64,000 bases of DNA from Kitasatospora sp. NBC_01266. GTDB taxonomy: Bacteria > Actinomycetota > Actinomycetes > Streptomycetales > Streptomycetaceae. The translations under genes were made by a program, and so were the position numbers. The notes under the pieces were generated by a model. That model was given only the letters and a program-made list of their open reading frames with translations, made no database searches and had not been told where the DNA came from. Where the stretch lies: positions 8,122,001 to 8,186,000 of the forward strand of contig NZ_CP108458.1 in assembly GCF_036242395.1 (NCBI RefSeq), in the 5' to 3' direction. This document shows positions 1-64,000 of this stretch, in pieces (positions within the stretch are counted from its first letter, which is position 1; each line of letters starts with the position of its first letter).

Positions 1-1
1 G

Positions 2-1546
2 TGGCTGTTCTGCGCGATGCCCGGAGCCCAGGCGGACGGGCACGTGTACGCGGCCGCAGCGGTCCGGGCCGGCGCCCGGGCCCTGCTGGTGCAGCGCTTC
101 CTGGACCTGGACGTGCCGCAGCTGCGGGTGCCCAACGTGCGCTGGGCGATCGGGCCGGTGGCCGCCGCGCTGCACGGGCGGCCCGCCGACGGACTGTCGA
201 TCGCGGCGGTGACCGGCACCAACGGCAAGACCACCACCAGCTACCTGCTGCACGCGGCCTTCGTCGCGGCCGGCTGGCAGGCGGGGCAGCTGGGCACCGT
301 GGAGACCAGGATCGGCCGGCACCGCTGGGCCTCGGCGCTCACCACGCTGGAGGCTCCCGACCTGCAGCGGTTCTTCGCCCGGATGCGCGCCGAGCAGGTC
401 CGGGCCGCGGCGATGGAGGTCTCCTCGCACGCCCTGGACCAGCACCGGGTCGGCGGAGTCACCTTCGACGTCGGGATCTTCACCAACCTGGCGGCCGAGC
501 ACCTGGACTACCACGGCACGATGGAGCAGTACTACTACACCAAGTCGCTGCTCTTCGCCCCGGACCGCTGCCGCCAGGCCCTGATCTGCGTCGACGACGA
601 GTGGGGCGTGCGGCTGGCTGCCCAGGCCCCGGTGCCGGTGCTCACCTTCGGTCACGGCGAGGGGGCCCAGGCCCGGATCACCGAGGTCCGGTGCGACCGG
701 CGCGGCACCCGGATCCGACTGGACTGCGCGGACGGCGCGGTCGAGCTGTCGGCCCCGGTGCTGGGCGCCTGCAACACCACCAATCTGGCCGCCGCCTACC
801 TGGCCGCCCGCGCGATGCGGGTGCCCGCGCGGTCCGCGGTGGCCGGGATCGCGAACTGCGCGCCGATCCCCGGGCGCTCCGAGCAGGTGGCGGCCGGGCA
901 GCCGTTCCTGGTCGTGGTCGACTACGCGCACACCCCCGGCGCGCTGGCCGACCAGCTGGCCACCTGCCGCGAACTGCTGGGACCCGGCGGCCGGGTACAC
1001 CTGGTGGTCGGCTGCCGGGGTGGCCGCGACCGCTACAAGCGCCCCGAGACCGGGTGGGCCGCGCTGAGCGCCGACACCGCGATCCTGACCAGCGACAGCC
1101 CGGGGGACGAGGATCCACAAGCGATCGTCGAGCAGATGCTGGCCGGCTGCCTGGACCGGCGGGGCTGCCGGATCGTGGTGGAGCTCGACCGGGCCGCCGC
1201 GATCGGCCTGGCCGTCGGCACCGCCCGACCCGGCGACGTGGTGCTGGTGGTCGGCCGTGGGCACGAGACCACCCAGCACGTGGCGGGCCGGGACATCCCG
1301 TTCGACGACCGCGAGCATGCCCGTGCCGCGTTGGCCGCCCGTGGCTGGGTCGGCGACGGGCCGCAGGTGGCGGCCGGTCGCAGCCCGCAGCGGGCCGGCG
1401 CTCATCCGAGGGTGCGCGCCAAGGCGGGGCGCCTGGGTCTCGGGGTGACGGCCTGTGACCTGACGCACGGGATGGCCGAACAGGCCCGGATCGGGTTCAC
1501 CGATCCGGCCGACGAGGTGTCGGCCCACCCGGTGCCGCGGCTGTGA
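2..1546 (+). CDS. murE: MurE-type UDP-MurNAc-dipeptide amino acid ligase, 5' end outside window
   Basis: Cytoplasmic Mur ligase that normally adds the third stem-peptide residue to UDP-MurNAc-L-Ala-D-Glu using ATP. The reading frame is open to the left edge and the first residues (WLFCAMPGAQADGH) match the interior of MurE domain 1, so the start lies upstream. Seen: P-loop GTNGKTTT at about window residue 70, EVSSHAL, the lysine of YYYTK (about residue 181, the carbamylated-Lys position), DYAHTPGAL, and GRGHETTQH. Odd: the diaminopimelate-binding DNPR motif reads DSPG (1094-1105), although the flanking TSD and EDP residues are conserved. A tail of roughly 65 residues extends past the usual MurE end. 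The stop overlaps the murJ start by 4 bp, so the two are probably coupled. The family is clear; the amino acid added is not. Confidence 0.88.
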   Translation, partial: WLFCAMPGAQADGHVYAAAAVRAGARALLVQRFLDLDVPQLRVPNVRWAIGPVAAALHGRPADGLSIAAVTGTNGKTTTSYLLHAAFVAAGWQAGQLGTVETRIGRHRWASALTTLEAPDLQRFFARMRAEQVRAAAMEVSSHALDQHRVGGVTFDVGIFTNLAAEHLDYHGTMEQYYYTKSLLFAPDRCRQALICVDDEWGVRLAAQAPVPVLTFGHGEGAQARITEVRCDRRGTRIRLDCADGAVELSAPVLGACNTTNLAAAYLAARAMRVPARSAVAGIANCAPIPGRSEQVAAGQPFLVVVDYAHTPGALADQLATCRELLGPGGRVHLVVGCRGGRDRYKRPETGWAALSADTAILTSDSPGDEDPQAIVEQMLAGCLDRRGCRIVVELDRAAAIGLAVGTARPGDVVLVVGRGHETTQHVAGRDIPFDDREHARAALAARGWVGDGPQVAAGRSPQRAGAHPRVRAKAGRLGLGVTACDLTHGMAEQARIGFTDPADEVSAHPVPRL

Positions 1547-3297
1547 GATCGCACCCCGCACGGCACGCCGGGCGGATCCGCCCCGAGCTGGCGATGGCGG
1601 CCGGCACCACGCTGTCCCGGCTGACCGGGCTCGGCCGGGTCTTCGCGCTCTCCTACGCGCTGGGCATCAGCCCGCTGGCCGATGCCTACAACCTGGCCAA
1701 CACCACGCCCAACATGATCTACGACCTGGTGCTCGGCGGGGTGCTCTCCGCCACCCTGGTGCCGGCCTTCGTCGCCAAGCTGCAGGGCGGCCGGTTCCAG
1801 CAGGGCGACGACGACGGCTGGGCCGGGATCTCCGCCGTGCTGTCGGTCTGCCTGGTCGTGCTACTGGTGATCACCGCGCTGGTGGTGGCCGCCGCCGAAC
1901 CGCTGATGCACGGGTACACGCTGGCCGCGCCGCGCGGTACGGCCGGGGCCGAGAACGCCGTCGCGGTGCGGCTGCTGCGGCTGTTCGCCCCCCAGGTGCT
2001 GCTCTACGGTCTCATCGCGCTGGTCACCGCGGTGCTCAACAGCATCCGCCGGTTCGCGCTGGCCACCTTCGCCCCGATCGCCAACAACCTGGCGCTGATC
2101 GCCCTGCTGCTCGGGCTCTCCGGCCCGCTGCGCCACGCCGCCCAGTCCGTGGCCTCGCCCACCGAGCCGCGACTGCTCCTGCTGCTGGGCCTGGGCACCA
2201 CCGCCGGGGTCGCCGCCCAGGCGGTGGTGCTGCTCGCCGGGGTGAGCCGCTCCGAGGCCCGGCTGCGCTGGCGCTGGGCGCCGCGTGACGCTGCCGTGCG
2301 GCAGGTGGCGGGGCTGTCCGGGTGGACCTTCGCGATGGTCGCGGCCAACCAGGCGGCGCTCTTCGCGGTGCTGCTGCTCGCCAACAGCCGCCCCGGCGGG
2401 GTGAGCGCCTACACGTACGCGTACACCTTCTTCCAGGTGCCGTTCGGGGTGGTCGCGGTCTCCATCACCGGCGCCCGGCAGCCGGCCTGGGCCGCCGACT
2501 GGGCGGCCGGGCGGATCCGGGAACTGCGCTCCGAGGTGGCCGGCGGGCTGCGGCTGCTGATCCTGCTGATGGTGCCGATCGCCGCCGTGCTGGCCGCGCT
2601 GGCGGACCCGATCGTGCGGCTGCTGCTCGGCCACGGCGCGACCGGTGCGGCGGGCGCGGCGCTGACCGGGCAGGTGCTGGCCGTGCTGGCGCTGGGACTG
2701 CCGGGCTTCTCGGCGTACCTTTACTACGTCCGGGTCTTCCAGGCGCTGCGGGACCTGCGCTCGGCGTTCGGGCTCTACGTGCTGAACAACGGGCTCACGG
2801 TGCTGCTGGCGTTCGGCCTCTACCGCTCGTTCGGGGTGCAGGGCGTGGCTGCCGCGGTGTCGGTCGGCTACACCGCCGCCGCGCTCGCCTCGGCGGCGGT
2901 GCTGCGGCGGCGGATCGGCGAGGCGGCGGCGGAGCCGCCGGTGCTGGGGGCGCTGACCCGAGCGGTGGCGACCAGCCTGCCGGCCGGCGCACTGGCCTGG
3001 CTCAAGGTCCGCTCGATGGAACCGGGGCTCGGGGCGGGCGCGATGCTGCCGCTGCTCGCGGGCCTGACCGTGGCGCTCGCGGCGCTGCCGCTCTGCCTGA
3101 GTCTGGCGAGCGCGGGGCCGGCGCAGCTGCTGGGTCTGGGGCGACGGGCCGAGTTGCCGGCGGGTCCGCTCGAGCTGCCGGCGGCCCCCTCCGCGGTGAC
3201 CGCGCCCGGGCCGGACGATGCGCCCGGCCCGGTGCGGTCGGCTCAACCGCGGCGCAGGCGCCGGGCCACCCGTCCGCCGAGGAAGGGCAGCAGGTAG
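1543..3297 (+). CDS. murJ: MurJ/MviN-family lipid II flippase
   Basis: Polytopic inner-membrane protein of 584 residues. The MOP-superfamily MurJ family moves lipid II across the membrane. The N-terminal block MAAGTTLSRLTGLGRVFAL and the following SPLADAYNLANTTPN are the family signature, and about 13-14 hydrophobic segments follow up to residue 535. The tail is basic and cytoplasmic. It starts with GTG inside the last codons of the MurE gene (GTGA overlap), which implies translational coupling. It is shorter than the main Streptomyces MurJ, which usually carries a long cytoplasmic extension, so it is likely a second copy serving this local mur set. Its 3' end overlaps the convergent glycosyltransferase gene by 55 bp. 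Confidence 0.87.
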   Translation: MRSHPARHAGRIRPELAMAAGTTLSRLTGLGRVFALSYALGISPLADAYNLANTTPNMIYDLVLGGVLSATLVPAFVAKLQGGRFQQGDDDGWAGISAVLSVCLVVLLVITALVVAAAEPLMHGYTLAAPRGTAGAENAVAVRLLRLFAPQVLLYGLIALVTAVLNSIRRFALATFAPIANNLALIALLLGLSGPLRHAAQSVASPTEPRLLLLLGLGTTAGVAAQAVVLLAGVSRSEARLRWRWAPRDAAVRQVAGLSGWTFAMVAANQAALFAVLLLANSRPGGVSAYTYAYTFFQVPFGVVAVSITGARQPAWAADWAAGRIRELRSEVAGGLRLLILLMVPIAAVLAALADPIVRLLLGHGATGAAGAALTGQVLAVLALGLPGFSAYLYYVRVFQALRDLRSAFGLYVLNNGLTVLLAFGLYRSFGVQGVAAAVSVGYTAAALASAAVLRRRIGEAAAEPPVLGALTRAVATSLPAGALAWLKVRSMEPGLGAGAMLPLLAGLTVALAALPLCLSLASAGPAQLLGLGRRAELPAGPLELPAAPSAVTAPGPDDAPGPVRSAQPRRRRRATRPPRKGSR

Positions 3298-4139
3298 CCG
3301 ACCGCCGCGCCGGGCACGTGCCGGGCCAGGCCGGTGAGCCGGACCTCGCGCAGCACCCCGCGGCAGAGCGCGGGCTTGCCGGCCAGCAGGAAGGCCAGGG
3401 CGAAGCGCAGGTGATGCCAGGTCAGCACCCGGGCGAAGGCGGCGGCGGTCAGCGCGGTGCCGGCGCGCTCGCGGTCCAGCATCCGCAGCATCCGCCCGTA
3501 CAGCCGGGGCAGGTCCTTGCTGTAGCCGGTCGGCTCGTCGCGGTAGACCACCAGCGGCTGGTCGAGCTTGACCGACATCCCCCGCTTGGCGCAGCGCAGC
3601 CACAGATCCCAGTCCTCGGCGCCGTCCAGCGCGGGGTCGAAGCCGCCGCAGTCGGTCAGTACCTCGGTGCGGACCAGCACGGTGGAGGTCTGGAACCGGT
3701 TGAGCACCAGCAGGTCGCGGTAGCTCAGCAGGCTCTCCGCCCCGGGGCCGGTCGGGACCTGGTACTCGGCTTCGTCCCGCACCCAGTCGCCGGCCAGCAG
3801 CACCGCCCCCGGGTGGCGGTGCGCGGCGGCCAGCTGGCGGGCCAGCTTGCCGGGCAGCCAGAGGTCGTCGGCGTCCAGGAACGCCACCCAGGGCTGGTCG
3901 GCGGCCTCGATGCCGGTGTTCCGGGCCGCCGAGGGCCCCTGGTTCCGCTGCCGGATCACCAGCACCTCGGGGAAGGAGGCGGCGACGGCCGCCGTACCGT
4001 CGGACGATCCGTCGTCGACGACGATCACCTGGGCCGGTGGTGGGTCCTGGCGCAGCGCCGAGGCGAGCGCCGGGCCCAGGGTGCGCTCGGCGTTGTACGC
4101 GGCGATCACCACGCTGACGGGGGCCGGCTGCTCCGGCAT
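3243..4139 (-). CDS. Family 2 glycosyltransferase
   Basis: 298 residues. The GT-A fold is visible from the N-terminus: VSVVIAAYNAERTL, VIVVDDGSSDGT, NQGPSAARNTGIEAA and the metal-binding AFLDADDLW (about residue 93). A DWDLWLRCAKRG segment follows, typical of GT2 enzymes that act on lipid-linked or cell-surface sugars. The last 80 residues contain one hydrophobic stretch and a basic end, which suggests membrane association. The ATG start is supported by AGGAGG 7-8 nt upstream; reading further upstream gives no homologous sequence. It lies antiparallel between murJ and murF, so a wall-glycan or glycolipid substrate is plausible, but the sugar and acceptor cannot be read from the sequence. Confidence 0.82.
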   Translation of the reverse strand: MPEQPAPVSVVIAAYNAERTLGPALASALRQDPPPAQVIVVDDGSSDGTAAVAASFPEVLVIRQRNQGPSAARNTGIEAADQPWVAFLDADDLWLPGKLARQLAAAHRHPGAVLLAGDWVRDEAEYQVPTGPGAESLLSYRDLLVLNRFQTSTVLVRTEVLTDCGGFDPALDGAEDWDLWLRCAKRGMSVKLDQPLVVYRDEPTGYSKDLPRLYGRMLRMLDRERAGTALTAAAFARVLTWHHLRFALAFLLAGKPALCRGVLREVRLTGLARHVPGAAVGYLLPFLGGRVARRLRRG

Positions 4140-4347
4140 GGCACACCTCCTGAGGTCTCGCTGCCATGCTCGGACGCTCGGCGGTCGGCGCCGGGGAGGC
4201 GCGGGGCGTGGCGCGCGCCGTGCAAGCCATCCGGCGGACGCAGGTGCGTGCCCGGCGCGCGGCTGCGTTGCTCGCGCCCCTGGCGACGCTAGCGTCGGAG
4301 CCTTGCCGCCCCGCCCGGGGTGCGCCTTTCGACGGAGCGGAGCCGCT

Positions 4348-5754
4348 GTGGTCCCCATGACGCTGCAACAGATCGCCGACGCCGTGAGCGGCGTGCTGTA
4401 CGACGCACCCGACCCGCAGGCGCGGGTCGACCGGCCGGCGGTGATCGACTCCAGGCTCGCCGAGCCCGGCTGCCTGTTCGTCGCGCTGCCCGGAGAGCAC
4501 ACCGACGGACACCATTTCGCCGGTGCGGCCGTCGCGGGCGGGGCGGTCGCGGTGCTGGCGGCCCGGCCGGTGGGTGTGCCGGCCGTCGTGGTGCCCGACG
4601 TGCTGACCGCGCTGGCCGCGCTGGCCCGCACCGTCGCCGCCCGGCTGACCGCGCCCGGGGCGGCCGGCACCCAGGTGGTGGCGCTCACCGGATCGGCCGG
4701 CAAGACCAGCACCAAGGACCTGCTCGCCCAACTGCTCGGTGCGCTGGACAGCACGGTGGCCACCGCCCGCTCCTTCAACAACGAGATCGGCCTGCCGCTC
4801 ACCGTGCTCAGCGCCGAGGCGGGCACCCGTTACCTGGTGGTGGAGATGGGGGCCAGCCGGGCCGGGCACATCGCCCACCTGACCGGGATCGTGCCGCCCC
4901 GGGTCGGGCTGGTGACCAACGTCGGGACCGCGCACCTCGGGGAGTTCGGCGGCAGCAAGGAGGCCATCGCCAACGCCAAGAGCGAGTTGGTGGCGGCGCT
5001 GCCGGGCGACGGGCTGGCGGTGCTCAACGCCGACGATCCGTATGTGATGTCGATGGTGGCCCGCACGGCGGCCCCGGTGCTGACCTTCGGTCAGGCGGCC
5101 GGGGAGGTACGGGCGGAGCGGATCGAGCTGGACGGGCTGGGGCGTCCGTCCTTCACGCTGAGCCACCAGGGCGCGCGGGCCCGGGTGCGGCTGGGGATGT
5201 ACGGGGAGCACCACGTGGCCAACGCCACGGCGGCCGCGGCGGTGGCGCTGGGGCTGGGCGCGGACCTCCACCGGGTGGCTGAGCTACTCTGTGCCGCACG
5301 GCAGTTGACGCCGGGGCGGATGGAGGTCGGCGAGCGGCCGGACGGTGTCACCGTGGTCAACGACGCCTTCAACGCCAACCCCGACTCGATGGCGGTGGCG
5401 CTGCGTGCGGTGGCCGCGATGGCCGGTGGACGGCGGCGGGTGGTCGCGGTGCTGGGGGAGATGGCCGAGCTGGGGGCCGCCGCCGAGGGCGAACACGCCG
5501 AGCTGGGGCGGCTGGTGGCGGCCTCGTGCGTGGCCAGACTGATCGCTGTGGGCGGGGTCGAGGCTGCCTTGACGCACGCTCAAGCGGAGGCGGGCGGCGT
5601 ACCGAGTACGCTGGTGGCGGACCGGGAGACGGCCCTTGAGCTGCTGCTCGGCGAGCTGCGGCCGGGGGACCTGGTGCTGCTGAAAGGGTCGCACACCGCG
5701 GGCCTGGAGGAGATCGCGAGGCGGCTCAAGGATGCCGTCACGGTGGGTGGTTGA
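4348..5754 (+). CDS. murF: MurF, UDP-MurNAc-tripeptide--D-Ala-D-Ala ligase
   Basis: 468-residue Mur ligase that attaches the terminal dipeptide to UDP-MurNAc-tripeptide. Seen: P-loop GSAGKTSTKD (about residue 115), FNNEIGLPLT, VVEMGASRAGHI, TNVGTAHLGEFG and VNDAFNANPDSM. All are normal MurF motifs, so unlike its MurE neighbour nothing looks altered. I chose the GTG because MVPMTLQQIADA aligns with the usual MurF N-terminus and GGAG lies about 10 nt upstream; the ATG three codons later is the alternative. A second-copy MurF beside MurE and MurJ suggests a specialised stem peptide or a self-resistance role, but no vanHAX-type genes are in the window. Confidence 0.9.
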   Translation: MVPMTLQQIADAVSGVLYDAPDPQARVDRPAVIDSRLAEPGCLFVALPGEHTDGHHFAGAAVAGGAVAVLAARPVGVPAVVVPDVLTALAALARTVAARLTAPGAAGTQVVALTGSAGKTSTKDLLAQLLGALDSTVATARSFNNEIGLPLTVLSAEAGTRYLVVEMGASRAGHIAHLTGIVPPRVGLVTNVGTAHLGEFGGSKEAIANAKSELVAALPGDGLAVLNADDPYVMSMVARTAAPVLTFGQAAGEVRAERIELDGLGRPSFTLSHQGARARVRLGMYGEHHVANATAAAAVALGLGADLHRVAELLCAARQLTPGRMEVGERPDGVTVVNDAFNANPDSMAVALRAVAAMAGGRRRVVAVLGEMAELGAAAEGEHAELGRLVAASCVARLIAVGGVEAALTHAQAEAGGVPSTLVADRETALELLLGELRPGDLVLLKGSHTAGLEEIARRLKDAVTVGG

Positions 5755-5794
5755 GAGGAGCCTTGGTCGGCTGACGGGCGACGGCGGGCGCCGG

Positions 5795-5815
5795 GCGGGC
5801 GCTTGGGGCGCCCGC
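5795..5815 (+). terminator. Hairpin terminator after murF
   Basis: Perfect 8-bp GC stem (GCGGGCGC and GCGCCCGC) around a 5-nt loop, 41 nt past the murF stop. It has no U-tract, as is usual for actinobacterial terminators. The rest of 5816-6019 becomes AT-rich near 5920-6000 and probably holds the promoter of the next gene. Confidence 0.6.
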
Positions 5816-6019
5816 GCGGCACCTCGCGCGGAGCGCGGCCGGAGTCGCGCTGCGGGTCGGGCCGTCGGCCAGGATGGCTGCGCGCACTCTGTGCAGTAGG
5901 TGGGGAGGACCTACCGTGCGGTCACATATGATCAGTCTCCGATCGAATTTGACGTTGTTTCGGTCGAGGTTTCGGACGAACAAGATCGTTGACTGGTCGG
6001 CAGGTTGGGGGAGGAACTC

Positions 6020-7030
6020 TTGGACGAGTGGCCTGCGGGGACTGCCACCGGTGATCTGCCCAGCTTGGGCGAGATCGAGACCCGGGTCTTCCAATGGGTC
6101 ACCGAGCGCGGCTACCTGGTCTGCCACGAGGCCACCGCCGCGCTGGGGATCTCCCCCCAACGGCTGGACTACGCCGTCACGGTGCTGCGCCGGCTGCATC
6201 TGTTACGCCCGCTGCCCACCGCGGCCGCGGGAGAACTGCGGCTGATCGCGGTGGCGCCGGACCGCGCCGCGGCCAGTCTGCTCGCCCCCACCGAGGCCGA
6301 ACTCCGTCGCCAACTGGCCGAAGCCGAGCGGGTCCGGGCCGAGATCTCGCTGCTCGCCCCGCTCTTCGAAGCGCGCTGCGGGGAGCGGGTCACGGCTCCG
6401 CTGGTCGAGATCCGCGACCTGGACGCCGTGATCGACGTGATCGACCGGCTCACCGAGAGCTGCCGTGCCGAGGTGCTCACCTGCCAGCCGGGCGGCCCAC
6501 GGGCTCCGCACCTGCTGAACCAGGCGTTCGAGCGGGACCTGGCGATGATCCGCCGGGGCGTGCGGATGCACACGCTCTACCAGCACACCTCGCGCCGCCA
6601 CCAGCCCACCCAGGAGTACGTCAGACGGATCACCGAGGCCGGTGCCGAAGTACGCACCCTGACCGCACTGTTCGGCCGCATGCTCGCCTTCGACCGGACG
6701 ACCGTGATCATCCCGCACAGCGACGAGTACGACGGAGCCGTGGTGATCCGCGATCCGTCCACCGTGGCGTACCTCTGCTCGGTGTTCGACCACTCCTGGA
6801 CGCTCGGCGACCCCTACACCCCGAGCCCGCGCGGGGACACCTCGATGGACGAGATCAAACAGGCCATCCTGCGGCTGCTCGCGGAGGGGATGAAGGACGA
6901 GATGATCGCCCGTCGGCTGGGCATGTCGCTGCGCACCTGCCGCAAGCACATCGCCGAGAGCATGGAGACGCTCGGTGCCTCCAGCCGCTTCCAGGCGGGC
7001 TATCTGGCGCGGGCCAGGATCACGGCCTGA
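6020..7030 (+). CDS. LuxR-family (C-terminal HTH) transcriptional regulator
   Basis: 336 residues. The N-terminus (about 10-60) resembles a winged-helix TrmB-like domain (FQWVTERGYLVCHEATAALGIS), the middle (about 100-250) resembles the phospholipase-D-like sensor region seen in many Streptomyces orphan regulators, and the last 65 residues are a LuxR/GerE HTH (ILRLLAEGMKDEMIARRLGM, then RTCRKHI). No receiver aspartate pocket is seen. The TTG at 6020 is preferred because GGGGGAGGA sits 5-8 nt upstream; a TTG at 6005 is also in frame. It faces the minus-strand RiPP operon and its 3' end overlaps the P450 gene by 11 bp. It is a likely pathway regulator of that operon, but this is inferred only from position. 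Confidence 0.8.
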   Translation: MDEWPAGTATGDLPSLGEIETRVFQWVTERGYLVCHEATAALGISPQRLDYAVTVLRRLHLLRPLPTAAAGELRLIAVAPDRAAASLLAPTEAELRRQLAEAERVRAEISLLAPLFEARCGERVTAPLVEIRDLDAVIDVIDRLTESCRAEVLTCQPGGPRAPHLLNQAFERDLAMIRRGVRMHTLYQHTSRRHQPTQEYVRRITEAGAEVRTLTALFGRMLAFDRTTVIIPHSDEYDGAVVIRDPSTVAYLCSVFDHSWTLGDPYTPSPRGDTSMDEIKQAILRLLAEGMKDEMIARRLGMSLRTCRKHIAESMETLGASSRFQAGYLARARITA

Positions 7031-8330
7031 CGGTGCGTCCGGCGGGTTCGGCCTTGGTCGGCGTGGCCGGCGCCGCGGTTGGTGCGGCCGGTGCGGTTGG
7101 TCCGAGCAGCAGCGGCAGCGCCTCCAGCCGGCGGTGCAGGGAGCCGCCGGTCCAGCGCAGTTCGGCGGTGGAACAGCCCAGCCGCAGTTCCGGCCAGCGG
7201 GCGAGCAGGGCGGTCAGGGCCTCGATGAGCTCCAGCTTGGCCAGCGTGGCACCCAGGCAGTAGTGCGGTCCGAGGCCGAACGACAGGTGGCGGCCGGCGT
7301 TGGGTCGATCGAGGTCCAGCCGGTCCGGCTCCCGGTGGCAGCGCGGGTCGCGGTTGGCCGCCGCGACCGCGAGCAGCACCCGGCTCCCGGCCGGGATGAC
7401 GTGGTCGCCGACCTGGATCTCCTCCAGGGCGGTCCGGGCGGTACCGAACGGCCCCGGTGTCTCCCAACGCAGCAACTCGTCCACCGCGCGCGGCATCAGC
7501 TCCGGCTCGGCCCGCAGCCGGGCGGTCAGGCCCGGCTCGCTCAGCAGGCCCATCACGCACATGCCGAGCATCTGCGCGGTGCTGTCCAGGCCGGCGAGCA
7601 GCAGCATCGCCAGCAGGTCGACCAGTTCGCTCTCGGACACCGTGCCGTTCGCCGACTCCCAGGCCCGCACGATGCTGGAGAACACGTCCTGGCCCGAGCC
7701 GCCGAGGCGGGCGCCGATCTCGTGGCGGATCAAGCTGTCCAGGTGGTTCAACGCCTCGTCCGGCGCGGTCGCGTCATGGCCGCGCCGGTCGATCAGCACC
7801 GCGACCGCCGCCCGCAGGGCGGGCTGGTCGGCGCGCGGGATCGCCAGCACCTCGCAGAGCACCTGGAACGCGAACTGCTGGGCGAAGCGGGCCATCAGAT
7901 CGACGGTCGGACCGGCCGTCGGCTCGGCCATCGGCTCGGCTGGGCAGGCCGTTGGCGTGGGTGTGTCCAGGGCGTCGACCAGTTCGGCGGCCAGCGCGGC
8001 GATCCGGTCCCGGTAGGGCTCGATCCTGGCCGGTGCGAAGGCCGGGGCGGCCAGGCGGCGGATCCGGGTGTGGTCCGGCGGGTCGTAGCACACCAGCGAC
8101 ATGTCCAGGGCCCGATGCGGCCGGTCCTTGGGGCCCGGGGTGGTGCGCAGCGAGAGCCGGGGGTCCAGGAAGCCGGCCCGGACGTCCTGCTCACGGGTGA
8201 TCAGCCAGCGCGGTTGTCCTGAGGGGGAGAGCACCCGGGCCACCGGGCAGGACTCCCGGAACTCGGCCAGCACCTCGGCGGGGTGCGCCACGAAGTCGCC
8301 GCCGAGCGGCGAGCCGGACTGGTCCGTCAT
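7020..8330 (-). CDS. Cytochrome P450
   Basis: 436-residue soluble bacterial P450. Seen: I-helix LLAGLDST (about residue 250), ExxR in DELLRWE (about 290), and the haem-binding loop FGLGPHYCLG with the thiolate Cys (about 355). The CYDPPDHTRIRRL block is typical of actinobacterial CYP105/107-like enzymes. The start ATG is preceded by GAAGGA. It is the last gene of a seven-gene minus-strand run that includes a radical SAM enzyme and a precursor peptide, so it may hydroxylate or cross-link the peptide. No ferredoxin gene is adjacent, and the substrate is not identifiable from sequence. The C-terminal tail is low-complexity Ala/Pro/Thr. Confidence 0.92.
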   Translation of the reverse strand: MTDQSGSPLGGDFVAHPAEVLAEFRESCPVARVLSPSGQPRWLITREQDVRAGFLDPRLSLRTTPGPKDRPHRALDMSLVCYDPPDHTRIRRLAAPAFAPARIEPYRDRIAALAAELVDALDTPTPTACPAEPMAEPTAGPTVDLMARFAQQFAFQVLCEVLAIPRADQPALRAAVAVLIDRRGHDATAPDEALNHLDSLIRHEIGARLGGSGQDVFSSIVRAWESANGTVSESELVDLLAMLLLAGLDSTAQMLGMCVMGLLSEPGLTARLRAEPELMPRAVDELLRWETPGPFGTARTALEEIQVGDHVIPAGSRVLLAVAAANRDPRCHREPDRLDLDRPNAGRHLSFGLGPHYCLGATLAKLELIEALTALLARWPELRLGCSTAELRWTGGSLHRRLEALPLLLGPTAPAAPTAAPATPTKAEPAGRTVRP

Positions 8331-8408
8331 TGAGCGTCCTTCGGTAGGGGATGCCTGGTTTGTCGGTCGTTGGGAGTCAGTTCAAGGCCGCCGGGCGTGG
8401 CGGGGTGG

Positions 8409-9011
8409 TCAGTGCTCGGCGGTGAGCAGCAGTTCGCGGGCGGCGTCCAGCGCCCGCAGGCCGGCGGCGCGCCCGACCGGGTCGAGGCTCCGCAGTGCGA
8501 GCACGGCGGCGGCCGGCTCCGCGCCCTGCCCCGCCCGGCGGTCCAGTACCACTCGCAGTGCGGTGGCCGCCTGCCGGGCGAAGAGGGCCAGCAACTCCAG
8601 CTCGCCGAGGTCGGAGCGCGCCTGCGGCGTGGGATCCAGCACCTCCAGCACGCCGAGCACCCCCGAGCTGTGCAGCAACGGCGCCGCCATCAGGGAGTCC
8701 GGCACATAGCCGGTGGACTCCGCCAGGTCCCGCGCGAAGTTGCCGTTGCTGCTGAGGTCGTCCACCACCATCGGCTCACCCGAGCTGGCCACCCAGCCGG
8801 CGACCCCGCGTCCGGCCGGGAAGCGCCTGCCGACCAGCGACTCCTGGCCCTGGCCGGAGACGGCCTGGAAGACCAACTCGTCGGCGCCGGTCTCCAGCAG
8901 GAAGATCGAACTCGCCTGGGCGCCGAAGATGGCCCGCGCGGTGTCCACCACCGACTGCAGCAGCTCCCGGGCCACCGGATCGACCTGGGTGACGGTGCGG
9001 TTCTCGGTCAT
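8409..9011 (-). CDS. GAF-domain protein
   Basis: 200 residues. Residues about 10-150 form a GAF domain: ARAIFGAQASSIFLLE, a GRRFPAGRGVAGWVASSGEPMVVDD core, and SLMAAPLLHSSGVLGVLEVLD. The C-terminal 50 residues are helical. No kinase, cyclase or HTH output domain is attached, so it is a stand-alone sensor or scaffold. The start is the ATG (MTENRTV) with GGAGG 9 nt upstream rather than an earlier in-frame ATG. It lies 46 nt after the subtilase gene and 78 nt before the P450 gene in the same operon. Its ligand and partner are unknown; the cyclase-like regulator two genes upstream is one candidate partner. Confidence 0.78.
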   Translation of the reverse strand: MTENRTVTQVDPVARELLQSVVDTARAIFGAQASSIFLLETGADELVFQAVSGQGQESLVGRRFPAGRGVAGWVASSGEPMVVDDLSSNGNFARDLAESTGYVPDSLMAAPLLHSSGVLGVLEVLDPTPQARSDLGELELLALFARQAATALRVVLDRRAGQGAEPAAAVLALRSLDPVGRAAGLRALDAARELLLTAEH

Positions 9012-9057
9012 CGGATGCCTCCGTGGATGCGGTGCTGGAGCGGACTCGTTCGCCACC

Positions 9058-9906
9058 TCATTCGCCACCTCCGTCGCCGTCCCGGTCGCCGACCTGGACG
9101 TTGGCGGCGGCCAGGTAGAGGACGTTCTTTAGCTGGAACGTGGTGAGCGAGGGATGCTTGGCGAGGATCCGGGCGCAGAGCCCGGCGAGGTACGGGGTGG
9201 CGAAGCTGTTGCCGGTGGTGCGGATGGTCGCGCCGCCCAGCCAGGGGACGGTGACGTTCTGGCCCTGGGCGAAGAACTCCACCGGTGGGCTCGGGTTGTA
9301 GAGGTAGAGCCCGGCGTCCTCCTCCTGGTGGCTGCCCACCGAGATGACCGAGGAGAACCGCCAGGGGAAGCTCTCCACCGGGGTGTTGTGCGCGGAGGCG
9401 ACGATGACCGTGCGGGCGAAGGCGGCCTCGTCGGCGATCGCCCGCAGGGCGTCGGTGAACTGCGGGCGGGTGGTCGACAGGCTCAGGTTGATCACGTCGA
9501 AGCGCTGCTCGACCGCCCAGCGCAGGCCCGCGAGCAGCACGTCGCCGGTGCCCGAGAAGCGTTGGCCGAGCACCCGGACGCTGTAGAGCTCGCAGTCCGG
9601 AGCGGTGCGCCGGATGATCCCGGCGCAGGCCGTGCCGTGTCCGCAGGTGTCGCCCGTCTCGGTCGGCTCGACGGTGATCGTCCCGTCCGGATCCCGGAGC
9701 ACCAGGTACGAGCCGTCGACCTGGCCGACCAGCGGGTGGTCGCGTTCGATCCCGCTGTCCACCACGCAGACCCGGATGCCACGGCCGGTGGAGCCGCCCC
9801 AGGCCCACTGCGGGGAGAGCCCGGGGCCGTCGGCGAGGATCGGGATCTCGGCCGGGCTGCGATCGCGCAGGCTCCAGGTGAGTCCGGATGCGGCGGTGCT
9901 GCTCAT
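9058..9906 (-). CDS. Subtilisin-like serine protease (S8), apparently cytoplasmic
   Basis: 282 residues. The catalytic triad is complete: Asp in VCVVDSGIE (about 49), His in CGHGTACAG (about 91) and Ser in TTGNSFATPYLAG (about 242). There is no signal peptide and no I9 propeptide, unlike secreted subtilases, which fits an intracellular peptide-processing protease of the kind found in RiPP operons. The ATG overlaps the stop of the upstream regulator gene (ATGA), so translation is probably coupled. A likely substrate is the 67-residue precursor encoded in the same operon; this is inferred from context. Confidence 0.87.
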   Translation of the reverse strand: MSSTAASGLTWSLRDRSPAEIPILADGPGLSPQWAWGGSTGRGIRVCVVDSGIERDHPLVGQVDGSYLVLRDPDGTITVEPTETGDTCGHGTACAGIIRRTAPDCELYSVRVLGQRFSGTGDVLLAGLRWAVEQRFDVINLSLSTTRPQFTDALRAIADEAAFARTVIVASAHNTPVESFPWRFSSVISVGSHQEEDAGLYLYNPSPPVEFFAQGQNVTVPWLGGATIRTTGNSFATPYLAGLCARILAKHPSLTTFQLKNVLYLAAANVQVGDRDGDGGGE

Positions 9907-12900
9907 CGGGGCAGGCCCTTCTCGTCGATGGTCGGGGCAGGGGGTGTCGGGTCCACAGGTTCTGCCGCGGCGTCGGCGGCGTCGGCAGCGGTGTTCGCGG
10001 CGACGGTCAGGGCGGCTGCCCAGCGGACGCCGACCAGATGGCCCTTCGCGGCGAACAGGTGGTCGGCCAGTGCGGCGGCCCGAGCGGCCGGGACGGGGCG
10101 GGCCAGCAGCAGCTCGCTGTGCGCCAGGTCCAGCGCGGCCATCGCCCGGACCACCGGAGAGTCGGTCAACCCCGCCTCGTCCACCGCCCGTTCGGCGAGC
10201 ACCGTGGCGCTCGCGGCGCACCCGCCGTGCGCCTGGACCCGGGCCAGGGTGCCGAAGAGATCGGCGGCGTCGGAGCAGGGCAGCCGGTCCTGCGCGGCGC
10301 CGAGCGAGCTCAGCGCGGTCGCGCACTCCTCGGTGCGGCCGGCGGCCAGCAGCGCGCGGGCGAGGTCTCGGCCGATGGCGCCGAGCAGTGCACCGGCGCC
10401 GAGTTCGCGGCCGGCCTGGTCCGCCCGGCGCAGCAGCGTGACGGCCTGCTCGGGGCGGCCGGCCAACTGCTCGACGGCGGCACCGAAGATCGGCAGGAAG
10501 ACCGCCGCCTCCGCGTAGCCGAGTTCGTCGGCCGTGCGACGGGCGGCGACCAGGCAGGCGCTTGCCTCCGCCCAGCGCTCACCGAGCGCGAACAGCACGG
10601 CGAGCGGGCAGTTGAGCGTGACCTGCACCGCTCGGCGGTCGCGGCCGTGGTCGGCCAGCAGGGTGCGGCAGCGGGCCACGGCCTCGGGCACCGGGGTCGG
10701 GCCCAGCCAGAGCGAGACCCCGATCGCCCCCAGTGCCGCCGCCCGCTCCGGCTCCGCCTCGGCCCGCAGGGCGTGTTCCAGCGCCCGGTCGAGCAGCCGC
10801 TGGGCCGCGCCGTGCCGTCCGAGCAACTGCTGCTCCTGGGCGATCCGCAGGCAGCAGCGGGCGATGCCGAGGGAGTCCCCGGCCGCGTCGAAGAGCGGCA
10901 GTTCGGCGCGGGCCACCTCGGCCACCCGCCGCAGGTCGGGACCGGGGTCCAGCACGGCGAGCGCGAGCCGCACCTGGGCGGCGACCGTGTCAGGCTGTTG
11001 GGCGCCGGGCTGTTCGGCGACGGCCAGCACCTGCCGCAGCAGCTCGCGGCCCTGTTCGGTGCGGCCGGTGGCGAGTTGGACTTCGGCCAGCCGCCAGGCG
11101 GCGGTCAGCCAGGGCGGCTCGCCCGGGTCGCAGAGGCCGACGGCCTGGGCCAGCAGCTCCTCGGCCCAGGCCAGGTCGGCCCGGGAGAGCGCGTGTTCGC
11201 CACCGCGGGCCAGCCGCTCGCCGGCCCGCAGGCGCAGCTCACCGGTGTGCGGGTCGATCAGGCCGAGGTCGGCGCGGTAGCGGTGGGCCTTGGCCAGGTG
11301 GCCACCGATCACGCTGTCCGGCGCGTTGCGCCCGGCCAGCAGGTCGGCGACCCGCTCATGCCGCTCGGCCCGGATCCGCTTGGCCATGCTCTGGTAGGAG
11401 ACCTCGTGGACCAGTCCGCTGCTGAAGCGGTACATCGCCTCGCCCGCCACCGCTCCCTCCGCCGTCTCGATCAGCCGACGCCGGTCGAGGCCGCGCAGGG
11501 CGGGGCGTACCGCGTCCACGCCGTGGCTGTCCGGGGCGAGTTCACCGCCCTGGCCGCCCTCGGGGCCGGACCGGGCCAGGTCGGCCAGCTCGTCGGTGCC
11601 GAACTCGCGGCCGACCACGGCGGCCAGTGACAGGGCCGTGCGCTCCGGCCCGACCAGCGCGTCGATCCGGGCGCCGAGCAACGCCTGCACGGTGGGCGGC
11701 AGTTCGCTGGGATCGCGCTGCTCGGCCAGCAGGGCGAGCAGTTGCTCCAGGTGCAGCGGATTTCCCTCGGCCCGGTCCAGCAACTGGGCGGGCACGGTGT
11801 CGAGATGGCCGGCCACCTCGACCAGGCCCGCGGCCAGCCGCAGCGACTCGCGGGGGGTGAGCGAGTCGAGCACCAGGGTCTGGGCGCGGTCCTGGCCGGT
11901 GCCCCACCGCGGGCAGTTCTCCAGGAGTTCGAGCCGTGCCACGCAGAGCACCAGCACCGGCGCCTGGGCGAGGTCGGCGACCAGCCGCCCCAGCACCTCG
12001 CGCAGCAGCGGGCCGGCCCAGTGGAAGTCGTCGAGCACCAGGATGACCGGGCACCGGCCGGCGAGCGCGGCGAGCACCTCGGCCAGCGCCGCGCCGGTCT
12101 CCTCGGCCGACGGGGTCGGCGTGCCGTCCAGCAGCAGTCCGCCGCGGAGCAGGGCCAGCGACTCGGCGGCCGGGAAGCCGGGGCCGGGATCCGACGCCTC
12201 GGGCCTGGTACGCGGTGGTGGGCCCGGGGTGGCGCCGGAGCCACCCTCCCGGACGTCCGCCAACAGCCGTTGCAGGGCGTCGGCCAGCGGTGCGAGGCTG
12301 CCCCGGTCACCGTACGGGCGGCAACGGCCGCTGCCGGTCAGCGTGCTGCCGGGGCGGTGCCCCGCCAGCCACTCCCGGACCAGCCTGGTCTTGCCCATTC
12401 CCGCCTCGGCGTAGACGGTGATCAGCCGGGCGCCGGGCGTGCCCACCAGCTGGGCGAAACCCTCGTCCAGTTCGCCGAGTTCGCGTTCCCGGCCGACGAA
12501 CGGGGTGTCGAAGCGGCGCATCAGCTCGGGGTCGTCGCCGCGCAGGCCCAGCAGGCGGTAGGCGCGCACCCGTTCCGTCTTGCCCTTGAGTTCGAGCAGT
12601 CCGGCTTCCTCGACCACCGCGCAGGCGCCGGCCGCCCGCAGCGTGTCCGGGCCGATCAGGATCTGGCCGGCCGCGGCGTTCTGCTCCAACCGGGCTGCCA
12701 CGTTGACCACTTCGCCCGAGACCAGCGCCTGCCGCGCGCTCACCTCGCTGTTGGCCACCGCCTCACCGGTGTTCACCCCGATTCGGACGTCGAGCCGGAC
12801 ACCGAGCGAGCCGGTCAGCCCGGCGTTCAGCTCCTCCAACGCCCCGAGCATGTCGAGGGCGGCCGCCAGCGCGCGGCGGGCGTCGTCCTCGTGCATGGCC

Positions 12901-13208
12901 GGGATGCCGAACACCGCCATCACCGCGTCACCGATGAACTTCTCCACCGTGCCGCCGTGCAGCTCGAGTTGACTGCTCATCAGCTCGAAGTAGCGCAGTG
13001 TCACCGAGCGCAGCGCCTCCGGGTCGAGCCGGCCGGAGAGCGCGGTGGAGCCGACCAGGTCGCAGAAGACCACGGTCACCACCTTGCGTTCCTCCGCGCG
13101 CGCGGCGGCGGGCGCGGCGGGCTCGGGCGGCGCGGCGCACGGGGTGCCGCAGGACGGGCAGAACCGCGCCGCGTCCGGCAGGATTCCCCCGCAGGTCAGG
13201 CAGTTCAC
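9903..13208 (-). CDS. Zinc-ribbon/class III cyclase/AAA ATPase/TPR regulator
   Basis: 1101 residues. Order: N-terminal zinc ribbon with CLTCGG and CPSCG (3-20); class III nucleotide cyclase-like domain (about 40-220: VVFCDLVGSTALS, GTVEKFIGDAVMAVFG, IGVNTGEAV, GEVVNVAARLE); the linker FVGRERELGEL; an AAA/STAND ATPase (P-loop YAEAGMGKTRLV, Walker B-like VILVLDDFHWAG); then about 500 residues of helical TPR-like repeats. This architecture is common in actinobacteria as a large signalling regulator, usually lacking a DNA-binding domain. The metal-binding Asp of the cyclase core (FCDLVGS) and a second Asp (GDAVMAVFG) are present, so real cyclase activity is possible. Being embedded in the RiPP operon is unusual. 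Confidence 0.85.
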   Translation of the reverse strand: MNCLTCGGILPDAARFCPSCGTPCAAPPEPAAPAAARAEERKVVTVVFCDLVGSTALSGRLDPEALRSVTLRYFELMSSQLELHGGTVEKFIGDAVMAVFGIPAMHEDDARRALAAALDMLGALEELNAGLTGSLGVRLDVRIGVNTGEAVANSEVSARQALVSGEVVNVAARLEQNAAAGQILIGPDTLRAAGACAVVEEAGLLELKGKTERVRAYRLLGLRGDDPELMRRFDTPFVGRERELGELDEGFAQLVGTPGARLITVYAEAGMGKTRLVREWLAGHRPGSTLTGSGRCRPYGDRGSLAPLADALQRLLADVREGGSGATPGPPPRTRPEASDPGPGFPAAESLALLRGGLLLDGTPTPSAEETGAALAEVLAALAGRCPVILVLDDFHWAGPLLREVLGRLVADLAQAPVLVLCVARLELLENCPRWGTGQDRAQTLVLDSLTPRESLRLAAGLVEVAGHLDTVPAQLLDRAEGNPLHLEQLLALLAEQRDPSELPPTVQALLGARIDALVGPERTALSLAAVVGREFGTDELADLARSGPEGGQGGELAPDSHGVDAVRPALRGLDRRRLIETAEGAVAGEAMYRFSSGLVHEVSYQSMAKRIRAERHERVADLLAGRNAPDSVIGGHLAKAHRYRADLGLIDPHTGELRLRAGERLARGGEHALSRADLAWAEELLAQAVGLCDPGEPPWLTAAWRLAEVQLATGRTEQGRELLRQVLAVAEQPGAQQPDTVAAQVRLALAVLDPGPDLRRVAEVARAELPLFDAAGDSLGIARCCLRIAQEQQLLGRHGAAQRLLDRALEHALRAEAEPERAAALGAIGVSLWLGPTPVPEAVARCRTLLADHGRDRRAVQVTLNCPLAVLFALGERWAEASACLVAARRTADELGYAEAAVFLPIFGAAVEQLAGRPEQAVTLLRRADQAGRELGAGALLGAIGRDLARALLAAGRTEECATALSSLGAAQDRLPCSDAADLFGTLARVQAHGGCAASATVLAERAVDEAGLTDSPVVRAMAALDLAHSELLLARPVPAARAAALADHLFAAKGHLVGVRWAAALTVAANTAADAADAAAEPVDPTPPAPTIDEKGLPR

Positions 13209-13302
13209 GGCCGCCGGCCTCCTCTCGGATCTCGTTCGGGTCAGGGCGGGTTCGGGTCGGGGCGGGTTCGGGTCTGGTCCGGTCGGGTGGACCGGCGGAG
13301 GC

Positions 13303-13506
13303 TCAGAAGAGCGCGCCGCCGGCCACGTTGGCGTGCGCCTGGACCTCCGGCTCGAGCTCGTCCAGCCGGGCCTTGATGTCCACCAGCAGCGCGAGTTCTT
13401 CCTCGGTGAGGGCGCCGAACACCTCCGTCTGCTGCTCGGTGAAGGACTCGACGGGGAAACCGGCGGCGGCCAGCGCCGCGATGGTCCGCGGGTCGGGAGT
13501 GGGCAT
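13303..13506 (-). CDS. Putative RiPP precursor peptide, Cys-free
   Basis: 67 residues with a strong GGAGG upstream of ATG. The first half is a helical leader-like segment (TIAALAAAGFPVESFTEQQ), the middle is acidic and helical (LTEEELALLVDIKARLDELE), and the C-terminus is PEVQAHANVAGGALF. The size, acidic leader, Gly-rich aromatic C-terminus and position just after a radical SAM gene and a diiron gene all fit a RiPP precursor. There is no Cys, Ser or Thr near the C-terminus, so thioether or lanthionine chemistry is excluded and C-C/C-O coupling, oxidation or epimerisation is more likely. It resembles small proteins annotated as 'aroma-sacti cluster domain' in actinobacteria; that is from memory and unchecked. 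Confidence 0.72.
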   Translation of the reverse strand: MPTPDPRTIAALAAAGFPVESFTEQQTEVFGALTEEELALLVDIKARLDELEPEVQAHANVAGGALF

Positions 13507-13563
13507 CAGGGGTCCTCCTGGCAGGTGGCAGGTGAAACGGTCGCGTGCGCGAGGCGTTCCGGG

Positions 13564-14256
13564 TCAGTGGGTCCGCAAGCGGCCCGGGCGGGCCAGCCGG
13601 GCGAACAGTTCGGTTGCGGCATCGACCGTGTGCAGCGCGCTCACGGCGACGGCGGCCTCCTGGGCGGGGCTCAGTGGGAGCCGGTCGAGGATCCGCTCCA
13701 GGTCGGCGCAGTGGCCGGTGTCCAGAGCCGCGTGGCGGCTGACGGTCCGGAAGGCGGCCTGCGGCAGGCCGCTGTCGGCGGCGAGCTGTTCGGCCAGCCA
13801 GCGGGCCGGGGCGTGGCTCTCCAGAACCGTGATGTAGCCGAGCAGGGAGACCGGATGGAAGTGCTCGATCCAGTAGTACTGCGGTCCCACCAGCCGGGCC
13901 GCCACGGCCGTCGGCTGCTCCCGCAGCAGCGGCGCCGGGTCGAGCCCGGCGGCCGCGAGGTCGGCCAGCAGCCAGTCGTCGTGCCCGCGTTCCTCGTCGA
14001 TGTGCCCGGCCAGGTAGCTGCCCAGCGGACCGGCCACCGGGTCCGCCGGGCCCAGCTCCGCGCAGCGCCGGACCGCCAGTTCCATCAGCGGGACGGAGGC
14101 CCGCAGCACCTCGTGCATCGCGTGCAGGTAGCGGCCGTAGCGTTCGGCCAGGCCCTCGGGGTGCCAGAGGTCGGTCATGGCGGCGCGCAACGGGGTTGCG
14201 GCCAGGTCGAGTTTGAGGCGCAGGGTGGTGCTGCGCGACAGTGCGCGGTTGGTCAT
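13564..14256 (-). CDS. Haem-oxygenase-like diiron (iron-containing redox) enzyme
   Basis: 230 residues, all helical, of the HO-like/PqqC-TenA fold. Possible metal ligands are visible in AGHIDEERGHDDWLL (about 97-111) and later in HFHPVSLLGY, LESHAPARW and HAALDTGHCADLE. This spacing of Glu/His pairs is typical of HO-like diiron oxidases that work on amino acid or peptide substrates. The ATG overlaps the stop of the radical SAM gene (ATGA), so the two are translationally coupled, and the precursor gene follows 57 nt later. A joint role in peptide tailoring is the simplest reading. The family assignment is good; the reaction is unknown. Confidence 0.78.
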   Translation of the reverse strand: MTNRALSRSTTLRLKLDLAATPLRAAMTDLWHPEGLAERYGRYLHAMHEVLRASVPLMELAVRRCAELGPADPVAGPLGSYLAGHIDEERGHDDWLLADLAAAGLDPAPLLREQPTAVAARLVGPQYYWIEHFHPVSLLGYITVLESHAPARWLAEQLAADSGLPQAAFRTVSRHAALDTGHCADLERILDRLPLSPAQEAAVAVSALHTVDAATELFARLARPGRLRTH

Positions 14257-15416
14257 CGGTTTCCTGCCCGACCGGCCGGCGCTTCTGCCGACGGGAGTTG
14301 ACGTGCTGTCAGCCTGGTCGGCGACAGCTCCACCAGGTCCGCGTAGGGCGCGCAGCCGAAGCGTCGCACCAGCGCTGCCGGCCCGGCCGACGACTGCGTG
14401 CGGGCGGCCTGGAGGTCGAGCAACTCGCCCACCGGCCCGGTGCCGGCCAGGGTGGCACCGGCCAGCACCTCGGGATGCTCGCCCAGGGCGCGGCAGCCGT
14501 CGCAGTACCCGGCGCAGCGCTCGGCGCCGTCCTGCGGTTCGCCGAACCTGGCGTACAGGTGGGTTGGACCGACGGCGCGCAGCATCCGCAGCGCCGGGCT
14601 GCGCAGGGCCCGTTGCCGCACCGTCGGCCAGTCGTCCACGGCGATGTGGCCGAGCCGCAGGTGGGCGGGGGCGGGCCGGCGGTCCACCGTCTCCTGGTTG
14701 CAGCAGGCCAGCACGGTGCCGTCCGCCGCGACCACCGGCCACGCGGCCATCGCGCACGGCAGCGGACCACCGGCCGACTCCATTGCCGCTCCAGGGGTCG
14801 CCGTCGCGGTGACCCGGGCGGGGTCGGCCCAGGCGGCGGCGCGGCCCACCGCGCGCACCTCGTTGACCAGCATCGGCACCGTGTCGCCGAAGGTCCGGCG
14901 GACCTCGCCGGTGAGGTCGGCCAGGTACGGATCGTCCGGTCCGGTGCCCGTGACGTGCAGGCTCACCGGGATGCCCGCGTCCAGCACGGTCGCCAGCGCG
15001 CGCAGTACGTCGGCGCGGGCGACCTCGCGTTCGTGGAAGGCGTCGATGCTGGCGGAGAAGTGGTCGACGGCGGTGATCGCCCGCAGCACCCGCTCGGGGA
15101 TCCGGCCCTCGCGGGCGAAGAACATGCCGCTGAGCAGCGCGCTGCGGGTGCCCACCGCCCGTGCGGAGGTGGCCAGTTCGCGGACCAGCTCGGGTATCAG
15201 CAGCGGTTCGCCCCCGGTGAGCAGCACCAACTCCGGTCGGTCGGTCGGCCCGCAGGAGTTGATGAAGCGCAGCAGGTCGGCGGCGTCCTGGTCGGTTCCG
15301 CGAGGCGTCGAGGAGGTCGAGCAGTGCGCGCAGGCCAGCGGACAGCGTTGGGTGAGCATCACCAGCAGGCCCGCGCAGGGCACCGGACGCAGACCGACCA
15401 GCTCGGCCAACTCCAT
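14253..15416 (-). CDS. Radical SAM enzyme with C-terminal SPASM-like cysteines (peptide maturase)
   Basis: 387 residues. The radical SAM cluster motif is CPLACAHC (CxxxCxxC, about residues 25-32), followed by the SAM-binding LLTGGEPLL. The C-terminal part carries extra Cys (LACCNQE, then CAGYCDGC near 300), as in SPASM/twitch enzymes that hold auxiliary iron-sulfur clusters and modify ribosomal peptides. I chose the ATG at 15416 (MELAELVG) because GGAGGGGAG lies 7 nt upstream; an upstream in-frame ATG has no such site. It heads the seven-gene minus-strand operon that contains a Cys-free precursor, so C-C bond formation or epimerisation is more likely than thioether formation. Confidence 0.85.
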   Translation of the reverse strand: MELAELVGLRPVPCAGLLVMLTQRCPLACAHCSTSSTPRGTDQDAADLLRFINSCGPTDRPELVLLTGGEPLLIPELVRELATSARAVGTRSALLSGMFFAREGRIPERVLRAITAVDHFSASIDAFHEREVARADVLRALATVLDAGIPVSLHVTGTGPDDPYLADLTGEVRRTFGDTVPMLVNEVRAVGRAAAWADPARVTATATPGAAMESAGGPLPCAMAAWPVVAADGTVLACCNQETVDRRPAPAHLRLGHIAVDDWPTVRQRALRSPALRMLRAVGPTHLYARFGEPQDGAERCAGYCDGCRALGEHPEVLAGATLAGTGPVGELLDLQAARTQSSAGPAALVRRFGCAPYADLVELSPTRLTARQLPSAEAPAGRAGNR

Positions 15417-15753
15417 GGATGCGCTCCCCTCCGGTCCGCTGTGTGTCGCGTGCTCGCTGCTCTCCGCGTGCTGCCAGCACTCTGACCGGACCGGGTTGGC
15501 GAGGGGTTCAGAGGCACGCCGAAACCGGTACATCCGCAGGTCAGCCGTGACGGTGGAGGCCGTGGGCGGTCGGTGGGGTGCCGCCGCGCGGGGTCCGGCG
15601 CCCGGTCAGCGGCCGATGCCAGGGGCGCTGAGCTGGGCATACCCGGTCTCTGTACCGGAGCCGAACCGTTCCCGTTCCGGCGCTCCATAGGTTCCTTCCT
15701 GTCGGTACGGGAGACCCTCCCGCCGAGTCCCGTAGATGTGATCGGAGATCACC
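15417..15753. promoter_or_regulatory. Divergent control region between two RiPP operons
   Basis: No gene is seen in this 337-nt gap between the starts of the two oppositely transcribed operons. It holds inverted repeat TACGGGA (15706-15712) / TCCCGTA (15728-15734), and just upstream of the repeat-precursor start the perfect dyad GTGATC-GGA-GATCAC (15738-15752). The second dyad contains the GGAG ribosome binding site (15744-15747) of the GTG at 15754, so it may act as an operator or as an RNA hairpin that hides the site. Promoter boxes are not obvious by eye. Confidence 0.5.
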
Positions 15754-16698
15754 GTGGCTGAGAACAAGGAGCCGACTCCCGAGGTCGTCTCGCACAGTGG
15801 TGAGGACACCCCTGGGTGGTGTATCGCGCACAGCGCGCCGGACGCGGTGGCCGAGGTTGTCGCTCACCGCGGTGAGGACACCCCGTCGTGGTGCATCGTG
15901 CACAACGAGGGGGACGCGGTGGCGGAGGTTGTCGCGCACAGTGGTGAGGACACCCCGGGTTGGTGCATCGCGCACAACGTGGACGCGGTGGCGGACGTCG
16001 TCGCGCACAGCGGTGAGGACACGCCGTCGTGGTGCATCGTGCACAGCGCGCCGGACGCGGTGGCGGAGGTTGTCGCGCACAGCGGTGAGGACACGCCGTC
16101 GTGGTGCATCGTGCACAGCGCGCCGGACGCGGTGGCGGAGGTTGTCGCGCACAGCGGTGAGGACACCCCGGGTTGGTGCATCGCGCACAGTGCGCCGGAC
16201 GCGGCGGCGGACGTCGTCGCCCACAGTGGTGAGGACACGCCGTCGTGGTGCATCATGCACAGCGCGCCGGACGCGGCTCCCGAGGTTGTCGCGCACAGCG
16301 GTGAGGACACCCCGGGTTGGTGCATCGCGCACAGTGCGCCGGACGCGGTGGCGGAGGTCGTCGCGCACAGCGGTGAGGACACCCCGGGTTGGTGCATCGC
16401 GCACAGTGCGCCCGACGCCGTGGCGGACGTCGTCGCGCACAGCGGTGAGGACACCCCGTCGTGGTGCATCGTGCACAACGAGGGGGACGCGGTGGCGGAG
16501 GTTGTCGCGCACAGCGGTGAGGACACCCCGTCGTGGTGCATCGTGCACAACGAGGGGGACGCGGTGGCGGAGGTCGTCGCCCACAGTGGTGAGGACACCC
16601 CGTGGTGCATCGGGCACAGCGCCACGGACGTGGCGCCCGAGGTCGTCGCCCACAGCGCCGACGAGACCCCGTGGTGCATCGGCCACTACACGGACTGA
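15754..16698 (+). CDS. Multi-core RiPP precursor: 13 tandem WCIxH units
   Basis: 314 residues: a 9-residue start (MAENKEPTP), then 13 tandem units, mostly 24 residues, of the form EVVAHSGEDTPSWCIVHS plus APDAVA. Every unit has one Trp-Cys-Ile-x-His core, with x being Ala, Val, Met or Gly. Units 3 and 12 have 23 residues and the last has 19; units 12 and 13 lack the residue between Pro and Trp. The linker after the core is SAPD in seven units, NEGD in three, and NVD, SATD or YTD in single units. GTG start with GGAG 6 nt upstream. A radical SAM/SPASM enzyme, exporter, prolyl oligopeptidase and glycosyltransferase follow on the same strand, so it is read as a multi-core precursor giving up to 13 products. 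There is almost no separate leader. A repeat metal-binding protein (Cys plus two His per unit) is the alternative. Confidence 0.85.
   Translation: MAENKEPTPEVVSHSGEDTPGWCIAHSAPDAVAEVVAHRGEDTPSWCIVHNEGDAVAEVVAHSGEDTPGWCIAHNVDAVADVVAHSGEDTPSWCIVHSAPDAVAEVVAHSGEDTPSWCIVHSAPDAVAEVVAHSGEDTPGWCIAHSAPDAAADVVAHSGEDTPSWCIMHSAPDAAPEVVAHSGEDTPGWCIAHSAPDAVAEVVAHSGEDTPGWCIAHSAPDAVADVVAHSGEDTPSWCIVHNEGDAVAEVVAHSGEDTPSWCIVHNEGDAVAEVVAHSGEDTPWCIGHSATDVAPEVVAHSADETPWCIGHYTD
15781..16695 (+). repeat. Tandem 72-bp repeat array, 13 units
   Basis: Thirteen in-frame direct repeats of about 72 bp (units 3 and 12 are 69 bp, the last 57 bp) with no spacers, encoding the multi-core precursor. Nucleotide identity between internal units is very high, including at third codon positions, which indicates recent expansion or homogenisation. 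Each unit can itself be read as two related 12-residue halves (xVVAHSGxDxxx and WCIVHSAPDxxx share the HS and Asp positions). Confidence 0.95.
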
Positions 16699-16705
16699 GG
16701 TCCGT

Positions 16706-16779
16706 GGGCGCGGCCTGCCGGATTCCGGTGGGCCGCGCCCCGCGTCCGGCACCCGGCGACCTCGCCCGTCCCGGGTGCC
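16706..16779 (+). terminator. Two hairpins between precursor and maturase genes (likely partial terminator)
   Basis: The first hairpin is a perfect 10-bp stem, GGGCGCGGCC (16706-16715) with GGCCGCGCCC (16731-16740). The second is a 9-bp stem, GGCACCCGG (16748-16756) with CCGGGTGCC (16771-16779). Both lie in the 127-nt gap after the precursor stop. RiPP operons often use such a hairpin to make far more precursor mRNA than maturase mRNA; that role is inferred. Confidence 0.62.
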
Positions 16780-16825
16780 ATCCGGCGGACACCCCGTCCC
16801 CGTCACCGAACTTGAGGAGATATCC

Positions 16826-18031
16826 GTGGAAACGACGCACGCATCGACCGGTACCTCGACGGATGCCACCGGCAGTCGCCTGCTCAAGGCGGCGAACGGC
16901 TGGTGGTTCCTCGGTGACGGTGGGGTCGCCCGGCTGCGCCCCGCGCAGGTGTCCCCGGACGGCGTGCTGCTGCCCGCCGCCGAGCAGTACCTGCAGGACG
17001 CCGGGCTCTACGAGAGCAAGCCGTTCAGCTCCTACTCACTGACCGTGCTGACCAGCACCGACTGCAACCTGGGCTGCGGGTACTGCTTCCAGAACACCGC
17101 GCAGGACCCCAAGGGCGGTGACCGGCCGCCGCGCATCGCCCATTCCCGTCTCACCTCCGAAATGATCACCTCGGTACTGGACTTCACCCGGGCGCGGATG
17201 ACCGAAGGCGGCTTCCGCAAGCTCGCGGTGATGCTGTTCGGCGGCGAGCCGCTGCTCAATCCGCGCGGGGCGCGTGAACTGCTGCGCCGGGCAGCGGATT
17301 TGGGTGAGCTCACGGCGAGCATGGTGTCCAACGGCACCCTGCTCACCCCGCTGATCGCCAAGGACCTCAGTGCGGCCGGTCTGCGCTCGGTCCAGATCAC
17401 CTTCGACGGTGACAAGGACGAACACGACGCGATCCGGGTGCGGCGCTCCGGTGGTGGCACCTTCGACGTGATCATCAGCAATGTGGCGAAGGCGATGGCC
17501 GCCGCCCCCTCGCTCCGCTGGCACCTGCGGGTCAACGTCTCGCACCTCAACCGGCACGGCATGGACGACCTGGTCGAGCGACTGGCCGGCAGCCTCGACA
17601 CGGCCCGCTGCGGCCTGAACTTCTCGCTGGTCGGTGACATCGGGGTCGGCTACGGCAACGAGCTCGCCTACGGCGGCGAGTTGGCCCAGGAGTTCGCCCG
17701 CTGGCACGCCCGAGCCCTGGATCTGGGCTTCGCGGTCTCCCGGCCGCGCGCCAACCGCGGCTGCCAGGCCTGCAGTTACAAGGACGGCAAGTACGGCGCG
17801 GTGGTCAACGCCGATGGTGTGCTCTCGAGTTGCTGGGAGACCGCAGGCCGGCCGGGCTGGGAGGTCGGCAGCATCGCCGACGGCTACCTCTCCCACGAGG
17901 AGACCGAGGGGCGCTGGATCTCCTGCAGCGACCAGTACGAGTACGGCGAGAACGCGGTGGGGCTGAGCTCCTTCCAGGACGAGGTCGACGCCATCCTGCT
18001 CGACCAGTTGAACAGCTCCGGCCGGCTCTGA
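16826..18031 (+). CDS. Radical SAM/SPASM peptide maturase
   Basis: 401 residues. The N-terminal 60 residues resemble a peptide-recognition (RRE-like) region followed by LYESKPFSSYSLTV. The cluster motif CNLGCGYC (CxxxCxxC, about residue 80) is followed by MLFGGEPLLNP and SNGTLL. The C-terminal third has SPASM-type cysteines: GCQAC (about 313-317), SSCWE (about 333) and ISCSD (about 370), enough for two auxiliary clusters. GTG start with GAGGAGA about 6 nt upstream. It lies directly after the WCIxH repeat precursor. In this family Cys-containing cores commonly become sactionine-type thioethers, while Trp-containing cores may be cross-linked through the indole. Both residues are adjacent in every core. 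Confidence 0.9.
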   Translation: METTHASTGTSTDATGSRLLKAANGWWFLGDGGVARLRPAQVSPDGVLLPAAEQYLQDAGLYESKPFSSYSLTVLTSTDCNLGCGYCFQNTAQDPKGGDRPPRIAHSRLTSEMITSVLDFTRARMTEGGFRKLAVMLFGGEPLLNPRGARELLRRAADLGELTASMVSNGTLLTPLIAKDLSAAGLRSVQITFDGDKDEHDAIRVRRSGGGTFDVIISNVAKAMAAAPSLRWHLRVNVSHLNRHGMDDLVERLAGSLDTARCGLNFSLVGDIGVGYGNELAYGGELAQEFARWHARALDLGFAVSRPRANRGCQACSYKDGKYGAVVNADGVLSSCWETAGRPGWEVGSIADGYLSHEETEGRWISCSDQYEYGENAVGLSSFQDEVDAILLDQLNSSGRL

Positions 18032-18057
18032 GGCCCGGCCCGTCTCGGAGGTGTGCC

Positions 18058-19329
18058 ATGGCTGATCCCGGGGTGCTGCGGGTGAACCGGGACTTCCGGC
18101 GCTACTGGGTGGGCACGGCGTTGTCCATGCTGGGCTCCCAGATGTCGCTGATCGCCTTCCCGTTGCTGGTCCTGTCGATGCACGGCGGTGCGGCGCAGGC
18201 CGGCCTGGTGGCCTCCTGCTCGCTGGTCACCCGGATGCTCTTCCGGTTGCCCGCAGGGCAGTTGGCCGACCGGGTGGACCGCCGCCGGCTGATGCTCGGC
18301 GCCGACCTGGTCCGCCTGGCGACGGTGGGCAGTATCCCGCTGACCGCCGGCCTCGGCGCGTTGGGGTATCCGCAGCTGCTGGTGGTCGCGCTGGTCGAGG
18401 GTGTCGCCACCTCGGTGTTCAGCCCGGCGAGCACCATCGCGGTGCGTGACGTGGTGGCCGAGGAGCACCTGGCGGACGCGTTGGCGAAGAGTCAGGCAGC
18501 CTCGGCGACCGCCTCGCTGATCGGGCCGTTCCTCGGCGGCTGGCTCTTCACCGTCGACCGGATCCTGCCGTTCACCGCCGATGCCGCCTCCTACGCCGTC
18601 TCGGCGTTCCTGCTGTGGCGGATGGTCACCCGGCCGGCGGAGCGCGACGCTGCCGCCACCACCGACCGCAGTGTGACGGCCGGGCTGCGCTGGCTGGTCA
18701 GGCAGCCGGCCCTGCTGCGGGCGCTGGCCTTCGGCGCGCTGCTCAACCTGGTCGCCTCGGCCGCCGAGGTGGCGATGGTGGTGACGCTGCGCACCACCGG
18801 CACCGGCGGCACCGCCATCGGGTTGGTGATGGCCTGCGCGGGCGTCGGCGCGGTGCTCGGCTCGCTCGCCGCCGCGCGGGTGCTGAAGCTGCTGACGCCA
18901 GGTCAACTCTTCCTCGTCATCGGCGTGGTCTGGTCACTGGGCCTCGCCTCGTTCGCCGCCACCCAGCGTCCGTGGGTGCTCGGGCCGGTGCTGGTGGTGC
19001 TGATCCTGTTGACGCCGCCGTGCGGGATCGTGGTCGGCCAGGCCGTGCTGAGCCAGTCGCCCCGGGAACTGCTCGGCCGGGTGAGCACGGCGACCAACCT
19101 GGTGATCGCCGGGCTGGCCGCGCTCGGCCCCATGCTGACCGGCGTGGCGCTGCAGGGGATCGGGATCTCCCGGACCTGGCTGGCGCTGGCGGTGATCGTG
19201 GCGGTCTCGACGGCGTTCGCCGCCGTCCCGATGCTGCGCACCACCGCGCTCACCGAGCCCGGGTCGGCGCAGCGGCCGCTGGACGCCGACCCGGCCGGCG
19301 ACACCCCGTCCGCCGCGGCGACCGCCTGA
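18058..19329 (+). CDS. MFS exporter
   Basis: 423 residues with about 12 hydrophobic segments. The loop 2 signature LPAGQLADRVDRRRLMLGAD is a clear MFS motif of the drug-exporter type (MFS_3/enterobactin-exporter-like). ATG start with GGAGG upstream, 26 nt after the radical SAM stop, so it is in the same operon. Likely job: exporting the mature peptide and giving self-protection. The C-terminal 30 residues are polar, cytoplasmic and low complexity. Confidence 0.88.
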   Translation: MADPGVLRVNRDFRRYWVGTALSMLGSQMSLIAFPLLVLSMHGGAAQAGLVASCSLVTRMLFRLPAGQLADRVDRRRLMLGADLVRLATVGSIPLTAGLGALGYPQLLVVALVEGVATSVFSPASTIAVRDVVAEEHLADALAKSQAASATASLIGPFLGGWLFTVDRILPFTADAASYAVSAFLLWRMVTRPAERDAAATTDRSVTAGLRWLVRQPALLRALAFGALLNLVASAAEVAMVVTLRTTGTGGTAIGLVMACAGVGAVLGSLAAARVLKLLTPGQLFLVIGVVWSLGLASFAATQRPWVLGPVLVVLILLTPPCGIVVGQAVLSQSPRELLGRVSTATNLVIAGLAALGPMLTGVALQGIGISRTWLALAVIVAVSTAFAAVPMLRTTALTEPGSAQRPLDADPAGDTPSAAATA

Positions 19330-19467
19330 TCCGCCGACGGCCTGGCCTGACCCGGCAACCGGCTGACCTGCCGACCCGCCGACCCGCCGACCGCCTGACC
19401 CGGCCCGACCACGGCCGGGGCGGCGGCCGTTGGCACACCCGTACCTCGACTCAGGACAGCGCAGCGC

Positions 19468-21642
19468 ATGACCGCATCCCGACCCACGACAGGGCAGAGC
19501 ATGACCGCATCGATCGAGTACCCGGCCGCGGCCCGCGCCGACCTGGTCGAGGAACTGCACGGACACCAGGTCGCCGACCCGTACCGCTGGCTGGAGGACG
19601 AGCACGACCCGCGGACCGCCGAGTGGTCCGCGGCGCAGCAGGAGCTGTTCCGCCACCGCCGGGCGGCCTGGCCGGCCGAGCCGGTGCTCCGCCGCCGGCT
19701 CGCCGAACTGCTCGACACCGGCGCCCGGTCCTCGCCGAGGGTCTGCGGGCCGTGGCAGCTGCGCACCCGCCGGGCGCCGGGCCGGGACCTGCCGGTCATC
19801 GAGGCCCGCACCGAGCGCGACGCCCCGGCCCGCACGGTCTTCGACCCGCTGGTCCTGGACCCGTCCGGCGCCACCGTGCTGGACGAGTGGACACCGTCCT
19901 GGGAGGGCGCCGCGATCGCCGTACAGACCTCCACCGGTGGCACCGAGGACTCCGTGCTGCGGGTGCTGGACACCGCCACCGGCGCGGTGCTCGACGGACC
20001 GATCGACCGGCTGCGCCGCTCCACCATCGCCTGGCTGCCGGGCGGCCGAGGCTTCTACTACATCCGGCGGGCGGCCCCCGGGGCGATCCCGGGCGAGGAG
20101 CGCTACCACCGGCGGGTCTACCTGCACCTGGTGGGCACCGATCCGGCCGAGGACCGGCTGATCTTCGGCGAGGGTCGGGAGAAGACGCAGTACTACGAGG
20201 TCGCCACCACCCCCGACGGCCGCTGGCTCACCCTCACCGCCAGCAGCGGGGCCTCGCCGCGCACCGACGTGTGGCTCGCCGACCTCACCGCGAGCTCTCC
20301 GGAACACCCGCTGCTGCGTCCGGTCCAGGAAGGCGTCGAGGCCAGGACCGAGATCCGGCTGCGGCCCGGCGCCGGGCCCGACGGCGAGCTGTTCCTGCGG
20401 ACCACGCGGGACGCGCCGCGCGGCCGGATCGAGCGGGCCACCCCGGCCGATCCGGCCGCGCGCACGGTCCTGGTCGCCGAGGATCCGCAGGCCGTGGTGG
20501 TGGGGTTCGTGGTGCTGGACGGACCCGAACTGCCGCGTCCACTCGCCCTGGTGAGCAGGATCCGGCACGCGCTGAGCGAGATCACCGTGCACGATCTGGC
20601 CACCGGTGAGCAGCTGGGCGAGGTCGGCCTGCCCGGCCCCGGCGCGGTCGGACCACTGCTGGTCGGCTCCGACCCCGGGCACGACCTGTGGTTCCGCTAC
20701 AGCGACTTCGTCACCCCCTCGAAGATCCTGCACTACGACGCCCGGACCGGCCGGACCGAGTCCTGGGACTCCGCCGAGCGGTTACCGGCAGGCCGCCGCG
20801 ACACGGAGGTGACGGTCCGTCAAATGACGTACCCGGCAAGGGATGGAACCGAGATCCGGGTGTTCCTGGTATCGCCGACCGGCCGCCCCGACCACCCGCG
20901 TCCGACGATCATCACCGGCTACGGAGGGTTCGGCGCCTCGATCGTGCCCGAGTACGCGCCCCAGGCGGTGGCCTGGGCCCGGGCCGGCGGGGTCTACGCC
21001 TTCGCCTGCCTGCGCGGCGGCGGGGAGGAAGGCGAGCAGTGGCACCGGGCCGGCCGGCGCGAGCACAAACCGAACACCTTCGACGACCTCGACGCGGCCG
21101 CCGACTGGCTGCTCGCGGCCGGCTGGGCGGCACCCGGGCAGCTGGGCCTGTGCGGCAGCTCCAACGGCGGGCTGACGGTGGGTGCGGCGCTCACCCGCAG
21201 CCCGGAGAAGTACGCGGCGGTGGTCGCCCTCGGCCCGCTGCTCGACATGGTCCGCTACGAGCACTCCGGGATGGGCCCGAGCTGGCGCGAGGAGTACGGC
21301 AGCGCCGCCGACCCGGTCGAACTGGGCTGGCTGCTCGGCTACTCGCCGTACCACCGGGTGCGCGAGGGAGTCCGGTACCCCGCCGTGCTGCTCGGCGCGG
21401 CCGACGGGGACACCCGGGTCGACCCGCTGCACGCACGGAAGATGTGCGCCGCGCTGCAGCACGCGGCGCTGACGGGCGGCGGCGGCCCGGTGCTGCTGCG
21501 GGTGGAGCGCGGGGTCGGCCACGGCATCCGCGGTGTGGCCAGCACGGCCGAAATCCTCGCCGACGTCCACTCCTTTCTCGCCGAACAGCTCGGGCTCGCC
21601 TTCGACCCCGGGCGCGAACCCACCTTGGAGGCAGCCCGGTGA
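19468..21642 (+). CDS. Prolyl oligopeptidase (S9A)
   Basis: 724 residues from this ATG, or 713 from a second ATG at 19501; the two starts sit in near-duplicate sequence (gcATGACCGCATC), and neither has a strong ribosome site. The N-terminal YPAAARADLVEELHGH and DPYRWLEDEHDP are the S9A signature; a beta-propeller region follows (about 80-430), then the alpha/beta hydrolase. Catalytic Ser is in CGSSNGGL (about 568), Asp in DGDTRVDP (about 650) and His in GVGHGIRG (about 690). No signal peptide, so it is cytosolic. S9A enzymes cut short peptides after Pro, and one fungal member also macrocyclises amatoxin precursors. The adjacent precursor has Pro just before every WCIxH core and, in seven units, three residues after it. 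A role as core-excising protease is a strong inference. Confidence 0.9.
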   Translation: MTASRPTTGQSMTASIEYPAAARADLVEELHGHQVADPYRWLEDEHDPRTAEWSAAQQELFRHRRAAWPAEPVLRRRLAELLDTGARSSPRVCGPWQLRTRRAPGRDLPVIEARTERDAPARTVFDPLVLDPSGATVLDEWTPSWEGAAIAVQTSTGGTEDSVLRVLDTATGAVLDGPIDRLRRSTIAWLPGGRGFYYIRRAAPGAIPGEERYHRRVYLHLVGTDPAEDRLIFGEGREKTQYYEVATTPDGRWLTLTASSGASPRTDVWLADLTASSPEHPLLRPVQEGVEARTEIRLRPGAGPDGELFLRTTRDAPRGRIERATPADPAARTVLVAEDPQAVVVGFVVLDGPELPRPLALVSRIRHALSEITVHDLATGEQLGEVGLPGPGAVGPLLVGSDPGHDLWFRYSDFVTPSKILHYDARTGRTESWDSAERLPAGRRDTEVTVRQMTYPARDGTEIRVFLVSPTGRPDHPRPTIITGYGGFGASIVPEYAPQAVAWARAGGVYAFACLRGGGEEGEQWHRAGRREHKPNTFDDLDAAADWLLAAGWAAPGQLGLCGSSNGGLTVGAALTRSPEKYAAVVALGPLLDMVRYEHSGMGPSWREEYGSAADPVELGWLLGYSPYHRVREGVRYPAVLLGAADGDTRVDPLHARKMCAALQHAALTGGGGPVLLRVERGVGHGIRGVASTAEILADVHSFLAEQLGLAFDPGREPTLEAAR

Positions 21643-22844
21643 ACGTCCTGCTCTGCCCGCTGGCCGACCCCGGCTACCGCTATTCGAGCATCGCGGTCGG
21701 CCTGGAGCTGCGCCGCCGCGGCCACGCCGTCCGGATCCTGGAGCCGGCTCCGGGCCTGCCGCCGATCACCCCGCCGGACCTCGATCCCTGCCTGGTGCAC
21801 GACCTGGTCGACCCGCGCACCTTCCGGGTCGGCCGCTGGTTCCTGCACGGGCTGCCGCAGTTCCAGGCCGTGGTCCGGGCGGCCCGCGAGACCAGGGCCG
21901 AGGTGCTGGTGACCTCGCTGCTCTGCCACGGAGCCCTGCTGGCGGCCGAGTTCCTGGACCTTCCGGTGGTCGTCCTGGGGCTGGCCGCGCACCTGTGGCC
22001 CTACCAGGCGCAGTTGCCCGGCGAGCCGGCCGGTCCCGAGTTGCAGCGCGAGTGGCGGCTGGGTGAGACCGGCAAGGCGTACCAGCAGGCCCGCGAGGCG
22101 GCCGAACTCCCGCCGCGCGACGACCGCGCGCCGCAGGCCGTGCTCTCCGGCAGCGCGCTGCTGCTGCGCGGTGATCCGGCGTTCGAGGAGCCCGGGGCCG
22201 TACTGCCGGACGGCATCCGGCACGTCGGCCCGTGCTGGTGGGAGCCCGCGGCACCGCCGTCCGAACTCGGCGAGATCGACGAGCGGATCCGGCGGGTCGG
22301 CAAGCCCGTCGTCTACGTGCACCTGGGGCGCAGCTTCGGCGGGACCAGCCTCTGGCCCTGGCTGAACGAGACCTTCCGGGACGGCCCGTTCCAGGCCGTG
22401 GTGGAACTCGGCCGCTCCGGCGCGGCGCAACCGGACCAGGGGACGGACATCCTGGTGGTGCGCAAGCCGTGGATGTCGCCGCTGGTCGACCGGGCCGACG
22501 TCGTGCTGACCAATGCCACCACGTCGCCGGTGCTCGCCGCACTGCTCGGCGGGCGCCCGCTGCTGGTGGCGCCCGCCGGGGGAGAGCAGCTCGTGCTCGG
22601 CGAGGCCTGCGTGCGAGCCGGTCTGGCCCTGCGGCTGCCGACCGCCGGCGGCTCGGGGAGCGGCGCGGACGGCGCGGAGAGTCAGCACGCCGGCGCGGTG
22701 AGTGGTCGCGGCGGCGGTTCGGAGCTGATCGCCGCGGTGCTGGCGGACCGCTCGATCGCCGACCGGGTGCGGCAGGTCGGCGAGCGGCTGCGGCAGTCGA
22801 AGAGCGAGGCGGTGGCGGCCGACGCCGTCGAGGCCGCCTGCTGA
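21639..22844 (+). CDS. GT1-family glycosyltransferase
   Basis: 401 residues with a GT-B fold: N-terminal MNVLLCPLADPGYRYSSIAVG, middle YVHLGRSFGG, and a C-terminal donor-site-like region (RKPWMSPLVDRADVVLTNATTSPVLAALLGGRPLLVAP). This matches macroglycosyltransferase/UGT-type natural-product enzymes. A Gly/Ser-rich insert (GGSGSGADGAESQHAG) interrupts the last helix region. GTG start overlaps the peptidase stop (GTGA), with GGAGG 8 nt upstream. As the last gene of the repeat-precursor operon it may glycosylate the released peptide, which would make the product a glycosylated RiPP. Sugar donor unknown. Confidence 0.8.
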   Translation: MNVLLCPLADPGYRYSSIAVGLELRRRGHAVRILEPAPGLPPITPPDLDPCLVHDLVDPRTFRVGRWFLHGLPQFQAVVRAARETRAEVLVTSLLCHGALLAAEFLDLPVVVLGLAAHLWPYQAQLPGEPAGPELQREWRLGETGKAYQQAREAAELPPRDDRAPQAVLSGSALLLRGDPAFEEPGAVLPDGIRHVGPCWWEPAAPPSELGEIDERIRRVGKPVVYVHLGRSFGGTSLWPWLNETFRDGPFQAVVELGRSGAAQPDQGTDILVVRKPWMSPLVDRADVVLTNATTSPVLAALLGGRPLLVAPAGGEQLVLGEACVRAGLALRLPTAGGSGSGADGAESQHAGAVSGRGGGSELIAAVLADRSIADRVRQVGERLRQSKSEAVAADAVEAAC

Positions 22845-22862
22845 TCCGCGCTCCTGCTACCG

Positions 22863-22899
22863 ACGACCGGGTGGGCCCTGTGGGGTGCCACCCGGTCGT
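22863..22899 (+). terminator. Terminator of the repeat-precursor operon
   Basis: Perfect 12-bp stem, ACGACCGGGTGG (22863-22874) with CCACCCGGTCGT (22888-22899), 13-nt loop, 18 nt after the glycosyltransferase stop. It is followed by a 330-nt gap before the next gene that shows only the palindromes at 23100-23122. Confidence 0.8.
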
Positions 22900-23099
22900 T
22901 CCGCTGTTCCGGGCCGCGCTTCCGGTGGCCTGTTCCGGCGCCGTTCTTCCGGTCGCCGCCGCTCGGATGCCGGTCGCCGGATGAGCGGTGTTGGCGTCGC
23001 CCGCAGCGGCCGTGCATGATTGACGCGGCGTCAGACTGCTTCACCAGAACGACACATGGCCTTCCTGACGGTTTGGGCGATTTGTGCCAGCGGTGCCTT

Positions 23100-23122
23100 G
23101 CTGCATGCAGCATGCTGCATGC
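23100..23122. promoter_or_regulatory. Nested palindromes, possible operator
   Basis: Two overlapping perfect 12-bp palindromes, GCTGCATGCAGC (23100-23111) and GCAGCATGCTGC (23107-23118), followed by a further GCATGC (23117-23122). They lie 112 nt upstream of a small secreted peptide gene in otherwise non-coding DNA. A repressor or activator site for the peptide/SARP unit is plausible; no known operator was recognised. Confidence 0.4.
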
Positions 23123-23233
23123 CAGATGGTCTTGGCCCGTACCGAGTGAGGCGGCAGTCTTCAGCCATCGACGGATTCCCGGGGCTCTCCCGGTTGACTT
23201 CCGCGTTCCTGACCCATGAACCAAGGAGAGAAC

Positions 23234-23428
23234 ATGCCGGCAGCCCGCAAGCTGGTCATGGTTGCCGCCGCCTTCCTGGTGGCCTTCGTCCTGCCGGCTG
23301 TGAGCGCCCAAGCGATCACGGCACGGCCGGGCCCTGCCGCGGTGACCGAGACCGCGTTCGGGTCGACCGGAACCGAGTCCGGGGTGACCGGCCAGATCCT
23401 GAACGTGGACACCGGCTGGGGGCACTGA
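23234..23428 (+). CDS. Small secreted peptide
   Basis: 64 residues. A Sec signal is clear: basic MPAARK, hydrophobic LVMVAAAFLVAFVLPAV, and a likely cut after SAQA (about 30). The mature part is about 35 residues, has no Cys, and ends NVDTGWGH. AAGGAGAG lies 5 nt before the ATG; an earlier ATG at 23216 would bury that site. It is followed 2 nt later by a small membrane protein gene and then a SARP regulator. Function not recognised; a signal or pheromone peptide for the regulator is one idea. Confidence 0.62.
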   Translation: MPAARKLVMVAAAFLVAFVLPAVSAQAITARPGPAAVTETAFGSTGTESGVTGQILNVDTGWGH

Positions 23429-23430
23429 GC

Positions 23431-23670
23431 GTGGCCCCGCGCGAGCTGCCCGGCCCGGACTCCGGAGCGGAGCAGCTGCGGTTGGCCTTGGCGCTCGCCC
23501 TGGCGGCGGCCGGTGGGGCACTGGTGGCGGCGGCGCTCCGGGGCCACCGGGCGCGGCTCCAGCTGCGCCGGGCCATCGAGGTGCTGGCCGAGCCCGTGCC
23601 GCCCGAACTCCGCCCCGCCCCGGCCCGGCCCGCGCCGCCCGATGCCTGGTGGGGGCCGGGGTGGCCGTGA
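23431..23670 (+). CDS. Small single-pass membrane protein
   Basis: 79 residues from a GTG two nt after the secreted-peptide stop. One membrane segment (about 18-38, LRLALALALAAAGGALVAAAL) is followed by a basic stretch (RGHRARLQLRR) and a Pro/Trp-rich end (PPDAWWGPGWP). The close spacing suggests co-translation with the secreted peptide. No homologue recognised. Start is uncertain because no clear ribosome site is seen. Confidence 0.5.
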   Translation: MAPRELPGPDSGAEQLRLALALALAAAGGALVAAALRGHRARLQLRRAIEVLAEPVPPELRPAPARPAPPDAWWGPGWP

Positions 23671-23754
23671 GACCCGGACATCGCCCGGGCCGACCCCGGT
23701 GGAACCAGGGTCTGTACGGCGCACTTGAGCGTTGATCCGAAGGAGGGAGATCCG

Positions 23755-25605
23755 ATGCTGGATCATATGGCTACCCCCCGACCTGTGTTGTCGAGCGGCC
23801 CCGCCACGGAGCGCGCCGGCGTGCGCTTCCGGGTGCTGGGAGAGCTGTCGGTGGAGGTCGGCGGACGACCACTGCCGCTCGGGCCGGTCAAGCAGCGACT
23901 CGTCCTCGGGGTGCTGCTCTGCCACCCCAACACGACCGTCTCGACCGAGCGGCTGACCGAGGCGCTCTGGGGCGGCGAGCCGCCCCGCTCGGCCCGCAAG
24001 AACCTGCAGGCCTACGTCTGCGGGCTGCGCAAACTCCTGGAGCTGCCGGGCGAACCGAGTCGGCTGGTCCACCAGGGCGCGGGCTACGTGCTGCGGGTCG
24101 GGCCGGTGGAGTCGGACCTGCTGCGGTTCGAGGAGCTCGCGCGGGCCGGGCGGCAGGCCGCGCGGCTGGGGGCGGGCGAGCACGCCGCCCGGCTGCTGCG
24201 GGAGGCGCTCGACCTCTGGACCGGCCCGCTGCTGGCCGATCTGAGCGGCTGCGAGGCGGTCGGCGCCGAGGCCGAGCGTCGCGAGGCGCGTCGGCTGGCG
24301 GTCTACGAGGACTGGGCCGAGGCCGAGTTGGAGCTGGGCCGGGCACCGGTGGTGGCCGAGGCGCTCGCCGAGGTGCTCGCCGAACACCCGCTGCGCGAGC
24401 GGCTCTGCGCCGCCCAGATGACGGCGCTGCACCGCTCCGGGCGGCAGAGCGAGGCACTGGGCCTGTACAACGACCTGCGCCAGTTGCTCGCCCGGCAGTT
24501 GGGCCTGCAGGTCAGCCCGGCCCTGGAGGCGCTCTACCGGTCGATGCTCGGTGGTCCGCCGCAGCCCGCGACCGCGCCCCGGCAGCGCACGGAGCGCACC
24601 GAGCGCGCGGTGACCCGCACCGACACGATCCTGCCGGCCGACCTGCCGGACTTCACCGGCCGGCAGTCCCAGGTCCGTGAACTGCTCACGGTGCTCGCCG
24701 GATCGGCCAGGACGGCCGTGGTCACCGGTCCGGTCGGCGTCGGCAAGACCACCCTCGCGGTGCACGTCGCGCACCGGCTGCAGCAGGAGTTCCCCGACGG
24801 GCGGATCACCGTGCGGATGAGCCGGGAGGACGGCTCGGCCCGGCCGCTCGGCCGGGTGCTCGCCGAACTCTGCCGCTTCGCCGGGCTGCTGGACACGGTC
24901 CCGGAGGACGAGGAGGAGGCCGCGGCGCTCTGGCGGTCCTGGCTGGCCCGGCACCGGGTCCTGCTGCTGCTGGACGACGCCCCGCACGAGGGCAGCATCC
25001 GCCAACTGCTGCCCGGCGCCGGGGCGAGCGCCGTGCTGGTCACCAGCCGCTGTCGGCTGGTGGGTCTGGGCCCGGTCCACCGGCTGGAGTTGGGGCCGTA
25101 CCCGGTCGGCGAGGCGGTCGACCTGCTCGGGCGGATCGCCGGTACCGCGCGGATCGCGGCGGACCGCCCGGCGGCGGAGCGGATCGCCACCGCGGTGGGC
25201 CTGCTGCCGCTGGCCATCCGGGTCTGCGGCTCCAAGCTGGCGGTGCTCCGCCAGCTCTCGCCGGCCGAGTACGCCACCCGGCTGGACGGCAGCCCGGCGC
25301 TGCTGGACGAGTTGGCGGCCGGTGACCTGGCCGTCCGCACCCGGCTGGCCTGCTGGTGGGGCGCGCTGCCCGAGGCCCTCCGGGCGGCCCTGCGCTCGCT
25401 CGGGCAACTCCCCTCGCCGCTCTTCACGTTGAACGAGGCGATGGCCGTCTTCGGCCAGGATGGGGAGGCGACCATGCGGGTGCTCGAGGGCCTGATCGAG
25501 AGCTGCGTGCTGGACTGCTCGTTCAGCGAGGTCTCCGCGCACGCCGCGCTCTACGAGGTGCCGCTGCTGACCCAGCTGTACGCGCGCGAGCAGGCCGCTA
25601 GCTGA
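23755..25605 (+). CDS. SARP-type regulator with NB-ARC domain (AfsR-like)
   Basis: 616 residues. Residues about 25-110 are an OmpR-like winged helix (RVLGELSVEVGGRPLPLGPVK, then LWGGEPPRSARKNLQAYV), 115-265 the bacterial transcriptional activator (BTAD) domain, and 290-600 an NB-ARC ATPase (FTGRQSQVREL, P-loop GPVGVGKTTL, LLLLDDAP, RLVGLGPVHRLELGP). The long AfsR TPR tail is missing. The start has an excellent site, AAGGAGGGAGATCCG-ATG. SARPs activate antibiotic clusters by binding heptamer repeats near -35. It lies between the repeat-RiPP operon and the peptide-aldehyde genes and could control either. Its 3' end overlaps the convergent transferase gene by 8 bp. Confidence 0.88.
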   Translation: MLDHMATPRPVLSSGPATERAGVRFRVLGELSVEVGGRPLPLGPVKQRLVLGVLLCHPNTTVSTERLTEALWGGEPPRSARKNLQAYVCGLRKLLELPGEPSRLVHQGAGYVLRVGPVESDLLRFEELARAGRQAARLGAGEHAARLLREALDLWTGPLLADLSGCEAVGAEAERREARRLAVYEDWAEAELELGRAPVVAEALAEVLAEHPLRERLCAAQMTALHRSGRQSEALGLYNDLRQLLARQLGLQVSPALEALYRSMLGGPPQPATAPRQRTERTERAVTRTDTILPADLPDFTGRQSQVRELLTVLAGSARTAVVTGPVGVGKTTLAVHVAHRLQQEFPDGRITVRMSREDGSARPLGRVLAELCRFAGLLDTVPEDEEEAAALWRSWLARHRVLLLLDDAPHEGSIRQLLPGAGASAVLVTSRCRLVGLGPVHRLELGPYPVGEAVDLLGRIAGTARIAADRPAAERIATAVGLLPLAIRVCGSKLAVLRQLSPAEYATRLDGSPALLDELAAGDLAVRTRLACWWGALPEALRAALRSLGQLPSPLFTLNEAMAVFGQDGEATMRVLEGLIESCVLDCSFSEVSAHAALYEVPLLTQLYAREQAAS

Positions 25606-26404
25606 ACGGGTTCGATCCGCCGGTGGGCCGCGGTGCGTCCAGGGCCAGGGCGCGTGCCGGTCTGCCGCCGACCGGCGGACGGCCGGCGGCGGGCCCGCGC
25701 AGGGTCGCCAGGTACTGCGGGCGGGGGATGGGCACGGCGCCGAGGGTGCGGATGTGCGGGCTGTCCCACTGGACGTCCAGCAGGTGGCCGCCGGCCTCGG
25801 CGAAGCGGGCGGCCAGGTCCGCGATGGCCACCCGGGAGGCGTCGGGGCGGCGGTGGAACATCGAGTCCAGGCTGAGCACCGGGCCCACCCGCACCCCGAA
25901 GGCGCCGCCGATCAGCTCGCCGTCCGCCCACACCTCGGCGCTGTGCGCCGCCCCGCGTTCGTGCAACCGGGCCAGGGCGGTGCGCAGTTCGCCGGTCAGC
26001 CAGTGCCGGTCCCGCCCGTCGGCGCAGCCCGCCAGCACCTCGGGGAAGGCCTGGTCCAGGCTGGTCGACCAGTCGTCCCGGTTGCGCAGCCGACGGGCCA
26101 GCCGGCGCGGCAGCCGGGCCCGGCCGACACCGATCACCAGGCGTGGGTCCGGCGACCACCAGGCCACCCGGTAGGCGGCCTCGGCTTCGCCCAGCAGTGT
26201 GATCCGGCCCGCCGCGACCTGGTCCTCGTAGAGTGCCTCGTTGAGGCAGCGGGCGTACTCGTCGGGCGCGGGTAGCGGAAAGAGGCCGTGGCGGTAGGCG
26301 TCCAGCAGGCCCTCGGCGCTCAGGTCGGCGCAGAACGCGGCGGGCGCGTCGGTCGGCGCCGCGGCGAGGTCCAGTCCCCGCCACCCGCCGGGCGGCCCGC
26401 TCAT
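25598..26404 (-). CDS. Leucyl/phenylalanyl-tRNA transferase homologue in a biosynthetic context
   Basis: 268 residues of the Aat family, which moves Leu/Phe from tRNA to an N-terminal Lys/Arg. Seen: GLFPLP (canonical GxFPM), WWSPDPR, SLDQAF, HSAEVWADGELIGGAFGVRVG, SMFHRRPDASRVAI, LLDVQWDSPHIRTLGA and IPRPQYL. Differences from housekeeping Aat: FFGESMF reads SLDSMFHRR and the N-terminal half is divergent. The ATG overlaps the stop of the NRPS-like gene (ATGA). This tRNA-using enzyme plus an adenylation/reductase protein resembles the two-gene tRNA-dependent peptide system reported in S. lividans 66 (leupeptin-like aldehydes), from memory. It probably adds Leu or Phe to the amino group of the activated residue. 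Confidence 0.82.
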   Translation of the reverse strand: MSGPPGGWRGLDLAAAPTDAPAAFCADLSAEGLLDAYRHGLFPLPAPDEYARCLNEALYEDQVAAGRITLLGEAEAAYRVAWWSPDPRLVIGVGRARLPRRLARRLRNRDDWSTSLDQAFPEVLAGCADGRDRHWLTGELRTALARLHERGAAHSAEVWADGELIGGAFGVRVGPVLSLDSMFHRRPDASRVAIADLAARFAEAGGHLLDVQWDSPHIRTLGAVPIPRPQYLATLRGPAAGRPPVGGRPARALALDAPRPTGGSNPFS

Positions 26405-29400
26405 CGGGACCGCTCCACCGCTGCGGTCGGCGCGCCCAGCCAGCCCTCGGCCCGCAGCGCGCCGAGATAGAGATCGAGCAACGCCTCGTCCACCGGTGGT
26501 AGTTCGATGCCGCTGCCGGCCAGCGCCTGCTCCGCGAGCGAGCGGTCGAAGAGCGGGAAGGTGGGCCGGAAGTACATCTCACTGATCGACTGCCGCGAGC
26601 CGGGCGCGCGGTCGACGAAGAGCGGCAGGAACGCGGCCATCGGATGGGTCGGGTGACCGGCGGCGAACCGCACCAGGGCCCGGACCCAGTCCTGGTAGGG
26701 GAGTTCCTCCACCGGGTAGCCGTGCGCCCGCAGCCGTTCGGCGAGCACGGCCAGCGGCACCGGGCGCGGGCTGGTCAGGTGGTAGACGTCCCCGGCGGCC
26801 CGGGCGTGCGCGGCCAGGTGGGCGAAGGCCTGGCTGAACCGGTCGGCCGGCACGAAGTCGAGCAGCAGCTGCACGTCGGGGCAACTCCCGGTATCCGCGA
26901 TGTACTTGACCAGGGCGCAGAGCTCGGTGCCAGTGTTGAGCACGCCGTTGGCCAGCGAACCGGTCACGTCGTTGGTGCGCACGATGGTGACCGGCAGCCC
27001 GGCCGCGGCGGCCTGCTGCAGCATGGACTCGGCCACCCACTTGCTCTCCACGTAGCCCACGCCCAGGCGGTCGGCGTGGTCCAGCGGGGTGCGCTCGTCG
27101 ACCTCGGCCACGCCGGCCGCACCGAAGCCGGCCAGCACCGCGAGGCTGGAGAGGTAGTGCACCGGGATCCCGCGGTGCCGACCGGCCAGCCGGATCACCT
27201 CGCGGGTCGCCGCCACGTTGGCCGCGTGCAGGTGGCGGTACGGGTAGATGAAGTTGACCTGGCCGCCCAGGTGGTGGATCGCGTCCAGCGAGCCGGACAG
27301 CTCCTCGAACCGCTGCTCCGTCAGCCCGAGCAGCGGTTCGGCGAGATCGCCGACCAGCGGGCGGACCCGGTCCGAGGCCAGGTCCTGGCGCAGGAAGCGC
27401 TGCTGCGCGGCGCGGATCCGCTCCCGCGCGTGCTCCTCGTCGGGCGCCCGGACCAGGCAGTGGATCACCGCGTCGGTGGTGGTCAGCAGGGTGTCGAGCA
27501 GGTGGCTGCCGCAGAAGCCGGTGGCGCCGGTGAGCAGCAGCCGGGCCGGGCGGTCGCGGCGCGGCAGCGGACGCCCGGTGGTGCGGATCGGAACGTCACC
27601 GGGCCGGGCGTCGGCCACCAGGTCCAACTCGCCGGCGGCCTGGTCGCCCCCGGCGCGTGCGGTGAGGATCGCGGTGGCGAACGCCCGCAGGGTGGCGTCG
27701 TGCAGCAGCGCGCGGGTCAGGAAGCGGATCCAGCCGACCTCGATGCCGAACATGATCCGGGCCCGTGCCAGCATCTCCATCAGCAGCAGGGAGTTGCCGC
27801 CCAGCTCGAAGAAGTCGTCGCCGTCGCCGACCTGTTCGACACCGAGCACCTGGCACCAGAGCTGCGCCGCCCCGTCGCGGGTCGCCGCCAGGTGCGCCGC
27901 GCCATCGGCTGCCGCTCCCCTCGGGGCCGCGCCGTCGGCCGCCGCGCTGCCGTCCGCCGCTGGCACCACCTCGATTCGGCGTCGCAACTGCGGCTCGGTG
28001 CTTGGCAGTTGCCTGCGGTCGATCTTGCCGGCCGGGGTCAGCGGCATCCGGTCGAGCAGCACGTAGTCGGCCGGGACCATGAACGGCGGCAGCCGCTGCG
28101 CGAGGAAGCGGCGCAGCTCGGCCCGACGTGCGCCGGCGTCCGACTCGTGACGGTCGGTCAGCGTGTAGAAGGCGGTCAGGGTCCGGTCGCCGTCGTCGTT
28201 GCGGTCCGCGCAGACCCGCACCAGCCGCACCGCCGGGTGGGTGGCCAGCACGGACTCGACCTCGACCGGGTCGACCCGGAAGCCGCGTACCTTCACCTGG
28301 TCGTCGAAGCGGCCGGCCAGCTCCAGCATGCCGTCCGCCCGCCACCGCCCGGCGTCCCCGGTGCGGTACATCCGCCCCCAGCCCGCGGCCGGGGGCGCCC
28401 CCACGCCGGGGTCGTCCGCGTACGGGTCGGGCAGGAAGCGCTCGGCGGTGAGCGCGGGGTGCCGCCAGTACCCGAGGGCGAGCCCCGGCCCGGCGAGGTG
28501 GAGTTCGCCCCGTTCGCCGGGGCGCACCGGGCGCAGCTCCGGATCCAGCAGGTGCACCCGGCTGCCCGGCAGCGGGTCGCCGATCGGGACCGGCGCGGTG
28601 ACCGCGGCACCGGCCAGCAGTTCGGGGGTGATGTCGCACAGGGTGGAGGTGACGGCGGCCTCGGTGACCCCGTAGGCCTGCACCAGCCGGGTGGCGGGCA
28701 GCCGGCGCAGGCAGGTGCGGCAGTCCTCGCTGTGCACCGTGTCCCCGCCGACGATCAGTAACCGCAGGTCGGACGGGGTGGGCTGGTGGTCCCGGAGCAG
28801 GCCCAGGAGCTGGTGCCAGTAGGCGGGAGTCAGGTCGGCGACGGTCAGCCGCAGGCGCGGCAGCCGGTCCAGCAGCTCGGTGGGCGCCCAGCCGCCGGGG
28901 CCGCCCATGACCAGGGTGGCGCCGCTGAGCAGCGTCGCGAAGACCTGCTCCAGGGCGGTGTCGAAGCCCAGCGCGGCCAGTTGCAGCACCCGGTCGGCGG
29001 GAGTGAGCCGGTAGGCCCGGTTGACCCCGCCGAGGGTGAAGACCAGCGCGCCGTGGGTCACCAGCACGCCCTTGGGCGCTCCGGTGGTCCCGGAGGTGTA
29101 GATCAGATAGGCGGGATCGCCCGCCAGCGCGCGCTCGGTGGGCCCGGGGAGCCGCTCCGGGTACGGCAGCCCGGCCTGCGCGCCGCGCCGCTCGCGGTAC
29201 TCCTCCACCAGCACCAGCTCGGGCGGGTGGCCGGCGAAGCGCCGGCGCCCGCCGTGGGCGGTGATCAGCAGCTCGGCTCCGCTGTCCGCCACCAGTTGGG
29301 CGAGCCGGCGGTCGGGGTGGCCCGGGTCGAGCGGCAGCAGGGTGGCGCCGGACTTGAGCACCGCGAGCATCGCCACCACCAGGTCCAGGCCCCGCGGCAG

Positions 29401-29784
29401 ACAGACCGGCAGCACCCTTCCCACCCGCGCGCCCCTGGCCCGCAGCGCACGGGCCAGCCGGTCGCTGCGTTCGTCCAGTTCGCGGTAGCTGAGCCGGCCC
29501 TCCTCGGCCAGCACGGCGAGCGCCGCCGGTGCCCGTGCGGCCCGGTTCCGGAACAGGCCCGGCACGGTGTCGCCGCCGGCCCGCCGGCCCGCCGCCGTGG
29601 TCAGCCCGCTCCAGCACCGCTCGATCTCCGCCAGGCACTCCTGCCGGGAATTCGCGGTGAATCGGCACCGCCAGCCGACCGGGACCGGGAATTCGGCCGG
29701 CCAGATCGCGTACTGTCCTACCGCATTGCACAGAACGGAGTGGCGGGCTCCCGGGCCCGCTGCGGTGTCGATCGATTCGTCCAC
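26401..29784 (-). CDS. MbtH-adenylation-carrier-thioester reductase protein (NRPS-like)
   Basis: 1127 residues. An MbtH-like domain is fused at the N-terminus (about 15-65: VGQYAIWP, PVGWR, CLAEIERCW). The A domain (about 75-600) has LIYTSGTTGAPKG, GFDTALEQVF, AYGVTE, YRTGDAGRW and LTPAGKIDRR. The carrier domain (about 650-715) has the phosphopantetheine site FFELGGNSLLLM. The C-terminal NAD(P)H thioester reductase (about 745-1127) has LLTGATGFCGSHLLDTLL and YVESK. A hand alignment to PheA gives pocket residues D-T-E-D-I-G-A-V-T, and two acidic positions suggest a basic substrate such as Arg, Lys or ornithine. There is no condensation domain; the coupled Aat homologue may form the peptide bond and the reductase release an aldehyde. 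GTG start with GAGG upstream. Confidence 0.9.
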   Translation of the reverse strand: MDESIDTAAGPGARHSVLCNAVGQYAIWPAEFPVPVGWRCRFTANSRQECLAEIERCWSGLTTAAGRRAGGDTVPGLFRNRAARAPAALAVLAEEGRLSYRELDERSDRLARALRARGARVGRVLPVCLPRGLDLVVAMLAVLKSGATLLPLDPGHPDRRLAQLVADSGAELLITAHGGRRRFAGHPPELVLVEEYRERRGAQAGLPYPERLPGPTERALAGDPAYLIYTSGTTGAPKGVLVTHGALVFTLGGVNRAYRLTPADRVLQLAALGFDTALEQVFATLLSGATLVMGGPGGWAPTELLDRLPRLRLTVADLTPAYWHQLLGLLRDHQPTPSDLRLLIVGGDTVHSEDCRTCLRRLPATRLVQAYGVTEAAVTSTLCDITPELLAGAAVTAPVPIGDPLPGSRVHLLDPELRPVRPGERGELHLAGPGLALGYWRHPALTAERFLPDPYADDPGVGAPPAAGWGRMYRTGDAGRWRADGMLELAGRFDDQVKVRGFRVDPVEVESVLATHPAVRLVRVCADRNDDGDRTLTAFYTLTDRHESDAGARRAELRRFLAQRLPPFMVPADYVLLDRMPLTPAGKIDRRQLPSTEPQLRRRIEVVPAADGSAAADGAAPRGAAADGAAHLAATRDGAAQLWCQVLGVEQVGDGDDFFELGGNSLLLMEMLARARIMFGIEVGWIRFLTRALLHDATLRAFATAILTARAGGDQAAGELDLVADARPGDVPIRTTGRPLPRRDRPARLLLTGATGFCGSHLLDTLLTTTDAVIHCLVRAPDEEHARERIRAAQQRFLRQDLASDRVRPLVGDLAEPLLGLTEQRFEELSGSLDAIHHLGGQVNFIYPYRHLHAANVAATREVIRLAGRHRGIPVHYLSSLAVLAGFGAAGVAEVDERTPLDHADRLGVGYVESKWVAESMLQQAAAAGLPVTIVRTNDVTGSLANGVLNTGTELCALVKYIADTGSCPDVQLLLDFVPADRFSQAFAHLAAHARAAGDVYHLTSPRPVPLAVLAERLRAHGYPVEELPYQDWVRALVRFAAGHPTHPMAAFLPLFVDRAPGSRQSISEMYFRPTFPLFDRSLAEQALAGSGIELPPVDEALLDLYLGALRAEGWLGAPTAAVERSR

Positions 29785-30147
29785 GGCTCGAACCTCAAGG
29801 GGGCCGGAATCGCGCGGGGTCCCGGCACCAGGTCACGGTAGGACCGGACGCACCGCTGTCCCTCCCGACTATACTCACAGGGATGGCACTTGGTGACCGG
29901 TCCGGCCTGTGCGCCGATCAATCGCCCCGGCCCACCGGTGTCCCAGCCAGCCGCCGGTCCGCCGTTTCCCAACCGTGGCGGATCTGCCGACGACACCCTG
30001 TCAATTTCCCTTTCCCGGCCGGGTGCCCCGCTTTCGTAACAATTTTTCCGACAGGTCCAGCAGGTATTCCGAACGGTTTTCCAGCCGCCTCGGGACACGT
30101 ATTCCGACCGGGACGCATCATCCGGATCCGCTGGGGAGGTAGTGCTC
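29785..30147. promoter_or_regulatory. Divergent intergenic region
   Basis: A 363-nt gap between the NRPS-like gene and the GGDEF-EAL gene, less GC-rich than its surroundings around 29990-30110. A -10-like ACTATACT lies at 29868-29875 (readable in both directions, TATACT or TATAGT), without a convincing -35 box. No small gene or strong hairpin was seen. Confidence 0.35.
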
Positions 30148-33100
30148 TTGACACGTCAGCGACAGCGGCTGATGGCCGGCTACCTGACCTGGATGGTGGT
30201 CTGTACCGGCATCTACTACGCGTATCCGGGCCAGCGGATCATCTGGTGGACGGGCATCGGGCTGGGCGGTGTGACCGCCATCGTGATCGGGGTCCGGCTC
30301 AACCGGCCCGCGCACCCGGTGCCGTGGCTGCTGCTGGCGGCGGCCAACCTGAGCTTCACCGCCGGCGAGGTCGTCCAGGTCATCCAGACCCAGTTCCTGC
30401 ACCTGAACAACCCCTTCCCGTCGGTGGCCGACGGCTTCTACCTGGCCGAGTACCTGCTGTACGCGGCCGGTGTCTGGGGCTTCATCCGCTGGCGCACCGC
30501 CCACCAGGACCGCGCCAGCCTGATCGACGCGCTGACCCTGACGGTGGGCCTGGGCCTGCTGTCCTGGATCTACCTGATCCTGCCCTACGTGCACACCCCG
30601 GACCTGACCTGGGTGCAGAAGGCCGTCTCGATCGCCTATCCGCTGGGCGACATCCTGATCCTGGCGATGCTGGTACGCCTGCTGGTGCCGCGCGGCGGCA
30701 ACAGCCCCGCGCTGCTGCTGCTCACCGCCGGCACCGTCGGCCTGCTGGTCTCCGACGTGCTCTACGGCCTGATCCAGCTGCACGGCACCTGGCGCATCGG
30801 CACCCCGGTGGACCTCGGCTGGGCCGCCTTCTACTGCGCCTGGGGCGCCGCGGCGCTGCACCCCTCGATGGTCGAACTGACCCGCCCGGTCCCCACCCAG
30901 CAGTCCGACATCACCGCCGGACGCCTGGCCCTGCTCACCCTGGCCTCGCTGATCGCGCCGGGGATCCTGCTGGTGGAGGCCTCGCACGGGGTGACCAGCC
31001 ACGCCGCGGTGATCGGCGGCTGCTCCGCCGTGCTCTTCCTGCTGGTGCTCTCCCGGCTGGCCGGCATCGTGCTGGTGCACCGCCAGGCGCTGGCCCGCGA
31101 ACGGGCGCTGCGCGAGGCCGGCGCCGCGCTCACCGCCGCGGTGAGCGTCGACGAGGTGGTCAACGCCGTGCAGGCCGCGATCGCGCGGCTGATGCCCCGC
31201 GAGGACGGCCACCAGGCGCTGCTGGCGGTCAGCGAGGACGGGTCCCTGAGGGTGCGCCGGGCCAGGCGCGGCAACGGCGGCTGCCCCGGGATCGACCAGC
31301 CCGACCAGGTGCTCGCACTGGCGGCGGTCACCGAGACCCGGCTGCTGGACACCGGCGAACTCGGGCCCGCGCTGGCCGCCGGACTCGGCGCCATGCCCCG
31401 GATCCTGGTCTGCCCGCTGGCCCTGGAGGAGCGCCCGATGGGCGACCCGCTGGTCGGCGCGCTGGTGGTCACCGGCACCGAGCAGGAACTGACCGCTTTA
31501 TGGGACTCGCTGGAGATCGTGGCGGCCCAGTCCGCACTGGCCGTGGAGCGGGTGATGCTCAGCCAGGAGGTCGCCCAGCGCAACAGCGAGGCCTACTTCC
31601 GGACCCTGGTGCAGAACGCCTCCGACGTGATCCTGATCCTCACCGCCGACGACACCATCCGCTACGCCAGCTCCTCGGCCGAGCGGGTCCTCGGCAACCC
31701 GCGCCTGGACGGCACCTTGCTGACCGACCTGGTACCCACCGAGGACAGCCGGATGGTCGGCCAGGCGCTGACCCGGATGCGCTCGCGGGAGAGCGCCGAG
31801 CAGCGCGAGCACTGGCGGCTGCTGCGGCAGGACCACACCCCCATCGAGGTCGAGGTCCGCTGCAACGACCTGCGCGCCGACCCCACCGTCGGCGGCCTGG
31901 TGCTCACCCTGCGTGATGTCACCGAGCAGCGCCAGATGGAGCGCGAGCTCACCCACCGGGCCTTCCACGACTCGCTGACCGGCCTGGCCAACCGGGTGCT
32001 CTTCCAGGACCGGGTGGGCCACGCGCTCTCCCGCAGCGAGCGCGGCGGCACGGTCACCGGTGTGCTCTTCCTGGACCTGGACGACTTCAAGGTGGTCAAC
32101 GACACCCAGGGGCACGCGATCGGCGACGAACTGCTGGTCGCGGTGTCGCTGCGGGTCTCCACCGTGCTGCGCACCTCGGACACCGCCGCCCGGCTGGGCG
32201 GCGACGAGTTCGCCGTCCTGGTCGAGGACGCGCTGCGGCCGGCCGACATCGAGGCACTCGCCGACAGCGTGCTGGGCGCGCTCGCCGAGCCGTTCCGGCT
32301 GAGCTCGGGCGCGGTGCGGATCGGCGCCAGCATCGGGGTCGCCAGCACCGAGGACAGCGTGGACGCCGCCGAGCTGCTCACCCACGCCGACCTCGCGCTC
32401 TACGCGGCCAAGGCGGCCGGCAAGCGGCAGTGGCGCCGCTACCAGCCGGCTCTGCAGGCGGGCCTGATCGAGCGGCACGAGATGGGCGAGCACCTCGACA
32501 CGGCGATCGCCCACTGGGCGTTCGCGGTGCACTACCAGCCGATCGTCGACCTGCCCACCGGCGACCTGGTGGCCTTCGAGGCACTGGTCCGCTGGCCGCA
32601 CGACCAGCGCGGCCTGGTGCTGCCGGACGAGTTCATCCCGGTGGCCGAGGAGAGCGGGCAGATCGTCCAGCTCGGCGCCTGGGTGCTGGAGCAGGCCGTC
32701 GCCGACACCGCGCGCTGGCAGGCGCAGAGCGACGCCCGCCGGCGGGCCTCGGGCAGACCCGGGCTGCGGGTCAACGTCAACGTCTCGGCCCGCCAGTTCC
32801 GCGACGCCGGGTTCGTGGACGTGGTCCGCGAGGCCATCCGCAGCTCCGGGCTCGCGCCGGGCTCGCTGATCCTGGAGCTGACCGAGAGCGTGCTGATGCG
32901 CCGCGACGAACGGGTGCGGGCCGACATGCAGGCGCTCGCCGAGCTCGGGGTCGGGATCGCCATCGACGACTTCGGCACCGGCTACTCCTCGTTGAGCTAT
33001 CTGCGCGAGTTCCCGATCTCCATCCTGAAGATCGACAAGTCGTTCATCGACGGCCTGGCGCTCTCCGAGCAGCAGTACGCGCTGGTCGAGGGCATCACCC

Positions 33101-33330
33101 GGATCGCCGACACGCTCAGCGTCCAGGTCATCGCCGAGGGCATCGAGAACGCCGCCCAGCGCGACCTGCTCACCTCGATGGGCTGCCCGCTCGGCCAGGG
33201 CTACCTCTTCGCCCGCGCCCTGACGGCCGACCACGCCGGCGCGCTGGTGCACGGCGACGCCGGCCTGGCCGGCCTGCAGAGCCGGCGCGGCCGCCCGGAG
33301 CTGGCACCGGTGCCGATCACGCCGCCGTGA
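30148..33330 (+). CDS. Membrane-bound PAS-GGDEF-EAL cyclic-di-GMP protein
   Basis: 1060 residues. About eight to nine N-terminal membrane segments (1-320), a GAF-like region (about 330-470), a PAS domain (about 480-600: NSEAYFRTLVQNASDVILIL), a GGDEF domain (about 610-770: FHDSLTGLANRVLF, LDLDDFKVVND, LGGDEFAVL) and an EAL domain (about 785-1040: FEALVRW, NVSARQF, LELTESVLM, IDDFGTGYSSLSYL, AEGIE). The GGDEF signature and the EAL metal residues are intact, so both synthesis and breakdown of c-di-GMP are possible. This is the layout of conserved Streptomyces developmental c-di-GMP enzymes of the Cdg/Rmd group. TTG at 30148 is preferred because GGGGAGG sits 8 nt upstream; GTG at 30142 is too close to it. 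Confidence 0.9.
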   Translation: MTRQRQRLMAGYLTWMVVCTGIYYAYPGQRIIWWTGIGLGGVTAIVIGVRLNRPAHPVPWLLLAAANLSFTAGEVVQVIQTQFLHLNNPFPSVADGFYLAEYLLYAAGVWGFIRWRTAHQDRASLIDALTLTVGLGLLSWIYLILPYVHTPDLTWVQKAVSIAYPLGDILILAMLVRLLVPRGGNSPALLLLTAGTVGLLVSDVLYGLIQLHGTWRIGTPVDLGWAAFYCAWGAAALHPSMVELTRPVPTQQSDITAGRLALLTLASLIAPGILLVEASHGVTSHAAVIGGCSAVLFLLVLSRLAGIVLVHRQALARERALREAGAALTAAVSVDEVVNAVQAAIARLMPREDGHQALLAVSEDGSLRVRRARRGNGGCPGIDQPDQVLALAAVTETRLLDTGELGPALAAGLGAMPRILVCPLALEERPMGDPLVGALVVTGTEQELTALWDSLEIVAAQSALAVERVMLSQEVAQRNSEAYFRTLVQNASDVILILTADDTIRYASSSAERVLGNPRLDGTLLTDLVPTEDSRMVGQALTRMRSRESAEQREHWRLLRQDHTPIEVEVRCNDLRADPTVGGLVLTLRDVTEQRQMERELTHRAFHDSLTGLANRVLFQDRVGHALSRSERGGTVTGVLFLDLDDFKVVNDTQGHAIGDELLVAVSLRVSTVLRTSDTAARLGGDEFAVLVEDALRPADIEALADSVLGALAEPFRLSSGAVRIGASIGVASTEDSVDAAELLTHADLALYAAKAAGKRQWRRYQPALQAGLIERHEMGEHLDTAIAHWAFAVHYQPIVDLPTGDLVAFEALVRWPHDQRGLVLPDEFIPVAEESGQIVQLGAWVLEQAVADTARWQAQSDARRRASGRPGLRVNVNVSARQFRDAGFVDVVREAIRSSGLAPGSLILELTESVLMRRDERVRADMQALAELGVGIAIDDFGTGYSSLSYLREFPISILKIDKSFIDGLALSEQQYALVEGITRIADTLSVQVIAEGIENAAQRDLLTSMGCPLGQGYLFARALTADHAGALVHGDAGLAGLQSRRGRPELAPVPITPP

Positions 33331-33360
33331 TGCGGGGGAGCGGGCCGCCGGTCCGGGCCC

Positions 33361-33390
33361 CGCTCACAGGTCGGCCCGCTCACAGGTCGG
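33361..33390. repeat. 14-bp direct repeat at a convergent gene end
   Basis: CGCTCACAGGTCGG occurs at 33361-33374 and again at 33377-33390; the second copy contains the stop codon of the flavoprotein gene. An imperfect hairpin (GAGCGGG 33338-33344 with CCCGCTC 33359-33365) nearby may serve as a shared terminator. Confidence 0.5.
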
Positions 33391-34603
33391 TGAGCGGCAC
33401 GTCCGGGTCGGCCAGCCTGGCCGGGTCCACCGCCCGCTTGGCGCGGACCAGCTCGCGGATCGGGTCGGTGACGTCCCAGACGTTGACGTTCATCCCGGCC
33501 AGCACCCGGTCGCCGGCCGTCCAGAAGGCGATGAACTCGCGCCCCGGCACGTCACCCCGGCAGATCACCCGGTCGTAGCCGCCGGGCTCGACGTAGCCGG
33601 TGTACTCCATGCCCAGGTCGTACTGGTCGGTGAAGAAGTACGGGACCCGGTCGTAGGCGACGTCCTGACCGAGCATCGCCCGGGCGGCGGTGCGCGGCTG
33701 GTGGACGGCGTTGGCCCAGTGCTCCACCCGGATCGGGCGGTCGAACAGCGGGTGGTGGGCGCTGGCCACGTCGCCGGCCGCGAAGATGTCGGGGTCCGAG
33801 CTGCGCAGGCGCTGGTCGGTGGTGATGCCGTCGGCCACCGTCAGGCCCGCCTGCTCGGCCAGCGCGGTGCTCGGGCGGATGCCGATGCCGACCAGCACCG
33901 CCTCGGCCGGCACCACGGAGCCGTCGGCCAGCCGGACCCCCGTCACCGCGCCGTCCGCGCCCAGGATCTCGGTCACCTGGGCGTTGAACCGGAACTCCAC
34001 GCCGTGCTCCTGGTGCAGCCCGGCGAAGACCTCGGCCATCTCCCGGCCGAGCACCCGCAGCAGCGGCAGTTCGAGCGACTCCAGCACGGTGACCTCGACC
34101 CCGGCCGCCCGGGCGGCGGCGGTCACCTCCAGGCCGATCCAGCCCGCCCCGATCACCGCGATCCGCCGGGCGGAGCGGAAGAGCGTCCGCAGCCGGTCGC
34201 TGTCCGCGACCCGCCGCAGGTAGTGCACCCCCGCCAGGCCGGCCCCCGGTACCGGCAGCTTGCGCGGGGAGGCGCCGGTGGTGAGCAGCAGCCTGGCGTA
34301 GTCGAGCGTGCTGCCGTCGGCCAGGGTGAGCCGGTGGGCGGCCGGGTCCAGGCTGGTGACGGCGGTGCCCAGGCGCAGGTCGATCCGCTGCTCCTGGTAC
34401 CACTCGGCGGGGTGCACGTAGATCTTCTCCCGCGGGTCCTTGCCGAGCAGGTAGCCCTTCGACAGCGGTGGCCGCTCGTAAGGGAGTTCGTCCTCCTCGC
34501 CGATCAGCACCAGCGGACCCTGGTACCCCTCCTCACGCAGGGTCCGGGCCGCCTGGGCTCCGGCCAGGCCGGCTCCGACGATGACGTGGGCGGTGGCGTC
34601 CAT
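33380..34603 (-). CDS. FAD-dependent NAD(P)H oxidoreductase (ferredoxin reductase-like)
   Basis: 407 residues of the pyridine nucleotide-disulfide reductase fold. FAD site HVIVGAGLAGAQAARTLRE at the N-terminus; LPYERPPLSKGYL; NAD(P) site RIAVIGAGWIGLEVTAAAR (about 146-165); second FAD motif DIFAAGDVA (about 275); and a C-terminal reductase domain (EHWANAVHQP). This matches the rubredoxin/ferredoxin reductase family that feeds electrons to P450s or dioxygenases. AAGGAGCGAGC precedes the ATG. No ferredoxin gene is adjacent; it could support the P450 at 7.0-8.3 kb, but this is only a possibility. A 147-nt gap separates it from the phosphoesterase gene upstream. Confidence 0.88.
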   Translation of the reverse strand: MDATAHVIVGAGLAGAQAARTLREEGYQGPLVLIGEEDELPYERPPLSKGYLLGKDPREKIYVHPAEWYQEQRIDLRLGTAVTSLDPAAHRLTLADGSTLDYARLLLTTGASPRKLPVPGAGLAGVHYLRRVADSDRLRTLFRSARRIAVIGAGWIGLEVTAAARAAGVEVTVLESLELPLLRVLGREMAEVFAGLHQEHGVEFRFNAQVTEILGADGAVTGVRLADGSVVPAEAVLVGIGIRPSTALAEQAGLTVADGITTDQRLRSSDPDIFAAGDVASAHHPLFDRPIRVEHWANAVHQPRTAARAMLGQDVAYDRVPYFFTDQYDLGMEYTGYVEPGGYDRVICRGDVPGREFIAFWTAGDRVLAGMNVNVWDVTDPIRELVRAKRAVDPARLADPDVPLTDL

Positions 34604-34750
34604 GCTCGCTCCTTGCTGCCGATCGGGAGGCGCCCGGCGGGCGCTCGGTGCACGCGGTCTCCGGTGCGTCCATCACAGCGGGTCCGAGCCGGGCCGACGT
34701 GTCCCGACACGCGAGCGCCGCCCGATCGGGAGCCGACAGGCGGCCGGGAG

Positions 34751-35632
34751 TCAGTCCTGCCAGAGGCGCTCGGTCAGCGCGCGCAGCTGCGGCTCGTCCA
34801 GCGCGGCGACGACCTGGCCGGCGTGCGGGTCGCGGGCGTGCAGGGTGTGGATCAGCGGCGAGGACGGTCCGCCCAGCTCGATCACGCTCGCGGCGGCGCC
34901 GCGCACCACCCGCAGGGTGTCCGCCGGGGCGGTCACGTCGATCCGGTCGGACACCCCGGGGGTGACCCAGACCGGCACGCCGGCCAGCAGGCCGAGCAGC
35001 TGCAGGTGGTAGTGGCCGCACAGGACGATCCGCACGTCCGTGCCGCGGATCACCTCGGCCAACTGCTCGGGGTTGCGCAGGCCCAGGGCCCGATGGAACT
35101 CGATGTCGAGCGCGACCGGCGGGTGGTGCAGCACCAGGACCGTGCCCTGCGGCGCCGGCGTCGCCAGCACCTCGCGCAGCCAGTCGAGTTGGTCCTGGCC
35201 GACCCGGCCGTGGGCCCGGCCGGGGACCAGCGAGTCGAGGGTGACGAACCGGTAGCCGCCGACCGTGCTCACCGCGGCCCGCTCACCCTCGGCCGAGTCG
35301 ATGGCCCGCTCGGCGCGCTCCGCGCCACTGGGGTCCAGGTGCCCGGTGCCGAGTGCCTCGGCGAAGGCGGCGCGCTCGTCGTGGTTGCCGGTGCTGTAGA
35401 CCACCGGGGCGTTGCGGGCCGAGGCGAACGCGCCGATCAGCTCGCGTACGGCGACGTAGGCCTCGGGCGCGCCGGCGTCGGCCAGGTCGCCGCTGACCAC
35501 GATCGCGTCGGGGTCGGGTATCGAGGCCAGGTCGGCGAGCAGCCCGCGCAGGACCTCGGTGGTGTTGACACCGTTGGCGTTCGGGGCGTTCACGGCGTCG
35601 AGATGGGTGTCCGAGAGGTGGAGGATCCGCAT
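34751..35632 (-). CDS. Calcineurin-like metallophosphoesterase (CpdA-like)
   Basis: 293 residues. All metal-binding blocks are present: LSDTHLD (residue 6 on), VSGDLADAG, TGNHDER, LHHPP and CGHYHLQL. This pattern (DTH...GDL...GNHD...H...GHxH) is that of the cyclic-nucleotide or glycerophosphodiester phosphodiesterase group (CpdA/GpdQ). No signal peptide, so it is cytoplasmic. The start ATG has a GAAAGG-type site about 8 nt upstream. It lies in the same orientation as the flavoprotein gene downstream and the ferritin-like gene upstream, but spacing does not show an operon. Substrate uncertain. Confidence 0.85.
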   Translation of the reverse strand: MRILHLSDTHLDAVNAPNANGVNTTEVLRGLLADLASIPDPDAIVVSGDLADAGAPEAYVAVRELIGAFASARNAPVVYSTGNHDERAAFAEALGTGHLDPSGAERAERAIDSAEGERAAVSTVGGYRFVTLDSLVPGRAHGRVGQDQLDWLREVLATPAPQGTVLVLHHPPVALDIEFHRALGLRNPEQLAEVIRGTDVRIVLCGHYHLQLLGLLAGVPVWVTPGVSDRIDVTAPADTLRVVRGAAASVIELGGPSSPLIHTLHARDPHAGQVVAALDEPQLRALTERLWQD

Positions 35633-35696
35633 GCGAAAGGACGCTACAAGATCAACCGGACCGCTGTCCCCCCGCTCGGGTGACGCCGGGGCGGGC

Positions 35697-36488
35697 TCAG
35701 GCGAAGGACTCGTGCACGGGCGGGCCGCCCAGGGCGTTGCGGTTGTGCGGCATCGTCAGCGTCAGCATCCGCCGGTGGCCGCCGCCGAACCGCTCGTACG
35801 CGTACACCCCGTGCACGCCGGCGGCGAGCAGCGCGGACTTCGCGCGCGGCCAGCGCAGGATCTCGCCCAGGTGCGCCAGCACCGCCAGGCTGACGTCCCG
35901 GTAGGTGCGGATCTCGGCGTGCGAGGTCTCCTGAAGGGTGGTCAGGATCAGCCGTCCGTGCCCGCCCGCCGCCAGCCGCAGCAGCTCCTCATGGCAGTAG
36001 GCGAGGTGGTTGTCCTCGTCGGCGGAGATCATCCGCACCGCGCGTCCGACCTCCGGGTGGCCGTCGAAGACCTTGCGCAGCAGCTGCATCTGCTCGGCCG
36101 CCCGCTGCTCGGTGACCCGGCTGTGGGCCAGGTAGACGATCACGTCCCGCTCGGTCAGCGGCTCGTCGCGGCGCAGCCGGGTGTGCGCCAGGCCGATGCC
36201 CTGGCGCTCCAGGATCATCGTGTAGTCGGTGTCGTCGGGCACCGGGACCGGCGCCAGACCGCGCTTGTGCAGCAGGGCGTTGAAGATCCGGCCGTGCTTC
36301 TCCTCGTCGGCCCCGTGCCGGGCGATCTTCGGGGCGAGCTCCTGGTCCTCGACCAGCTGGGCGATCCGCCCGTTCTCCCAGCCGCCCTGGTCCTCGCCCT
36401 TGGCGGCGATCGAGCAGAAGAGCTGGAAGGCCTGGTCGTTGTTGTGGATCTCCTGGAACAGACTGCGGGCTGAGAGCACCTGGACCAC
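35697..36488 (-). CDS. Ferritin-like diiron protein
   Basis: 263 residues, helical, with repeated acidic/His pairs expected of a ferritin-like four-helix bundle: RHGADEEKHGRIF (about 57-69), RVTEQRAAEQ, SADEDNHLAYCHEE (about 152-165) and QETSHAEIRTYRD. The C-terminal 60 residues form an extra conserved-looking arm. I start at the GTG (36488) for length; GTG three codons later is equally possible and ribosome-site evidence is weak. The family occurs widely in Streptomyces without a fixed function; oxidase activity or iron handling is possible. Confidence 0.72.
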   Translation of the reverse strand: MVQVLSARSLFQEIHNNDQAFQLFCSIAAKGEDQGGWENGRIAQLVEDQELAPKIARHGADEEKHGRIFNALLHKRGLAPVPVPDDTDYTMILERQGIGLAHTRLRRDEPLTERDVIVYLAHSRVTEQRAAEQMQLLRKVFDGHPEVGRAVRMISADEDNHLAYCHEELLRLAAGGHGRLILTTLQETSHAEIRTYRDVSLAVLAHLGEILRWPRAKSALLAAGVHGVYAYERFGGGHRRMLTLTMPHNRNALGGPPVHESFA

Positions 36489-36628
36489 CTTCGCGCGGAG
36501 ACCTGATCATCGCTCAGTGAACTCAGTCCGGGAGTCCGGCGGCAACAGCTGACCCGCCCGTTTGCCCCGTCCGGGGGACCGCCGTCGCGCGGACGGCCCG
36601 CACCGGTGGCGGGTGGGCCCGGTCGGTC

Positions 36629-37408
36629 TCAGTCGATCGGTACGGAGCGCAGGTCGCGCAGCGTGCGCGCCAGTGTCCAGGCCGGGAGCAGCAGTGCGGC
36701 GCCCGCCGCGACGGCGAGCGGACCGGGATGCGGGTGAGTCGCCGCACAGCCCAGTACCAGGGCGCCGGCCAGCGTGGTCGCGGCGGCGAGCGTGCCCAGG
36801 CCCAGGCGGAGCCGGCCGGAGCGGGGCGCGACCAGCACCGGCGCGGTGAGGGAGGCCAGGATCCGGCAGCCCTGCACACCGCCGGTCGCGATCGCGCCCC
36901 AGCGGGCGGCCAGTACGGCGTCGCGCCAGGGGCAAGGGGCGAGCGCGCTCGGGCCCAGGTGGGCGGCGGCCAGCGCGCCGGCGCCGAGCAGCGCCGGGCC
37001 GGTGAGGCGGCGCACCGCCACCTCGGCGAGCAGCAGGGCCGTGGTGCCGGTCAGCCGGGGCAGCGGAGCGACCAGCAGCAGGCCGAGCACGAGCAGGGCC
37101 AGCCAGGCGGTGGCCGGCCAGTGGCCGCCGATCCGTGCCGTCAGCGGTGCGCCCTGCTCGGCGGCCAGTTGCCCGAGCCCGGCACTGACCAGCGCGGCGG
37201 CCACGGCCAGCGTCGCCGCCCGCTGCCCCCGTTGCAGGCGGGAGTCGGCCGGCCAGAGCAGCGGGTGCAGCCACAGGTCCGCCATAGTGAGCACCAGCCC
37301 GGGCCAGGACCGCCAGCCGGCTGCCCGGGTCTCGGCCTCCAGCGCCTCGCCCCAGCGTTCGCGGAACGCGCCGGGGTAGAGCCTGACCAGGAGCTGGTGG
37401 AGCCTCAC
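36629..37408 (-). CDS. Polytopic membrane protein coupled to PadR
   Basis: 259 residues. The first 40 residues (RLHQLLVRLYPGAFRERWGEALEAE) match the soluble N-terminus seen in membrane proteins encoded next to PadR regulators; about six hydrophobic segments follow between residues 60 and 250. The GTG start overlaps the PadR stop (GTGA), so the pair is translationally coupled. The usual reading is a membrane stress or permease-like protein under PadR control. No transporter motif is visible. Confidence 0.7.
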   Translation of the reverse strand: MRLHQLLVRLYPGAFRERWGEALEAETRAAGWRSWPGLVLTMADLWLHPLLWPADSRLQRGQRAATLAVAAALVSAGLGQLAAEQGAPLTARIGGHWPATAWLALLVLGLLLVAPLPRLTGTTALLLAEVAVRRLTGPALLGAGALAAAHLGPSALAPCPWRDAVLAARWGAIATGGVQGCRILASLTAPVLVAPRSGRLRLGLGTLAAATTLAGALVLGCAATHPHPGPLAVAAGAALLLPAWTLARTLRDLRSVPID

Positions 37409-37704
37409 GTGGCCTTCAGCCCGAGGCTCTTCAGGCCGGCCCTGGCCACCTTGGCCATGGCGCGCAGCTCCTGCTCCAGCACCTGCCGGCCGAGCGGGGT
37501 CAGCCGCACCGGCCGTTGGCGGCCCTGGCCCTCGGCGGGCTGGATGAGCTCCTTGGCCTCCAGCCGGGTGAGCGCGCCGTAGAGGCTGCCGGGCCCGAGC
37601 CGTTCGCCGACCAGTTCCTCGATCGCCGTGTTGATGGCGTAGCCGTGCAGCGGCCCGTCGGCCAGCACGCACAGCACCAGCGTCTGGGCGTCGTACGCCT
37701 GCAT
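37405..37704 (-). CDS. PadR-family transcriptional regulator
   Basis: 99 residues. Winged-helix PadR domain: LVLCVLADGPLHGYAINTAIEELVGERLGPGSLYGALTRLE is the family signature, followed by the wing and a short C-terminal helix. The start has GGAGGGAG upstream. PadR proteins repress genes until a small ligand binds. The 14-bp-spaced element array just upstream (37744-37806) is the obvious binding site, which suggests autoregulation of padR and its membrane partner and perhaps control of the divergent prenyltransferase gene. Confidence 0.9.
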   Translation of the reverse strand: MQAYDAQTLVLCVLADGPLHGYAINTAIEELVGERLGPGSLYGALTRLEAKELIQPAEGQGRQRPVRLTPLGRQVLEQELRAMAKVARAGLKSLGLKAT

Positions 37705-37743
37705 CGCCTGGCGCTCCCTCCACTCGTGGCCGGCGCGCTCACG

Positions 37744-37806
37744 ATACTACGCGGCGGGTAGTACGCACCGAGTAGTACTTGCCACGTAGTACGCGGTGTG
37801 TACTAT
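37744..37806. promoter_or_regulatory. Five-site operator array with exact 14-bp period
   Basis: Heptamers begin at 37744 (ATACTAC), 37758, 37772 and 37786 (all GTAGTAC) and 37800 (GTACTAT). The spacing is exactly 14 bp in every step. The outer two are inverted relative to the inner three (their complements read GTAGTAT and ATAGTAC). The array sits between divergent padR and the prenyltransferase gene, and the last element contains TACTAT, a possible -10 box for the latter. Likely a PadR operator; 14 bp is not a whole number of helical turns, so successive sites face around the helix. Confidence 0.7.
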
Positions 37807-37864
37807 GCGCCCATCGCTGATGGTCAGAACCTTTGCTCAGAACTCTGTTGAACGGACGTGAGTC

Positions 37865-38659
37865 ATGCGGATCACCGACCTGCCCTACGCCCTCTACACC
37901 CGCCGGCTGCGGCGTCAGCTCCGGCCCCGCGGCGGGCGGCCGGGCGGCCGGCTGCCCGAGCACGTCGGGCTGATCATGGACGGCAACCGGCGCTGGGCCA
38001 AGCAGATGGGCATGGCCAGCCCCAGCCTCGGCCACCGGTACGGCGCCGAGCACGTCGAGGAGGTGCTCTCCTGGTGTGAGGCGCTGGAGATCAGGCACGT
38101 CACCGTCTTCGTCTGCTCCACCGAGAACCTGCAGCGCCGCGGCGACACCGAGGTCGCCTTCCTGATGCGGCTGATCGAGCAGGTGGTGGCCGACAAGCTG
38201 GCCCGGCCCGACGCCCGCTGGCGGGTGCACCTGGCCGGGACCCTGGACGCGCTGCCCGATTCCACCGCGCACGCCCTCAAGTGCGCGGTGGACGCGACCC
38301 GCGACTGCGCCACCGGCGCGCACGTCACCCTCGCCATCGGCTACGGCGGCCGCCAGGAGGTGATCGACGCCATGCGCGAACTGATGACGGAGCGCGCCGA
38401 GGCCGGGGAGTCGCTGACCGACCTGGCGGCGAGCCTGACCACCGAGGACCTCTCCCGCCACCTCTACACGGCCGGGCGCCCCGATCCCGATCTGGTGATC
38501 CGCACCAGCGGGGAGCAGCGGCTGTCCAACTTCCTGCTCTGGCAGAGTGCCTACGCCGAGTTGTACTTCTGCGAGGCATACTGGCCGGCCTTCCGCGAGG
38601 TCGACTTCCTGCGGGCGGTGCGCAGCTTCGCCGCCCGCCAGCGTCGATACGGTGGCTGA
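37865..38659 (+). CDS. uppS: Cis-prenyltransferase (undecaprenyl diphosphate synthase family)
   Basis: 264 residues. Z-prenyltransferase signature blocks: GLIMDGNRRWAKQMGM (about 36-51, with the catalytic Asp), LGHRYGAEHV, FVCSTENLQRR, and the C-terminal RTSGEQRLSNFLLWQSAYAE. The enzyme chains isopentenyl units to make the lipid carrier for wall synthesis, or shorter chains. Streptomyces have several paralogues, so this may not be the essential copy. The basic N-terminal extension (YTRRLRRQLRPRGGRPGG) is unusual in its Arg content. Transcription is probably from the PadR-site region. Confidence 0.9.
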   Translation: MRITDLPYALYTRRLRRQLRPRGGRPGGRLPEHVGLIMDGNRRWAKQMGMASPSLGHRYGAEHVEEVLSWCEALEIRHVTVFVCSTENLQRRGDTEVAFLMRLIEQVVADKLARPDARWRVHLAGTLDALPDSTAHALKCAVDATRDCATGAHVTLAIGYGGRQEVIDAMRELMTERAEAGESLTDLAASLTTEDLSRHLYTAGRPDPDLVIRTSGEQRLSNFLLWQSAYAELYFCEAYWPAFREVDFLRAVRSFAARQRRYGG

Positions 38660-38736
38660 CCGCCCGCAGGTGCGGTGCGGCGGATCCGGGGGACTCCTCC
38701 CGCGCGGCAGGGGGACGGTGGCATGATGTCCCGGCC

Positions 38737-39492
38737 ATGACTGCCGCCCCGGAAACCGAGGCCGGGCCCGCGCCGGGCCGGGCCGCCGCGCTCGACCTTC
38801 GCGTACTGCGGGCACTGCCCTTCGCGACGGTCAGCGTGGTGCTGGCCGTGGCCGGGCACACGCTGGCCTCCGGGGCCGCGGTGCCGGCGGGTGCGGTGCT
38901 GCTCGGGTGGGGGCTGACGGGCGCGGCGGCGGTCTGCGGGGGGCGGCGGGAGCGCTCGCTGTCCACGATCACCGGCGCGCTGGGCGCGGCCCAACTGGGA
39001 CTGCACCTGCTCTTCCACCTCGCGCAGGGGGCGGGGGCGCCGGGGATGGCCGGCATGCCGGGGATGTCGTCGATGCCCGCCATGCCTGGTATGCCGTCAG
39101 CCGCCGCCCCGGTGGCGCCGCACGCGCTCGGCTGGGCCCATGCGCTGCTGCTCGGCCTCAGCCCCGCCATGCTGGCCGCTCACCTGGTGGCGACCGTGCT
39201 GGCGGGCTGGTGGCTGCGCCAGGGGGAGGCGGCGATCTGGCGGTTGGTCCGCCTCACCGCGCGGGCCGCCGTCACCACCGCCGGGGCCTGGGCGGTGGCG
39301 CCGCGCCGGCTGCTCGCGCTCTGCGCCGCGCTGCGCGAGGGTCTCGGGGCGCGGTGGCGAGGGGCGACGCGGGCGGTCGTCCGCTGCGGCGAGCCGGCGT
39401 CGCGGCCGGCCTCGACACTACTGCGGCACTCGGTGATCAGACGGGGACCACCCGGCGGACCGGTCGGCTTCCGACCCCTCCGCCTGACCTGA
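38737..39492 (+). CDS. Membrane protein with Met-rich loop
   Basis: 251 residues, four to five membrane segments. Between the third and fourth lies a Met/Gly/Pro/Ala loop (about 106-130) with six Met in the run MAGMPGMSSMPAMPGM, an arrangement typical of Cu(I) binding at the outer face. A basic cytoplasmic tail follows. The ATG (MTAAPETE) is in frame with a weak GGACGG site. The next gene encodes a YcnI-like copper protein 76 nt downstream, so a copper-handling pair is likely. Family name not recognised. Confidence 0.68.
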   Translation: MTAAPETEAGPAPGRAAALDLRVLRALPFATVSVVLAVAGHTLASGAAVPAGAVLLGWGLTGAAAVCGGRRERSLSTITGALGAAQLGLHLLFHLAQGAGAPGMAGMPGMSSMPAMPGMPSAAAPVAPHALGWAHALLLGLSPAMLAAHLVATVLAGWWLRQGEAAIWRLVRLTARAAVTTAGAWAVAPRRLLALCAALREGLGARWRGATRAVVRCGEPASRPASTLLRHSVIRRGPPGGPVGFRPLRLT

Positions 39493-39568
39493 TCACACCT
39501 CCGCACGCACCGCCGCCCACCAGGGCAGGCGTCAGCGTGCCATGTCCCAGTACGGAGAACACATCATC

Positions 39569-40309
39569 ATGCGCAGGTCTCCGCAGTCCCGTTCGGGCCA
39601 CTCCCGTTCCGGCCAGTCCCGCTCCCGTCGCGCCGCCGCTGTTGCCGCGCTGGCCGGCGCCGCCGTGCTGCTGGTCGCCGGGCCCGCCTCCGCGCACGTC
39701 ACCGTCCAGCCGCCGAGCGTCTCGAAGGACGCCACCGACCAGACGTTCGCGTTCCGGGTGCCCAACGAGGAGGACAACGCCAACACGGTGAAGGTCGAGG
39801 TCGACTTCCCGACCGACACCCCGATCCCCTCGGCGCTGGTCGCCCCCGTGCCCGGCTGGACCGACCAGATCCAGACGGTCAAGCTCGCCACCCCGATCCA
39901 CACCGACGACGGCGACATCACCGACGTCGTCTCGCAGATCGTCTGGACCGGCGGGCAGATCACGCCGAACCACTACCAGGACTTCACCGTCGACTTCGGC
40001 GCGCTGCCCGACGGCACCGACCAGGTGGTGTTCAAGGCGCTGCAGACGTACAGCGACGGGAACATCGTGCGCTGGATCGACCTGCAGAAGCCGGGCCAGC
40101 CCGAGCCCGAGCACCCGGCGCCGGTGCTGAAGCTCACCAGCACCCCCGCCGCCACGACCAGCACCACCGTGGCTGCGCCGAAGAGCGACAGTGACTCCAC
40201 CGCTCGTGCGCTCGGCATCGCGGGCATCGTGGTCGGCGTGCTCGGCGCGGTGGTCGGCGCCGTGCTCGGCCGCCGTGGCAACGGCGGCAGCGGTACGGCC
40301 GCGGCCTGA
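39569..40309 (+). CDS. YcnI/DUF1775 copper-associated exported protein
   Basis: 246 residues. An N-terminal signal with RR (SRSRRAAAVAALAGAAVLLVAG) ends at ASA, and the mature protein begins HVTVQPPSV, placing His1 at the N-terminus as in YcnI, where it helps bind Cu(II). The conserved FRVPNEEDNANTVKVEVDFP and the Trp of the copper site (GWTDQ) are present. A Pro/Thr linker leads to a C-terminal membrane helix (about 214-234), so it is anchored outside the cell. ATG at 39569 (MRRSPQ) has GGAGA upstream; an in-frame ATG at 39542 is possible. Confidence 0.88.
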   Translation: MRRSPQSRSGHSRSGQSRSRRAAAVAALAGAAVLLVAGPASAHVTVQPPSVSKDATDQTFAFRVPNEEDNANTVKVEVDFPTDTPIPSALVAPVPGWTDQIQTVKLATPIHTDDGDITDVVSQIVWTGGQITPNHYQDFTVDFGALPDGTDQVVFKALQTYSDGNIVRWIDLQKPGQPEPEHPAPVLKLTSTPAATTSTTVAAPKSDSDSTARALGIAGIVVGVLGAVVGAVLGRRGNGGSGTAAA

Positions 40310-40315
40310 CAGCAG

Positions 40316-40357
40316 GGGCGGGTGCGGGCGGCCGATCCGGTCCGCCCGCACCCGCCC
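40316..40357. terminator. Bidirectional terminator, 16-bp stem
   Basis: GGGCGGGTGCGGGCGG (40316-40331) pairs perfectly with CCGCCCGCACCCGCCC (40342-40357) across a 10-nt loop, between two convergent genes. It would end transcription from both sides. Confidence 0.82.
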
Positions 40358-40383
40358 TCGCGTTCACCCCGTACCAGGCGAAC

Positions 40384-41214
40384 TCAGGACCCGAACTGTC
40401 GCCGCAGCAGGGCGTCGAAGACGCGGGCACCGAGCAGCCGCCGGGTCTGCACCAGCACCATGGCGGCCGGGGTGACCACGTAGCGTGACCGCGGCCGGGC
40501 CGCCAGCACGGCGTGCTCGATCGCCCGGGCCACCGCCGCCGGCTCGCCGGCGATCAGCCGGTTGCGGTAGGCGGTGGCGAACAGCCGCCCGTTCGCGGCG
40601 GTCAGTGCGCCGTACGGGCCGTCCGGGACGGCGGAGTCCGCCAGGGTGGCGGCGGCGGTGTCGCCGAAGGACGTGCGGATCACCCCGGGTTCGATCAGGC
40701 TCACCTTGATCCCGAACGGCGCCACCTCGAAGCGCAGCGCGTCGCTGAGCGCCTCCAGTGCGTACTTGCTGGCGTGGTAGTAACCGCCGACCGGGAAGAC
40801 CAGCCGCCCGCCCATCGAGCCGACGTTGACGATCCGGCCCCGGCCCGCCGCGCGCATCCCCGGCAGCACCAGCTGGGTCAGCCGGGCCGGGCCGAACAGG
40901 TTGGTCTCGAACTGCCGGCGGACCGCGTCCAGACCGGCCTCCTCGATCGCGCCGTACGCTCCGTAGCCGGCGTTGTTGACCAGCACGCCCACCGAGCCGT
41001 GGGCCCGCTCGATCCTGCGGACGGCGGCGGCCATCGACTCCTCGTCGGTGACGTCCAGGGCCTGCGTGTGCGCCCCGGCCTGGGCCAGACCGGCGAGCGT
41101 CTCGGGGCGGCGGGCGGTGGCGTAGACGGTCAGCTCACGGCGGCGGGTCAGCCGCTGGGCGGTGGCGTGGCCGATGCCGGAGGAGGTGCCGGTGATCAGG
41201 ACGGCGGTGGTCAT
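40384..41214 (-). CDS. Short-chain dehydrogenase/reductase
   Basis: 276 residues, classical SDR. Cofactor site LITGTSSGIGHATA, LVNNAGYGAYG, Ser in NVGSMGGR and YHASK (Tyr about 150). The Arg after the first strand (ATARRPE) suggests NADPH. An AGGAGGAG site precedes the ATG. The long C-terminal helix region (RYRVVTPAAMVLVQTRRLLGAR-like) is typical of the oxidoreductases named for retinol-type SDRs. No substrate can be assigned. Confidence 0.88.
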   Translation of the reverse strand: MTTAVLITGTSSGIGHATAQRLTRRRELTVYATARRPETLAGLAQAGAHTQALDVTDEESMAAAVRRIERAHGSVGVLVNNAGYGAYGAIEEAGLDAVRRQFETNLFGPARLTQLVLPGMRAAGRGRIVNVGSMGGRLVFPVGGYYHASKYALEALSDALRFEVAPFGIKVSLIEPGVIRTSFGDTAAATLADSAVPDGPYGALTAANGRLFATAYRNRLIAGEPAAVARAIEHAVLAARPRSRYVVTPAAMVLVQTRRLLGARVFDALLRRQFGS

Positions 41215-41275
41215 GCTGCTCCTCCTGGTGCTGCTCGGGGTGGCGGGCGTCGCGCACGGCGGCGGGCGGTCGCCG

Positions 41276-41632
41276 TCAGGGGCGGGCCAGGCGGCGTTCA
41301 CCGGCGGCGCCGGCCTCGTAGGGCAGCTCGTAGTGCGCGAAGACGGCCGGTTCATCCTCGGCCGGCAGGACGCCGTCGGTGTCGATCGACGGGGAGTCCC
41401 TGACCAGGTTCCGCGGGTAGCGCACCTTCAGGTAGCCCGGCCCGACCGTGGCACCGGTGAGCGGGACGAACGCCAGCCGGCGCCGGGTCGGCATGCCGAC
41501 GGTGACGGTGGCGAAGGCCGGCAGATCGCTGCGCGTGTCGACGTAGATCGCCTCCAGCGGACCGATCTTGCGGCCCTCCGGGTCGACCACGTCGTGGCCT
41601 CGCCACTCCCTGATGTCCTCGGGCTCGAACAC
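41276..41632 (-). CDS. PRC-barrel domain protein
   Basis: 118 residues. The PRC-barrel core is visible in IREWRGHDVVDPEGRKIGPLEAIYVDTRSD and the strands FATVTVGMPTRRRLAFVPL and YLKVRYPRN, followed by an acidic tail. The GTG start has GGAGGG about 8 nt upstream. Such proteins are abundant in Streptomyces and thought to be small binding or stress proteins. The 267-nt gap upstream to the ACP gene holds divergent promoters but no clear motif. Confidence 0.82.
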   Translation of the reverse strand: MFEPEDIREWRGHDVVDPEGRKIGPLEAIYVDTRSDLPAFATVTVGMPTRRRLAFVPLTGATVGPGYLKVRYPRNLVRDSPSIDTDGVLPAEDEPAVFAHYELPYEAGAAGERRLARP

Positions 41633-41899
41633 CTTGCCACCCTCCTCGTCGCGGACGGCCGGACCGGCCGGACCGACCGTTCCATCGTCACGCGCCCGCG
41701 CCCGGGTGGCGCGCGGAAGCGCGCGGCGGCTCCTGGGCGCGCAACAGTCGGCGCCGTGCAACACACCCGGCAGCGGGGAGCCGTTCCGGTGCGCGGGCGC
41801 GGCGGGCGCTAATGGCGGTACGGCCCGCGGAACCCTCCGCCGGCCGGCCGTGACTCCCCACTCCGCGCAGCGCGGTGTCCCGTCCCGTGAAGGAACGTC

Positions 41900-42172
41900 A
41901 TGTCCAGCCAGGTGCACCCCGTCCTCGCGCGGGTCCTCGTCTCCGCCTTCCAGCTGCCCGCCGAAGCGCTGGTGCCGACCGCGACGCTGGAGGAACTCGG
42001 CCTCGACTCGCTGGCCGTCGTGGAGCTCAGCGACATCCTCGCCGAGGAGTTCGACCTCGCCATCGCCGACGGCGAGTTGGCCGGTGCCGCCTCGCTGGGG
42101 CGGATCGGCGACCTGCTCGGCGAGCTGTCCGGCGCCGTGCCCGAGCACGACGCCAAGGCGCAGCTGCCGTGA
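41900..42172 (+). CDS. Acyl carrier protein
   Basis: 90 residues. The phosphopantetheine site is LEELGLDSLAVVELSDILAE (Ser about 39), in a typical four-helix ACP with an acidic helix 2. GAAGGA lies before the ATG. Its stop overlaps the ketosynthase start (GTGA), making it the first gene of an ACP-KS-AT translationally coupled trio. It is distinct in context from the primary fatty acid synthase locus (fabD-fabH-acpP-fabF order), so a specialised pathway is likely. Confidence 0.93.
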   Translation: MSSQVHPVLARVLVSAFQLPAEALVPTATLEELGLDSLAVVELSDILAEEFDLAIADGELAGAASLGRIGDLLGELSGAVPEHDAKAQLP

Positions 42173-43437
42173 CCGCGACCCCCGTCACGACTGCCGCGAC
42201 CGCCGCGACCGCGGGGAACGCCGAGATCGCCGTCACCGGGCTCGGGGTGGTCAGCCCCGCCGGGATCGGTGCCGAGGCCTGCTGGCGCCGGGTCTGCCTG
42301 GGGGCGCCGACCGCCGCCGTCGATCCCGAGCTGCGCGGCCTGCGGCCGGACTTCTCCTGCCGGGTGCCGACGTTCGACGCGGTCGGGCGGCTCGGTGCCG
42401 CCCTGGCCAGGCGGACCGACCGGTTCACCCAGTTCGCGCTGCTCGCCGCCCAGGAGGCCGTCACCCAGGCCGGCCACGACCCGGCGGGCTGGGACGCCAC
42501 CCGGGTCGCCGTGGTCACCGGCTCCGCCTTCGGCGGGGTGGGCACGCTGGTCCGGCAGGCCGGGCTGCTCGCCGAGCACGGTGCCGGACGGGTCTCGCCG
42601 CTCACCGTGCCGCTGGTGATGGCCAACATGAGTGCCGGGCAGCTCTCCGCCGCGCTCGGCGTGCGCGGGCCCAGCCTGGCCGTCGCCACCGCGTGCGCCT
42701 CGGGTGCCACCGCGATCGGGGTGGCTCGCGACCTGCTGCGCTCCGGCGCCTGCGATGTGGCGCTGGCCGGCGGCACGGAGGCGGCCGTCGACCGGCTGAC
42801 CGCCGCCGCCTTCGCCCGGCTGGACGCGCTGGCGCCGCTGCCCGCCAGCCAGGGCCCGGCGGCCGCCTCCCGCCCGTTCGACGCCGAGCGGCAGGGCTTC
42901 GTGCTGGCCGAGGGCGCGGCGGTGCTGGTCCTGGAGCGGCTCGCCGACGCCAAGGCACGCGGGGCGCGGGTGCTCGGCCGCCTGGTCGGGTACGGCGCCG
43001 CCGCCGACGCCCACCATCCGACCACCCCGCACCCGGCCGGGGTCGGCCTGGAACTCGCGCTGCGCCGCGCGCTGGCGGACGCGGGCGCGCGGCCGGCCGA
43101 GGTCGACCACGTCAACGCGCACGCGACCGGGACACCGCTCGGTGACCTGGCCGAGGCACGGACCCTGCACCGGCTGTTCGGCGCCGTGCCGGTCACCGCC
43201 GCCAAGGGCACCCTCGGGCACACCCTCGGCGCGGCCGGTGCGATCGAGGCCGCCCTGACCGTGCTGACGGTGGCCGAGGGGCTGATCCCGCCCACCGCCA
43301 ACCTGGCCAAGCAGGACCCCGAGATCGACCTGGACGTGGTGCACGGCGCGCCGCGCCCGGCCCGGATCGGCCTCGCACTGACCGACTCGGCGGGCTTCGG
43401 CGGGCAGAACGCGGTGCTCGCCTTCGCACCGGCGTGA
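42169..43437 (+). CDS. FabF-like beta-ketoacyl-ACP synthase
   Basis: 422 residues, condensing enzyme. The active Cys is in ATACASGATAIG (about 180), with His in NAHATGTPLGD (about 320) and KGTLGHTLGAAG (about 355), and the Gly-rich SAGFGGQNA at the end. The complete Cys-His-His triad means it can decarboxylate and condense. No chain-length factor partner is present, so it behaves as a FabF homodimer rather than an aromatic type II KS/CLF pair. The N-terminus has a short Thr/Ala-rich extension. GTG start overlaps the ACP stop. Confidence 0.92.
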   Translation: MTATPVTTAATAATAGNAEIAVTGLGVVSPAGIGAEACWRRVCLGAPTAAVDPELRGLRPDFSCRVPTFDAVGRLGAALARRTDRFTQFALLAAQEAVTQAGHDPAGWDATRVAVVTGSAFGGVGTLVRQAGLLAEHGAGRVSPLTVPLVMANMSAGQLSAALGVRGPSLAVATACASGATAIGVARDLLRSGACDVALAGGTEAAVDRLTAAAFARLDALAPLPASQGPAAASRPFDAERQGFVLAEGAAVLVLERLADAKARGARVLGRLVGYGAAADAHHPTTPHPAGVGLELALRRALADAGARPAEVDHVNAHATGTPLGDLAEARTLHRLFGAVPVTAAKGTLGHTLGAAGAIEAALTVLTVAEGLIPPTANLAKQDPEIDLDVVHGAPRPARIGLALTDSAGFGGQNAVLAFAPA

Positions 43438-44381
43438 ACGGGCCGCCGAGCGTGCTGCTGGTGCCGGGGATCGGCTCGCTGGTGCCCGGCAGCCTCGCGC
43501 CCTACGCCGACCGGTGGCAGGTGCGCGAGGTGCTGGCCGGGCTGGCGGCGCTGCCGCCGGGCGGGGCGGCGGCCGAGCTGCTCACCCGAACCGGTGCGGG
43601 AGCCGGTGCCCGAGCCGGCGCTGGACCTGGTGCCCGAGCCGGCGCTGGTGCCGCGCCGCAGTCGGACGAGGCGGTGGCCCAGCTGGCCGGCTATGCGCAG
43701 GCCGTCGCGTTCTGCGCGCTGGCCGAGCCCCGGGTGACGGTGGCACGGACGCCGCTGCTCCTCGGGCACAGCCTCGGTGAGCTCGCCGCCTTCGCCGCCG
43801 CCGGTGTGTTGACGGTCGGTGACGGGGCCCGCCTGCTGCTGGCCGGCCTGCGGCTGCGGGACGAGCTGGGGCTGCCGGCGGGCGGGCTGCTGGCGCTGCG
43901 GCTGCCGGCCGCCGCGACCCGGCGGCTGCTGGTCCGGGTTGCCCTGCCCGGGCTGGCCCTGGCCTGCGACAACGGGCCGGAGCAGTGCGTGGTCAGCGGG
44001 CCGCGCCCGGCCGTCGTGGCGCTCGCGGCGCTGGTCCGGGCCGAGGCCGTCCGGTGCAGCCTGCTGCCCACCGGCACGCTCTTCCACAGCCCCGAGCTGG
44101 CGCCGGTGGCGCGAGGGGTCCGGGCGCTGGCCGGGACGGTGGAGTTCCGGACGCCCCGAGTGCGGGTGCACGACCCGCTGACCGGCCGGGAGTACCGGTC
44201 GGCGGCCGAGTTCCGGGACGGCGTCACCCACCACCTGGTGCGCCCGGTGCCGTTCCGCTGCTGCGTGGCCCGGCTGCGGGCGGCGGGCGTCGCCGACTTC
44301 GTGGAGGCGGGGCCACGGGCGCTGCTCGGCCGGCTGGTGGCCGGGCAGCGCGGCGCGGCGGGGTGCGTCAGGCCGGGCTGA
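43434..44381 (+). CDS. Malonyl-type acyltransferase
   Basis: 315 residues of the FabD/AT fold: VLLVPGIGSL at the N-terminus, nucleophile in LLGHSLGELAAFAAAG (Ser about 106), later CVVSGPRPAV and LFHSPELAPVARG (active His). A low-complexity insert of Gly/Ala/Arg (about 53-72) made from GCCGGTGC-like repeats separates the first strand from the catalytic part. GTG start overlaps the KS stop (GTGA). The role is to load extender or starter units on the adjacent ACP. Acyl specificity not determined. Confidence 0.83.
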   Translation: MNGPPSVLLVPGIGSLVPGSLAPYADRWQVREVLAGLAALPPGGAAAELLTRTGAGAGARAGAGPGARAGAGAAPQSDEAVAQLAGYAQAVAFCALAEPRVTVARTPLLLGHSLGELAAFAAAGVLTVGDGARLLLAGLRLRDELGLPAGGLLALRLPAAATRRLLVRVALPGLALACDNGPEQCVVSGPRPAVVALAALVRAEAVRCSLLPTGTLFHSPELAPVARGVRALAGTVEFRTPRVRVHDPLTGREYRSAAEFRDGVTHHLVRPVPFRCCVARLRAAGVADFVEAGPRALLGRLVAGQRGAAGCVRPG

Positions 44382-44386
44382 GAAGC

Positions 44387-44456
44387 TGCGGCGCGCGGCC
44401 TGCGGCGCGTGGCCTGAGGCGCGTGGTCTCTGGTGCGTGGCCGCTGGCGCGTCGTC
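44387..44456. repeat. Five imperfect 14-bp tandem repeats filling a convergent gap
   Basis: Units TGCGGCGCGCGGCC, TGCGGCGCGTGGCC, TGAGGCGCGTGGTC, TCTGGTGCGTGGCC and GCTGGCGCGTCGTC follow each other exactly every 14 bp from 44387. They occupy the whole space between the acyltransferase stop and the convergent SDR stop. No hairpin terminator is evident here. Confidence 0.65.
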
Positions 44457-45348
44457 AGGCCGGGCCGAACGGGCTGGGCGGCTTGGGGATGCCGGACAGA
44501 CCGCCGTCGGGGACCGAGACGCCGCCGTCCAGCAGCAGGGCCTGGCCGGTCAGGTAGCCGGCGGCGGGGGAGGCCAGGAAGAGCGCGGCGGCGGCCACCT
44601 CCTCGGGGTCGGCCCAGCGGCCGAGCGGGACGTGGGCCAGTAGCCAGTCGCTGAGCGGGCCGTTGGTGTGCGCGAAGGCCGTCATGTCGGTGCGGGTCCA
44701 CCCCGGGCAGAGCGCGTTCACCCGGATGCCCTGGCGGGCCCAGCCGACCGCCAGGCTGCGGGCCAGTGAGATCTGGGCGGCCTTGGACGCCGCGTACGCC
44801 TCCATCATGGGCGTGCCGATCACCCCGGCCAGCGAGGACATCAGCACCAGGCTGGCGGTGTCCCTTGTCGTGCCCCTGGCCTCACCGCTCGCCGCGCTTG
44901 CCGCACTCGCCGCGCTCGTCGCCAGGTGCCGGTGGGCGTGGCGGCAGAGCGCCGCCGTGGCGTTCAGATTGACCGCCAGCACCTCGTCCCAGGCCTGCTG
45001 AGGCAGCAGCTGAAGCGGCGTCAGCAGCGGGGTGCCGTCCGGCAGTGAGGGCAGGATGCCGGCGTTGTGCACCACCACGTCCAGGCCGCCGAGCAGCCGG
45101 GCCGCCTCGTCGACCACCCAGCCGGGCTCGTCGGGCACGGCCAGGTCGCCGGGCACCAGCACCGCGCTGGCGCCGAGCGCCGCGACCTGCTCGGCGGTCG
45201 CCTTCAGCGCCTGCTCGCTGCGGGCGCTCAGCGCCAGCTGGGCGCCCGCCTGTGCGAAGGCGAGGGCCACCGCGCGGCCGATCCCGCGCGAGGCACCGGT
45301 GATCAGCGCGCGGGTGTGGTCGAGGCGGAAGCTGTCGAGCGTGTTCAT
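44455..45348 (-). CDS. SDR family ketoreductase
   Basis: 297 residues. Cofactor motif LITGASRGIGRAVALAFA, VVHNAGILP, Ser in LMSSLAGVIG, catalytic YAASK (Tyr about 195) and PGWTRTDM. It resembles FabG-type 3-oxoacyl-ACP reductases. A low-complexity insert (ATSAASAASAASGEARG, about 159-175) is absent from usual FabG. In this cluster it would reduce the beta-keto group formed by the ketosynthases. GAGGAGTC-type site precedes the ATG. It is 24 nt downstream of the KAS III gene and so probably the last gene of the minus-strand operon. Confidence 0.87.
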   Translation of the reverse strand: MNTLDSFRLDHTRALITGASRGIGRAVALAFAQAGAQLALSARSEQALKATAEQVAALGASAVLVPGDLAVPDEPGWVVDEAARLLGGLDVVVHNAGILPSLPDGTPLLTPLQLLPQQAWDEVLAVNLNATAALCRHAHRHLATSAASAASAASGEARGTTRDTASLVLMSSLAGVIGTPMMEAYAASKAAQISLARSLAVGWARQGIRVNALCPGWTRTDMTAFAHTNGPLSDWLLAHVPLGRWADPEEVAAAALFLASPAAGYLTGQALLLDGGVSVPDGGLSGIPKPPSPFGPA

Positions 45349-45362
45349 CCGGGACTCCTCGC

Positions 45363-45406
45363 AGTCAGTCAGTCAGTCGGTCGGTCGGTCAGTCGGTCGG
45401 TCAGTC
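45363..45406. repeat. Tetranucleotide microsatellite at the KAS III 3' end
   Basis: Eleven uninterrupted copies of (A/G)GTC span 45363-45406, i.e. GAC(C/T) on the coding strand. It contains the KAS III stop codon and encodes the PTDR-type repeat at that protein's C-terminus. Gain or loss of one 4-bp unit would shift the frame of the tail. Confidence 0.85.
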
Positions 45407-46455
45407 GGTGGCAGGGCGATGGCCGGGGCGCCGGTCCAGGTCAGCAGGGTCCTGCCCCAGGTCAGGCCGGCCCCGAAGACGCAGATCAGCACCTTGGCCC
45501 CGACGGGCAGCGCTCGCGCGGCGGCGGCCGAGGCGAGCGCGAACGGCGCCGAGGCGGCTCCGATGTTGCCGGTCCGGTCCCCGGTGACGATCAACCGATC
45601 GTCCGGGATGCCGAGTTCGGCGCCGAGCCGGCGCAGCAGCACCGGGTTGGGCTGGTGGGCGATGACGGCGTCGAGCGCGTCGAGTTTCAGCCCGTGCTCC
45701 GCCAGGCACTCGGCGACCAGGCGCGGGAAGACCGCCGTGATGAAGTCGCGCACCGCCCGGCCGTCCATCTGGATGTGATGGCCGCCGTCGGCCAGGGTGG
45801 CCGGTCCGGCGGGCCGCCGGCTGCCGCCCGCCGGGATCAGCACGTGGTGGGCGCCCCGGCCGTCCGAGCCGAGCCGGAAGCCGTGGAATCCGGCGCCCCG
45901 GGCCACCGGGCCGAGCACGGCCGCCGCCGCGCCGTCGGCGAAGAGCACGGCGGTGCCGCGATTCGCCGGGTCGATGAACTTGGAGTAGGCCTCGACACCC
46001 ACCACGGCGGCGTACCCGGCCCCGGGGTCGGCGGCCAGCCAGTCGTGGGCGACCTTGGTGGCGAAGAGCCAGCCGGAGCAGGCGGCGCTCACGTCCAGCG
46101 CGGTCGCCTGCTCGGCCGCCAGCAGGGCCTGTACCCGGCAGGCGGTGGCCGGGCCCAGCTCGTCCGGCGTGGAGGTGGCGACGATCAGCAGCCCGAGATC
46201 CGCCGGGCCGATCCCGGCGGCCAGGCAGGCGGCCCGGACGGCTTGGGCGGCCAGGTCGGAGGCGGCCTGGTCGGGGGCGGCGACATGGCGCCGGCGCACC
46301 CCGGTCCGCTCGGCGATCCAGTCGGCGCTGACCCCGGCCGCGGCGGCCACCGCCTCGTTGCCGCGCACCTCGGCGGGCAGGTAGCTGCCCATGCCGAGGA
46401 TGCCGATGGGCCCGCCGTCGGCCGGGCTGGGCGAGTTGGCCGGGTCCGGGGTCAT
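45373..46455 (-). CDS. FabH-like beta-ketoacyl-ACP synthase III
   Basis: 360 residues of the thiolase fold. The Cys is in DVSAACSGWLFA (about 125), His in IAHQPN (about 265) and Asn in TGDRTGNIGAAS (about 295), completing the FabH triad. The N-terminus (IGILGMGSYLPAEVRGNEAVA) is typical. It should start chains from an acyl-CoA. Usual length is about 340; the extra tail LPPTDRPTDRPTD is encoded by a tetranucleotide repeat. ATG overlaps the stop of the acyl-CoA dehydrogenase gene (ATGA), so AT-like, dehydrogenase and KAS III genes form a coupled chain. Confidence 0.9.
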   Translation of the reverse strand: MTPDPANSPSPADGGPIGILGMGSYLPAEVRGNEAVAAAAGVSADWIAERTGVRRRHVAAPDQAASDLAAQAVRAACLAAGIGPADLGLLIVATSTPDELGPATACRVQALLAAEQATALDVSAACSGWLFATKVAHDWLAADPGAGYAAVVGVEAYSKFIDPANRGTAVLFADGAAAAVLGPVARGAGFHGFRLGSDGRGAHHVLIPAGGSRRPAGPATLADGGHHIQMDGRAVRDFITAVFPRLVAECLAEHGLKLDALDAVIAHQPNPVLLRRLGAELGIPDDRLIVTGDRTGNIGAASAPFALASAAAARALPVGAKVLICVFGAGLTWGRTLLTWTGAPAIALPPTDRPTDRPTD

Positions 46456-48455
46456 CGGGCACCTCGCGACCAGTCGAGCGCGGCGACCAGCGCGGCGGGG
46501 TAGTCGGGTGCGCCGAGCGGGACGTCGGCCTGGGTGGCGCCCGGGTCGAGGGCTTCGGCGATCGCGGGCAGGACCGGGGCCAGCTGGTCGCAGAGGCGGT
46601 CCATGGCGGTGGGCAACTGCCGCACCGCCTCGGGGGTGAGCAGCCCGGTGGCGAGCAGCGGTCCGGCCAGGCGGCGGGCCTGGACCAGGCCGTGCAGTGC
46701 GGCGAGGGCGGAGAGCGGGTCGTGGGCGTCGCCCGGGACGAGCCGGTCGGTGACCGCGTCGGCTGCCAGGGCCTGGGCGGCCACCTCGCCGAGTCGCAGC
46801 GCCTGGTCCAGCAGCGGGTTCCACAGCGTCAGGCCGGTTGCCCCGTCGGCTTGGTGGCGCCGCAGGTCGGTGCGGAGCTCGACGGCCAGGCGGTGCCGCA
46901 GCGTGGCGACGGTGCCCGGCCACCAGGCCGGGTCGGTGGGGTCGGCCGGGGGTGGCGGCGGCACCGGCCCAGGCGGCTGCTCGGCCTGTGCGCGGCCGGC
47001 GTCGAGCAGGATCAGCGTGTTGTCCCCGCCTGCGTTCTCGAACGCCCGGGCCAGGCCCAGGTAGCCGGAGAGCCGGTTGACCGCGAAGAAGCCGGACACC
47101 CCGCAGCGGTGTTGGCACTCGCCGACCAGCCGCGCGGTGGCCCGGGTGGCCAGCGCCTTGTGCAGGGCCAGCGACGGGTCGACGGCCGCCCAGGGCGAGA
47201 AGGTCATGGCGTGCGGCGCCCCGGGTCCGGCCGCCGCCCGGGTACCGGCACCGGCACCGTCGGCGGCCGGGGGAGCCGCCGTCCAGCAGCCGAGCGCCGC
47301 CTGCGCCGCCCGGCGCAGCGCGAAGGCCTCGGCCAACGCCCCGATCACGGCGTGCTGCTGGGTCCGGTAGGCCAGCACCGGCGCGCCGGGCGCCAGCGAG
47401 CCGTGCGAGCGCCGGGTCGCGCTGAACCGCCAGCTGAGGACGGCGCTTCGGGCGGCCAGCGCGGCCATCGCGGACGGCAGCGTGGCCCAGAGTGCCTGGC
47501 CGACGCCCAGTGTCCGCCGCAGCCGGGCCTGGGGGCCGCCGACCGGATCGTGCAGGGTCCCGTCGGCGGCCAGCGTGGCACCGTCCCGCAGCCAGCTGCG
47601 GTACGGCAGTCGCAGGTGCTGGAACCGCACGGCGGCGTAGGGCAGCGGCAGCGCGTCGAGCGTGATCGGGGTGGAGATCGACACCCCGGGCACCCGGCGG
47701 CCCCGCTCGTCGGTGAGGTCGACCAGGAACGAGAAGACTCCCGAGTCCCGATCGCCGCAGATCAGCCGGGCGCAGACGGCGGCCTTCTGCGGCAGCCCCC
47801 GGGCGGCGACGGAGGAGAACTTGGCGGCCCGCAGGTCGGGCGTGTGCAGCGTGAACTCGCGTGCCACCGGGTCGAATCGGGCTGTGGTGCGGGTGCCCAG
47901 GTGGCTGCTCGCGTCGCCCAGCTCGGTCACCAGGAACGACCCCTTGGCGTGGGCGTGCGCGAGCTCCCCGCCGGGGTCGGCGTCGGGCGAACCCAGCAGC
48001 GCCACCGAGCCGGCGCACAGGATGTAGTGGGAGAGGAAGGTCTGGTAGAGCGGCGGGTCGGCCAGCGCCGTGGCCGCGCTGAGTGCGGCCAGCAGGGCGG
48101 GGTCGGCGAACACCTCGGCGGCCGGCGGGAGCGTGGCCGCGAGTTGACGGAGCGTCAGATGGGCGCTGAGGTCGTCGGCCAGCGGGTGCGGTTCGGCGGC
48201 GAGCCGGCGGCCTGTCAGCAGCTCGGCGAGGCGTTCACCGAGGTTCTCGGTGAGCTTCGCGGTGAGCTTCGCGGTGAGGCTCTCGGCGGGGTTCCCGGTG
48301 AGGCGCTCGGTGAGCTGCTCGGTGAGATTCGTGGTGGGCTTCGTGGCGAGGCTCTCGACCGGCTTCCCGGTGCGTTCGAACTGGTCCATCGGATCCGGTC
48401 TTCCGCTCAGGGCTGTCTGGGCTGTCTGGGGTGTCAGGGCTGTCATGGCAGTCAC
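46452..48455 (-). CDS. Acyl-CoA dehydrogenase/oxidase-family flavoprotein
   Basis: 667 residues. The acyl-CoA oxidase-type architecture is suggested by the length and by FLVTELGDASSHLGTRTTARFDPVAREFTLHTP, which is the FAD-binding ELGHGSN-type motif, and by VGVSISTPIT-like mid-strands and a long C-terminal helical half (GECQHRCGVSGFFAVNRLSGYLG). Unusual N-terminus: residues about 40-80 are a run of L-T-x-x tetrapeptides (NLTEQLTERLTG, LTAKLTAKLTENL). The start is supported by the ATGA overlap with the acyltransferase-like gene; a later Met at 48389 is an alternative. It probably introduces a double bond into an acyl chain. Poly-Pro insert near residue 505. Confidence 0.78.
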   Translation of the reverse strand: MTAMTALTPQTAQTALSGRPDPMDQFERTGKPVESLATKPTTNLTEQLTERLTGNPAESLTAKLTAKLTENLGERLAELLTGRRLAAEPHPLADDLSAHLTLRQLAATLPPAAEVFADPALLAALSAATALADPPLYQTFLSHYILCAGSVALLGSPDADPGGELAHAHAKGSFLVTELGDASSHLGTRTTARFDPVAREFTLHTPDLRAAKFSSVAARGLPQKAAVCARLICGDRDSGVFSFLVDLTDERGRRVPGVSISTPITLDALPLPYAAVRFQHLRLPYRSWLRDGATLAADGTLHDPVGGPQARLRRTLGVGQALWATLPSAMAALAARSAVLSWRFSATRRSHGSLAPGAPVLAYRTQQHAVIGALAEAFALRRAAQAALGCWTAAPPAADGAGAGTRAAAGPGAPHAMTFSPWAAVDPSLALHKALATRATARLVGECQHRCGVSGFFAVNRLSGYLGLARAFENAGGDNTLILLDAGRAQAEQPPGPVPPPPPADPTDPAWWPGTVATLRHRLAVELRTDLRRHQADGATGLTLWNPLLDQALRLGEVAAQALAADAVTDRLVPGDAHDPLSALAALHGLVQARRLAGPLLATGLLTPEAVRQLPTAMDRLCDQLAPVLPAIAEALDPGATQADVPLGAPDYPAALVAALDWSRGAR

Positions 48456-49474
48456 GGCCGTCTTCTGCGCACGGGGTCGGTCCGCGCGGCGATGCCGCCG
48501 TCGCCGATCGGGCCGGGGGAGCCGGCGAAGTTCGACTCGGCCACCGGTGCGCGGACTTCGGCGGTCGGCAGCACGCGTCGGACGCTGCCGCTGAGCGCCT
48601 GCCCGGTGCCGGTCTCCAGGACGAGCGTCCCCGGTCCGGCCGCCTGGCGCAGGACCGTTGGCACATCGGCCGGGCGGGTCAGGCAGTTCGCCAGCGCGCG
48701 CGGCAGGTCACTCGCCGGGGTGTAGGCGCGGCCGGCCACCGCCGAGTGCACGGGCAGCCGCAGCGGTGCGAACGGCAGCGAACGGGCGTAGGACTCGAAC
48801 TCGGCGGCCTGCCGGTGCAGTTCCGGATGGTGCGCGCGGAACGGCAGTCGCAGTCGGGCGGTCTCGATCCCCGCCGCCCGGGCCGCCCGTTCGGCGCCGA
48901 GCAGGGCTGCCGACGGTCCGGACACCACGGTCTCGCCGGGGTCGTTGACACAGGCGACGACCACCTCGCGGGTGCCGCACCGGGCCAGCAGCGCGCGCAC
49001 CCGGGGAGCCGAGGCGTGCAGCACGGTCAGTCCGCCGTCCGCGCTGTGCAGCAACTGCCCCAGTCGGCAGGAGAGTCGGGCGCCGTCCGGCACGCTCAGC
49101 GCGCCGGCGGCGGTCAGCGCGGGGAGCTCGCCGAAGCTGACCGCGAGCAGCCGGTCGGCGGGCAGGCCGCGCACGCCCAGGGTCCGGTGGACCGCCAGGC
49201 AGACGCCGAACAGGGCGAGTTGGGCCGTCCCCGGTGCCTCGGCGGCCAGCTGGGCACCGGTCGGCGGGGCGGGCCCGAGCAGCCGGGGCCCGAGTGGCCG
49301 GACCCCGAACTGCGCGCCGGCCGGATCAGCGGCGCCGAACACCTCGGCCACCGCCGCCCGCAGTTGCGGCACCGTCGCCAGCGCGCGGGCCAGCGGGGAG
49401 AGCGGGAAGTCGCCCTGGCCGGGGAAGGTGTGGACGATCGGCCGCCGGACCGCGTGGCCACCGGGTCTGGGCAT
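48452..49474 (-). CDS. Acyltransferase-like protein with altered GHSxG motif
   Basis: 340 residues with AT fold markers: TFPGQGDFPLSPLARAL near the N-terminus, VVACVNDPGETVVSGPSAAL, and LRLPFRAHHPELHR for the second active-site region. The nucleophile motif reads LLAVSFGELPAL where GHSxGE is expected: Ser and Gly-Glu are kept, but Gly-His is replaced by Ala-Val. It may still be an acyl or thioester hydrolase, or a transferase with different specificity. AAGGAGCGG lies about 8 nt before the ATG. First gene of the four-gene minus-strand operon (AT-like, dehydrogenase, KAS III, SDR). Confidence 0.75.
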   Translation of the reverse strand: MPRPGGHAVRRPIVHTFPGQGDFPLSPLARALATVPQLRAAVAEVFGAADPAGAQFGVRPLGPRLLGPAPPTGAQLAAEAPGTAQLALFGVCLAVHRTLGVRGLPADRLLAVSFGELPALTAAGALSVPDGARLSCRLGQLLHSADGGLTVLHASAPRVRALLARCGTREVVVACVNDPGETVVSGPSAALLGAERAARAAGIETARLRLPFRAHHPELHRQAAEFESYARSLPFAPLRLPVHSAVAGRAYTPASDLPRALANCLTRPADVPTVLRQAAGPGTLVLETGTGQALSGSVRRVLPTAEVRAPVAESNFAGSPGPIGDGGIAARTDPVRRRRP

Positions 49475-49787
49475 GGCGACCGCTCCTTCGGGTGCGGGGT
49501 TGGCCGGGCTGATGTCGCCCAGCCAACAGCAGCCTCGCGGTGCCGGCGAGACGGGAGCCCGGGTGGGGGTGTTGAACGCGGGTGAGTGTTGCGCAAGCTG
49601 TGCTGACGGCCCGTCAGGCCGCCTCGCCCCGGCGCACCGCCGGATCGCCGACGTGGTGACTCTCAGCGGTGCACGCCGTCCGTTCCCCTCGCGCGCCGCT
49701 CGCGCCGTGCTCCCTGCAGGTACCACCCTGGGGTATCGGGCGGAGCATGCCGACCGTCCCCCGCCGACCGGCTTGAGGAGATCAGCG
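49475..49787. promoter_or_regulatory. Divergent region with inverted repeat
   Basis: A 313-nt gap between the acyltransferase-like operon and the HTH regulator. The dyad TTGGCcGGGC (49500-49509) / GCCCaGCCAA (49517-49526), with one mismatch, lies 26 nt upstream of the minus-strand ATG and could be an operator for the divergent regulator. No gene was seen in the gap. Confidence 0.45.
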
Positions 49788-51194
49788 ATGACCGGCACCC
49801 GGGCTCCCAACCAGTACCTGCGCGCGCTGCTGACCGAAGCCGGGTGGAGCGGTGCGGAGTTGGCCCGCGCCGTGAACCGGGCCGGGGCGGCCGACGGCCA
49901 CCGGTTCCGCTACGACCGCACCGCCGTCGCACACTGGCTCAGTGGCTCCTGCCCCGCCGCGCCCGTCCCGGCGCTGGTGGCCGAGGTGCTCTCCCGCGCG
50001 CTCGGCCGGCCGGTCACGGTGGCGGACACCCGGCTGGCCCGCCAGCCCGTCCGCACCCCGGGCCGAACCGAGCCGCCTGCCAGGGGTGCTGGGCAGGGGG
50101 CCGCCGAACCGCTCGGTGCGCAGCTGGCCCGACTGGCGGAAGCCGTCGCGGAGTCACCCGGCAGCACGGGTCCGGTCTACTCGCTCGCCCGCCGCCTGGT
50201 GCCCGCCTACCCCGCCCCGCCCGGAACCCGGCCGCTGCTGCCGTCCGCCGTACCCGGGGCGGCGGCCTCGCCGGGCGCGGCCCGGGTCGGTCGCGCCCAG
50301 CTGCGAGTGGCCCGGGAGTTGACGGCGTTCCTGCTCGCCGCCGAGGAGTCGCTGGGTGCCGCCTCCTGCCGTCCGGTGCTGTCCGGCCTGCTGGCCAGGG
50401 TGCTGCCCGAGTGGCTACGGGCCCCGGCCGCTCCCGCAGTGCGGCGCGAACTGCTGCTCTGCACCAGCCGGTTGTCCTATCTGGCCGGGTTCAGCTGCTT
50501 CGACAGCCGACGGCAGGGGGCGGCCCAGGCCTACTATCGGCTGGCCGGGGAACTGGCCGCCGAGGCGGCCGACCCCTGGCTGCACGCCACCGCGCTGCGC
50601 GGCCTGAGCGTGCAGGCCCACTACCTCGGCCGCCGTCGCTACGCGCGCGAACTGGCGGACGCCGCCGGTGCTCACCTGTCCGTTCTGACGTATCGTCAGC
50701 GAGCCTTCGTGCTCGGCCAGCAGGCGCTGGGCGCCGCCGACTGCGGTGACCGGGCGGCCGCCTTCGCCCACCTCGGCCGGGCCCAGCAGTGCCTGGAACG
50801 GGCAGAGCCCCCGGCGCCGGACCTCGGCGCCTACCACTGGTCCGCCTATGCCCACCAGGAGGCCGAGATGCTCGCCGCGCTCGGCGACACCGAAGGCGCG
50901 ATCCGCGCACTGACCCGCTCGGTGCGCGAACGCCCGCCCGCCGAGCGCCGCGCGCGTGCCGTCACCAACGCCCGCCTGGCCGGGCTCCTCCTCGACCGTG
51001 GGCAGCTCGACCACGCCTGTGTGCGCTGGCACGCCGTGCTGGACGACTACCCCCTGCTCAGCTCCGTCCGCCTGCGCACCGCCGTCAGCGCGATGCGCAC
51101 CAGGCTGCGCCCGCACTCGGGGAGTTCGGCGGTGCGGGTGCTGCTGAGCCGGGCGGCGACGGTGGCTGGAGGGGGGTTTGACGACAGGTCCTAG
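49788..51194 (+). CDS. XRE-like HTH regulator with TPR region
   Basis: 468 residues. The N-terminal 80 residues are an HTH segment (YLRALLTEAGWSGAELARAVN, then RYDRTAVAHWLSGS), as in the Streptomyces XRE-type regulators. From about 170 on the protein is helical with TPR-like repeats (RQGAAQAYYRLAGELAAEA, GDTEGAIRALTRSV). GAGGAGATCAGCG precedes the ATG. It is divergent from the acyltransferase-like operon and is probably its pathway regulator. The same gene type controls several secondary-metabolism loci; no ligand known. Confidence 0.8.
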   Translation: MTGTRAPNQYLRALLTEAGWSGAELARAVNRAGAADGHRFRYDRTAVAHWLSGSCPAAPVPALVAEVLSRALGRPVTVADTRLARQPVRTPGRTEPPARGAGQGAAEPLGAQLARLAEAVAESPGSTGPVYSLARRLVPAYPAPPGTRPLLPSAVPGAAASPGAARVGRAQLRVARELTAFLLAAEESLGAASCRPVLSGLLARVLPEWLRAPAAPAVRRELLLCTSRLSYLAGFSCFDSRRQGAAQAYYRLAGELAAEAADPWLHATALRGLSVQAHYLGRRRYARELADAAGAHLSVLTYRQRAFVLGQQALGAADCGDRAAAFAHLGRAQQCLERAEPPAPDLGAYHWSAYAHQEAEMLAALGDTEGAIRALTRSVRERPPAERRARAVTNARLAGLLLDRGQLDHACVRWHAVLDDYPLLSSVRLRTAVSAMRTRLRPHSGSSAVRVLLSRAATVAGGGFDDRS

Positions 51195-51203
51195 AGTGGC
51201 CGC

Positions 51204-51986
51204 ATGACGCGATTCGAGGGTTGTGGGGCGCTGGTGACCGGCGCGGGACAAGGGATCGGGGAAGCGACCGCGCGGCGGCTGGCAGCGGAGGGCGCGGGCG
51301 TGCTGGTCGTCGACCGGGAGGCGGAGCGGGCCGAGCGGGTGGCGCTGTCGATCCGTCAGGAGGGCGGCACGGCAGCGGCGTTCACCTGCGAGGTGGACGA
51401 GCGCGAGCAGGTCGGGGCGGCGGTGGCCGAGGCCGTGCGGGTGTTCGGCGGCCTGGCCGTGTTGGTCAACAACACCTATGCGTACCACCAGGAGCCGGCC
51501 CGCTTCGAGGAGCACGAGGACGAGGCCTGGTACGCGGACTTCGAGGGCTGCGTGCACGGCGCCTTCCGGTGCGTCCGGGCGGCGGTGCCGCACCTGGTGG
51601 CGGCCGGTGGGCGGGGCGCGATCGTCAACATCGGCTCGGTGAACGCCGAACGCCACTTCGGCGGGCACGGCTACAGCGCGGCCAAGGCCGCGCTGGCCTC
51701 GTTCACCCGCACCCTCGCCGTCGACCTGGCGCCCAGGGGAGTGCGGGTCAACCTGGTGGAACCGGGCACGATCGCCACCAGCACCTGGGACGACCGCCCC
51801 GAGGTGCTGCGGCGCGCGGCGACCCAGTACCCGCTGGGGCGGGTCGGCACCCCGCAGGACGTCGCCGGGGCCGTGGCCTTCCTCGCCTCGCCGGACGCGG
51901 CCTGGATCACCGGTGTCACGCTGCCGGTGGACGGCGGGCTGCTGGTGAGCAACCTGGGCCTGAACCGGGCGATGCGGGCGGAGTGA
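51204..51986 (+). CDS. SDR family oxidoreductase
   Basis: 260 residues. LVTGAGQGIGEATARRLAAEG at the N-terminus, the Asp in VVDREAERAE pointing to NAD(H), Ser in NIGSVNAERHF, catalytic YSAAK (Tyr about 156) and PGTIATSTW. The usual NNAG reads NNTYAY. It lies 10 nt after the regulator stop, so the two are cotranscribed. It may oxidise or reduce an intermediate of the fatty-acyl cluster. Confidence 0.87.
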   Translation: MTRFEGCGALVTGAGQGIGEATARRLAAEGAGVLVVDREAERAERVALSIRQEGGTAAAFTCEVDEREQVGAAVAEAVRVFGGLAVLVNNTYAYHQEPARFEEHEDEAWYADFEGCVHGAFRCVRAAVPHLVAAGGRGAIVNIGSVNAERHFGGHGYSAAKAALASFTRTLAVDLAPRGVRVNLVEPGTIATSTWDDRPEVLRRAATQYPLGRVGTPQDVAGAVAFLASPDAAWITGVTLPVDGGLLVSNLGLNRAMRAE

Positions 51987-52018
51987 GGCGGGGGCGGCGG
52001 CTCAGTTGAGGCACCGGT

Positions 52019-52921
52019 TCAGAAGAGCGTCTGCTGCGCGCCGGTCGGTGCCGGGCGGCGCCGCTCGGCCAGTCGCAGCCCGGCGCACGGGGCGTCCTGG
52101 CCGGCGGTGAGGGTCCAGCCGACCAGGTGGCGGGTGTCCAGCAGGAGCGGTGGGAGGCCGGGGGTGTCGAGGAGGAGATGCCGGCCGATCGGCGCGCGCA
52201 GCTCGCCGCTGAGCGTCGCGCCCTCGGTGAGGGCGGTGATCTCGCGGTAGACCGGCGGGGCGCCCGCCGTCAGCCCGAAGAGCGGGCGCTGGTCGACCAC
52301 CGGGTGGTCCAGGTAGCGGTCGAGGGCTTGGCCGGCCAGCAGCTCCAGGGCCCGGGTGCGGCCGGCGGCCAGCTCCTGGTGCGCGGTGCGCTGCTCGGGC
52401 AGGTGCCACCAGTGCTCGACCTTGGTTCGCACCGGCAAGCGCTCGCGGGCGATCCCGGCGCCGGAGACGGTGAGTTCGGCGCGTCGCACGGCCGGCAGCG
52501 AGCCGCCGCCGAGGAAGGTGAACGCGATCGCCGCCTGCTCGGCCAGCCGGTTGGTGCCCCGGTGGGCACCGGTGAGGCCGACCTTGAGCAGGCCGCTGCC
52601 GAACCAGGCCAGGTAGAGCCGGTAGCTGCGGCCGTCGTCCAGCACCTGGTCGCGGGCCAGCCGCAGGCCGTGGTCCGCGCTCTGGCAGGCCGGGCACTGG
52701 GCGCTGCGGCCGGCCGGCTCGACGGTGGCGCCGTGCGGGCACGGCCGCTGCCCGACCGCGCTGCCGAGCCAGGCGCCCACGCACCGCCGCGGACCGAGCA
52801 GGCGCCAGCTGACCCGGGCGCCGGCGGTCAGTTCGCGCAGGTGCTCGCGGGTGCCGCAGGTGGCGGGCAGCGTCGCGCGGGCGCCCTCCCAGCGCAGCCC
52901 GTGGGCGAGCCAGCCGCTCAT
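52019..52921 (-). CDS. DUF2797 zinc-ribbon protein
   Basis: 300 residues. Cys pairs CPHG (about 61) and CPAC (about 76) with an upstream RRCVGAW make a zinc ribbon, followed by LYLAWFGSGLLKVGLTGAHRGTNRLAEQAAIAFTFL, which is the DUF2797 core with a GIY-YIG-like look. Function is not established for the family; nucleic acid or tRNA-related roles have been suggested only by structure-like features. The ATG has an AGGCGGTAGGA stretch upstream. It is divergent from the threonine attenuator. Confidence 0.8.
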   Translation of the reverse strand: MSGWLAHGLRWEGARATLPATCGTREHLRELTAGARVSWRLLGPRRCVGAWLGSAVGQRPCPHGATVEPAGRSAQCPACQSADHGLRLARDQVLDDGRSYRLYLAWFGSGLLKVGLTGAHRGTNRLAEQAAIAFTFLGGGSLPAVRRAELTVSGAGIARERLPVRTKVEHWWHLPEQRTAHQELAAGRTRALELLAGQALDRYLDHPVVDQRPLFGLTAGAPPVYREITALTEGATLSGELRAPIGRHLLLDTPGLPPLLLDTRHLVGWTLTAGQDAPCAGLRLAERRRPAPTGAQQTLF

Positions 52922-53047
52922 CGGTCCTACCGCCTCTCTCCGTGGTGTCATGCGACCAGGTGCGGTGAGTGCTCTCCTGGACCGGGCGAGGCTACCGCGC
53001 CGCACTGACAACTCCGTTCGGGCCCGCACGCTGCTACGCTGTCGAAC

Positions 53048-53107
53048 ATGAGCTTCCTGAAGCACGCCGCACAGACGACGACGCCGGACCAAGTCCCGGC
53101 GCGCTGA
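53048..53107 (+). CDS. Threonine attenuator leader peptide
   Basis: 19-residue open frame MSFLKHAAQTTTPDQVPAR with three consecutive ACG Thr codons (53075-53083). There is no ribosome site before the ATG and a TACGCT box ends only 7 nt upstream, so the mRNA may be leaderless. The strong hairpin at 53127-53152 follows, then the threonyl-tRNA synthetase-like gene. Stalling at Thr codons when charged tRNA-Thr is scarce would prevent the hairpin and switch on the gene: classical ribosome-mediated attenuation. Confidence 0.75.
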   Translation: MSFLKHAAQTTTPDQVPAR

Positions 53108-53126
53108 CAGCTGCTTCTGTCCGACC

Positions 53127-53152
53127 AGCCCCGGGGCGAGTGCCCCGGGGCT
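53127..53152 (+). terminator. Attenuator hairpin
   Basis: Perfect 11-bp stem, AGCCCCGGGGC (53127-53137) and GCCCCGGGGCT (53142-53152), with a 4-nt loop. A smaller hairpin (CGCCGG with CCGGCG, within 53083-53103) overlaps the end of the leader peptide and could be the pause or antiterminator element. Confidence 0.78.
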
Positions 53153-53199
53153 TCGTCGTACCGGCACTCGCTCCGCTACCACCGCGAGGAGTGCCCACC

Positions 53200-54498
53200 A
53201 TGAACGACCACGCGCAGCACCAGGCCAGTGACCAGGCGCAGCACCAGGCCGGTGACCAGCCGACCGGCCACCGCCCCGACCACCGAAAGCTCGGCCGCGA
53301 GCTGGAGCTGTTCGACACCGACCCGCTGATCGGCGCCGGCCTGCCCTACTGGCCACCGGCGGGGGCGGCCGTCCGGCACGCGCTCGAGGAGTACGTGCGC
53401 GAGCTGGAGCGCCGGGCGGGCTACCGGCACGTCTACTCGCCGGTGCTCGGGAAGCGGGAGTTGTACGAGATCTCCGGTCACTGGTCGCACTATCGCGAGG
53501 ACATGTTCCCGCCGATGGTGCTGGGCGGCGACGAGCTGGTGCTGCGGCCCAGCCTCTGTCCGCACCACGCGGTGATCTTCCGCTCCCGGGCCCGCAGTTA
53601 CCGCGAACTGCCGTTGCGGATGGCCGAGCTGGGCGGGATGTACCGCTCGGAGCGGTCCGGGGTGCTGGGCGGGCTGACCCGGGTGCGGTCGATCCAGCTG
53701 AACGACGCGCACATCTTCTGCACCCTCGACCAGGTCGCCGAGGAGGCCGGGGCCGCGCTGGAGTTGATCCGCGAGGCCTACCGCGCGCTCGGCATCGAGG
53801 CGGCGCGCTACCGCCTCTCGCTCCCCGGCGCGGGCAGCAAGTACGTCGCCGACCCGGCGATGTGGCAGCGCGCCGCGGAGTTGCTGGTCGGCGTGCTGGA
53901 GCAGGCCGGGATCGACTACGAGAGCGAGGAGGGCGAAGCCGCCTTCTACGGCCCGAAGATCGACGTGCAGATCGCCGACCCGGCCGGACGGGAGGCGACC
54001 CTCTCCACCATCCAGGTCGACTTCCACCAGCCCGCGCGGTTCGACCTGCGCTACATCGGCTCCGACGGCGCCAGGCACCGACCGGTGATGGTGCACCGCG
54101 CGGTGATCGGCAGCGTCGAACGGGCGGTGGCGCACCTGATCGAGCAGCACGCGGGTGCCTTCCCCGCCTGGCTGGCGCCGGTGCACCTGGTCGCGCTGCC
54201 GGTCGGCGACGCCGAGGTCCCGGCCGCCGCGGCGCTGGTCGACCGATGCCTGGCGGCAGGGCTGCGCGCCGAGTTGGCGTACCCCGAGGAGGGCAGCCTC
54301 GGGGCCCGGATCCGGGCGGCCCGGCTGGTGCCTTACCAGGCGGTGATCGGTCGGCGCGAGGCCGCCGCGCAGCTGGTCGCGCCGCGCCTGCGGGACGGGC
54401 GCCGGCCGCAGGTGCTGCCGGTGGCCGAACTGGTGTCCCGGATCGGGGCGGTGGTGGCGGCACGGCGCGGTGAGCTGTGGGCCGACGCGGTCGGGTGA
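53200..54498 (+). CDS. thrS: Threonyl-tRNA synthetase-like, lacking TGS and editing domains
   Basis: 432 residues against about 640-660 for full ThrRS. Only the class II core (about 30-330) and the anticodon-binding domain (about 335-432) are present. Zinc ligands fit ThrRS: Cys in LRPSLCPHHAVIF, His in NDAHIFC and His in VMVHRAVIGSVERA. Other motifs: FRSRARSYRELPLRMAELG, and FYGPKIDVQI. The N-terminus (MNDHAQHQASDQAQHQ) is His/Gln-rich. GAGGAG precedes the ATG. It is controlled by the Thr-codon attenuator just upstream. It could be a back-up or inhibitor-resistant enzyme (ThrRS inhibitors such as borrelidin come from Streptomyces) that cannot edit Ser-tRNA-Thr by itself. Confidence 0.88.
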   Translation: MNDHAQHQASDQAQHQAGDQPTGHRPDHRKLGRELELFDTDPLIGAGLPYWPPAGAAVRHALEEYVRELERRAGYRHVYSPVLGKRELYEISGHWSHYREDMFPPMVLGGDELVLRPSLCPHHAVIFRSRARSYRELPLRMAELGGMYRSERSGVLGGLTRVRSIQLNDAHIFCTLDQVAEEAGAALELIREAYRALGIEAARYRLSLPGAGSKYVADPAMWQRAAELLVGVLEQAGIDYESEEGEAAFYGPKIDVQIADPAGREATLSTIQVDFHQPARFDLRYIGSDGARHRPVMVHRAVIGSVERAVAHLIEQHAGAFPAWLAPVHLVALPVGDAEVPAAAALVDRCLAAGLRAELAYPEEGSLGARIRAARLVPYQAVIGRREAAAQLVAPRLRDGRRPQVLPVAELVSRIGAVVAARRGELWADAVG

Positions 54499-54655
54499 GC
54501 CGTGGGTCGATGCGGCTGGTCGGGCAGATGATCTGACGGATCATCAGCTGTCTTCCCAGGTCGGCGAGTCGGCGGTTTCCGGTCGGTGCCGGGTGCGAGG
54601 CTGGGCGGCGCCAGGAACCATGCGTACGCCAGTGTCTGTTGAGAGGAGAGGTGCT

Positions 54656-55450
54656 GTGCTCACCACCGACTTCGTGCCCGGCTCCCCGTGTTGGATCGAT
54701 CTCGGCGCGCCCGACGTCGCCGCCGCCGGCGCGTTCTACAGCGCCGTGTTCGGCTGGGCGGTCGAGTCCTTCGGCCCGGAGGCGGACGGCTTCAGCTTCT
54801 TCCGGGTGGACGGCAAGGCCGTGGGTGCCGTCGGCCGGCTCACCGAGCCGGGCGCCCGCTCGGCCTGGACGGTCTACTTCAGTACCGCTGAACTGGACGC
54901 GCTCGCCGAGGCCGTCCGCCAGGCGGGCGGCATCGTGCGGGTCGCCCCGGCGGAGGTCGGCAAGGAGGGGCGGCTCGCGCAGTTCACCGACCCGCAGGGC
55001 GGCCGGTTCGCGGCCTGGCAGGCGAGCGAGATGGCGGGCCTGGAGCTCACCGACGCGCCCGGCAGCCTCTGTTGGACCGAGCTGTACACCACCGACGCGG
55101 CCGCCGCCAAGCAGTTCTACGGCGGCCTCTTCGGCTGGCAGAGCAGCGACGTCGCGATGCCCGGCGGCGAGGGCACCTACTCGCTGCTGACCCCGGCCGG
55201 CCTGCCGCCGGAGCGGCAGTTCGGCGGCCTGCTGGAGCTGGCGCCGGAGGACCTCGCGCTGACCGGTGGCCTGCCCTACTGGCACCCCGTCTTCACGGTG
55301 GCCGACTGCGACGCCACCCTCGCCAAGGCCACCGCGAACGGCGGCACCCTCCAGATGGGTCCGGTCGACGCCCCGGGGATCGGCCGGATGGCGATCTGCG
55401 TCGACCCGGCGGGCGCCGACTTCGTCCTGCTCACCCCGCCGAAGGAGTGA
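54656..55450 (+). CDS. VOC family protein, two glyoxalase-like domains
   Basis: 264 residues in two homologous halves. Each begins with a W(I/T)(D/E)L strand (SPCWIDLGAPDVAAAGAFYSAVFGW; SLCWTELYTTDAAAAKQFY) and ends with a metal-ligand-like strand (AQFTDPQGGRFAAWQ; AICVDPAGADFVLL). Typical of actinobacterial VOC proteins tied to antibiotic resistance or hydroxylase accessory roles. GAGAGGAGAGG lies before the GTG. No neighbour links it to a pathway. Confidence 0.87.
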   Translation: MLTTDFVPGSPCWIDLGAPDVAAAGAFYSAVFGWAVESFGPEADGFSFFRVDGKAVGAVGRLTEPGARSAWTVYFSTAELDALAEAVRQAGGIVRVAPAEVGKEGRLAQFTDPQGGRFAAWQASEMAGLELTDAPGSLCWTELYTTDAAAAKQFYGGLFGWQSSDVAMPGGEGTYSLLTPAGLPPERQFGGLLELAPEDLALTGGLPYWHPVFTVADCDATLAKATANGGTLQMGPVDAPGIGRMAICVDPAGADFVLLTPPKE

Positions 55451-55483
55451 GACGCGCCCCGGGTCCCGGCCGCTGACGGAGCC

Positions 55484-56965
55484 TCACAGCTCCGGTGCCA
55501 GCCGCGCCCAGGGGCGTTCGGCCTCCAGCTGGGCGGCGAGCGCGAGCAGGGTGCCCTCGCTGCCCAGCGGGCCGACGAACTGCACACCCAGCGGCAGGCC
55601 GTCCGGCGTCCGGTAGGTCGGCACGCTCATCGCCGGCCGGCCGGTGAGGTTGGCCAGCTGGGTGTACGGCGTGGCCGAGAGGTTGGCGATCACGGCGCGT
55701 TCCCAGGCCTTGGTACCGACCAGGGTGCCCAGTAGCCCCAGCCGCAGCAGCACCTTGGCCACCGCGCGCACCGGCCGGGGCGTGTCGAGTTCGCCGATCC
55801 GCACGGGGGGCCGGGCCAGCGTCGGGGTGAGCAGCAGGTCGTAGCGGGTGTGGAAGGCGGCCAGCTCGCGGTTGTAGGTGTTCCAGCGCTGGTAGGTGGT
55901 GTAGTAGTCGGGGGCCCGCAGGGCGCGCCCGGCGGCGGCCAGCAGATGGGTGTCCAGCTCGAAGCCCTCGTGCCCAGCGCCGGTGGTGCGGCGGATCTCG
56001 GCCACCGTGTGGGCGGTCTGGACGCACCACATGGAGAGGAAGTCGAGCGCGAGGCGGTACTCGTCGATGCCGGTCTCGGCGGGCTCGACCTCGTGGCCGA
56101 GCGCGCCGAGCAGCCTGGCCGCGTCCTCGACGGCGGCCACGGCCTGCGGGTGAACCTCGGTGCCCAGCGGGGAGCGGGTGCTGAAGCCGATCCGCAGGCG
56201 TTCGGGCGTCCGGCGGGCGAGTTCGGCGTACGGCGCGGCGGGCCGGGCAGTGAGGTAGGGGCCACCCGGGTCCGGCGTGCCGGTGAGCACGTCGAGCATC
56301 GCCGCCGAGTCGCGCACGCTGCGCGAGAGCACGCCGTCGGTCGCGGCGCCCATCAGATGCTCGGCGGCCAGCGGGCCGGCCGGGACCAGGCCGCGCCCCG
56401 GCTTGAGGCCGAAGAGCCCGCAGCAGGCCGCCGGGATCCGGATCGAGCCGCCACCGTCGTTCGCGCCCGCCATCGGCACGACGCCGGCGGCCACGGCGGC
56501 CGCCGAGCCGCCGGAGGAGCCGCCGGGGGTGCGGGCCAGGTCCCACGGGTTGCGGGTCGGGCCGTTCGCCTCCGGCTCGGTGATGCCCTTGGCACCGAAC
56601 TCCGGGGTGTTGGTCTTGCCGAAGACCACCAGTCCGGCCGCCAGCCAGCGGCTCACCACCTCGCTGTGCCGCTCGGCGGGGCGGTCCCGCAGCGCCCGGC
56701 AGCCGCTGCCGGTGGGCAGCCCGGCGTAGTCCTGCATCAGGTCCTTGAGCAGGAACGGCACCCCCGCGAACGGCCCGGTCAGCTCCTGGCCGGCGCGGCT
56801 CCTGGCCGGCTCGTGCATCGGCGTCACGATGGCGTTCAGCCTGCCGTTGACGGCCTCGGCCCGGGCGATCGCCAGCTCGAGCAGCTCGGTCGCGCTCACC
56901 TCACCGGCCGCGACCAGCCCGGCCAGGCCTGTGGCGTCGTGGCTGCGGTACTCGGTGTAGTCCAC
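55484..56965 (-). CDS. Amidase (amidase signature family)
   Basis: 493 residues. The Ser-Ser-Lys triad is in place: Lys in [14 protein letters not shown] (about 77), cis-Ser in [20 protein letters not shown] (about 155) and the nucleophile Ser in [22 protein letters not shown] (about 180). The family hydrolyses amides to acid and ammonia; substrate range is broad. The GTG start (VDYTEYRSH) has GGAGGA about 9 nt upstream. No signal peptide. It stands alone. Confidence 0.92.
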
Positions 56966-57239
56966 TGGGCGGTCCTCCGGGAGGGACGGTGCGGCACGGG
57001 CGGGAAGGCGGGCGCGAGACGGTGACGGGTGGTCGGGCTGTCGGGGCATCGGGTCATCGGGCTGTCGGGGATCGTACGCGTGGCCCGCCGCCCGCCGGAA
57101 AGGGGCCCTGGGCCGGGCAGGTTCGTCAGGACGCCGGCTCGGTGGTGCCCTGCGCCCGGGCCAGCCAGGGCACCAGCAGCTGTGCCCGCAGCCGACTGGC
57201 GGCGGCCGGCCCCGGCCGGCCGCCGCGCCCGGGTGCGGC

Positions 57240-58124
57240 TCAGTCGCTCAGCACGGCCAGTTCGAGGCCGCGCAGGCGCGCGGGGTCGGCGATCACCTGG
57301 TAGCCGGTGATCAAGTCGTCCTCGGTGGTGAAGGTTAGCGTGAGCAGCAACCGGCCGTGCGGGGCGACCACCAGGCCGACGGCGCCGTCGACCAGCGCCA
57401 CCGCCGCGAACCGCGCGCGCCGGCCGAAGACCAGCGTCCCCCGCGCCACCTCCAGCGCCCCGCGCACCAGCTGTGCCCCGCCCGCCGGCAGTGCGGCGGG
57501 GTCGGCCCGGCGCACCACGTCGGGGGCCAGCAGCGCGAGCAGCGTGTCCAGGTCACCACCCCGGGAGGCGGCCAGGAACGCCTCGACCACCCGTCGCTGG
57601 CGGGCCAGTTCGGTCGGCGGCGCGGCCGGGGTGCCCTGGACGCGCTGCCGGGCCCGGCTGGCGAGCTTCTTGGCGGCCACCGGAGTCCGCTCCACGATCG
57701 GTGCGATCTGGTCGAACGGCACGGCGAACAGGTCGTGCAGCACGAAGGCCACCCGCTCCGCCGGGCCCAGCCGGTCCAGCACCACCAGCAGCGCGCGGCC
57801 GACCGAGTCGAGCAGCAGCGCCTCGTGCTCCGGGTCACCGCCGTCGGTGGCCTCGGCGACCCGGTCGGCGGTCGGCTGGTCGACCAGTTCCTCGCGGCGG
57901 GCGGCGCGCGAGCGCAGCAGGTCGAGGCAGACCCGTGAGACGACGGTCCGCAGCCAGGCCGCGAGGTTCTGGATCTGGTCGGCCTCGGCGCGGCTGAGCC
58001 GCAGCCAGGCCTCCTGCACCGCGTCCTCCGCCTCGGCGGCCGAGCCGAGCATCCGGAACGCCACGGCGCGCAGCGGTCCGCGCTCCGCCTCGAAGCGGTC
58101 GGCCAGGATCTCCTGCTGGTCCAT
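57240..58124 (-). CDS. ECF sigma factor with C-terminal SnoaL-like domain
   Basis: 294 residues. Region 2 (about 5-75: RFEAERGPLRAVAFRMLGSAAEAEDAVQEAWLRL), region 4 (about 105-160: LVVLDRLGPAERVAFVLHDLFAVPFDQIAPIVERTPVAAKKLASRAR) and a C-terminal SnoaL/NTF2-like domain (about 175-285), which in the ECF41/SigJ-type group replaces an anti-sigma factor and tunes activity. No anti-sigma gene is adjacent. ECF41-type sigma factors usually sit beside and control a redox enzyme; here the divergent azoreductase 73 nt away fits that. Confidence 0.9.
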   Translation of the reverse strand: MDQQEILADRFEAERGPLRAVAFRMLGSAAEAEDAVQEAWLRLSRAEADQIQNLAAWLRTVVSRVCLDLLRSRAARREELVDQPTADRVAEATDGGDPEHEALLLDSVGRALLVVLDRLGPAERVAFVLHDLFAVPFDQIAPIVERTPVAAKKLASRARQRVQGTPAAPPTELARQRRVVEAFLAASRGGDLDTLLALLAPDVVRRADPAALPAGGAQLVRGALEVARGTLVFGRRARFAAVALVDGAVGLVVAPHGRLLLTLTFTTEDDLITGYQVIADPARLRGLELAVLSD

Positions 58125-58197
58125 CGGTCACCTTTTCTCGCAGTGGTTCGTCGCTGTACTGACGGACGCAAGTCAACCTAGGTGACAGGGAGATCCC

Positions 58198-58881
58198 ATG
58201 ACCGGCCTGCTTCTTCACGTGGATTCCAGCATCGGTACCGCCGAGGAGTCGGTCAGCCGGCGGCTGACCGCGCTCTTCGCGCAGACCTGGCGGGCGCGGC
58301 ACGGCGCGGCCGACCACCGCTACCGGGACCTGGCCGCCGACCCGGTGCCGCTGCTCGGCCCGGCCTACGGGCGGCTCGGCAGGCGGGTGGACGAGCACGG
58401 TCGGGTCGCGCCGGCGAAGGTGGCCGCGCTGGTCGAGGGCCCGGCCGAGGAGCGCGAGTGGGCGCTGACCCGGCCGCTGATCGACGAGGTGCTCGCCGCC
58501 GGCACCGTGCTGCTCGGCGTGCCGATGTACAACTTCGCGATCCCGGCCGGGCTGAAGGCCTGGATCGACCGGATCACCTTCCCCGGCGCCTTCACCGACC
58601 CCGACTCCGGCGAGAGCCGGCTGCGCGGCACCCGGGTGGTGGTGGTCACCGCGCGTGGCGGCGGCTACGGGCCGGGGACGCCGCGCGAGGCCTTCGACTT
58701 CCAGACGCCCTACCTGCGGGCGTACTTCGGCAGCCTCGGAGTGGCCGAGTCGAACCTGCACTTCGTGCACGCCGAGCTGACCCGGGCGGCGGCACTGCCC
58801 GCGCTGGCGCCCTACCGCGAGCTGGGTGCGGCCTCGCTGACGGCGGCCCAGGAGGCGGTGCTGGAACTGGCCGCGCTCTGA
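58198..58881 (+). CDS. azoR: FMN-dependent NADH azoreductase (flavodoxin-like)
   Basis: 227 residues. LLHVDSSIGTAEESVSRRL is the FMN-phosphate loop, followed by VPMYNFAIPAGLKAWIDRITFPGAF and VVTARGGGYGPGTPREAFDFQTPYLRAYFGSLG, all typical of the AzoR/AcpD family, which reduces azo bonds and quinones with NADH. A GACAGGGAG stretch precedes the ATG. Divergent to the ECF sigma gene and probably its target: a compact quinone/oxidative-stress module. Confidence 0.9.
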   Translation: MTGLLLHVDSSIGTAEESVSRRLTALFAQTWRARHGAADHRYRDLAADPVPLLGPAYGRLGRRVDEHGRVAPAKVAALVEGPAEEREWALTRPLIDEVLAAGTVLLGVPMYNFAIPAGLKAWIDRITFPGAFTDPDSGESRLRGTRVVVVTARGGGYGPGTPREAFDFQTPYLRAYFGSLGVAESNLHFVHAELTRAAALPALAPYRELGAASLTAAQEAVLELAAL

Positions 58882-59336
58882 GTCGGCACGCTGCCATGGA
58901 CACCTGCGAACCGTCCGCAGGAAGCTCGGGGCCGCCGGCAATACGCACGCGATTGCGGTTGCCGCGCTGCTGGGCCTGATCGCCGTGCCGGTAGTCCCCG
59001 TCCGACTGCCAGGTCCACCTCGCCTCGGCCAGGTGCCGAACTCCGTCGGCAGCTCCCGTCACGGCCCGCCCCTCCTGAACCGCCAGATCACCCCCGCGAA
59101 CTGCTGCCGCAGCCGCTCCGGGGACGGGCCGTACCCGCCGATCGGCAGGTACGGCCCCCCGCGAACTGCTGCCGCAGCCGCTCCGGGGACGGGCCGTACC
59201 CGCCGATCGGCAGGTACGGCCCGGTGAACTCCTGGTCCGCATATGTCAGTTGCTGTCGTGTCAGACAGCCTGATCTGCCGGACCAGGCATCGCCGCTGGG
59301 CGGATCCACAGATTGACCACAACCAGATGCACGCTC
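58882..59336. other. Non-coding or decayed region with 65-bp tandem duplication
   Basis: No intact gene in 455 nt. On the minus strand several frames read like degraded coding sequence: TGPYLPIGGYGPSPERLRQQ in one frame, then LAEARWTWQSDGDYRHGD further on in another. The repeated block lies in the first of these. A broken gene is likely, but its family was not recognised. Confidence 0.45.
59096..59222. repeat. Two-copy 65-bp tandem duplication
   Basis: 59096-59160 is repeated at once from 59161; identity is exact for about 62 bp (to 59222). The period of 65 is not a multiple of three, so the duplication shifts any reading frame that crosses it. The unit begins GCGAACTGCTGCCGCAGCC and contains the palindrome-like CCGCCGATCGGC. 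Confidence 0.93.
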
Positions 59337-59603
59337 CTAGGCGTAACAGTAGGCGGTCCCCTCGGCATACCAGGTGCCGTTGGCCTGCTCGCCGGTCTGC
59401 TCGTTGGTGATGCCGGCCAGGCAGTCCTGCTGCTGCATTTCTGCCATCATGGCCTGAACCGCGGCAGCCTGCGTGGGGCCGTAAGCGATGAAGGAGCCCT
59501 GCTTGGGCGGGCCCCCAATCGGCTGCGCCGATGCCACACCAGCGAGCGAGACGCTCGCGAGCAGTGCCGCCGCGACGACGGTCGCGGCCTTCTTGAACAT
59601 CAT
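59337..59603 (-). CDS. Small secreted protein with two Cys
   Basis: 88 residues. Sec signal: MMFKK then AATVVAAALLASVSLAGV, cut after ASA (about 26). The mature part is about 62 residues, with repeated Gln/Met (QAMMAEMQQQDC) and two Cys (about 60 and 86) that can form one disulfide, ending GTAYCYA. GGAGG lies 7 nt before the ATG. No family recognised; similar small exported proteins are common in Streptomyces. Confidence 0.75.
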   Translation of the reverse strand: MMFKKAATVVAAALLASVSLAGVASAQPIGGPPKQGSFIAYGPTQAAAVQAMMAEMQQQDCLAGITNEQTGEQANGTWYAEGTAYCYA

Positions 59604-59933
59604 GGATGCCTCCACGGATCGTCGATGAGGGTGTCGTCGATACCTGCGCTCGGCAGCATGGCATCAACTGTGGTCGACCGCCAGAGGGTGGAAGTTCATA
59701 CCAGCTAAGACTTGTGATGCTCCGTCACCTCTTGCCCGACGTTGGCCGTCCACCGTCCTGGCCCCTCTCGCCGAGGGCATCGTGCGACGCGCCGATGTTT
59801 TGCCGGCCGGATGCTCGCGACCCGGTCCACCGCTGACGCCGACCATGCGGGCTGTCGTCCAGGGCGTCGCGGTGTTCCCCGGTGCAGCGATCCCGTACGC
59901 GTACCGATCTGTTGGCAGTAAGGCAGGCGCCCG
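59604..59933. other. Intergenic, nothing recognised
   Basis: A 330-nt stretch between the small secreted protein and the methyltransferase. No supportable gene, hairpin or repeat was seen; the first part must contain the promoter of the secreted-protein gene. Confidence 0.4.
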
Positions 59934-60935
59934 TCAGGCTTCGTCCTGGTCGACGCGCTCGATCTCGGCCAGGAGGGTCAGCCCGGTGGCGTCGCGGCGG
60001 ACGGTGAGGGTCTTCACCTCGGCGTGGGCCGCGGCGTGGACCACGGCGGTGATGTCCTCCTCCTCGCGTTCGATCAGCGGCCAGTTGGCGCCGTACTTCA
60101 TGGCGACCGCGAGCGGGTTGCCGGTGGCGATGTTCGAGAAGTAGAAGGTCCCACCGGGCCGGACCAGGCGCTTCAGGGCGGCGCGGATGAGGACCTGGGC
60201 GGGGCGCTCGTCGAGGTAGTCGAACAGGCCGCCGGCCAGCACCAGGTCGAACGGGCCCGCGTCGGCGGCGAGTTCGGCCGACCTGCGCAGGGCGTTGCCC
60301 GGGACGGTGCTGGTGTGGGCTGCGGTGTCCGCCGGGAGATCGGCCAGCGCACGGGTCAGCGCGTCGGGGTCGATGTCGTTGAGCACGATCCGGTCGCCCG
60401 GGCGCAGCAGCGCGGGATCGACGCGGCGCAGATCGGCGGCCGCGCCGGAGGCGATCAGCAGGATCCTGCGGGGCGGCCGGGATTGGCCGCCGGCCAGGCA
60501 TGCCGCTATCAGCGCGGCCTGGTGGGCGATCTTGTTGTGGTGCTGCTGCGCGGCGTCGGAGTGCAGCAGGAAGTCGTCGAACGCCCGCCCCCAGCTGCCT
60601 GGTTCGCCGTCCGGGTGCCGCGCGAGCAGGTACTCGATGATCTCGAAGTCACCGGCGTAGCCGCGTGGTTGCTGCTGAGCCCGGTGGACCAGGGCGGAGG
60701 CGGACACCACGCCGGCCAGCGGCGCCAGCGCGGTGGCGAGCTCCTGCTCGCTCACCGCGGCCACCTGGGCCTGCCGCACGACGGTGGGGAAGTCGCGCAG
60801 CAGGAAGTCGGCGAAGACGGCGTGCGCCTGCTCCTCGCTCAGCTACTGGGCGGCGGGCAGGGCTTGGCAGTAGTGCTGGGCGAAGTCGGACACGCGATCC
60901 AGCGCACCATCGGCGCAGGCGAGTTCGGACGTCAT
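59934..60935 (-). pseudogene. SAM-dependent methyltransferase with in-frame amber codon
   Basis: A methyltransferase frame of about 333 codons starting at the ATG 60935 (MTSELACADGALDRVSDF) is cut by TAG at codon 31 (60843-60845); the same frame continues as LSEEQAHAVFADFLLRD and on to 59934. Downstream, residues show ARGYAGDFEIIEYL-like sequence, a SAM-binding region (RRILLIASGAAADLRRV, VLNDIDPDALTRAL) and FDLVLAGGLFDYLD. It resembles class I methyltransferases of the group annotated for 3-hydroxypalmitate methyl ester (extracellular factor) synthesis. Translation could restart at GTG 60779 (281 residues), which would lose only an N-terminal helical part. Recent inactivation, restart or a sequencing error are all possible. 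Confidence 0.7.
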
Positions 60936-61054
60936 GACGGGACCTTCGGTTCGGTGATCACGGACGTGGGGGCCGTGGCATCATCGCGCGCCGGGGGAGG
61001 CCCGGTGCACACCGGCCCCCGGTCACGGGGGGCGCAGTACGCCGCTGACCCGGA

Positions 61055-61747
61055 TCAGCCCGAGACGGCCGGTGAACCCGAGCGGAGTTCCTTGAGCAAC
61101 TCGCGCTCGTCGGCGCAACACCGGTAGCCGAGCCGGCTGTTGACCGCCAGCATCGGGGCGTTCGTGCTGTCGTTGGCGGTGTAGGCGTCGGTGAGACCGG
61201 CGGAGCGGGCCCGGTGCAGGGACGCGGCCTTGACGAGCTTGGCCAGGCCGCGGCGCCGGTGGGCGGGGCGGGTGTCGGTGCCGGCCGACCAGTAGCGGGT
61301 GGCGCCGTCGGTCTGGGCGAAGGTGAGGGCGGCGGGCTCGCCGTCCACCACGGCCACCGTGCTCAGCCCGTGGTCCAGGTCGGGCCGGGTCCAGCTGGTG
61401 TCGTACCACTCCTGGTAGCCCAGCGCGTCCCACGTCAGGTGGCCCGGCTCGTCCTGCGAGGCCTCGTGGAAGAGCCGGTAGACCGGGCGCGGGTCCGCCA
61501 GGTAGTCGCCGGCGGTGCGCAGTTCGACGCCGGGCGGCAGCGGTGGCACGGCCGGTAGGGGGCCGGTCAGGTCGAGGTGGTTGAAGTGGCCGGTCCGCCC
61601 CGTCCGGTAGCCGTGCCGCTCGCCGAAGGAGAGCGAGGGTGGTTCGTCGTCGGCCCAGCAGCGCACGTGGGTGACGCCCAGGGCGCGCAGGTACGCCTCG
61701 CCGGCTCCGGTGACGATGACCACCCTGACCTGCGATTCGTTCTCCAT
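61055..61747 (-). CDS. GNAT acetyltransferase, first domain truncated
   Basis: 230 residues. The C-terminal GNAT domain is complete, with the acetyl-CoA loop around TRPAHRRRGLAKLVKAA (RRxGxA type, about 160-170) and NDSTNAPMLAVNSRLGYR. The N-terminus (about 5-60, FGERHGYRTGRTGHFNHLDL) looks like the last part of another GNAT domain whose first two-thirds are missing. Tandem-GNAT proteins of about 330 residues are common, so this looks like a shortened version. The ATG has no strong ribosome site. Confidence 0.72.
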   Translation of the reverse strand: MENESQVRVVIVTGAGEAYLRALGVTHVRCWADDEPPSLSFGERHGYRTGRTGHFNHLDLTGPLPAVPPLPPGVELRTAGDYLADPRPVYRLFHEASQDEPGHLTWDALGYQEWYDTSWTRPDLDHGLSTVAVVDGEPAALTFAQTDGATRYWSAGTDTRPAHRRRGLAKLVKAASLHRARSAGLTDAYTANDSTNAPMLAVNSRLGYRCCADERELLKELRSGSPAVSG

Positions 61748-61802
61748 GCCGGCGATCCTCGGACCCTGCCGCCGGCGACAAGGTCAAGGCATCCAGGACA
61801 CC

Positions 61803-62537
61803 TCACACGGAGGGTCGGTCCATCGGCTCCAGGTCGTCGAGCGCGAGTGCGTCCGGCCGGGGCACGTGTCCGAAGTCGGGATCGTCGGCCCTGACCGGGA
61901 GTTGGTTGATCACCGCCTCCAGGGCCGCCGGGAGCCGGGGCGCCAGGCCGCGGTGGCAGCGGGCCAGGATGTCGCGGCGTACGGCGTCGGGGAGCAGTGG
62001 TTGGCTGGCGCGCAGCGGGCGCGGTGGCGTCGGGCGGGCCCGGGCGGCGAGGTCGCGGGACCAGGCCAGCCAGTAGTCCGCGTCGCTCGACTCGCCCAGT
62101 CGCAGGTGGTGCAGGTGCAGGCAGTAGGCGGAGGTCCGACTCCCGGAGCCGGCCGCGAAGCGCCACCAGAACTCGGCGCCGTCGACCCGCTCGCTGGCGT
62201 AGAGCAGCGCGGCGAACACCTCGGCGCCTTCGGGGTGGATCTGCCGGCTGTTGACCAGCAGGTCCAACCCGCGTGCCGCCTCCGGGGCGTCCAGGACCAG
62301 CGCGACGACCAGACCGAGTTCGAAGGCCGCCTGCTCGTGCTCGGAGGGCAGGTTGGCCGGCGCGGCGGTGAGCCGGGCCTGGCGGGCGGTCGCGATCAGC
62401 TCCTCGTAGGGGCGGCTGGGAGCAGGGACCGAGAGCGCGGGCTCGCTCTGCGCGCCCCCCTGCGCCGTCGGGTCGGTCGCATCGGGCTCGCAGCCCAGCC
62501 ACTCGGGCAGCGCCGCCGATCTGGGCCGCCGGGTCAC
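61803..62537 (-). CDS. Unrecognised soluble protein coupled to a sigma-like factor
   Basis: 244 residues, no known family recognised. Helical, with no signal or membrane segment; the middle (SRTSAYCLHLHHLRLGESSDADYWLAW) is notably aromatic and His-rich. Its ATG overlaps the stop of the sigma-like gene (ATGA), so the two are made together. By position it could be an anti-sigma or partner protein, but it lacks the membrane helix or HxxxCxxC motif usual for anti-sigma factors. Confidence 0.62.
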   Translation of the reverse strand: MTRRPRSAALPEWLGCEPDATDPTAQGGAQSEPALSVPAPSRPYEELIATARQARLTAAPANLPSEHEQAAFELGLVVALVLDAPEAARGLDLLVNSRQIHPEGAEVFAALLYASERVDGAEFWWRFAAGSGSRTSAYCLHLHHLRLGESSDADYWLAWSRDLAARARPTPPRPLRASQPLLPDAVRRDILARCHRGLAPRLPAALEAVINQLPVRADDPDFGHVPRPDALALDDLEPMDRPSV

Positions 62538-63142
62538 CGCTCGGCCCGCCGATCCGGCAGTTCGCTGATCCCCAGGCGCCGGGCCAGCCGCTCGCGGGCG
62601 TGCCGCAGGTTGGAGCGGACGGTCTCCACCGGCCGGTCGAGATAGGCGGCGATCTCCTGGTCGTCCAGGTCGAGTACGTAGCGCAGGATCACCACGTCGC
62701 GTTGGCGGTCCGGCAGGGCCAGGATCGCGCTGTACAAGCCGACTTGGTCGGCCTCGCTGCGCAGGCTGTCACCGGCGAGCTCCTTGAACCGGTTGATCAC
62801 CACGGCGAAGGTGGTGGCCTCGACCGTCAGCTCGTCCTGGTTCCAATCCCATTCGTTCAGCTGGGACTTGAGCAACCGCCAGGCGTAGGCGGCCGGCACC
62901 GGATGGCGCAGCGCGTGCTGCCACTGCAGGGCCAGCTCGGCGGTCATCGCCGCCACCACCATCTCGGCGTCGGCACGGTTGCCGATCCTGGTGCGCGCGA
63001 AGGCGAGCCAGGCCCGGCTGTGGAGCTCGCAGAACACCTGGTAGGAGAGCCGCAGCCGGGCATTGGCCGGGTTCTCACCGGTGTCGTCCACCGCAGGCCC
63101 TCCCGGACGCCCGGGTGTACGGCCGTCCTTGTCCATGGTCAT
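62534..63142 (-). CDS. Sigma-70 family (ECF-like) regulator
   Basis: 202 residues. Region 4 is clear (about 140-195: AILALPDRQRDVVILRYVLDLDDQEIAAYLDRPVETVRSNLRHARERLARRLG). Region 2 (about 30-100) is only weakly like normal ECF sequences (AWLAFARTRIGNRADAEMVVAAMTAEL). Might be a divergent sigma factor or an HTH regulator derived from one. The chosen ATG is at 63142; another ATG (MDKDG) is two codons on. The promoter probably lies in the AT-richer 63143-63400 region. Confidence 0.75.
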   Translation of the reverse strand: MTMDKDGRTPGRPGGPAVDDTGENPANARLRLSYQVFCELHSRAWLAFARTRIGNRADAEMVVAAMTAELALQWQHALRHPVPAAYAWRLLKSQLNEWDWNQDELTVEATTFAVVINRFKELAGDSLRSEADQVGLYSAILALPDRQRDVVILRYVLDLDDQEIAAYLDRPVETVRSNLRHARERLARRLGISELPDRRAER

Positions 63143-63517
63143 CGGTCCTGCCTTCGTAAGGTTCTCGGCGTTCGGTCAGCGGCGCGGCCGGGCCGCCTCG
63201 GGAAGAGTGCGCTGCTCACCTTCGACGACCATCGAACCAGAGTGGGATCGTTCTGGCGCAAGACAAGAACAGTTTGTGATGTTCCGATGATCCCACTACC
63301 TGACATGGTGTCATATGCGGCTGGCAAAACTACTCTCGGGTTGTCGGGGTGGCATGGCCGCGAGTGGGTAATCATGGTGCTCGTCCAGTTGTACGGGTGG
63401 CGGCGCGCTCACCAAGGATCCGCAAGGATCCGCAAGGATCCGCAAGGATCCGCACGGACCACTGCGGGGCGGCCGTTGGGCGTCCGCGCGGCCATCCGGA
63501 TCATGAAGGGGGAATCG
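63143..63517. promoter_or_regulatory. Divergent region with operator-like dyad and 10-bp repeats
   Basis: A 375-nt gap between the sigma-like gene and the methyltransferase, less GC-rich than average at 63230-63380. It holds the dyad TGACA-TGG-TGTCA (63301-63313) and four exact tandem copies of CAAGGATCCG (63413-63452), followed by a decayed fifth. No small gene was seen. Confidence 0.45.
63413..63452. repeat. Four exact 10-bp tandem repeats
   Basis: CAAGGATCCG repeated four times without spacers (63413-63452), 65 nt before the methyltransferase start. The 10-bp period is close to one helical turn, so identical faces of the DNA would line up; either a protein-binding array or simple slippage. 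Confidence 0.85.
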
Positions 63518-64000
63518 ATGACCGACTACGACGGCGTCAACCTGGAGCTGCACCGGGCGCACTCGGCCCGGATGTACGACTACTTCCTCGGCGGCGTGAC
63601 CAACTTCGCCGCCGACCGCGAGGCGGCCGGCCAGGTCAAGGCCGTGATGCCCTTCGTGGAGACCACGGCCCGGGTCAACCGCGCCTTCATGCACCGCTCC
63701 ACCCGGGCGTTGGCCGAGGCCGGCATCGACCAGTTCCTCGACATCGGCACCGGCATCCCCACCTCACCGAACCTTCACGAAATCGCCCAGAGCGTCAACC
63801 GCGCGGCCCGGGTGGTGTACGCGGACAACGACCCGATCGTCCTCGCGCACGCCAAGGCGCTGCTGCTCGGCACCCCCGAGGGCCGCACCACGTACGTCCA
63901 GGCCGATGTCACCGACCCGGCCGGGCTGCTCGCCTCGCCGGAGCTGCGCGACACCCTCGACTTCACTCGCCCGATAGCGCTCAGCCTCAACGCCCTGCTG
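63518..64000 (+). CDS. SAM-dependent methyltransferase of the SAV2177/DUF574 type, 3' end outside window
   Basis: 161 codons are visible. N-terminal HRAHSARMYDYFLGGVTNFAADREAA is the family signature, followed by the SAM site FLDIGTGIPTSPNLHEIAQ and VVYADNDPIVLAHAKALL. These actinobacterial proteins are very abundant in Streptomyces and are often found next to secondary-metabolism or HTH/DUF397 genes; their substrates are unknown. The ATG has AAGGGGGAATCG upstream. The frame runs to the right edge, so the C-terminal half is missing. Confidence 0.88.
   Translation, partial: MTDYDGVNLELHRAHSARMYDYFLGGVTNFAADREAAGQVKAVMPFVETTARVNRAFMHRSTRALAEAGIDQFLDIGTGIPTSPNLHEIAQSVNRAARVVYADNDPIVLAHAKALLLGTPEGRTTYVQADVTDPAGLLASPELRDTLDFTRPIALSLNALL

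Follow-up and report, generated by a model that had tools for sequence, protein, structure and literature searches.

A thirteen-unit tandem RiPP precursor in Kitasatospora and the radical SAM cassette predicted to cross-link it

Organization of the locus

The DNA analysed here, a stretch of 64,000 nucleotides from the soil actinobacterium Kitasatospora sp. NBC_01266 (the window), carries two divergent gene groups separated by 220 bp (Table 1). One comprises a precursor open reading frame built of 13 tandem units, the radical SAM enzyme rSAM1, an MFS exporter, the prolyl oligopeptidase POP, a GT1-like glycosyltransferase (GT) and a SARP-type regulator. The other encodes a second radical SAM enzyme (rSAM2), a haem-oxygenase-like enzyme (HO) and a 67-aa protein with an aroma-sacti domain. 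The region between them is likely the shared regulatory region of the divergent operons. No terminator-like site was found between the precursor and rSAM1, the GT gene overlaps the POP gene by 4 nt, and the HO gene overlaps the stop of rSAM2. A preliminary description of this DNA had placed a radical SAM enzyme, an exporter, a prolyl oligopeptidase and a glycosyltransferase downstream of the precursor, and these were recovered as radical SAM, MFS, S9 and weak GT1-type proteins; the present analysis adds the divergent rSAM2, HO, the small aroma-sacti protein and the SARP regulator.

Table 1. Features of the locus (window coordinates)
Feature	Position	Strand	Evidence
67-aa aroma-sacti domain protein	13303..13506	-	NF045560, 76.7 bits; after HO
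Haem-oxygenase-like enzyme (HO)	13564..14256	-	PF14518; conserved residues; fold
rSAM2, second radical SAM	14253..15416, start inferred	-	profile matches; conserved in relatives
Divergent intergenic region between rSAM2 and precursor, 220 bp	15534..15753	.	sequence
Precursor, 13 tandem units	15754..16698	+	ORF/translation, Tandem Repeats Finder, unit list, orthologues
13 recognition-motif and core units, period 72 bp	15781..16686	+	Tandem Repeats Finder, unit list
rSAM1, radical SAM	16826..18031	+	profile matches, conserved Cys, predicted fold, CteB nearest
MFS exporter	18058..19329	+	Pfam MFS_1 / MFS_3; conserved in relatives
Prolyl oligopeptidase POP, S9	19468..21642	+	Pfam Peptidase_S9_N / S9; 2bkl
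GT1-like glycosyltransferase (GT)	21639..22844	+	weak TIGR01426; distribution
SARP-type regulator (Trans_reg_C, BTAD, NB-ARC)	23725..25605	+	domains; conserved in relatives

On the flanks, two overlapping minus-strand genes lie past the end of the SARP gene (25601-29784), one NRPS-like (MbtH/adenylation/carrier/thioester-reductase) and one resembling leucyl/phenylalanyl-tRNA-protein transferase, possibly a tRNA-dependent amide-forming pair. Adjoining the cluster on the opposite side, a large guanylate-cyclase/AAA/TPR protein and a subtilase are encoded on the minus strand (9061-13208). Elsewhere, Tandem Repeats Finder reports a perfect 65-bp tandem duplication (59091-59222, 100% match) and 4.6 copies of CAAGGATCCG at 97% match (63413-63458).

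The tandem array

The precursor is 314 aa long and contains 13 in-frame WCIxH motifs, 23-24 aa apart, at residues 22, 46, 70, 93, 117, 141, 165, 189, 213, 237, 261, 284 and 307, embedded in units of the pattern V[VS][AS]H-(S/R)GEDTP-(G/S/-)WCI[A/V/M/G]H followed by a linker. The start codon is GTG, with GGAGATCACC directly upstream, and ahead of the first unit stand nine residues, VAENKEPTP; relatives begin at the same place (MAEN...). Thirteen WCIxH units of about 24 residues, a nine-residue start and Ala, Val, Met and Gly as the variants of x had all been proposed beforehand, and the translation agrees on each point. A Pro directly precedes the core in every unit, as DTP in 12 and as ETP in the 13th.

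Tandem Repeats Finder describes a 72-bp array at 15781-16676 (12.5 copies, score 1183) with a 216-bp higher-order period (score 1310). Variation between units is mostly silent (pN/pS 0.21 over 16 conserved codons), so the array can be put down neither to an assembly error nor to a repeat free of selection; together with the repeat scores, this value rules out a chance or assembly origin. The source genome consists of two contigs, is 99.6% complete and has one precursor copy. Pfam matches on the repeat (Spt5 CTD, lambda ea8.5 and others) were rejected as low-complexity artefacts.

Conservation of the gene cassette

A search of 100 related genomes returned nine with a match, the window's own included, and the other eight were examined. 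The order precursor-rSAM1-MFS-POP is kept in seven of these close relatives, the contig of the eighth ending inside the cluster; the divergent rSAM2-HO pair is present in all eight, the SARP gene in five and GT in one, GT also occurring in many distant relatives. At the one single-unit Streptomyces locus looked at, two additional DUF6895 genes are present; a DUF6895 protein is called a lasso-peptide epimerase in the title of a 2026 paper, as cited in PMC13352647. A search of named genomes with an rSAM1 alignment yielded 65 loci, nearly all from Actinomycetota and including two remote non-actinobacterial matches. The family extends over Streptomyces, Kitasatospora, Catenulispora, Planobispora, Lentzea and Mycobacterium, common collection strains among them.

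Across 392 genomes of the order, the precursor profile occurs in 26 and rSAM1 in 33 (hypergeometric P 1.5e-34, a count that ignores shared ancestry), with sites listed at most about 4 kb apart, except in one genome with an intervening contig break. The preliminary description had regarded precursor homologues without a radical SAM or peptidase neighbour as evidence against its reading. For the radical SAM gene no such case arose, since all 26 precursor-positive genomes have rSAM1; POP is near the precursor in seven of the eight close relatives and was not found near some family members. The proposed enzyme set stands insofar as the cassette recurs, with the amendments that GT is optional and that the locus also includes rSAM2, HO and the small aroma-sacti protein. 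An encoded peptide with recognition and core segments adjoining genes for modifying enzymes is one mark of a RiPP precursor, and the open reading frame has this arrangement. Conservation of the cassette and the co-occurrence with rSAM1 strongly support a multi-unit RiPP precursor, and from these comparisons it is very probably rSAM1 that modifies it.

The distribution of GT bears on a different role for the core Cys, namely that it serves mainly as an S-glycosylation site in a glycocin-like peptide made by GT, the radical SAM enzyme acting elsewhere. The overlap of the GT1-like gene with POP in the window and its presence in 45 extracted loci speak for such a role. Most of the closest relatives, however, carry the same Cys core without GT, and rSAM1 is always present, so that we consider glycosylation as the main fate of the Cys improbable.

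Precursor family and recognition motif

Precursors of the eight close relatives have 3 to 6 units with differing cores (WCGINTGTS, WCIGHSE, WCFSNSGN, WCVINTGTT and WCGVNVGT); their units keep EVVAHS..E(D/E)TPWC, two free positions and then N or H. In the wider family, many precursors are a single unit of 37-48 aa, in which V[VIEQ]AH is followed by an acidic spacer and then by C-x-x-[N/H/Q/Y/F], as in MPENTNPKPTEDEDIEVVAHSEDEEAEAGCIVNNSSDLS or, at locus L034, MSEQNDLNPEPQITEEEAPEVVAHSDDEGEETPWCVGHQEKVN; in most cases 7-13 residues separate AH from Cys. At the Streptomyces exfoliatus locus L040 the one-unit precursor has 39 aa. Because V[VIEQ]AH occurs once in the single-unit relatives, each of the 13 units corresponds to a recognition motif, spacer and core of its own. 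A unit comprises a recognition or hinge motif [PA]-[ED]-V-[VIEQ]-A-H, the acidic spacer and the Cys core. The precursor had been described as almost leaderless, which is not borne out, the motif being repeated in every unit. The 13-unit array derives from a one-unit precursor by tandem duplication, and multi-unit precursors require at least three changes on the rSAM1 tree.

These relatives weigh against the idea that the repeat is a stable metal-binding protein with C-x-x-H ligands. A chain with 13 Cys and many His invites it, CxxH being a frequent ligand spacing. The relatives, however, are single units of about 40 acidic residues with Asn, Gln, Phe or Tyr in the place of His, and they are strictly linked to a radical SAM gene and usually to peptidase and exporter genes. 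On these grounds a metal-binding repeat is highly improbable.

Precursors were recovered for most of the 65 rSAM1 loci and not found at L047, L068, L069, L076, L085, L090 and L091, of which L085 is a short contig. At the Mycobacterium locus L071 (9671-11543), rSAM1 is accompanied by three small peptides that carry [LI]L[GA]H and cores of the form C-x-x-Q-C. At L086 (9693-11069), at least five separate one-unit precursor genes carry the cores CKIFV, CTVYV, CPLML and CNYYN, a diversity like that of the tandem array but spread over separate genes. No NCBIfam or Pfam model covers the precursor or rSAM1, and a search of openly available full texts gave no description of the precursor, the rSAM1 family or the combined gene set. 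The motif, unit design and gene set are accordingly without match in the libraries and literature searched, while a radical-SAM RiPP with a thioether-type enzyme is of a known kind.

The core rule

Cys is invariant in the family cores, and across 60 distinct five-residue cores the residue three positions on (+3) is N in 25, H in 14, Q in 8, Y in 6 and F in 3. Cys with this restricted +3 residue is found in 56 of the 60; the four exceptions have S, C, L or M, and in most of these cores there is a second Cys. Positions +1, +2 and +4 are less constrained. Many members lack Trp, and it was dismissed as a common core residue. The WCIxH core first described is valid for the window precursor, and the family-wide form is C-x-x-[N/H/Q/Y/F] with Trp dispensable. 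A rule of C-x-x-[N/H/Q] drawn from the first loci proved too narrow, as rSAM1-positive genomes outside that set had C-x-x-[F/Y], and the +3 set was enlarged after inspection of further loci. N, H, Q, Y and F share a CH2 adjoining an sp2 carbon. This common sp2-activated CH2 fits side-chain radical chemistry, an argument that is partly post hoc since the set was widened after the loci had been seen. The acceptor class switches at least six times on the rSAM1 tree.

Related enzymes act on comparable positions: PapB bonds Cys to Cbeta of Asp and likewise to Cgamma of Glu, a position termed ‘chemically analogous’ (PMC9413430), NxxcB couples Cys with Cbeta of Asn, QhpD acts at Asp Cbeta and Glu Cgamma, and CteB acts with Thr (PMC8326336).

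rSAM1 and its predicted reaction

The cluster motif CX3CX2C of rSAM1 falls on C80, C84 and C87, and the only further Cys conserved in the alignment are C262, C313, C316, C336 and C367. The segment C316-X14-G-X4-C336 and the Cys at 313 and 367 together look like a twitch domain with a single cluster, compared with the two auxiliary clusters of a full SPASM domain. By profile the nearest solved structure is the thioether synthase CteB (E 9e-22), and models of PapB and of the quinohemoprotein maturase were matched below their curated cut-offs, which places rSAM1 in the kinship of ranthipeptide maturases. The CefB and TIGR04463 equivalogs were rejected (107 bits each against cut-offs of 600 and 525). 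In the predicted fold (pLDDT 89.5), CteB ranks first by Foldseek and VIA (Z 26), with anSME and ChlB (Z 23-24) and SkfB just behind; because anSME and ChlB share this structural nearness, the comparison does not point specifically to thioether chemistry. Ahead of the SAM core the model, checked for an RRE, has only three strands and one helix (residues 18-58). No plasmid copy of rSAM1 was found.

From the +3 residue set, we give an even chance to a modification by rSAM1 that links Cys to the +3 side chain as a thioether. A different rSAM1 reaction on the same RiPP precursor, whether an alpha-carbon sactionine, an anSME-like Cys oxidation or a Trp-based cyclophane, is a possible but less probable outcome. 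The fold proximity of anSME and the sactisynthase SkfB, the invariance of Cys and the Trp before Cys in the window's clade are all in keeping with one or other of these reactions. A +3 residue limited to N/H/Q/Y/F, however, is more than Cys oxidation or a permissive sactionine would call for, and a Trp cyclophane as the family reaction is at odds with the many members that have no Trp.

The divergent operon

rSAM2 is weakly like the epimerase YydG/EpeE and also weakly like PqqE. HO has the invariant residues E88, H91, E145, D178 and H181 (24 sequences), and its fold neighbours are 3dde, CADD, UndA and HrmI; the predicted fold and the His/Glu/Asp set are those of haem-oxygenase-like di-metal enzymes, as in UndA and CADD. 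The 67-aa protein passes the aroma-sacti domain model NF045560 (76.7 bits against a cut-off of 30) and falls short of the StsA-related NF045559 (28.9 bits against 75); the 13-unit precursor matches neither. Its C-terminus, EPEVQAHANVAGGALF (PEVQAH..AGGALF), contains the hinge found in the precursor units, and the protein is possibly a second precursor or a separate leader-like partner.

Among domain-bearing loci, the tail AG[GA]ALF is present in 39 of 39 with HO and in none of 11 without, the 39 being related to one another and not independent events. Since rSAM2, HO and AGGALF are also found together where rSAM1 is missing, next to other peptides with PEVEAH, for example ...PEVEAHSVLDLQETSVQGGDTTDGNCISVLSVVE, they form a separable module, which either makes its own product or acts as a shared partner. 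Modules of this kind lie at L100 (4600-8860), L103 (5816-7898) and L105 (160-4314), with the hinge PEVEAH/AEVEAH and precursors with other cores (GNCISVLSVVE, STVSLGEC); by sequence, they appear to belong to a wider hinge-based RiPP family.

The locus might accordingly hold two RiPP systems, rSAM1 acting on the 13-unit precursor and rSAM2 with HO acting on the 67-aa protein, whose tail [VIL]AG[GA]ALF would give rise to a conserved second product. The strict pairing of tail and HO and the module's occurrence apart from rSAM1 favour two systems, and a radical SAM enzyme weakly like YydG/PqqE alongside an enzyme of haem-oxygenase fold recalls PQQ logic. The 67-aa protein may, however, be a leader-like partner or scaffold rather than a substrate, and the HO/tail loci are related. 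We regard two systems as rather unlikely, though compatible with the maturation route proposed below.

Proposed maturation pathway

The explanation that best accounts for the locus, and one we consider probable, is a RiPP family in which rSAM1 forms thioethers, POP cuts and the MFS pump exports. Very likely, the neighbouring enzymes cross-link the 13-unit protein and divide it into a number of short peptides. Comparative evidence supports the RiPP identity well: unit anatomy, family, conserved motif and linked genes are shown. The type of bond, where the chain is cut and what is released we infer.

rSAM1 would read the VVAH motif in each unit and join the Cys sulphur to the activated side-chain CH2 three residues on, at Cbeta of His, Asn, Tyr or Phe or at Cgamma of Gln, giving a non-alpha thioether with the loss of 2 Da per unit. 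POP would cut after the Pro in DTP-(G/S)WC, and in many units after SAP too, to release short W-C-I-x-H peptides. Optional later steps would comprise glycosylation and the alterations due to rSAM2, to HO and to the aroma-sacti partner, the MFS pump would export the products, and the SARP protein would turn the cluster on.

For the cutting step, POP is by sequence a relative of true prolyl endopeptidase (2bkl, E=6e-115), with the beta-propeller and S9 catalytic domain of an S9A prolyl oligopeptidase and no evident signal peptide. This assignment and the DTP or ETP ahead of every core match each other. Pro before the core is absent in some family precursors and POP was not found near some members, both of which count against the proposal. 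Known prolyl oligopeptidases prefer short peptides, so a chain of 314 aa may first have to be cut by a different enzyme.

More broadly, the loci could represent a widespread, unnamed actinobacterial RiPP class. In it a one-cluster radical SAM enzyme would make i,i+3 thioethers from Cys to His, Asn, Gln, Phe or Tyr, 13 per chain in the window, by unit-wise reading of the hinge, and a PQQ-like rSAM2 and HO route would act on an aroma-sacti peptide whose AG[GA]ALF tail is invariant; we advance this only tentatively. If the thioether assignment holds, one radical SAM family would accept five or more kinds of acceptor residue, always in position +3, on natural tandem substrates. Cross-link selectivity would be directly testable, and many thioether-bridged peptides could be obtained from one chain. 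To our knowledge, a thioether between Cys and the side chain of His would be a new product for a radical SAM enzyme.

Comparison with known systems

The ranthipeptides (CteA/CteB SCIFF, PapA/PapB freyrasin and NxxcA/NxxcB) share with this system a Cys-bearing precursor adjoining a radical SAM gene, an enzyme near CteB and acceptors with an activated side-chain carbon, and PapA has several cross-links per chain, as predicted for the window precursor. They differ in the core, which is C-X3-D or NxxC in place of C-x-x-[N/H/Q/Y/F]. Here, unlike there, the recognition motif is repeated in each unit, rSAM1 appears to keep Cys for only one auxiliary cluster, and the locus adds a second radical SAM enzyme, an HO-like enzyme, POP and a SARP regulator. 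StsA-related sactipeptides and aroma-sacti proteins are approached through the 67-aa neighbour, which has the NF045560 domain and a PEVQAH hinge resembling the PEV/AEV-V-AH of the precursor units; its NF045559 score and the failure of the precursor to match either model set the locus apart.

In TvgA, a repeated short core is changed by one radical SAM enzyme (PMC9062424). TigE and TvgA-TvgB resemble the present system in combining a repeated core with a radical SAM enzyme, TigE being among the structural neighbours of rSAM1, whereas their repeats are short core motifs without a recognition motif of their own, and TvgA involves no Cys chemistry. Cyanobactin precursors contain repeated recognition and core units, as does the window precursor, and fungal amatoxin/omphalotin systems use POP-family proteases for core release, OphP being among the matches to POP. 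Both differ from the present locus in their modifying enzymes, and there is no sign here of a POP that cyclises its peptide.

Follow-up and report, generated by a model that had tools for sequence, protein, structure and literature searches.

Does the in-frame TAG codon near the start of a methyltransferase gene of Kitasatospora sp. NBC_01266 mark a broken gene, a gene that begins further downstream, or an error in the determined sequence? A preliminary description of the window, that is the whole stretch of 64,000 nucleotides analysed here, had offered a fresh nonsense mutation, a restart at GTG 60779 and a base error as explanations. We assign a probability of roughly 0.72 to the reading that a recent C-to-T nonsense mutation broke an accessory methyltransferase gene, so that the full-length enzyme would be lost. 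The TAG is most likely the mark of a gene broken in an everyday manner; a base-calling error is less likely, and the finding is no new genetic trick.

Translation of the minus strand from 60935 to 59934 yields 30 residues, the TAG at 60845-60843, a further 302 residues and a closing TGA at 59936-59934, in agreement with the preliminary description. The coding-like character that the latter had ascribed to the sequence past the TAG is borne out by the G+C content at the three codon positions (0.73/0.50/0.83 upstream of the TAG, 0.76/0.33/1.00 between the TAG and GTG 60779, and 0.77/0.49/0.93 downstream of this GTG), and the composition looks coding-like before as well as after the stop. When the window was scanned for in-frame stops preceded by 20 or more open codons and followed by 150 or more, this TAG was the only one of 157 that passed the thresholds for coding-like composition on both sides, thresholds which had been relaxed after a stricter first scan yielded no stop at all and had missed this one, too. 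A mechanical ORF call places the in-frame start at GTG 60779 and gives a protein of 281 residues. The features of the locus are compiled in Table 1.

Table 1. Positions of the features discussed, numbered from the first nucleotide of the window
Feature	Position	Strand	Evidence or remark
Interrupted methyltransferase frame, ATG to TGA	59934..60935	-	break at codon 31; gapless colinearity with the intact 1002-base frame of G045
In-frame TAG, codon 31	60843..60845	-	CAG in the nearest orthologue
Leader piece of 30 codons	60846..60935	-	29 of 30 residues the same in the intact orthologue of G045
Remaining part with class I methyltransferase domain	59937..60752	-	Pfam Methyltransf_12, alignment, structure model
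Stretch preceding ATG 60935 with GAAGG, ribosome-binding-like site	60936..60955	-	-4.9 kcal/mol
GTG, restart proposed in the preliminary description	60777..60779	-	0.1 kcal/mol
GTG with AGGTGG stretch upstream	60753..60755	-	-8.7 kcal/mol; codon the same in G045
GNAT acetyltransferase frame, N-terminal part missing	61055..61747	-	comparison with relatives

The gene encodes a predicted class I SAM-dependent methyltransferase. The part past the TAG matches Methyltransf_12 (PF08242) above the curated cut-off (E 3.8e-8, 34.4 bits versus 30), and a match to Methyltransf_11 lies slightly over its cut-off; the NCBIfam models gave no match. The structure model of the read-through protein has a mean pLDDT of 92.5 and a pTM of 0.90, and a fold search of the PDB returned 3ocj as the top match (E 1.0e-10, TM 0.56). 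The best hit of a sequence search of the PDB, OvsM (9bxh, E 0.0033), is a weak match and was left unused for functional assignment. Compared with class I methyltransferases of the Methyltransf_12 type, the window protein adds an N-terminal helical part and conserved motifs resembling GYAGDF and GLFDYLDE. Nothing on this gene was present among the matches listed in a literature search.

The closest orthologue found resides in another genome of the genus, G045, and its protein is 94% identical. The G045 frame is colinear with the interrupted one over all 1002 bases, begins with the same ATG and contains neither indels nor stops; its codon 31 is CAG (Gln). Compared with this frame the TAG is the sole lesion, and 31 of 334 codons differ. 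The DNA of about 85 bases upstream of the ATG is also closely similar in both genomes, and the ribosome-binding-like site listed in Table 1, which supports ATG 60935 as the original start, lies in a stretch that is near-identical in G045, with one substitution and one inserted base. Since the methyltransferase gene and these approximately 85 bases are common to the two genomes while the flanking genes differ, the pattern is as would be expected for a gene moving or being lost singly. A G+C-rich inverted repeat at 60991-61022, upstream of the gene and spotted by eye, is partly kept in G045 despite the different upstream genes.

More distant relatives also read across the position of the stop. 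The intact orthologues L095 and L096 are 60-68% identical and align on both sides of codon 31, the aligned residue being Arg in L095 and His in L096; the protein of Actinacidiphila acididurans L003 is found within L095, which stems from a genome of the same family, and that of Streptomyces sp. L005 within L096. L097 and L098 (53 and 52% identical, with open frames of 358 and 370 residues) carry matching sequence before and after the codon-31 position, as judged by eye and not from an alignment. Together with G045, five intact orthologues encode sequence across this position. The preliminary description had stated that orthologues which all start past the TAG would speak against an interrupted gene, and had suggested looking in them for CAG, GAG or a similar codon; with G045 and the four distant orthologues reading across, the former does not apply, and the CAG of G045 is of the kind anticipated.

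These data are best accommodated by the following scenario. A rare accessory class I SAM-dependent methyltransferase gene, the original product of which would have extended from ATG 60935 to 59934, appears to have undergone one C-to-T change that converted the Gln codon CAG into TAG. Translation would consequently stop after 30 residues, at the expense of the full-length enzyme. The lesion is probably recent, because neither a second stop nor an indel has followed it. Among the three explanations originally put forward, a nonsense mutation thus receives the best support, namely from the CAG in G045, from the common ATG and upstream DNA and from the four other intact orthologues. Codon 31 itself is left unpolarised by the outgroups with their Arg and His residues, and the direction of the change is therefore deduced from the relatives being intact. 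Bacterial pseudogenes that owe their existence to a single nonsense mutation are a known and ordinary category. The window gene resembles them in its early stop, the preserved rest of its frame, its sparse distribution and the existence of an intact orthologue that starts upstream and has a sense codon at the site of the stop, and nothing distinctive in comparison with them was seen.

Neither dN/dS nor the polarised changes set the window copy apart from neutrality or from G045, and they speak neither clearly for nor clearly against relaxed selection on this copy. Pairwise dN/dS between the two genes is 0.65 (Fisher p 0.22 versus neutral), a value that spans both lineages including the intact one. 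Five polarised amino-acid changes are assigned to the window lineage and two to that of G045 (eight and four when partly resolved ones are counted, with eight more unpolarised, the TAG among them), and synonymous changes amount to two and three, with six unpolarised. The split of amino-acid changes between the two lineages, set against that of synonymous changes, gives Fisher p values of 0.56 (5:2 versus 2:3) and 0.59 (8:4 versus 2:3). Codons that differ from G045 are clustered towards the start of the gene (16 in codons 1-110 versus 15 in codons 111-334, Fisher p 0.027). As the boundary at codon 110 was picked post hoc and the intact copy shares the differences, nothing is drawn from this clustering.

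At the DNA level, an identical picture would result from a base error or from a restart further downstream. The strongest competitor of the nonsense pseudogene is a real TAG in a gene that survives in shortened form. A start past the TAG, most plausibly at GTG 60755, would yield a protein of 273 residues that lacks the first two helices and keeps the methyltransferase domain, which we regard as unlikely. Of the start-like codons past the TAG that were listed up to codon 110, this GTG scores best, and its Shine-Dalgarno-like site pairs with -8.7 kcal/mol, the 5th percentile for the region's positions being -8.2. Judged by such sites, it appears to be a better candidate for a restart than GTG 60779, the start proposed in the preliminary description, at which Shine-Dalgarno-like pairing is absent and which is thus unsupported; GTG 60764 reaches -5.7 kcal/mol and is GGG in G045. 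A shortened enzyme would also agree with the 302 codons past the TAG that are free of stops and indels, with the first strand of the methyltransferase core at residues 157-161 of the model and with invariant alignment columns that begin at residue 92, an onset that is partly built in because the most distant rows cover just that part. On the other hand, a protein beginning at residue 61 would be missing two helices that the model places with confidence (residues 11-31 and 34-58), all five intact orthologues (G045, L095, L096, L097 and L098) encode sequence in this region, and GTG 60755 is also present in G045, where the frame is intact from the upstream ATG.

Somewhat less probable still is a base-calling or assembly error in a gene that is intact and carries CAG. 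A single-base difference in an otherwise undamaged frame is just what such an error would produce, and some sequencing methods are known to err at modified bases. At the level of the assembly and the locus, not of the base itself, the two contigs and the completeness of 99.62% speak against it, and so does the stop scan, in which no other of the 157 stops passed the thresholds. Furthermore, with 31 of 334 codons differing from G045, single-base differences are common here anyway.

We consider it improbable that the stop leaves the strain with two pieces, a short leader and, started at GTG 60755, a methyltransferase trimmed at its N-terminus that would be a new enzyme with altered substrate access. 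Least probable by far, and practically dismissed, is readthrough or recoding of the TAG, with the help of a suppressor tRNA or as pyrrolysine, to give the full-length protein: the coding-like frame does go on past it, but the codon is not conserved (Gln in G045, Arg in L095, His in L096), TAG closes one of 27 further long frames of coding-like composition in the window (TGA the remaining 26), none of the 70 tRNA genes found in the genome (matches above the Rfam cut-off, each called by ARAGORN) has the anticodon CUA, and the single match in a profile search for PylS scored 21.8 bits, under the cut-off of 178.15. Three weaker tRNA matches below the Rfam cut-off were not called as tRNAs, and among 14 control genomes the PylS search gave matches in 13, over the cut-off in one. 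ARAGORN also called a tRNA-Ser at 42898-42991 of the window. This call is probably false, since it lies inside DNA that reads as protein-coding, presumably ketosynthase-like by its motif, and an Rfam search of 42700-43200 gave no family match.

If a nonsense mutation is accepted as the most probable cause, the annotation of a probable pseudogene, with 60935 as the original start, suits the locus better than that of a protein of 281 residues from GTG 60779. Beyond annotation it has little bearing, save as a small example of how a gene of sparse distribution decays in a chromosome arm. In its contig of 8,425,813 bases it lies in such an arm, the distance to the contig end being about 243 kb. It was found in at least two of 70 genomes of the genus (its own and G045) and at least seven of 394 genomes of the family sample, counts that are minima, since scoring covered a subset of the first-look candidates of each genome (up to 33 in the genus and up to five in the family sample). 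Given these counts, it is a rare and dispensable accessory gene.

Next to it, upstream, lies a 5'-truncated GNAT acetyltransferase gene, a second remnant by comparison with its relatives; like the sparse distribution and the position in the arm, it is in keeping with a broken accessory gene. All seven relatives that were translated carry an extra N-terminal part and align with it from their residue 90-122 onwards (390 in L111, which has a longer open frame), corresponding to residue ~12-15 of the window frame. A search in all six frames of 61000-63200 (E 0.01) recovered nothing of this earlier part, with the exception of a weak match of residues 84-132 of L110, which falls on the C-terminal half of the same GNAT gene. 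Relatives of the GNAT gene are present in 56 of the 70 genomes of the genus, its own included, and absent from G045.

Most members of a second group of methyltransferase relatives (L006-L010, L099 and others) are frameshifted. Four of them (L007, L008, L010 and L099) have a stop some 20 residues ahead of the matched part, so that they offer only a short stretch upstream of the codon-31 position. A search of plasmids gave 32 matching records; among the 20 listed, the best was a four-piece match of 56.6% to a Streptomyces plasmid, the other listed matches were 25-31% identical, and one further record falls into the 60-80% band. Frameshifted or partial copies of the related methyltransferase gene occur in L004, L006-L010, L027, L099 and L100, with DNA identities of 88-99% to L010 and up to ~4.6 kb in common, and were found in records of several Streptomyces as well as of Actinomadura, Sphaerisporangium and Pseudonocardia. 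On a Streptomyces plasmid the match falls under an annotated IS5 family transposase, and these copies look like a mobile, mostly broken passenger.
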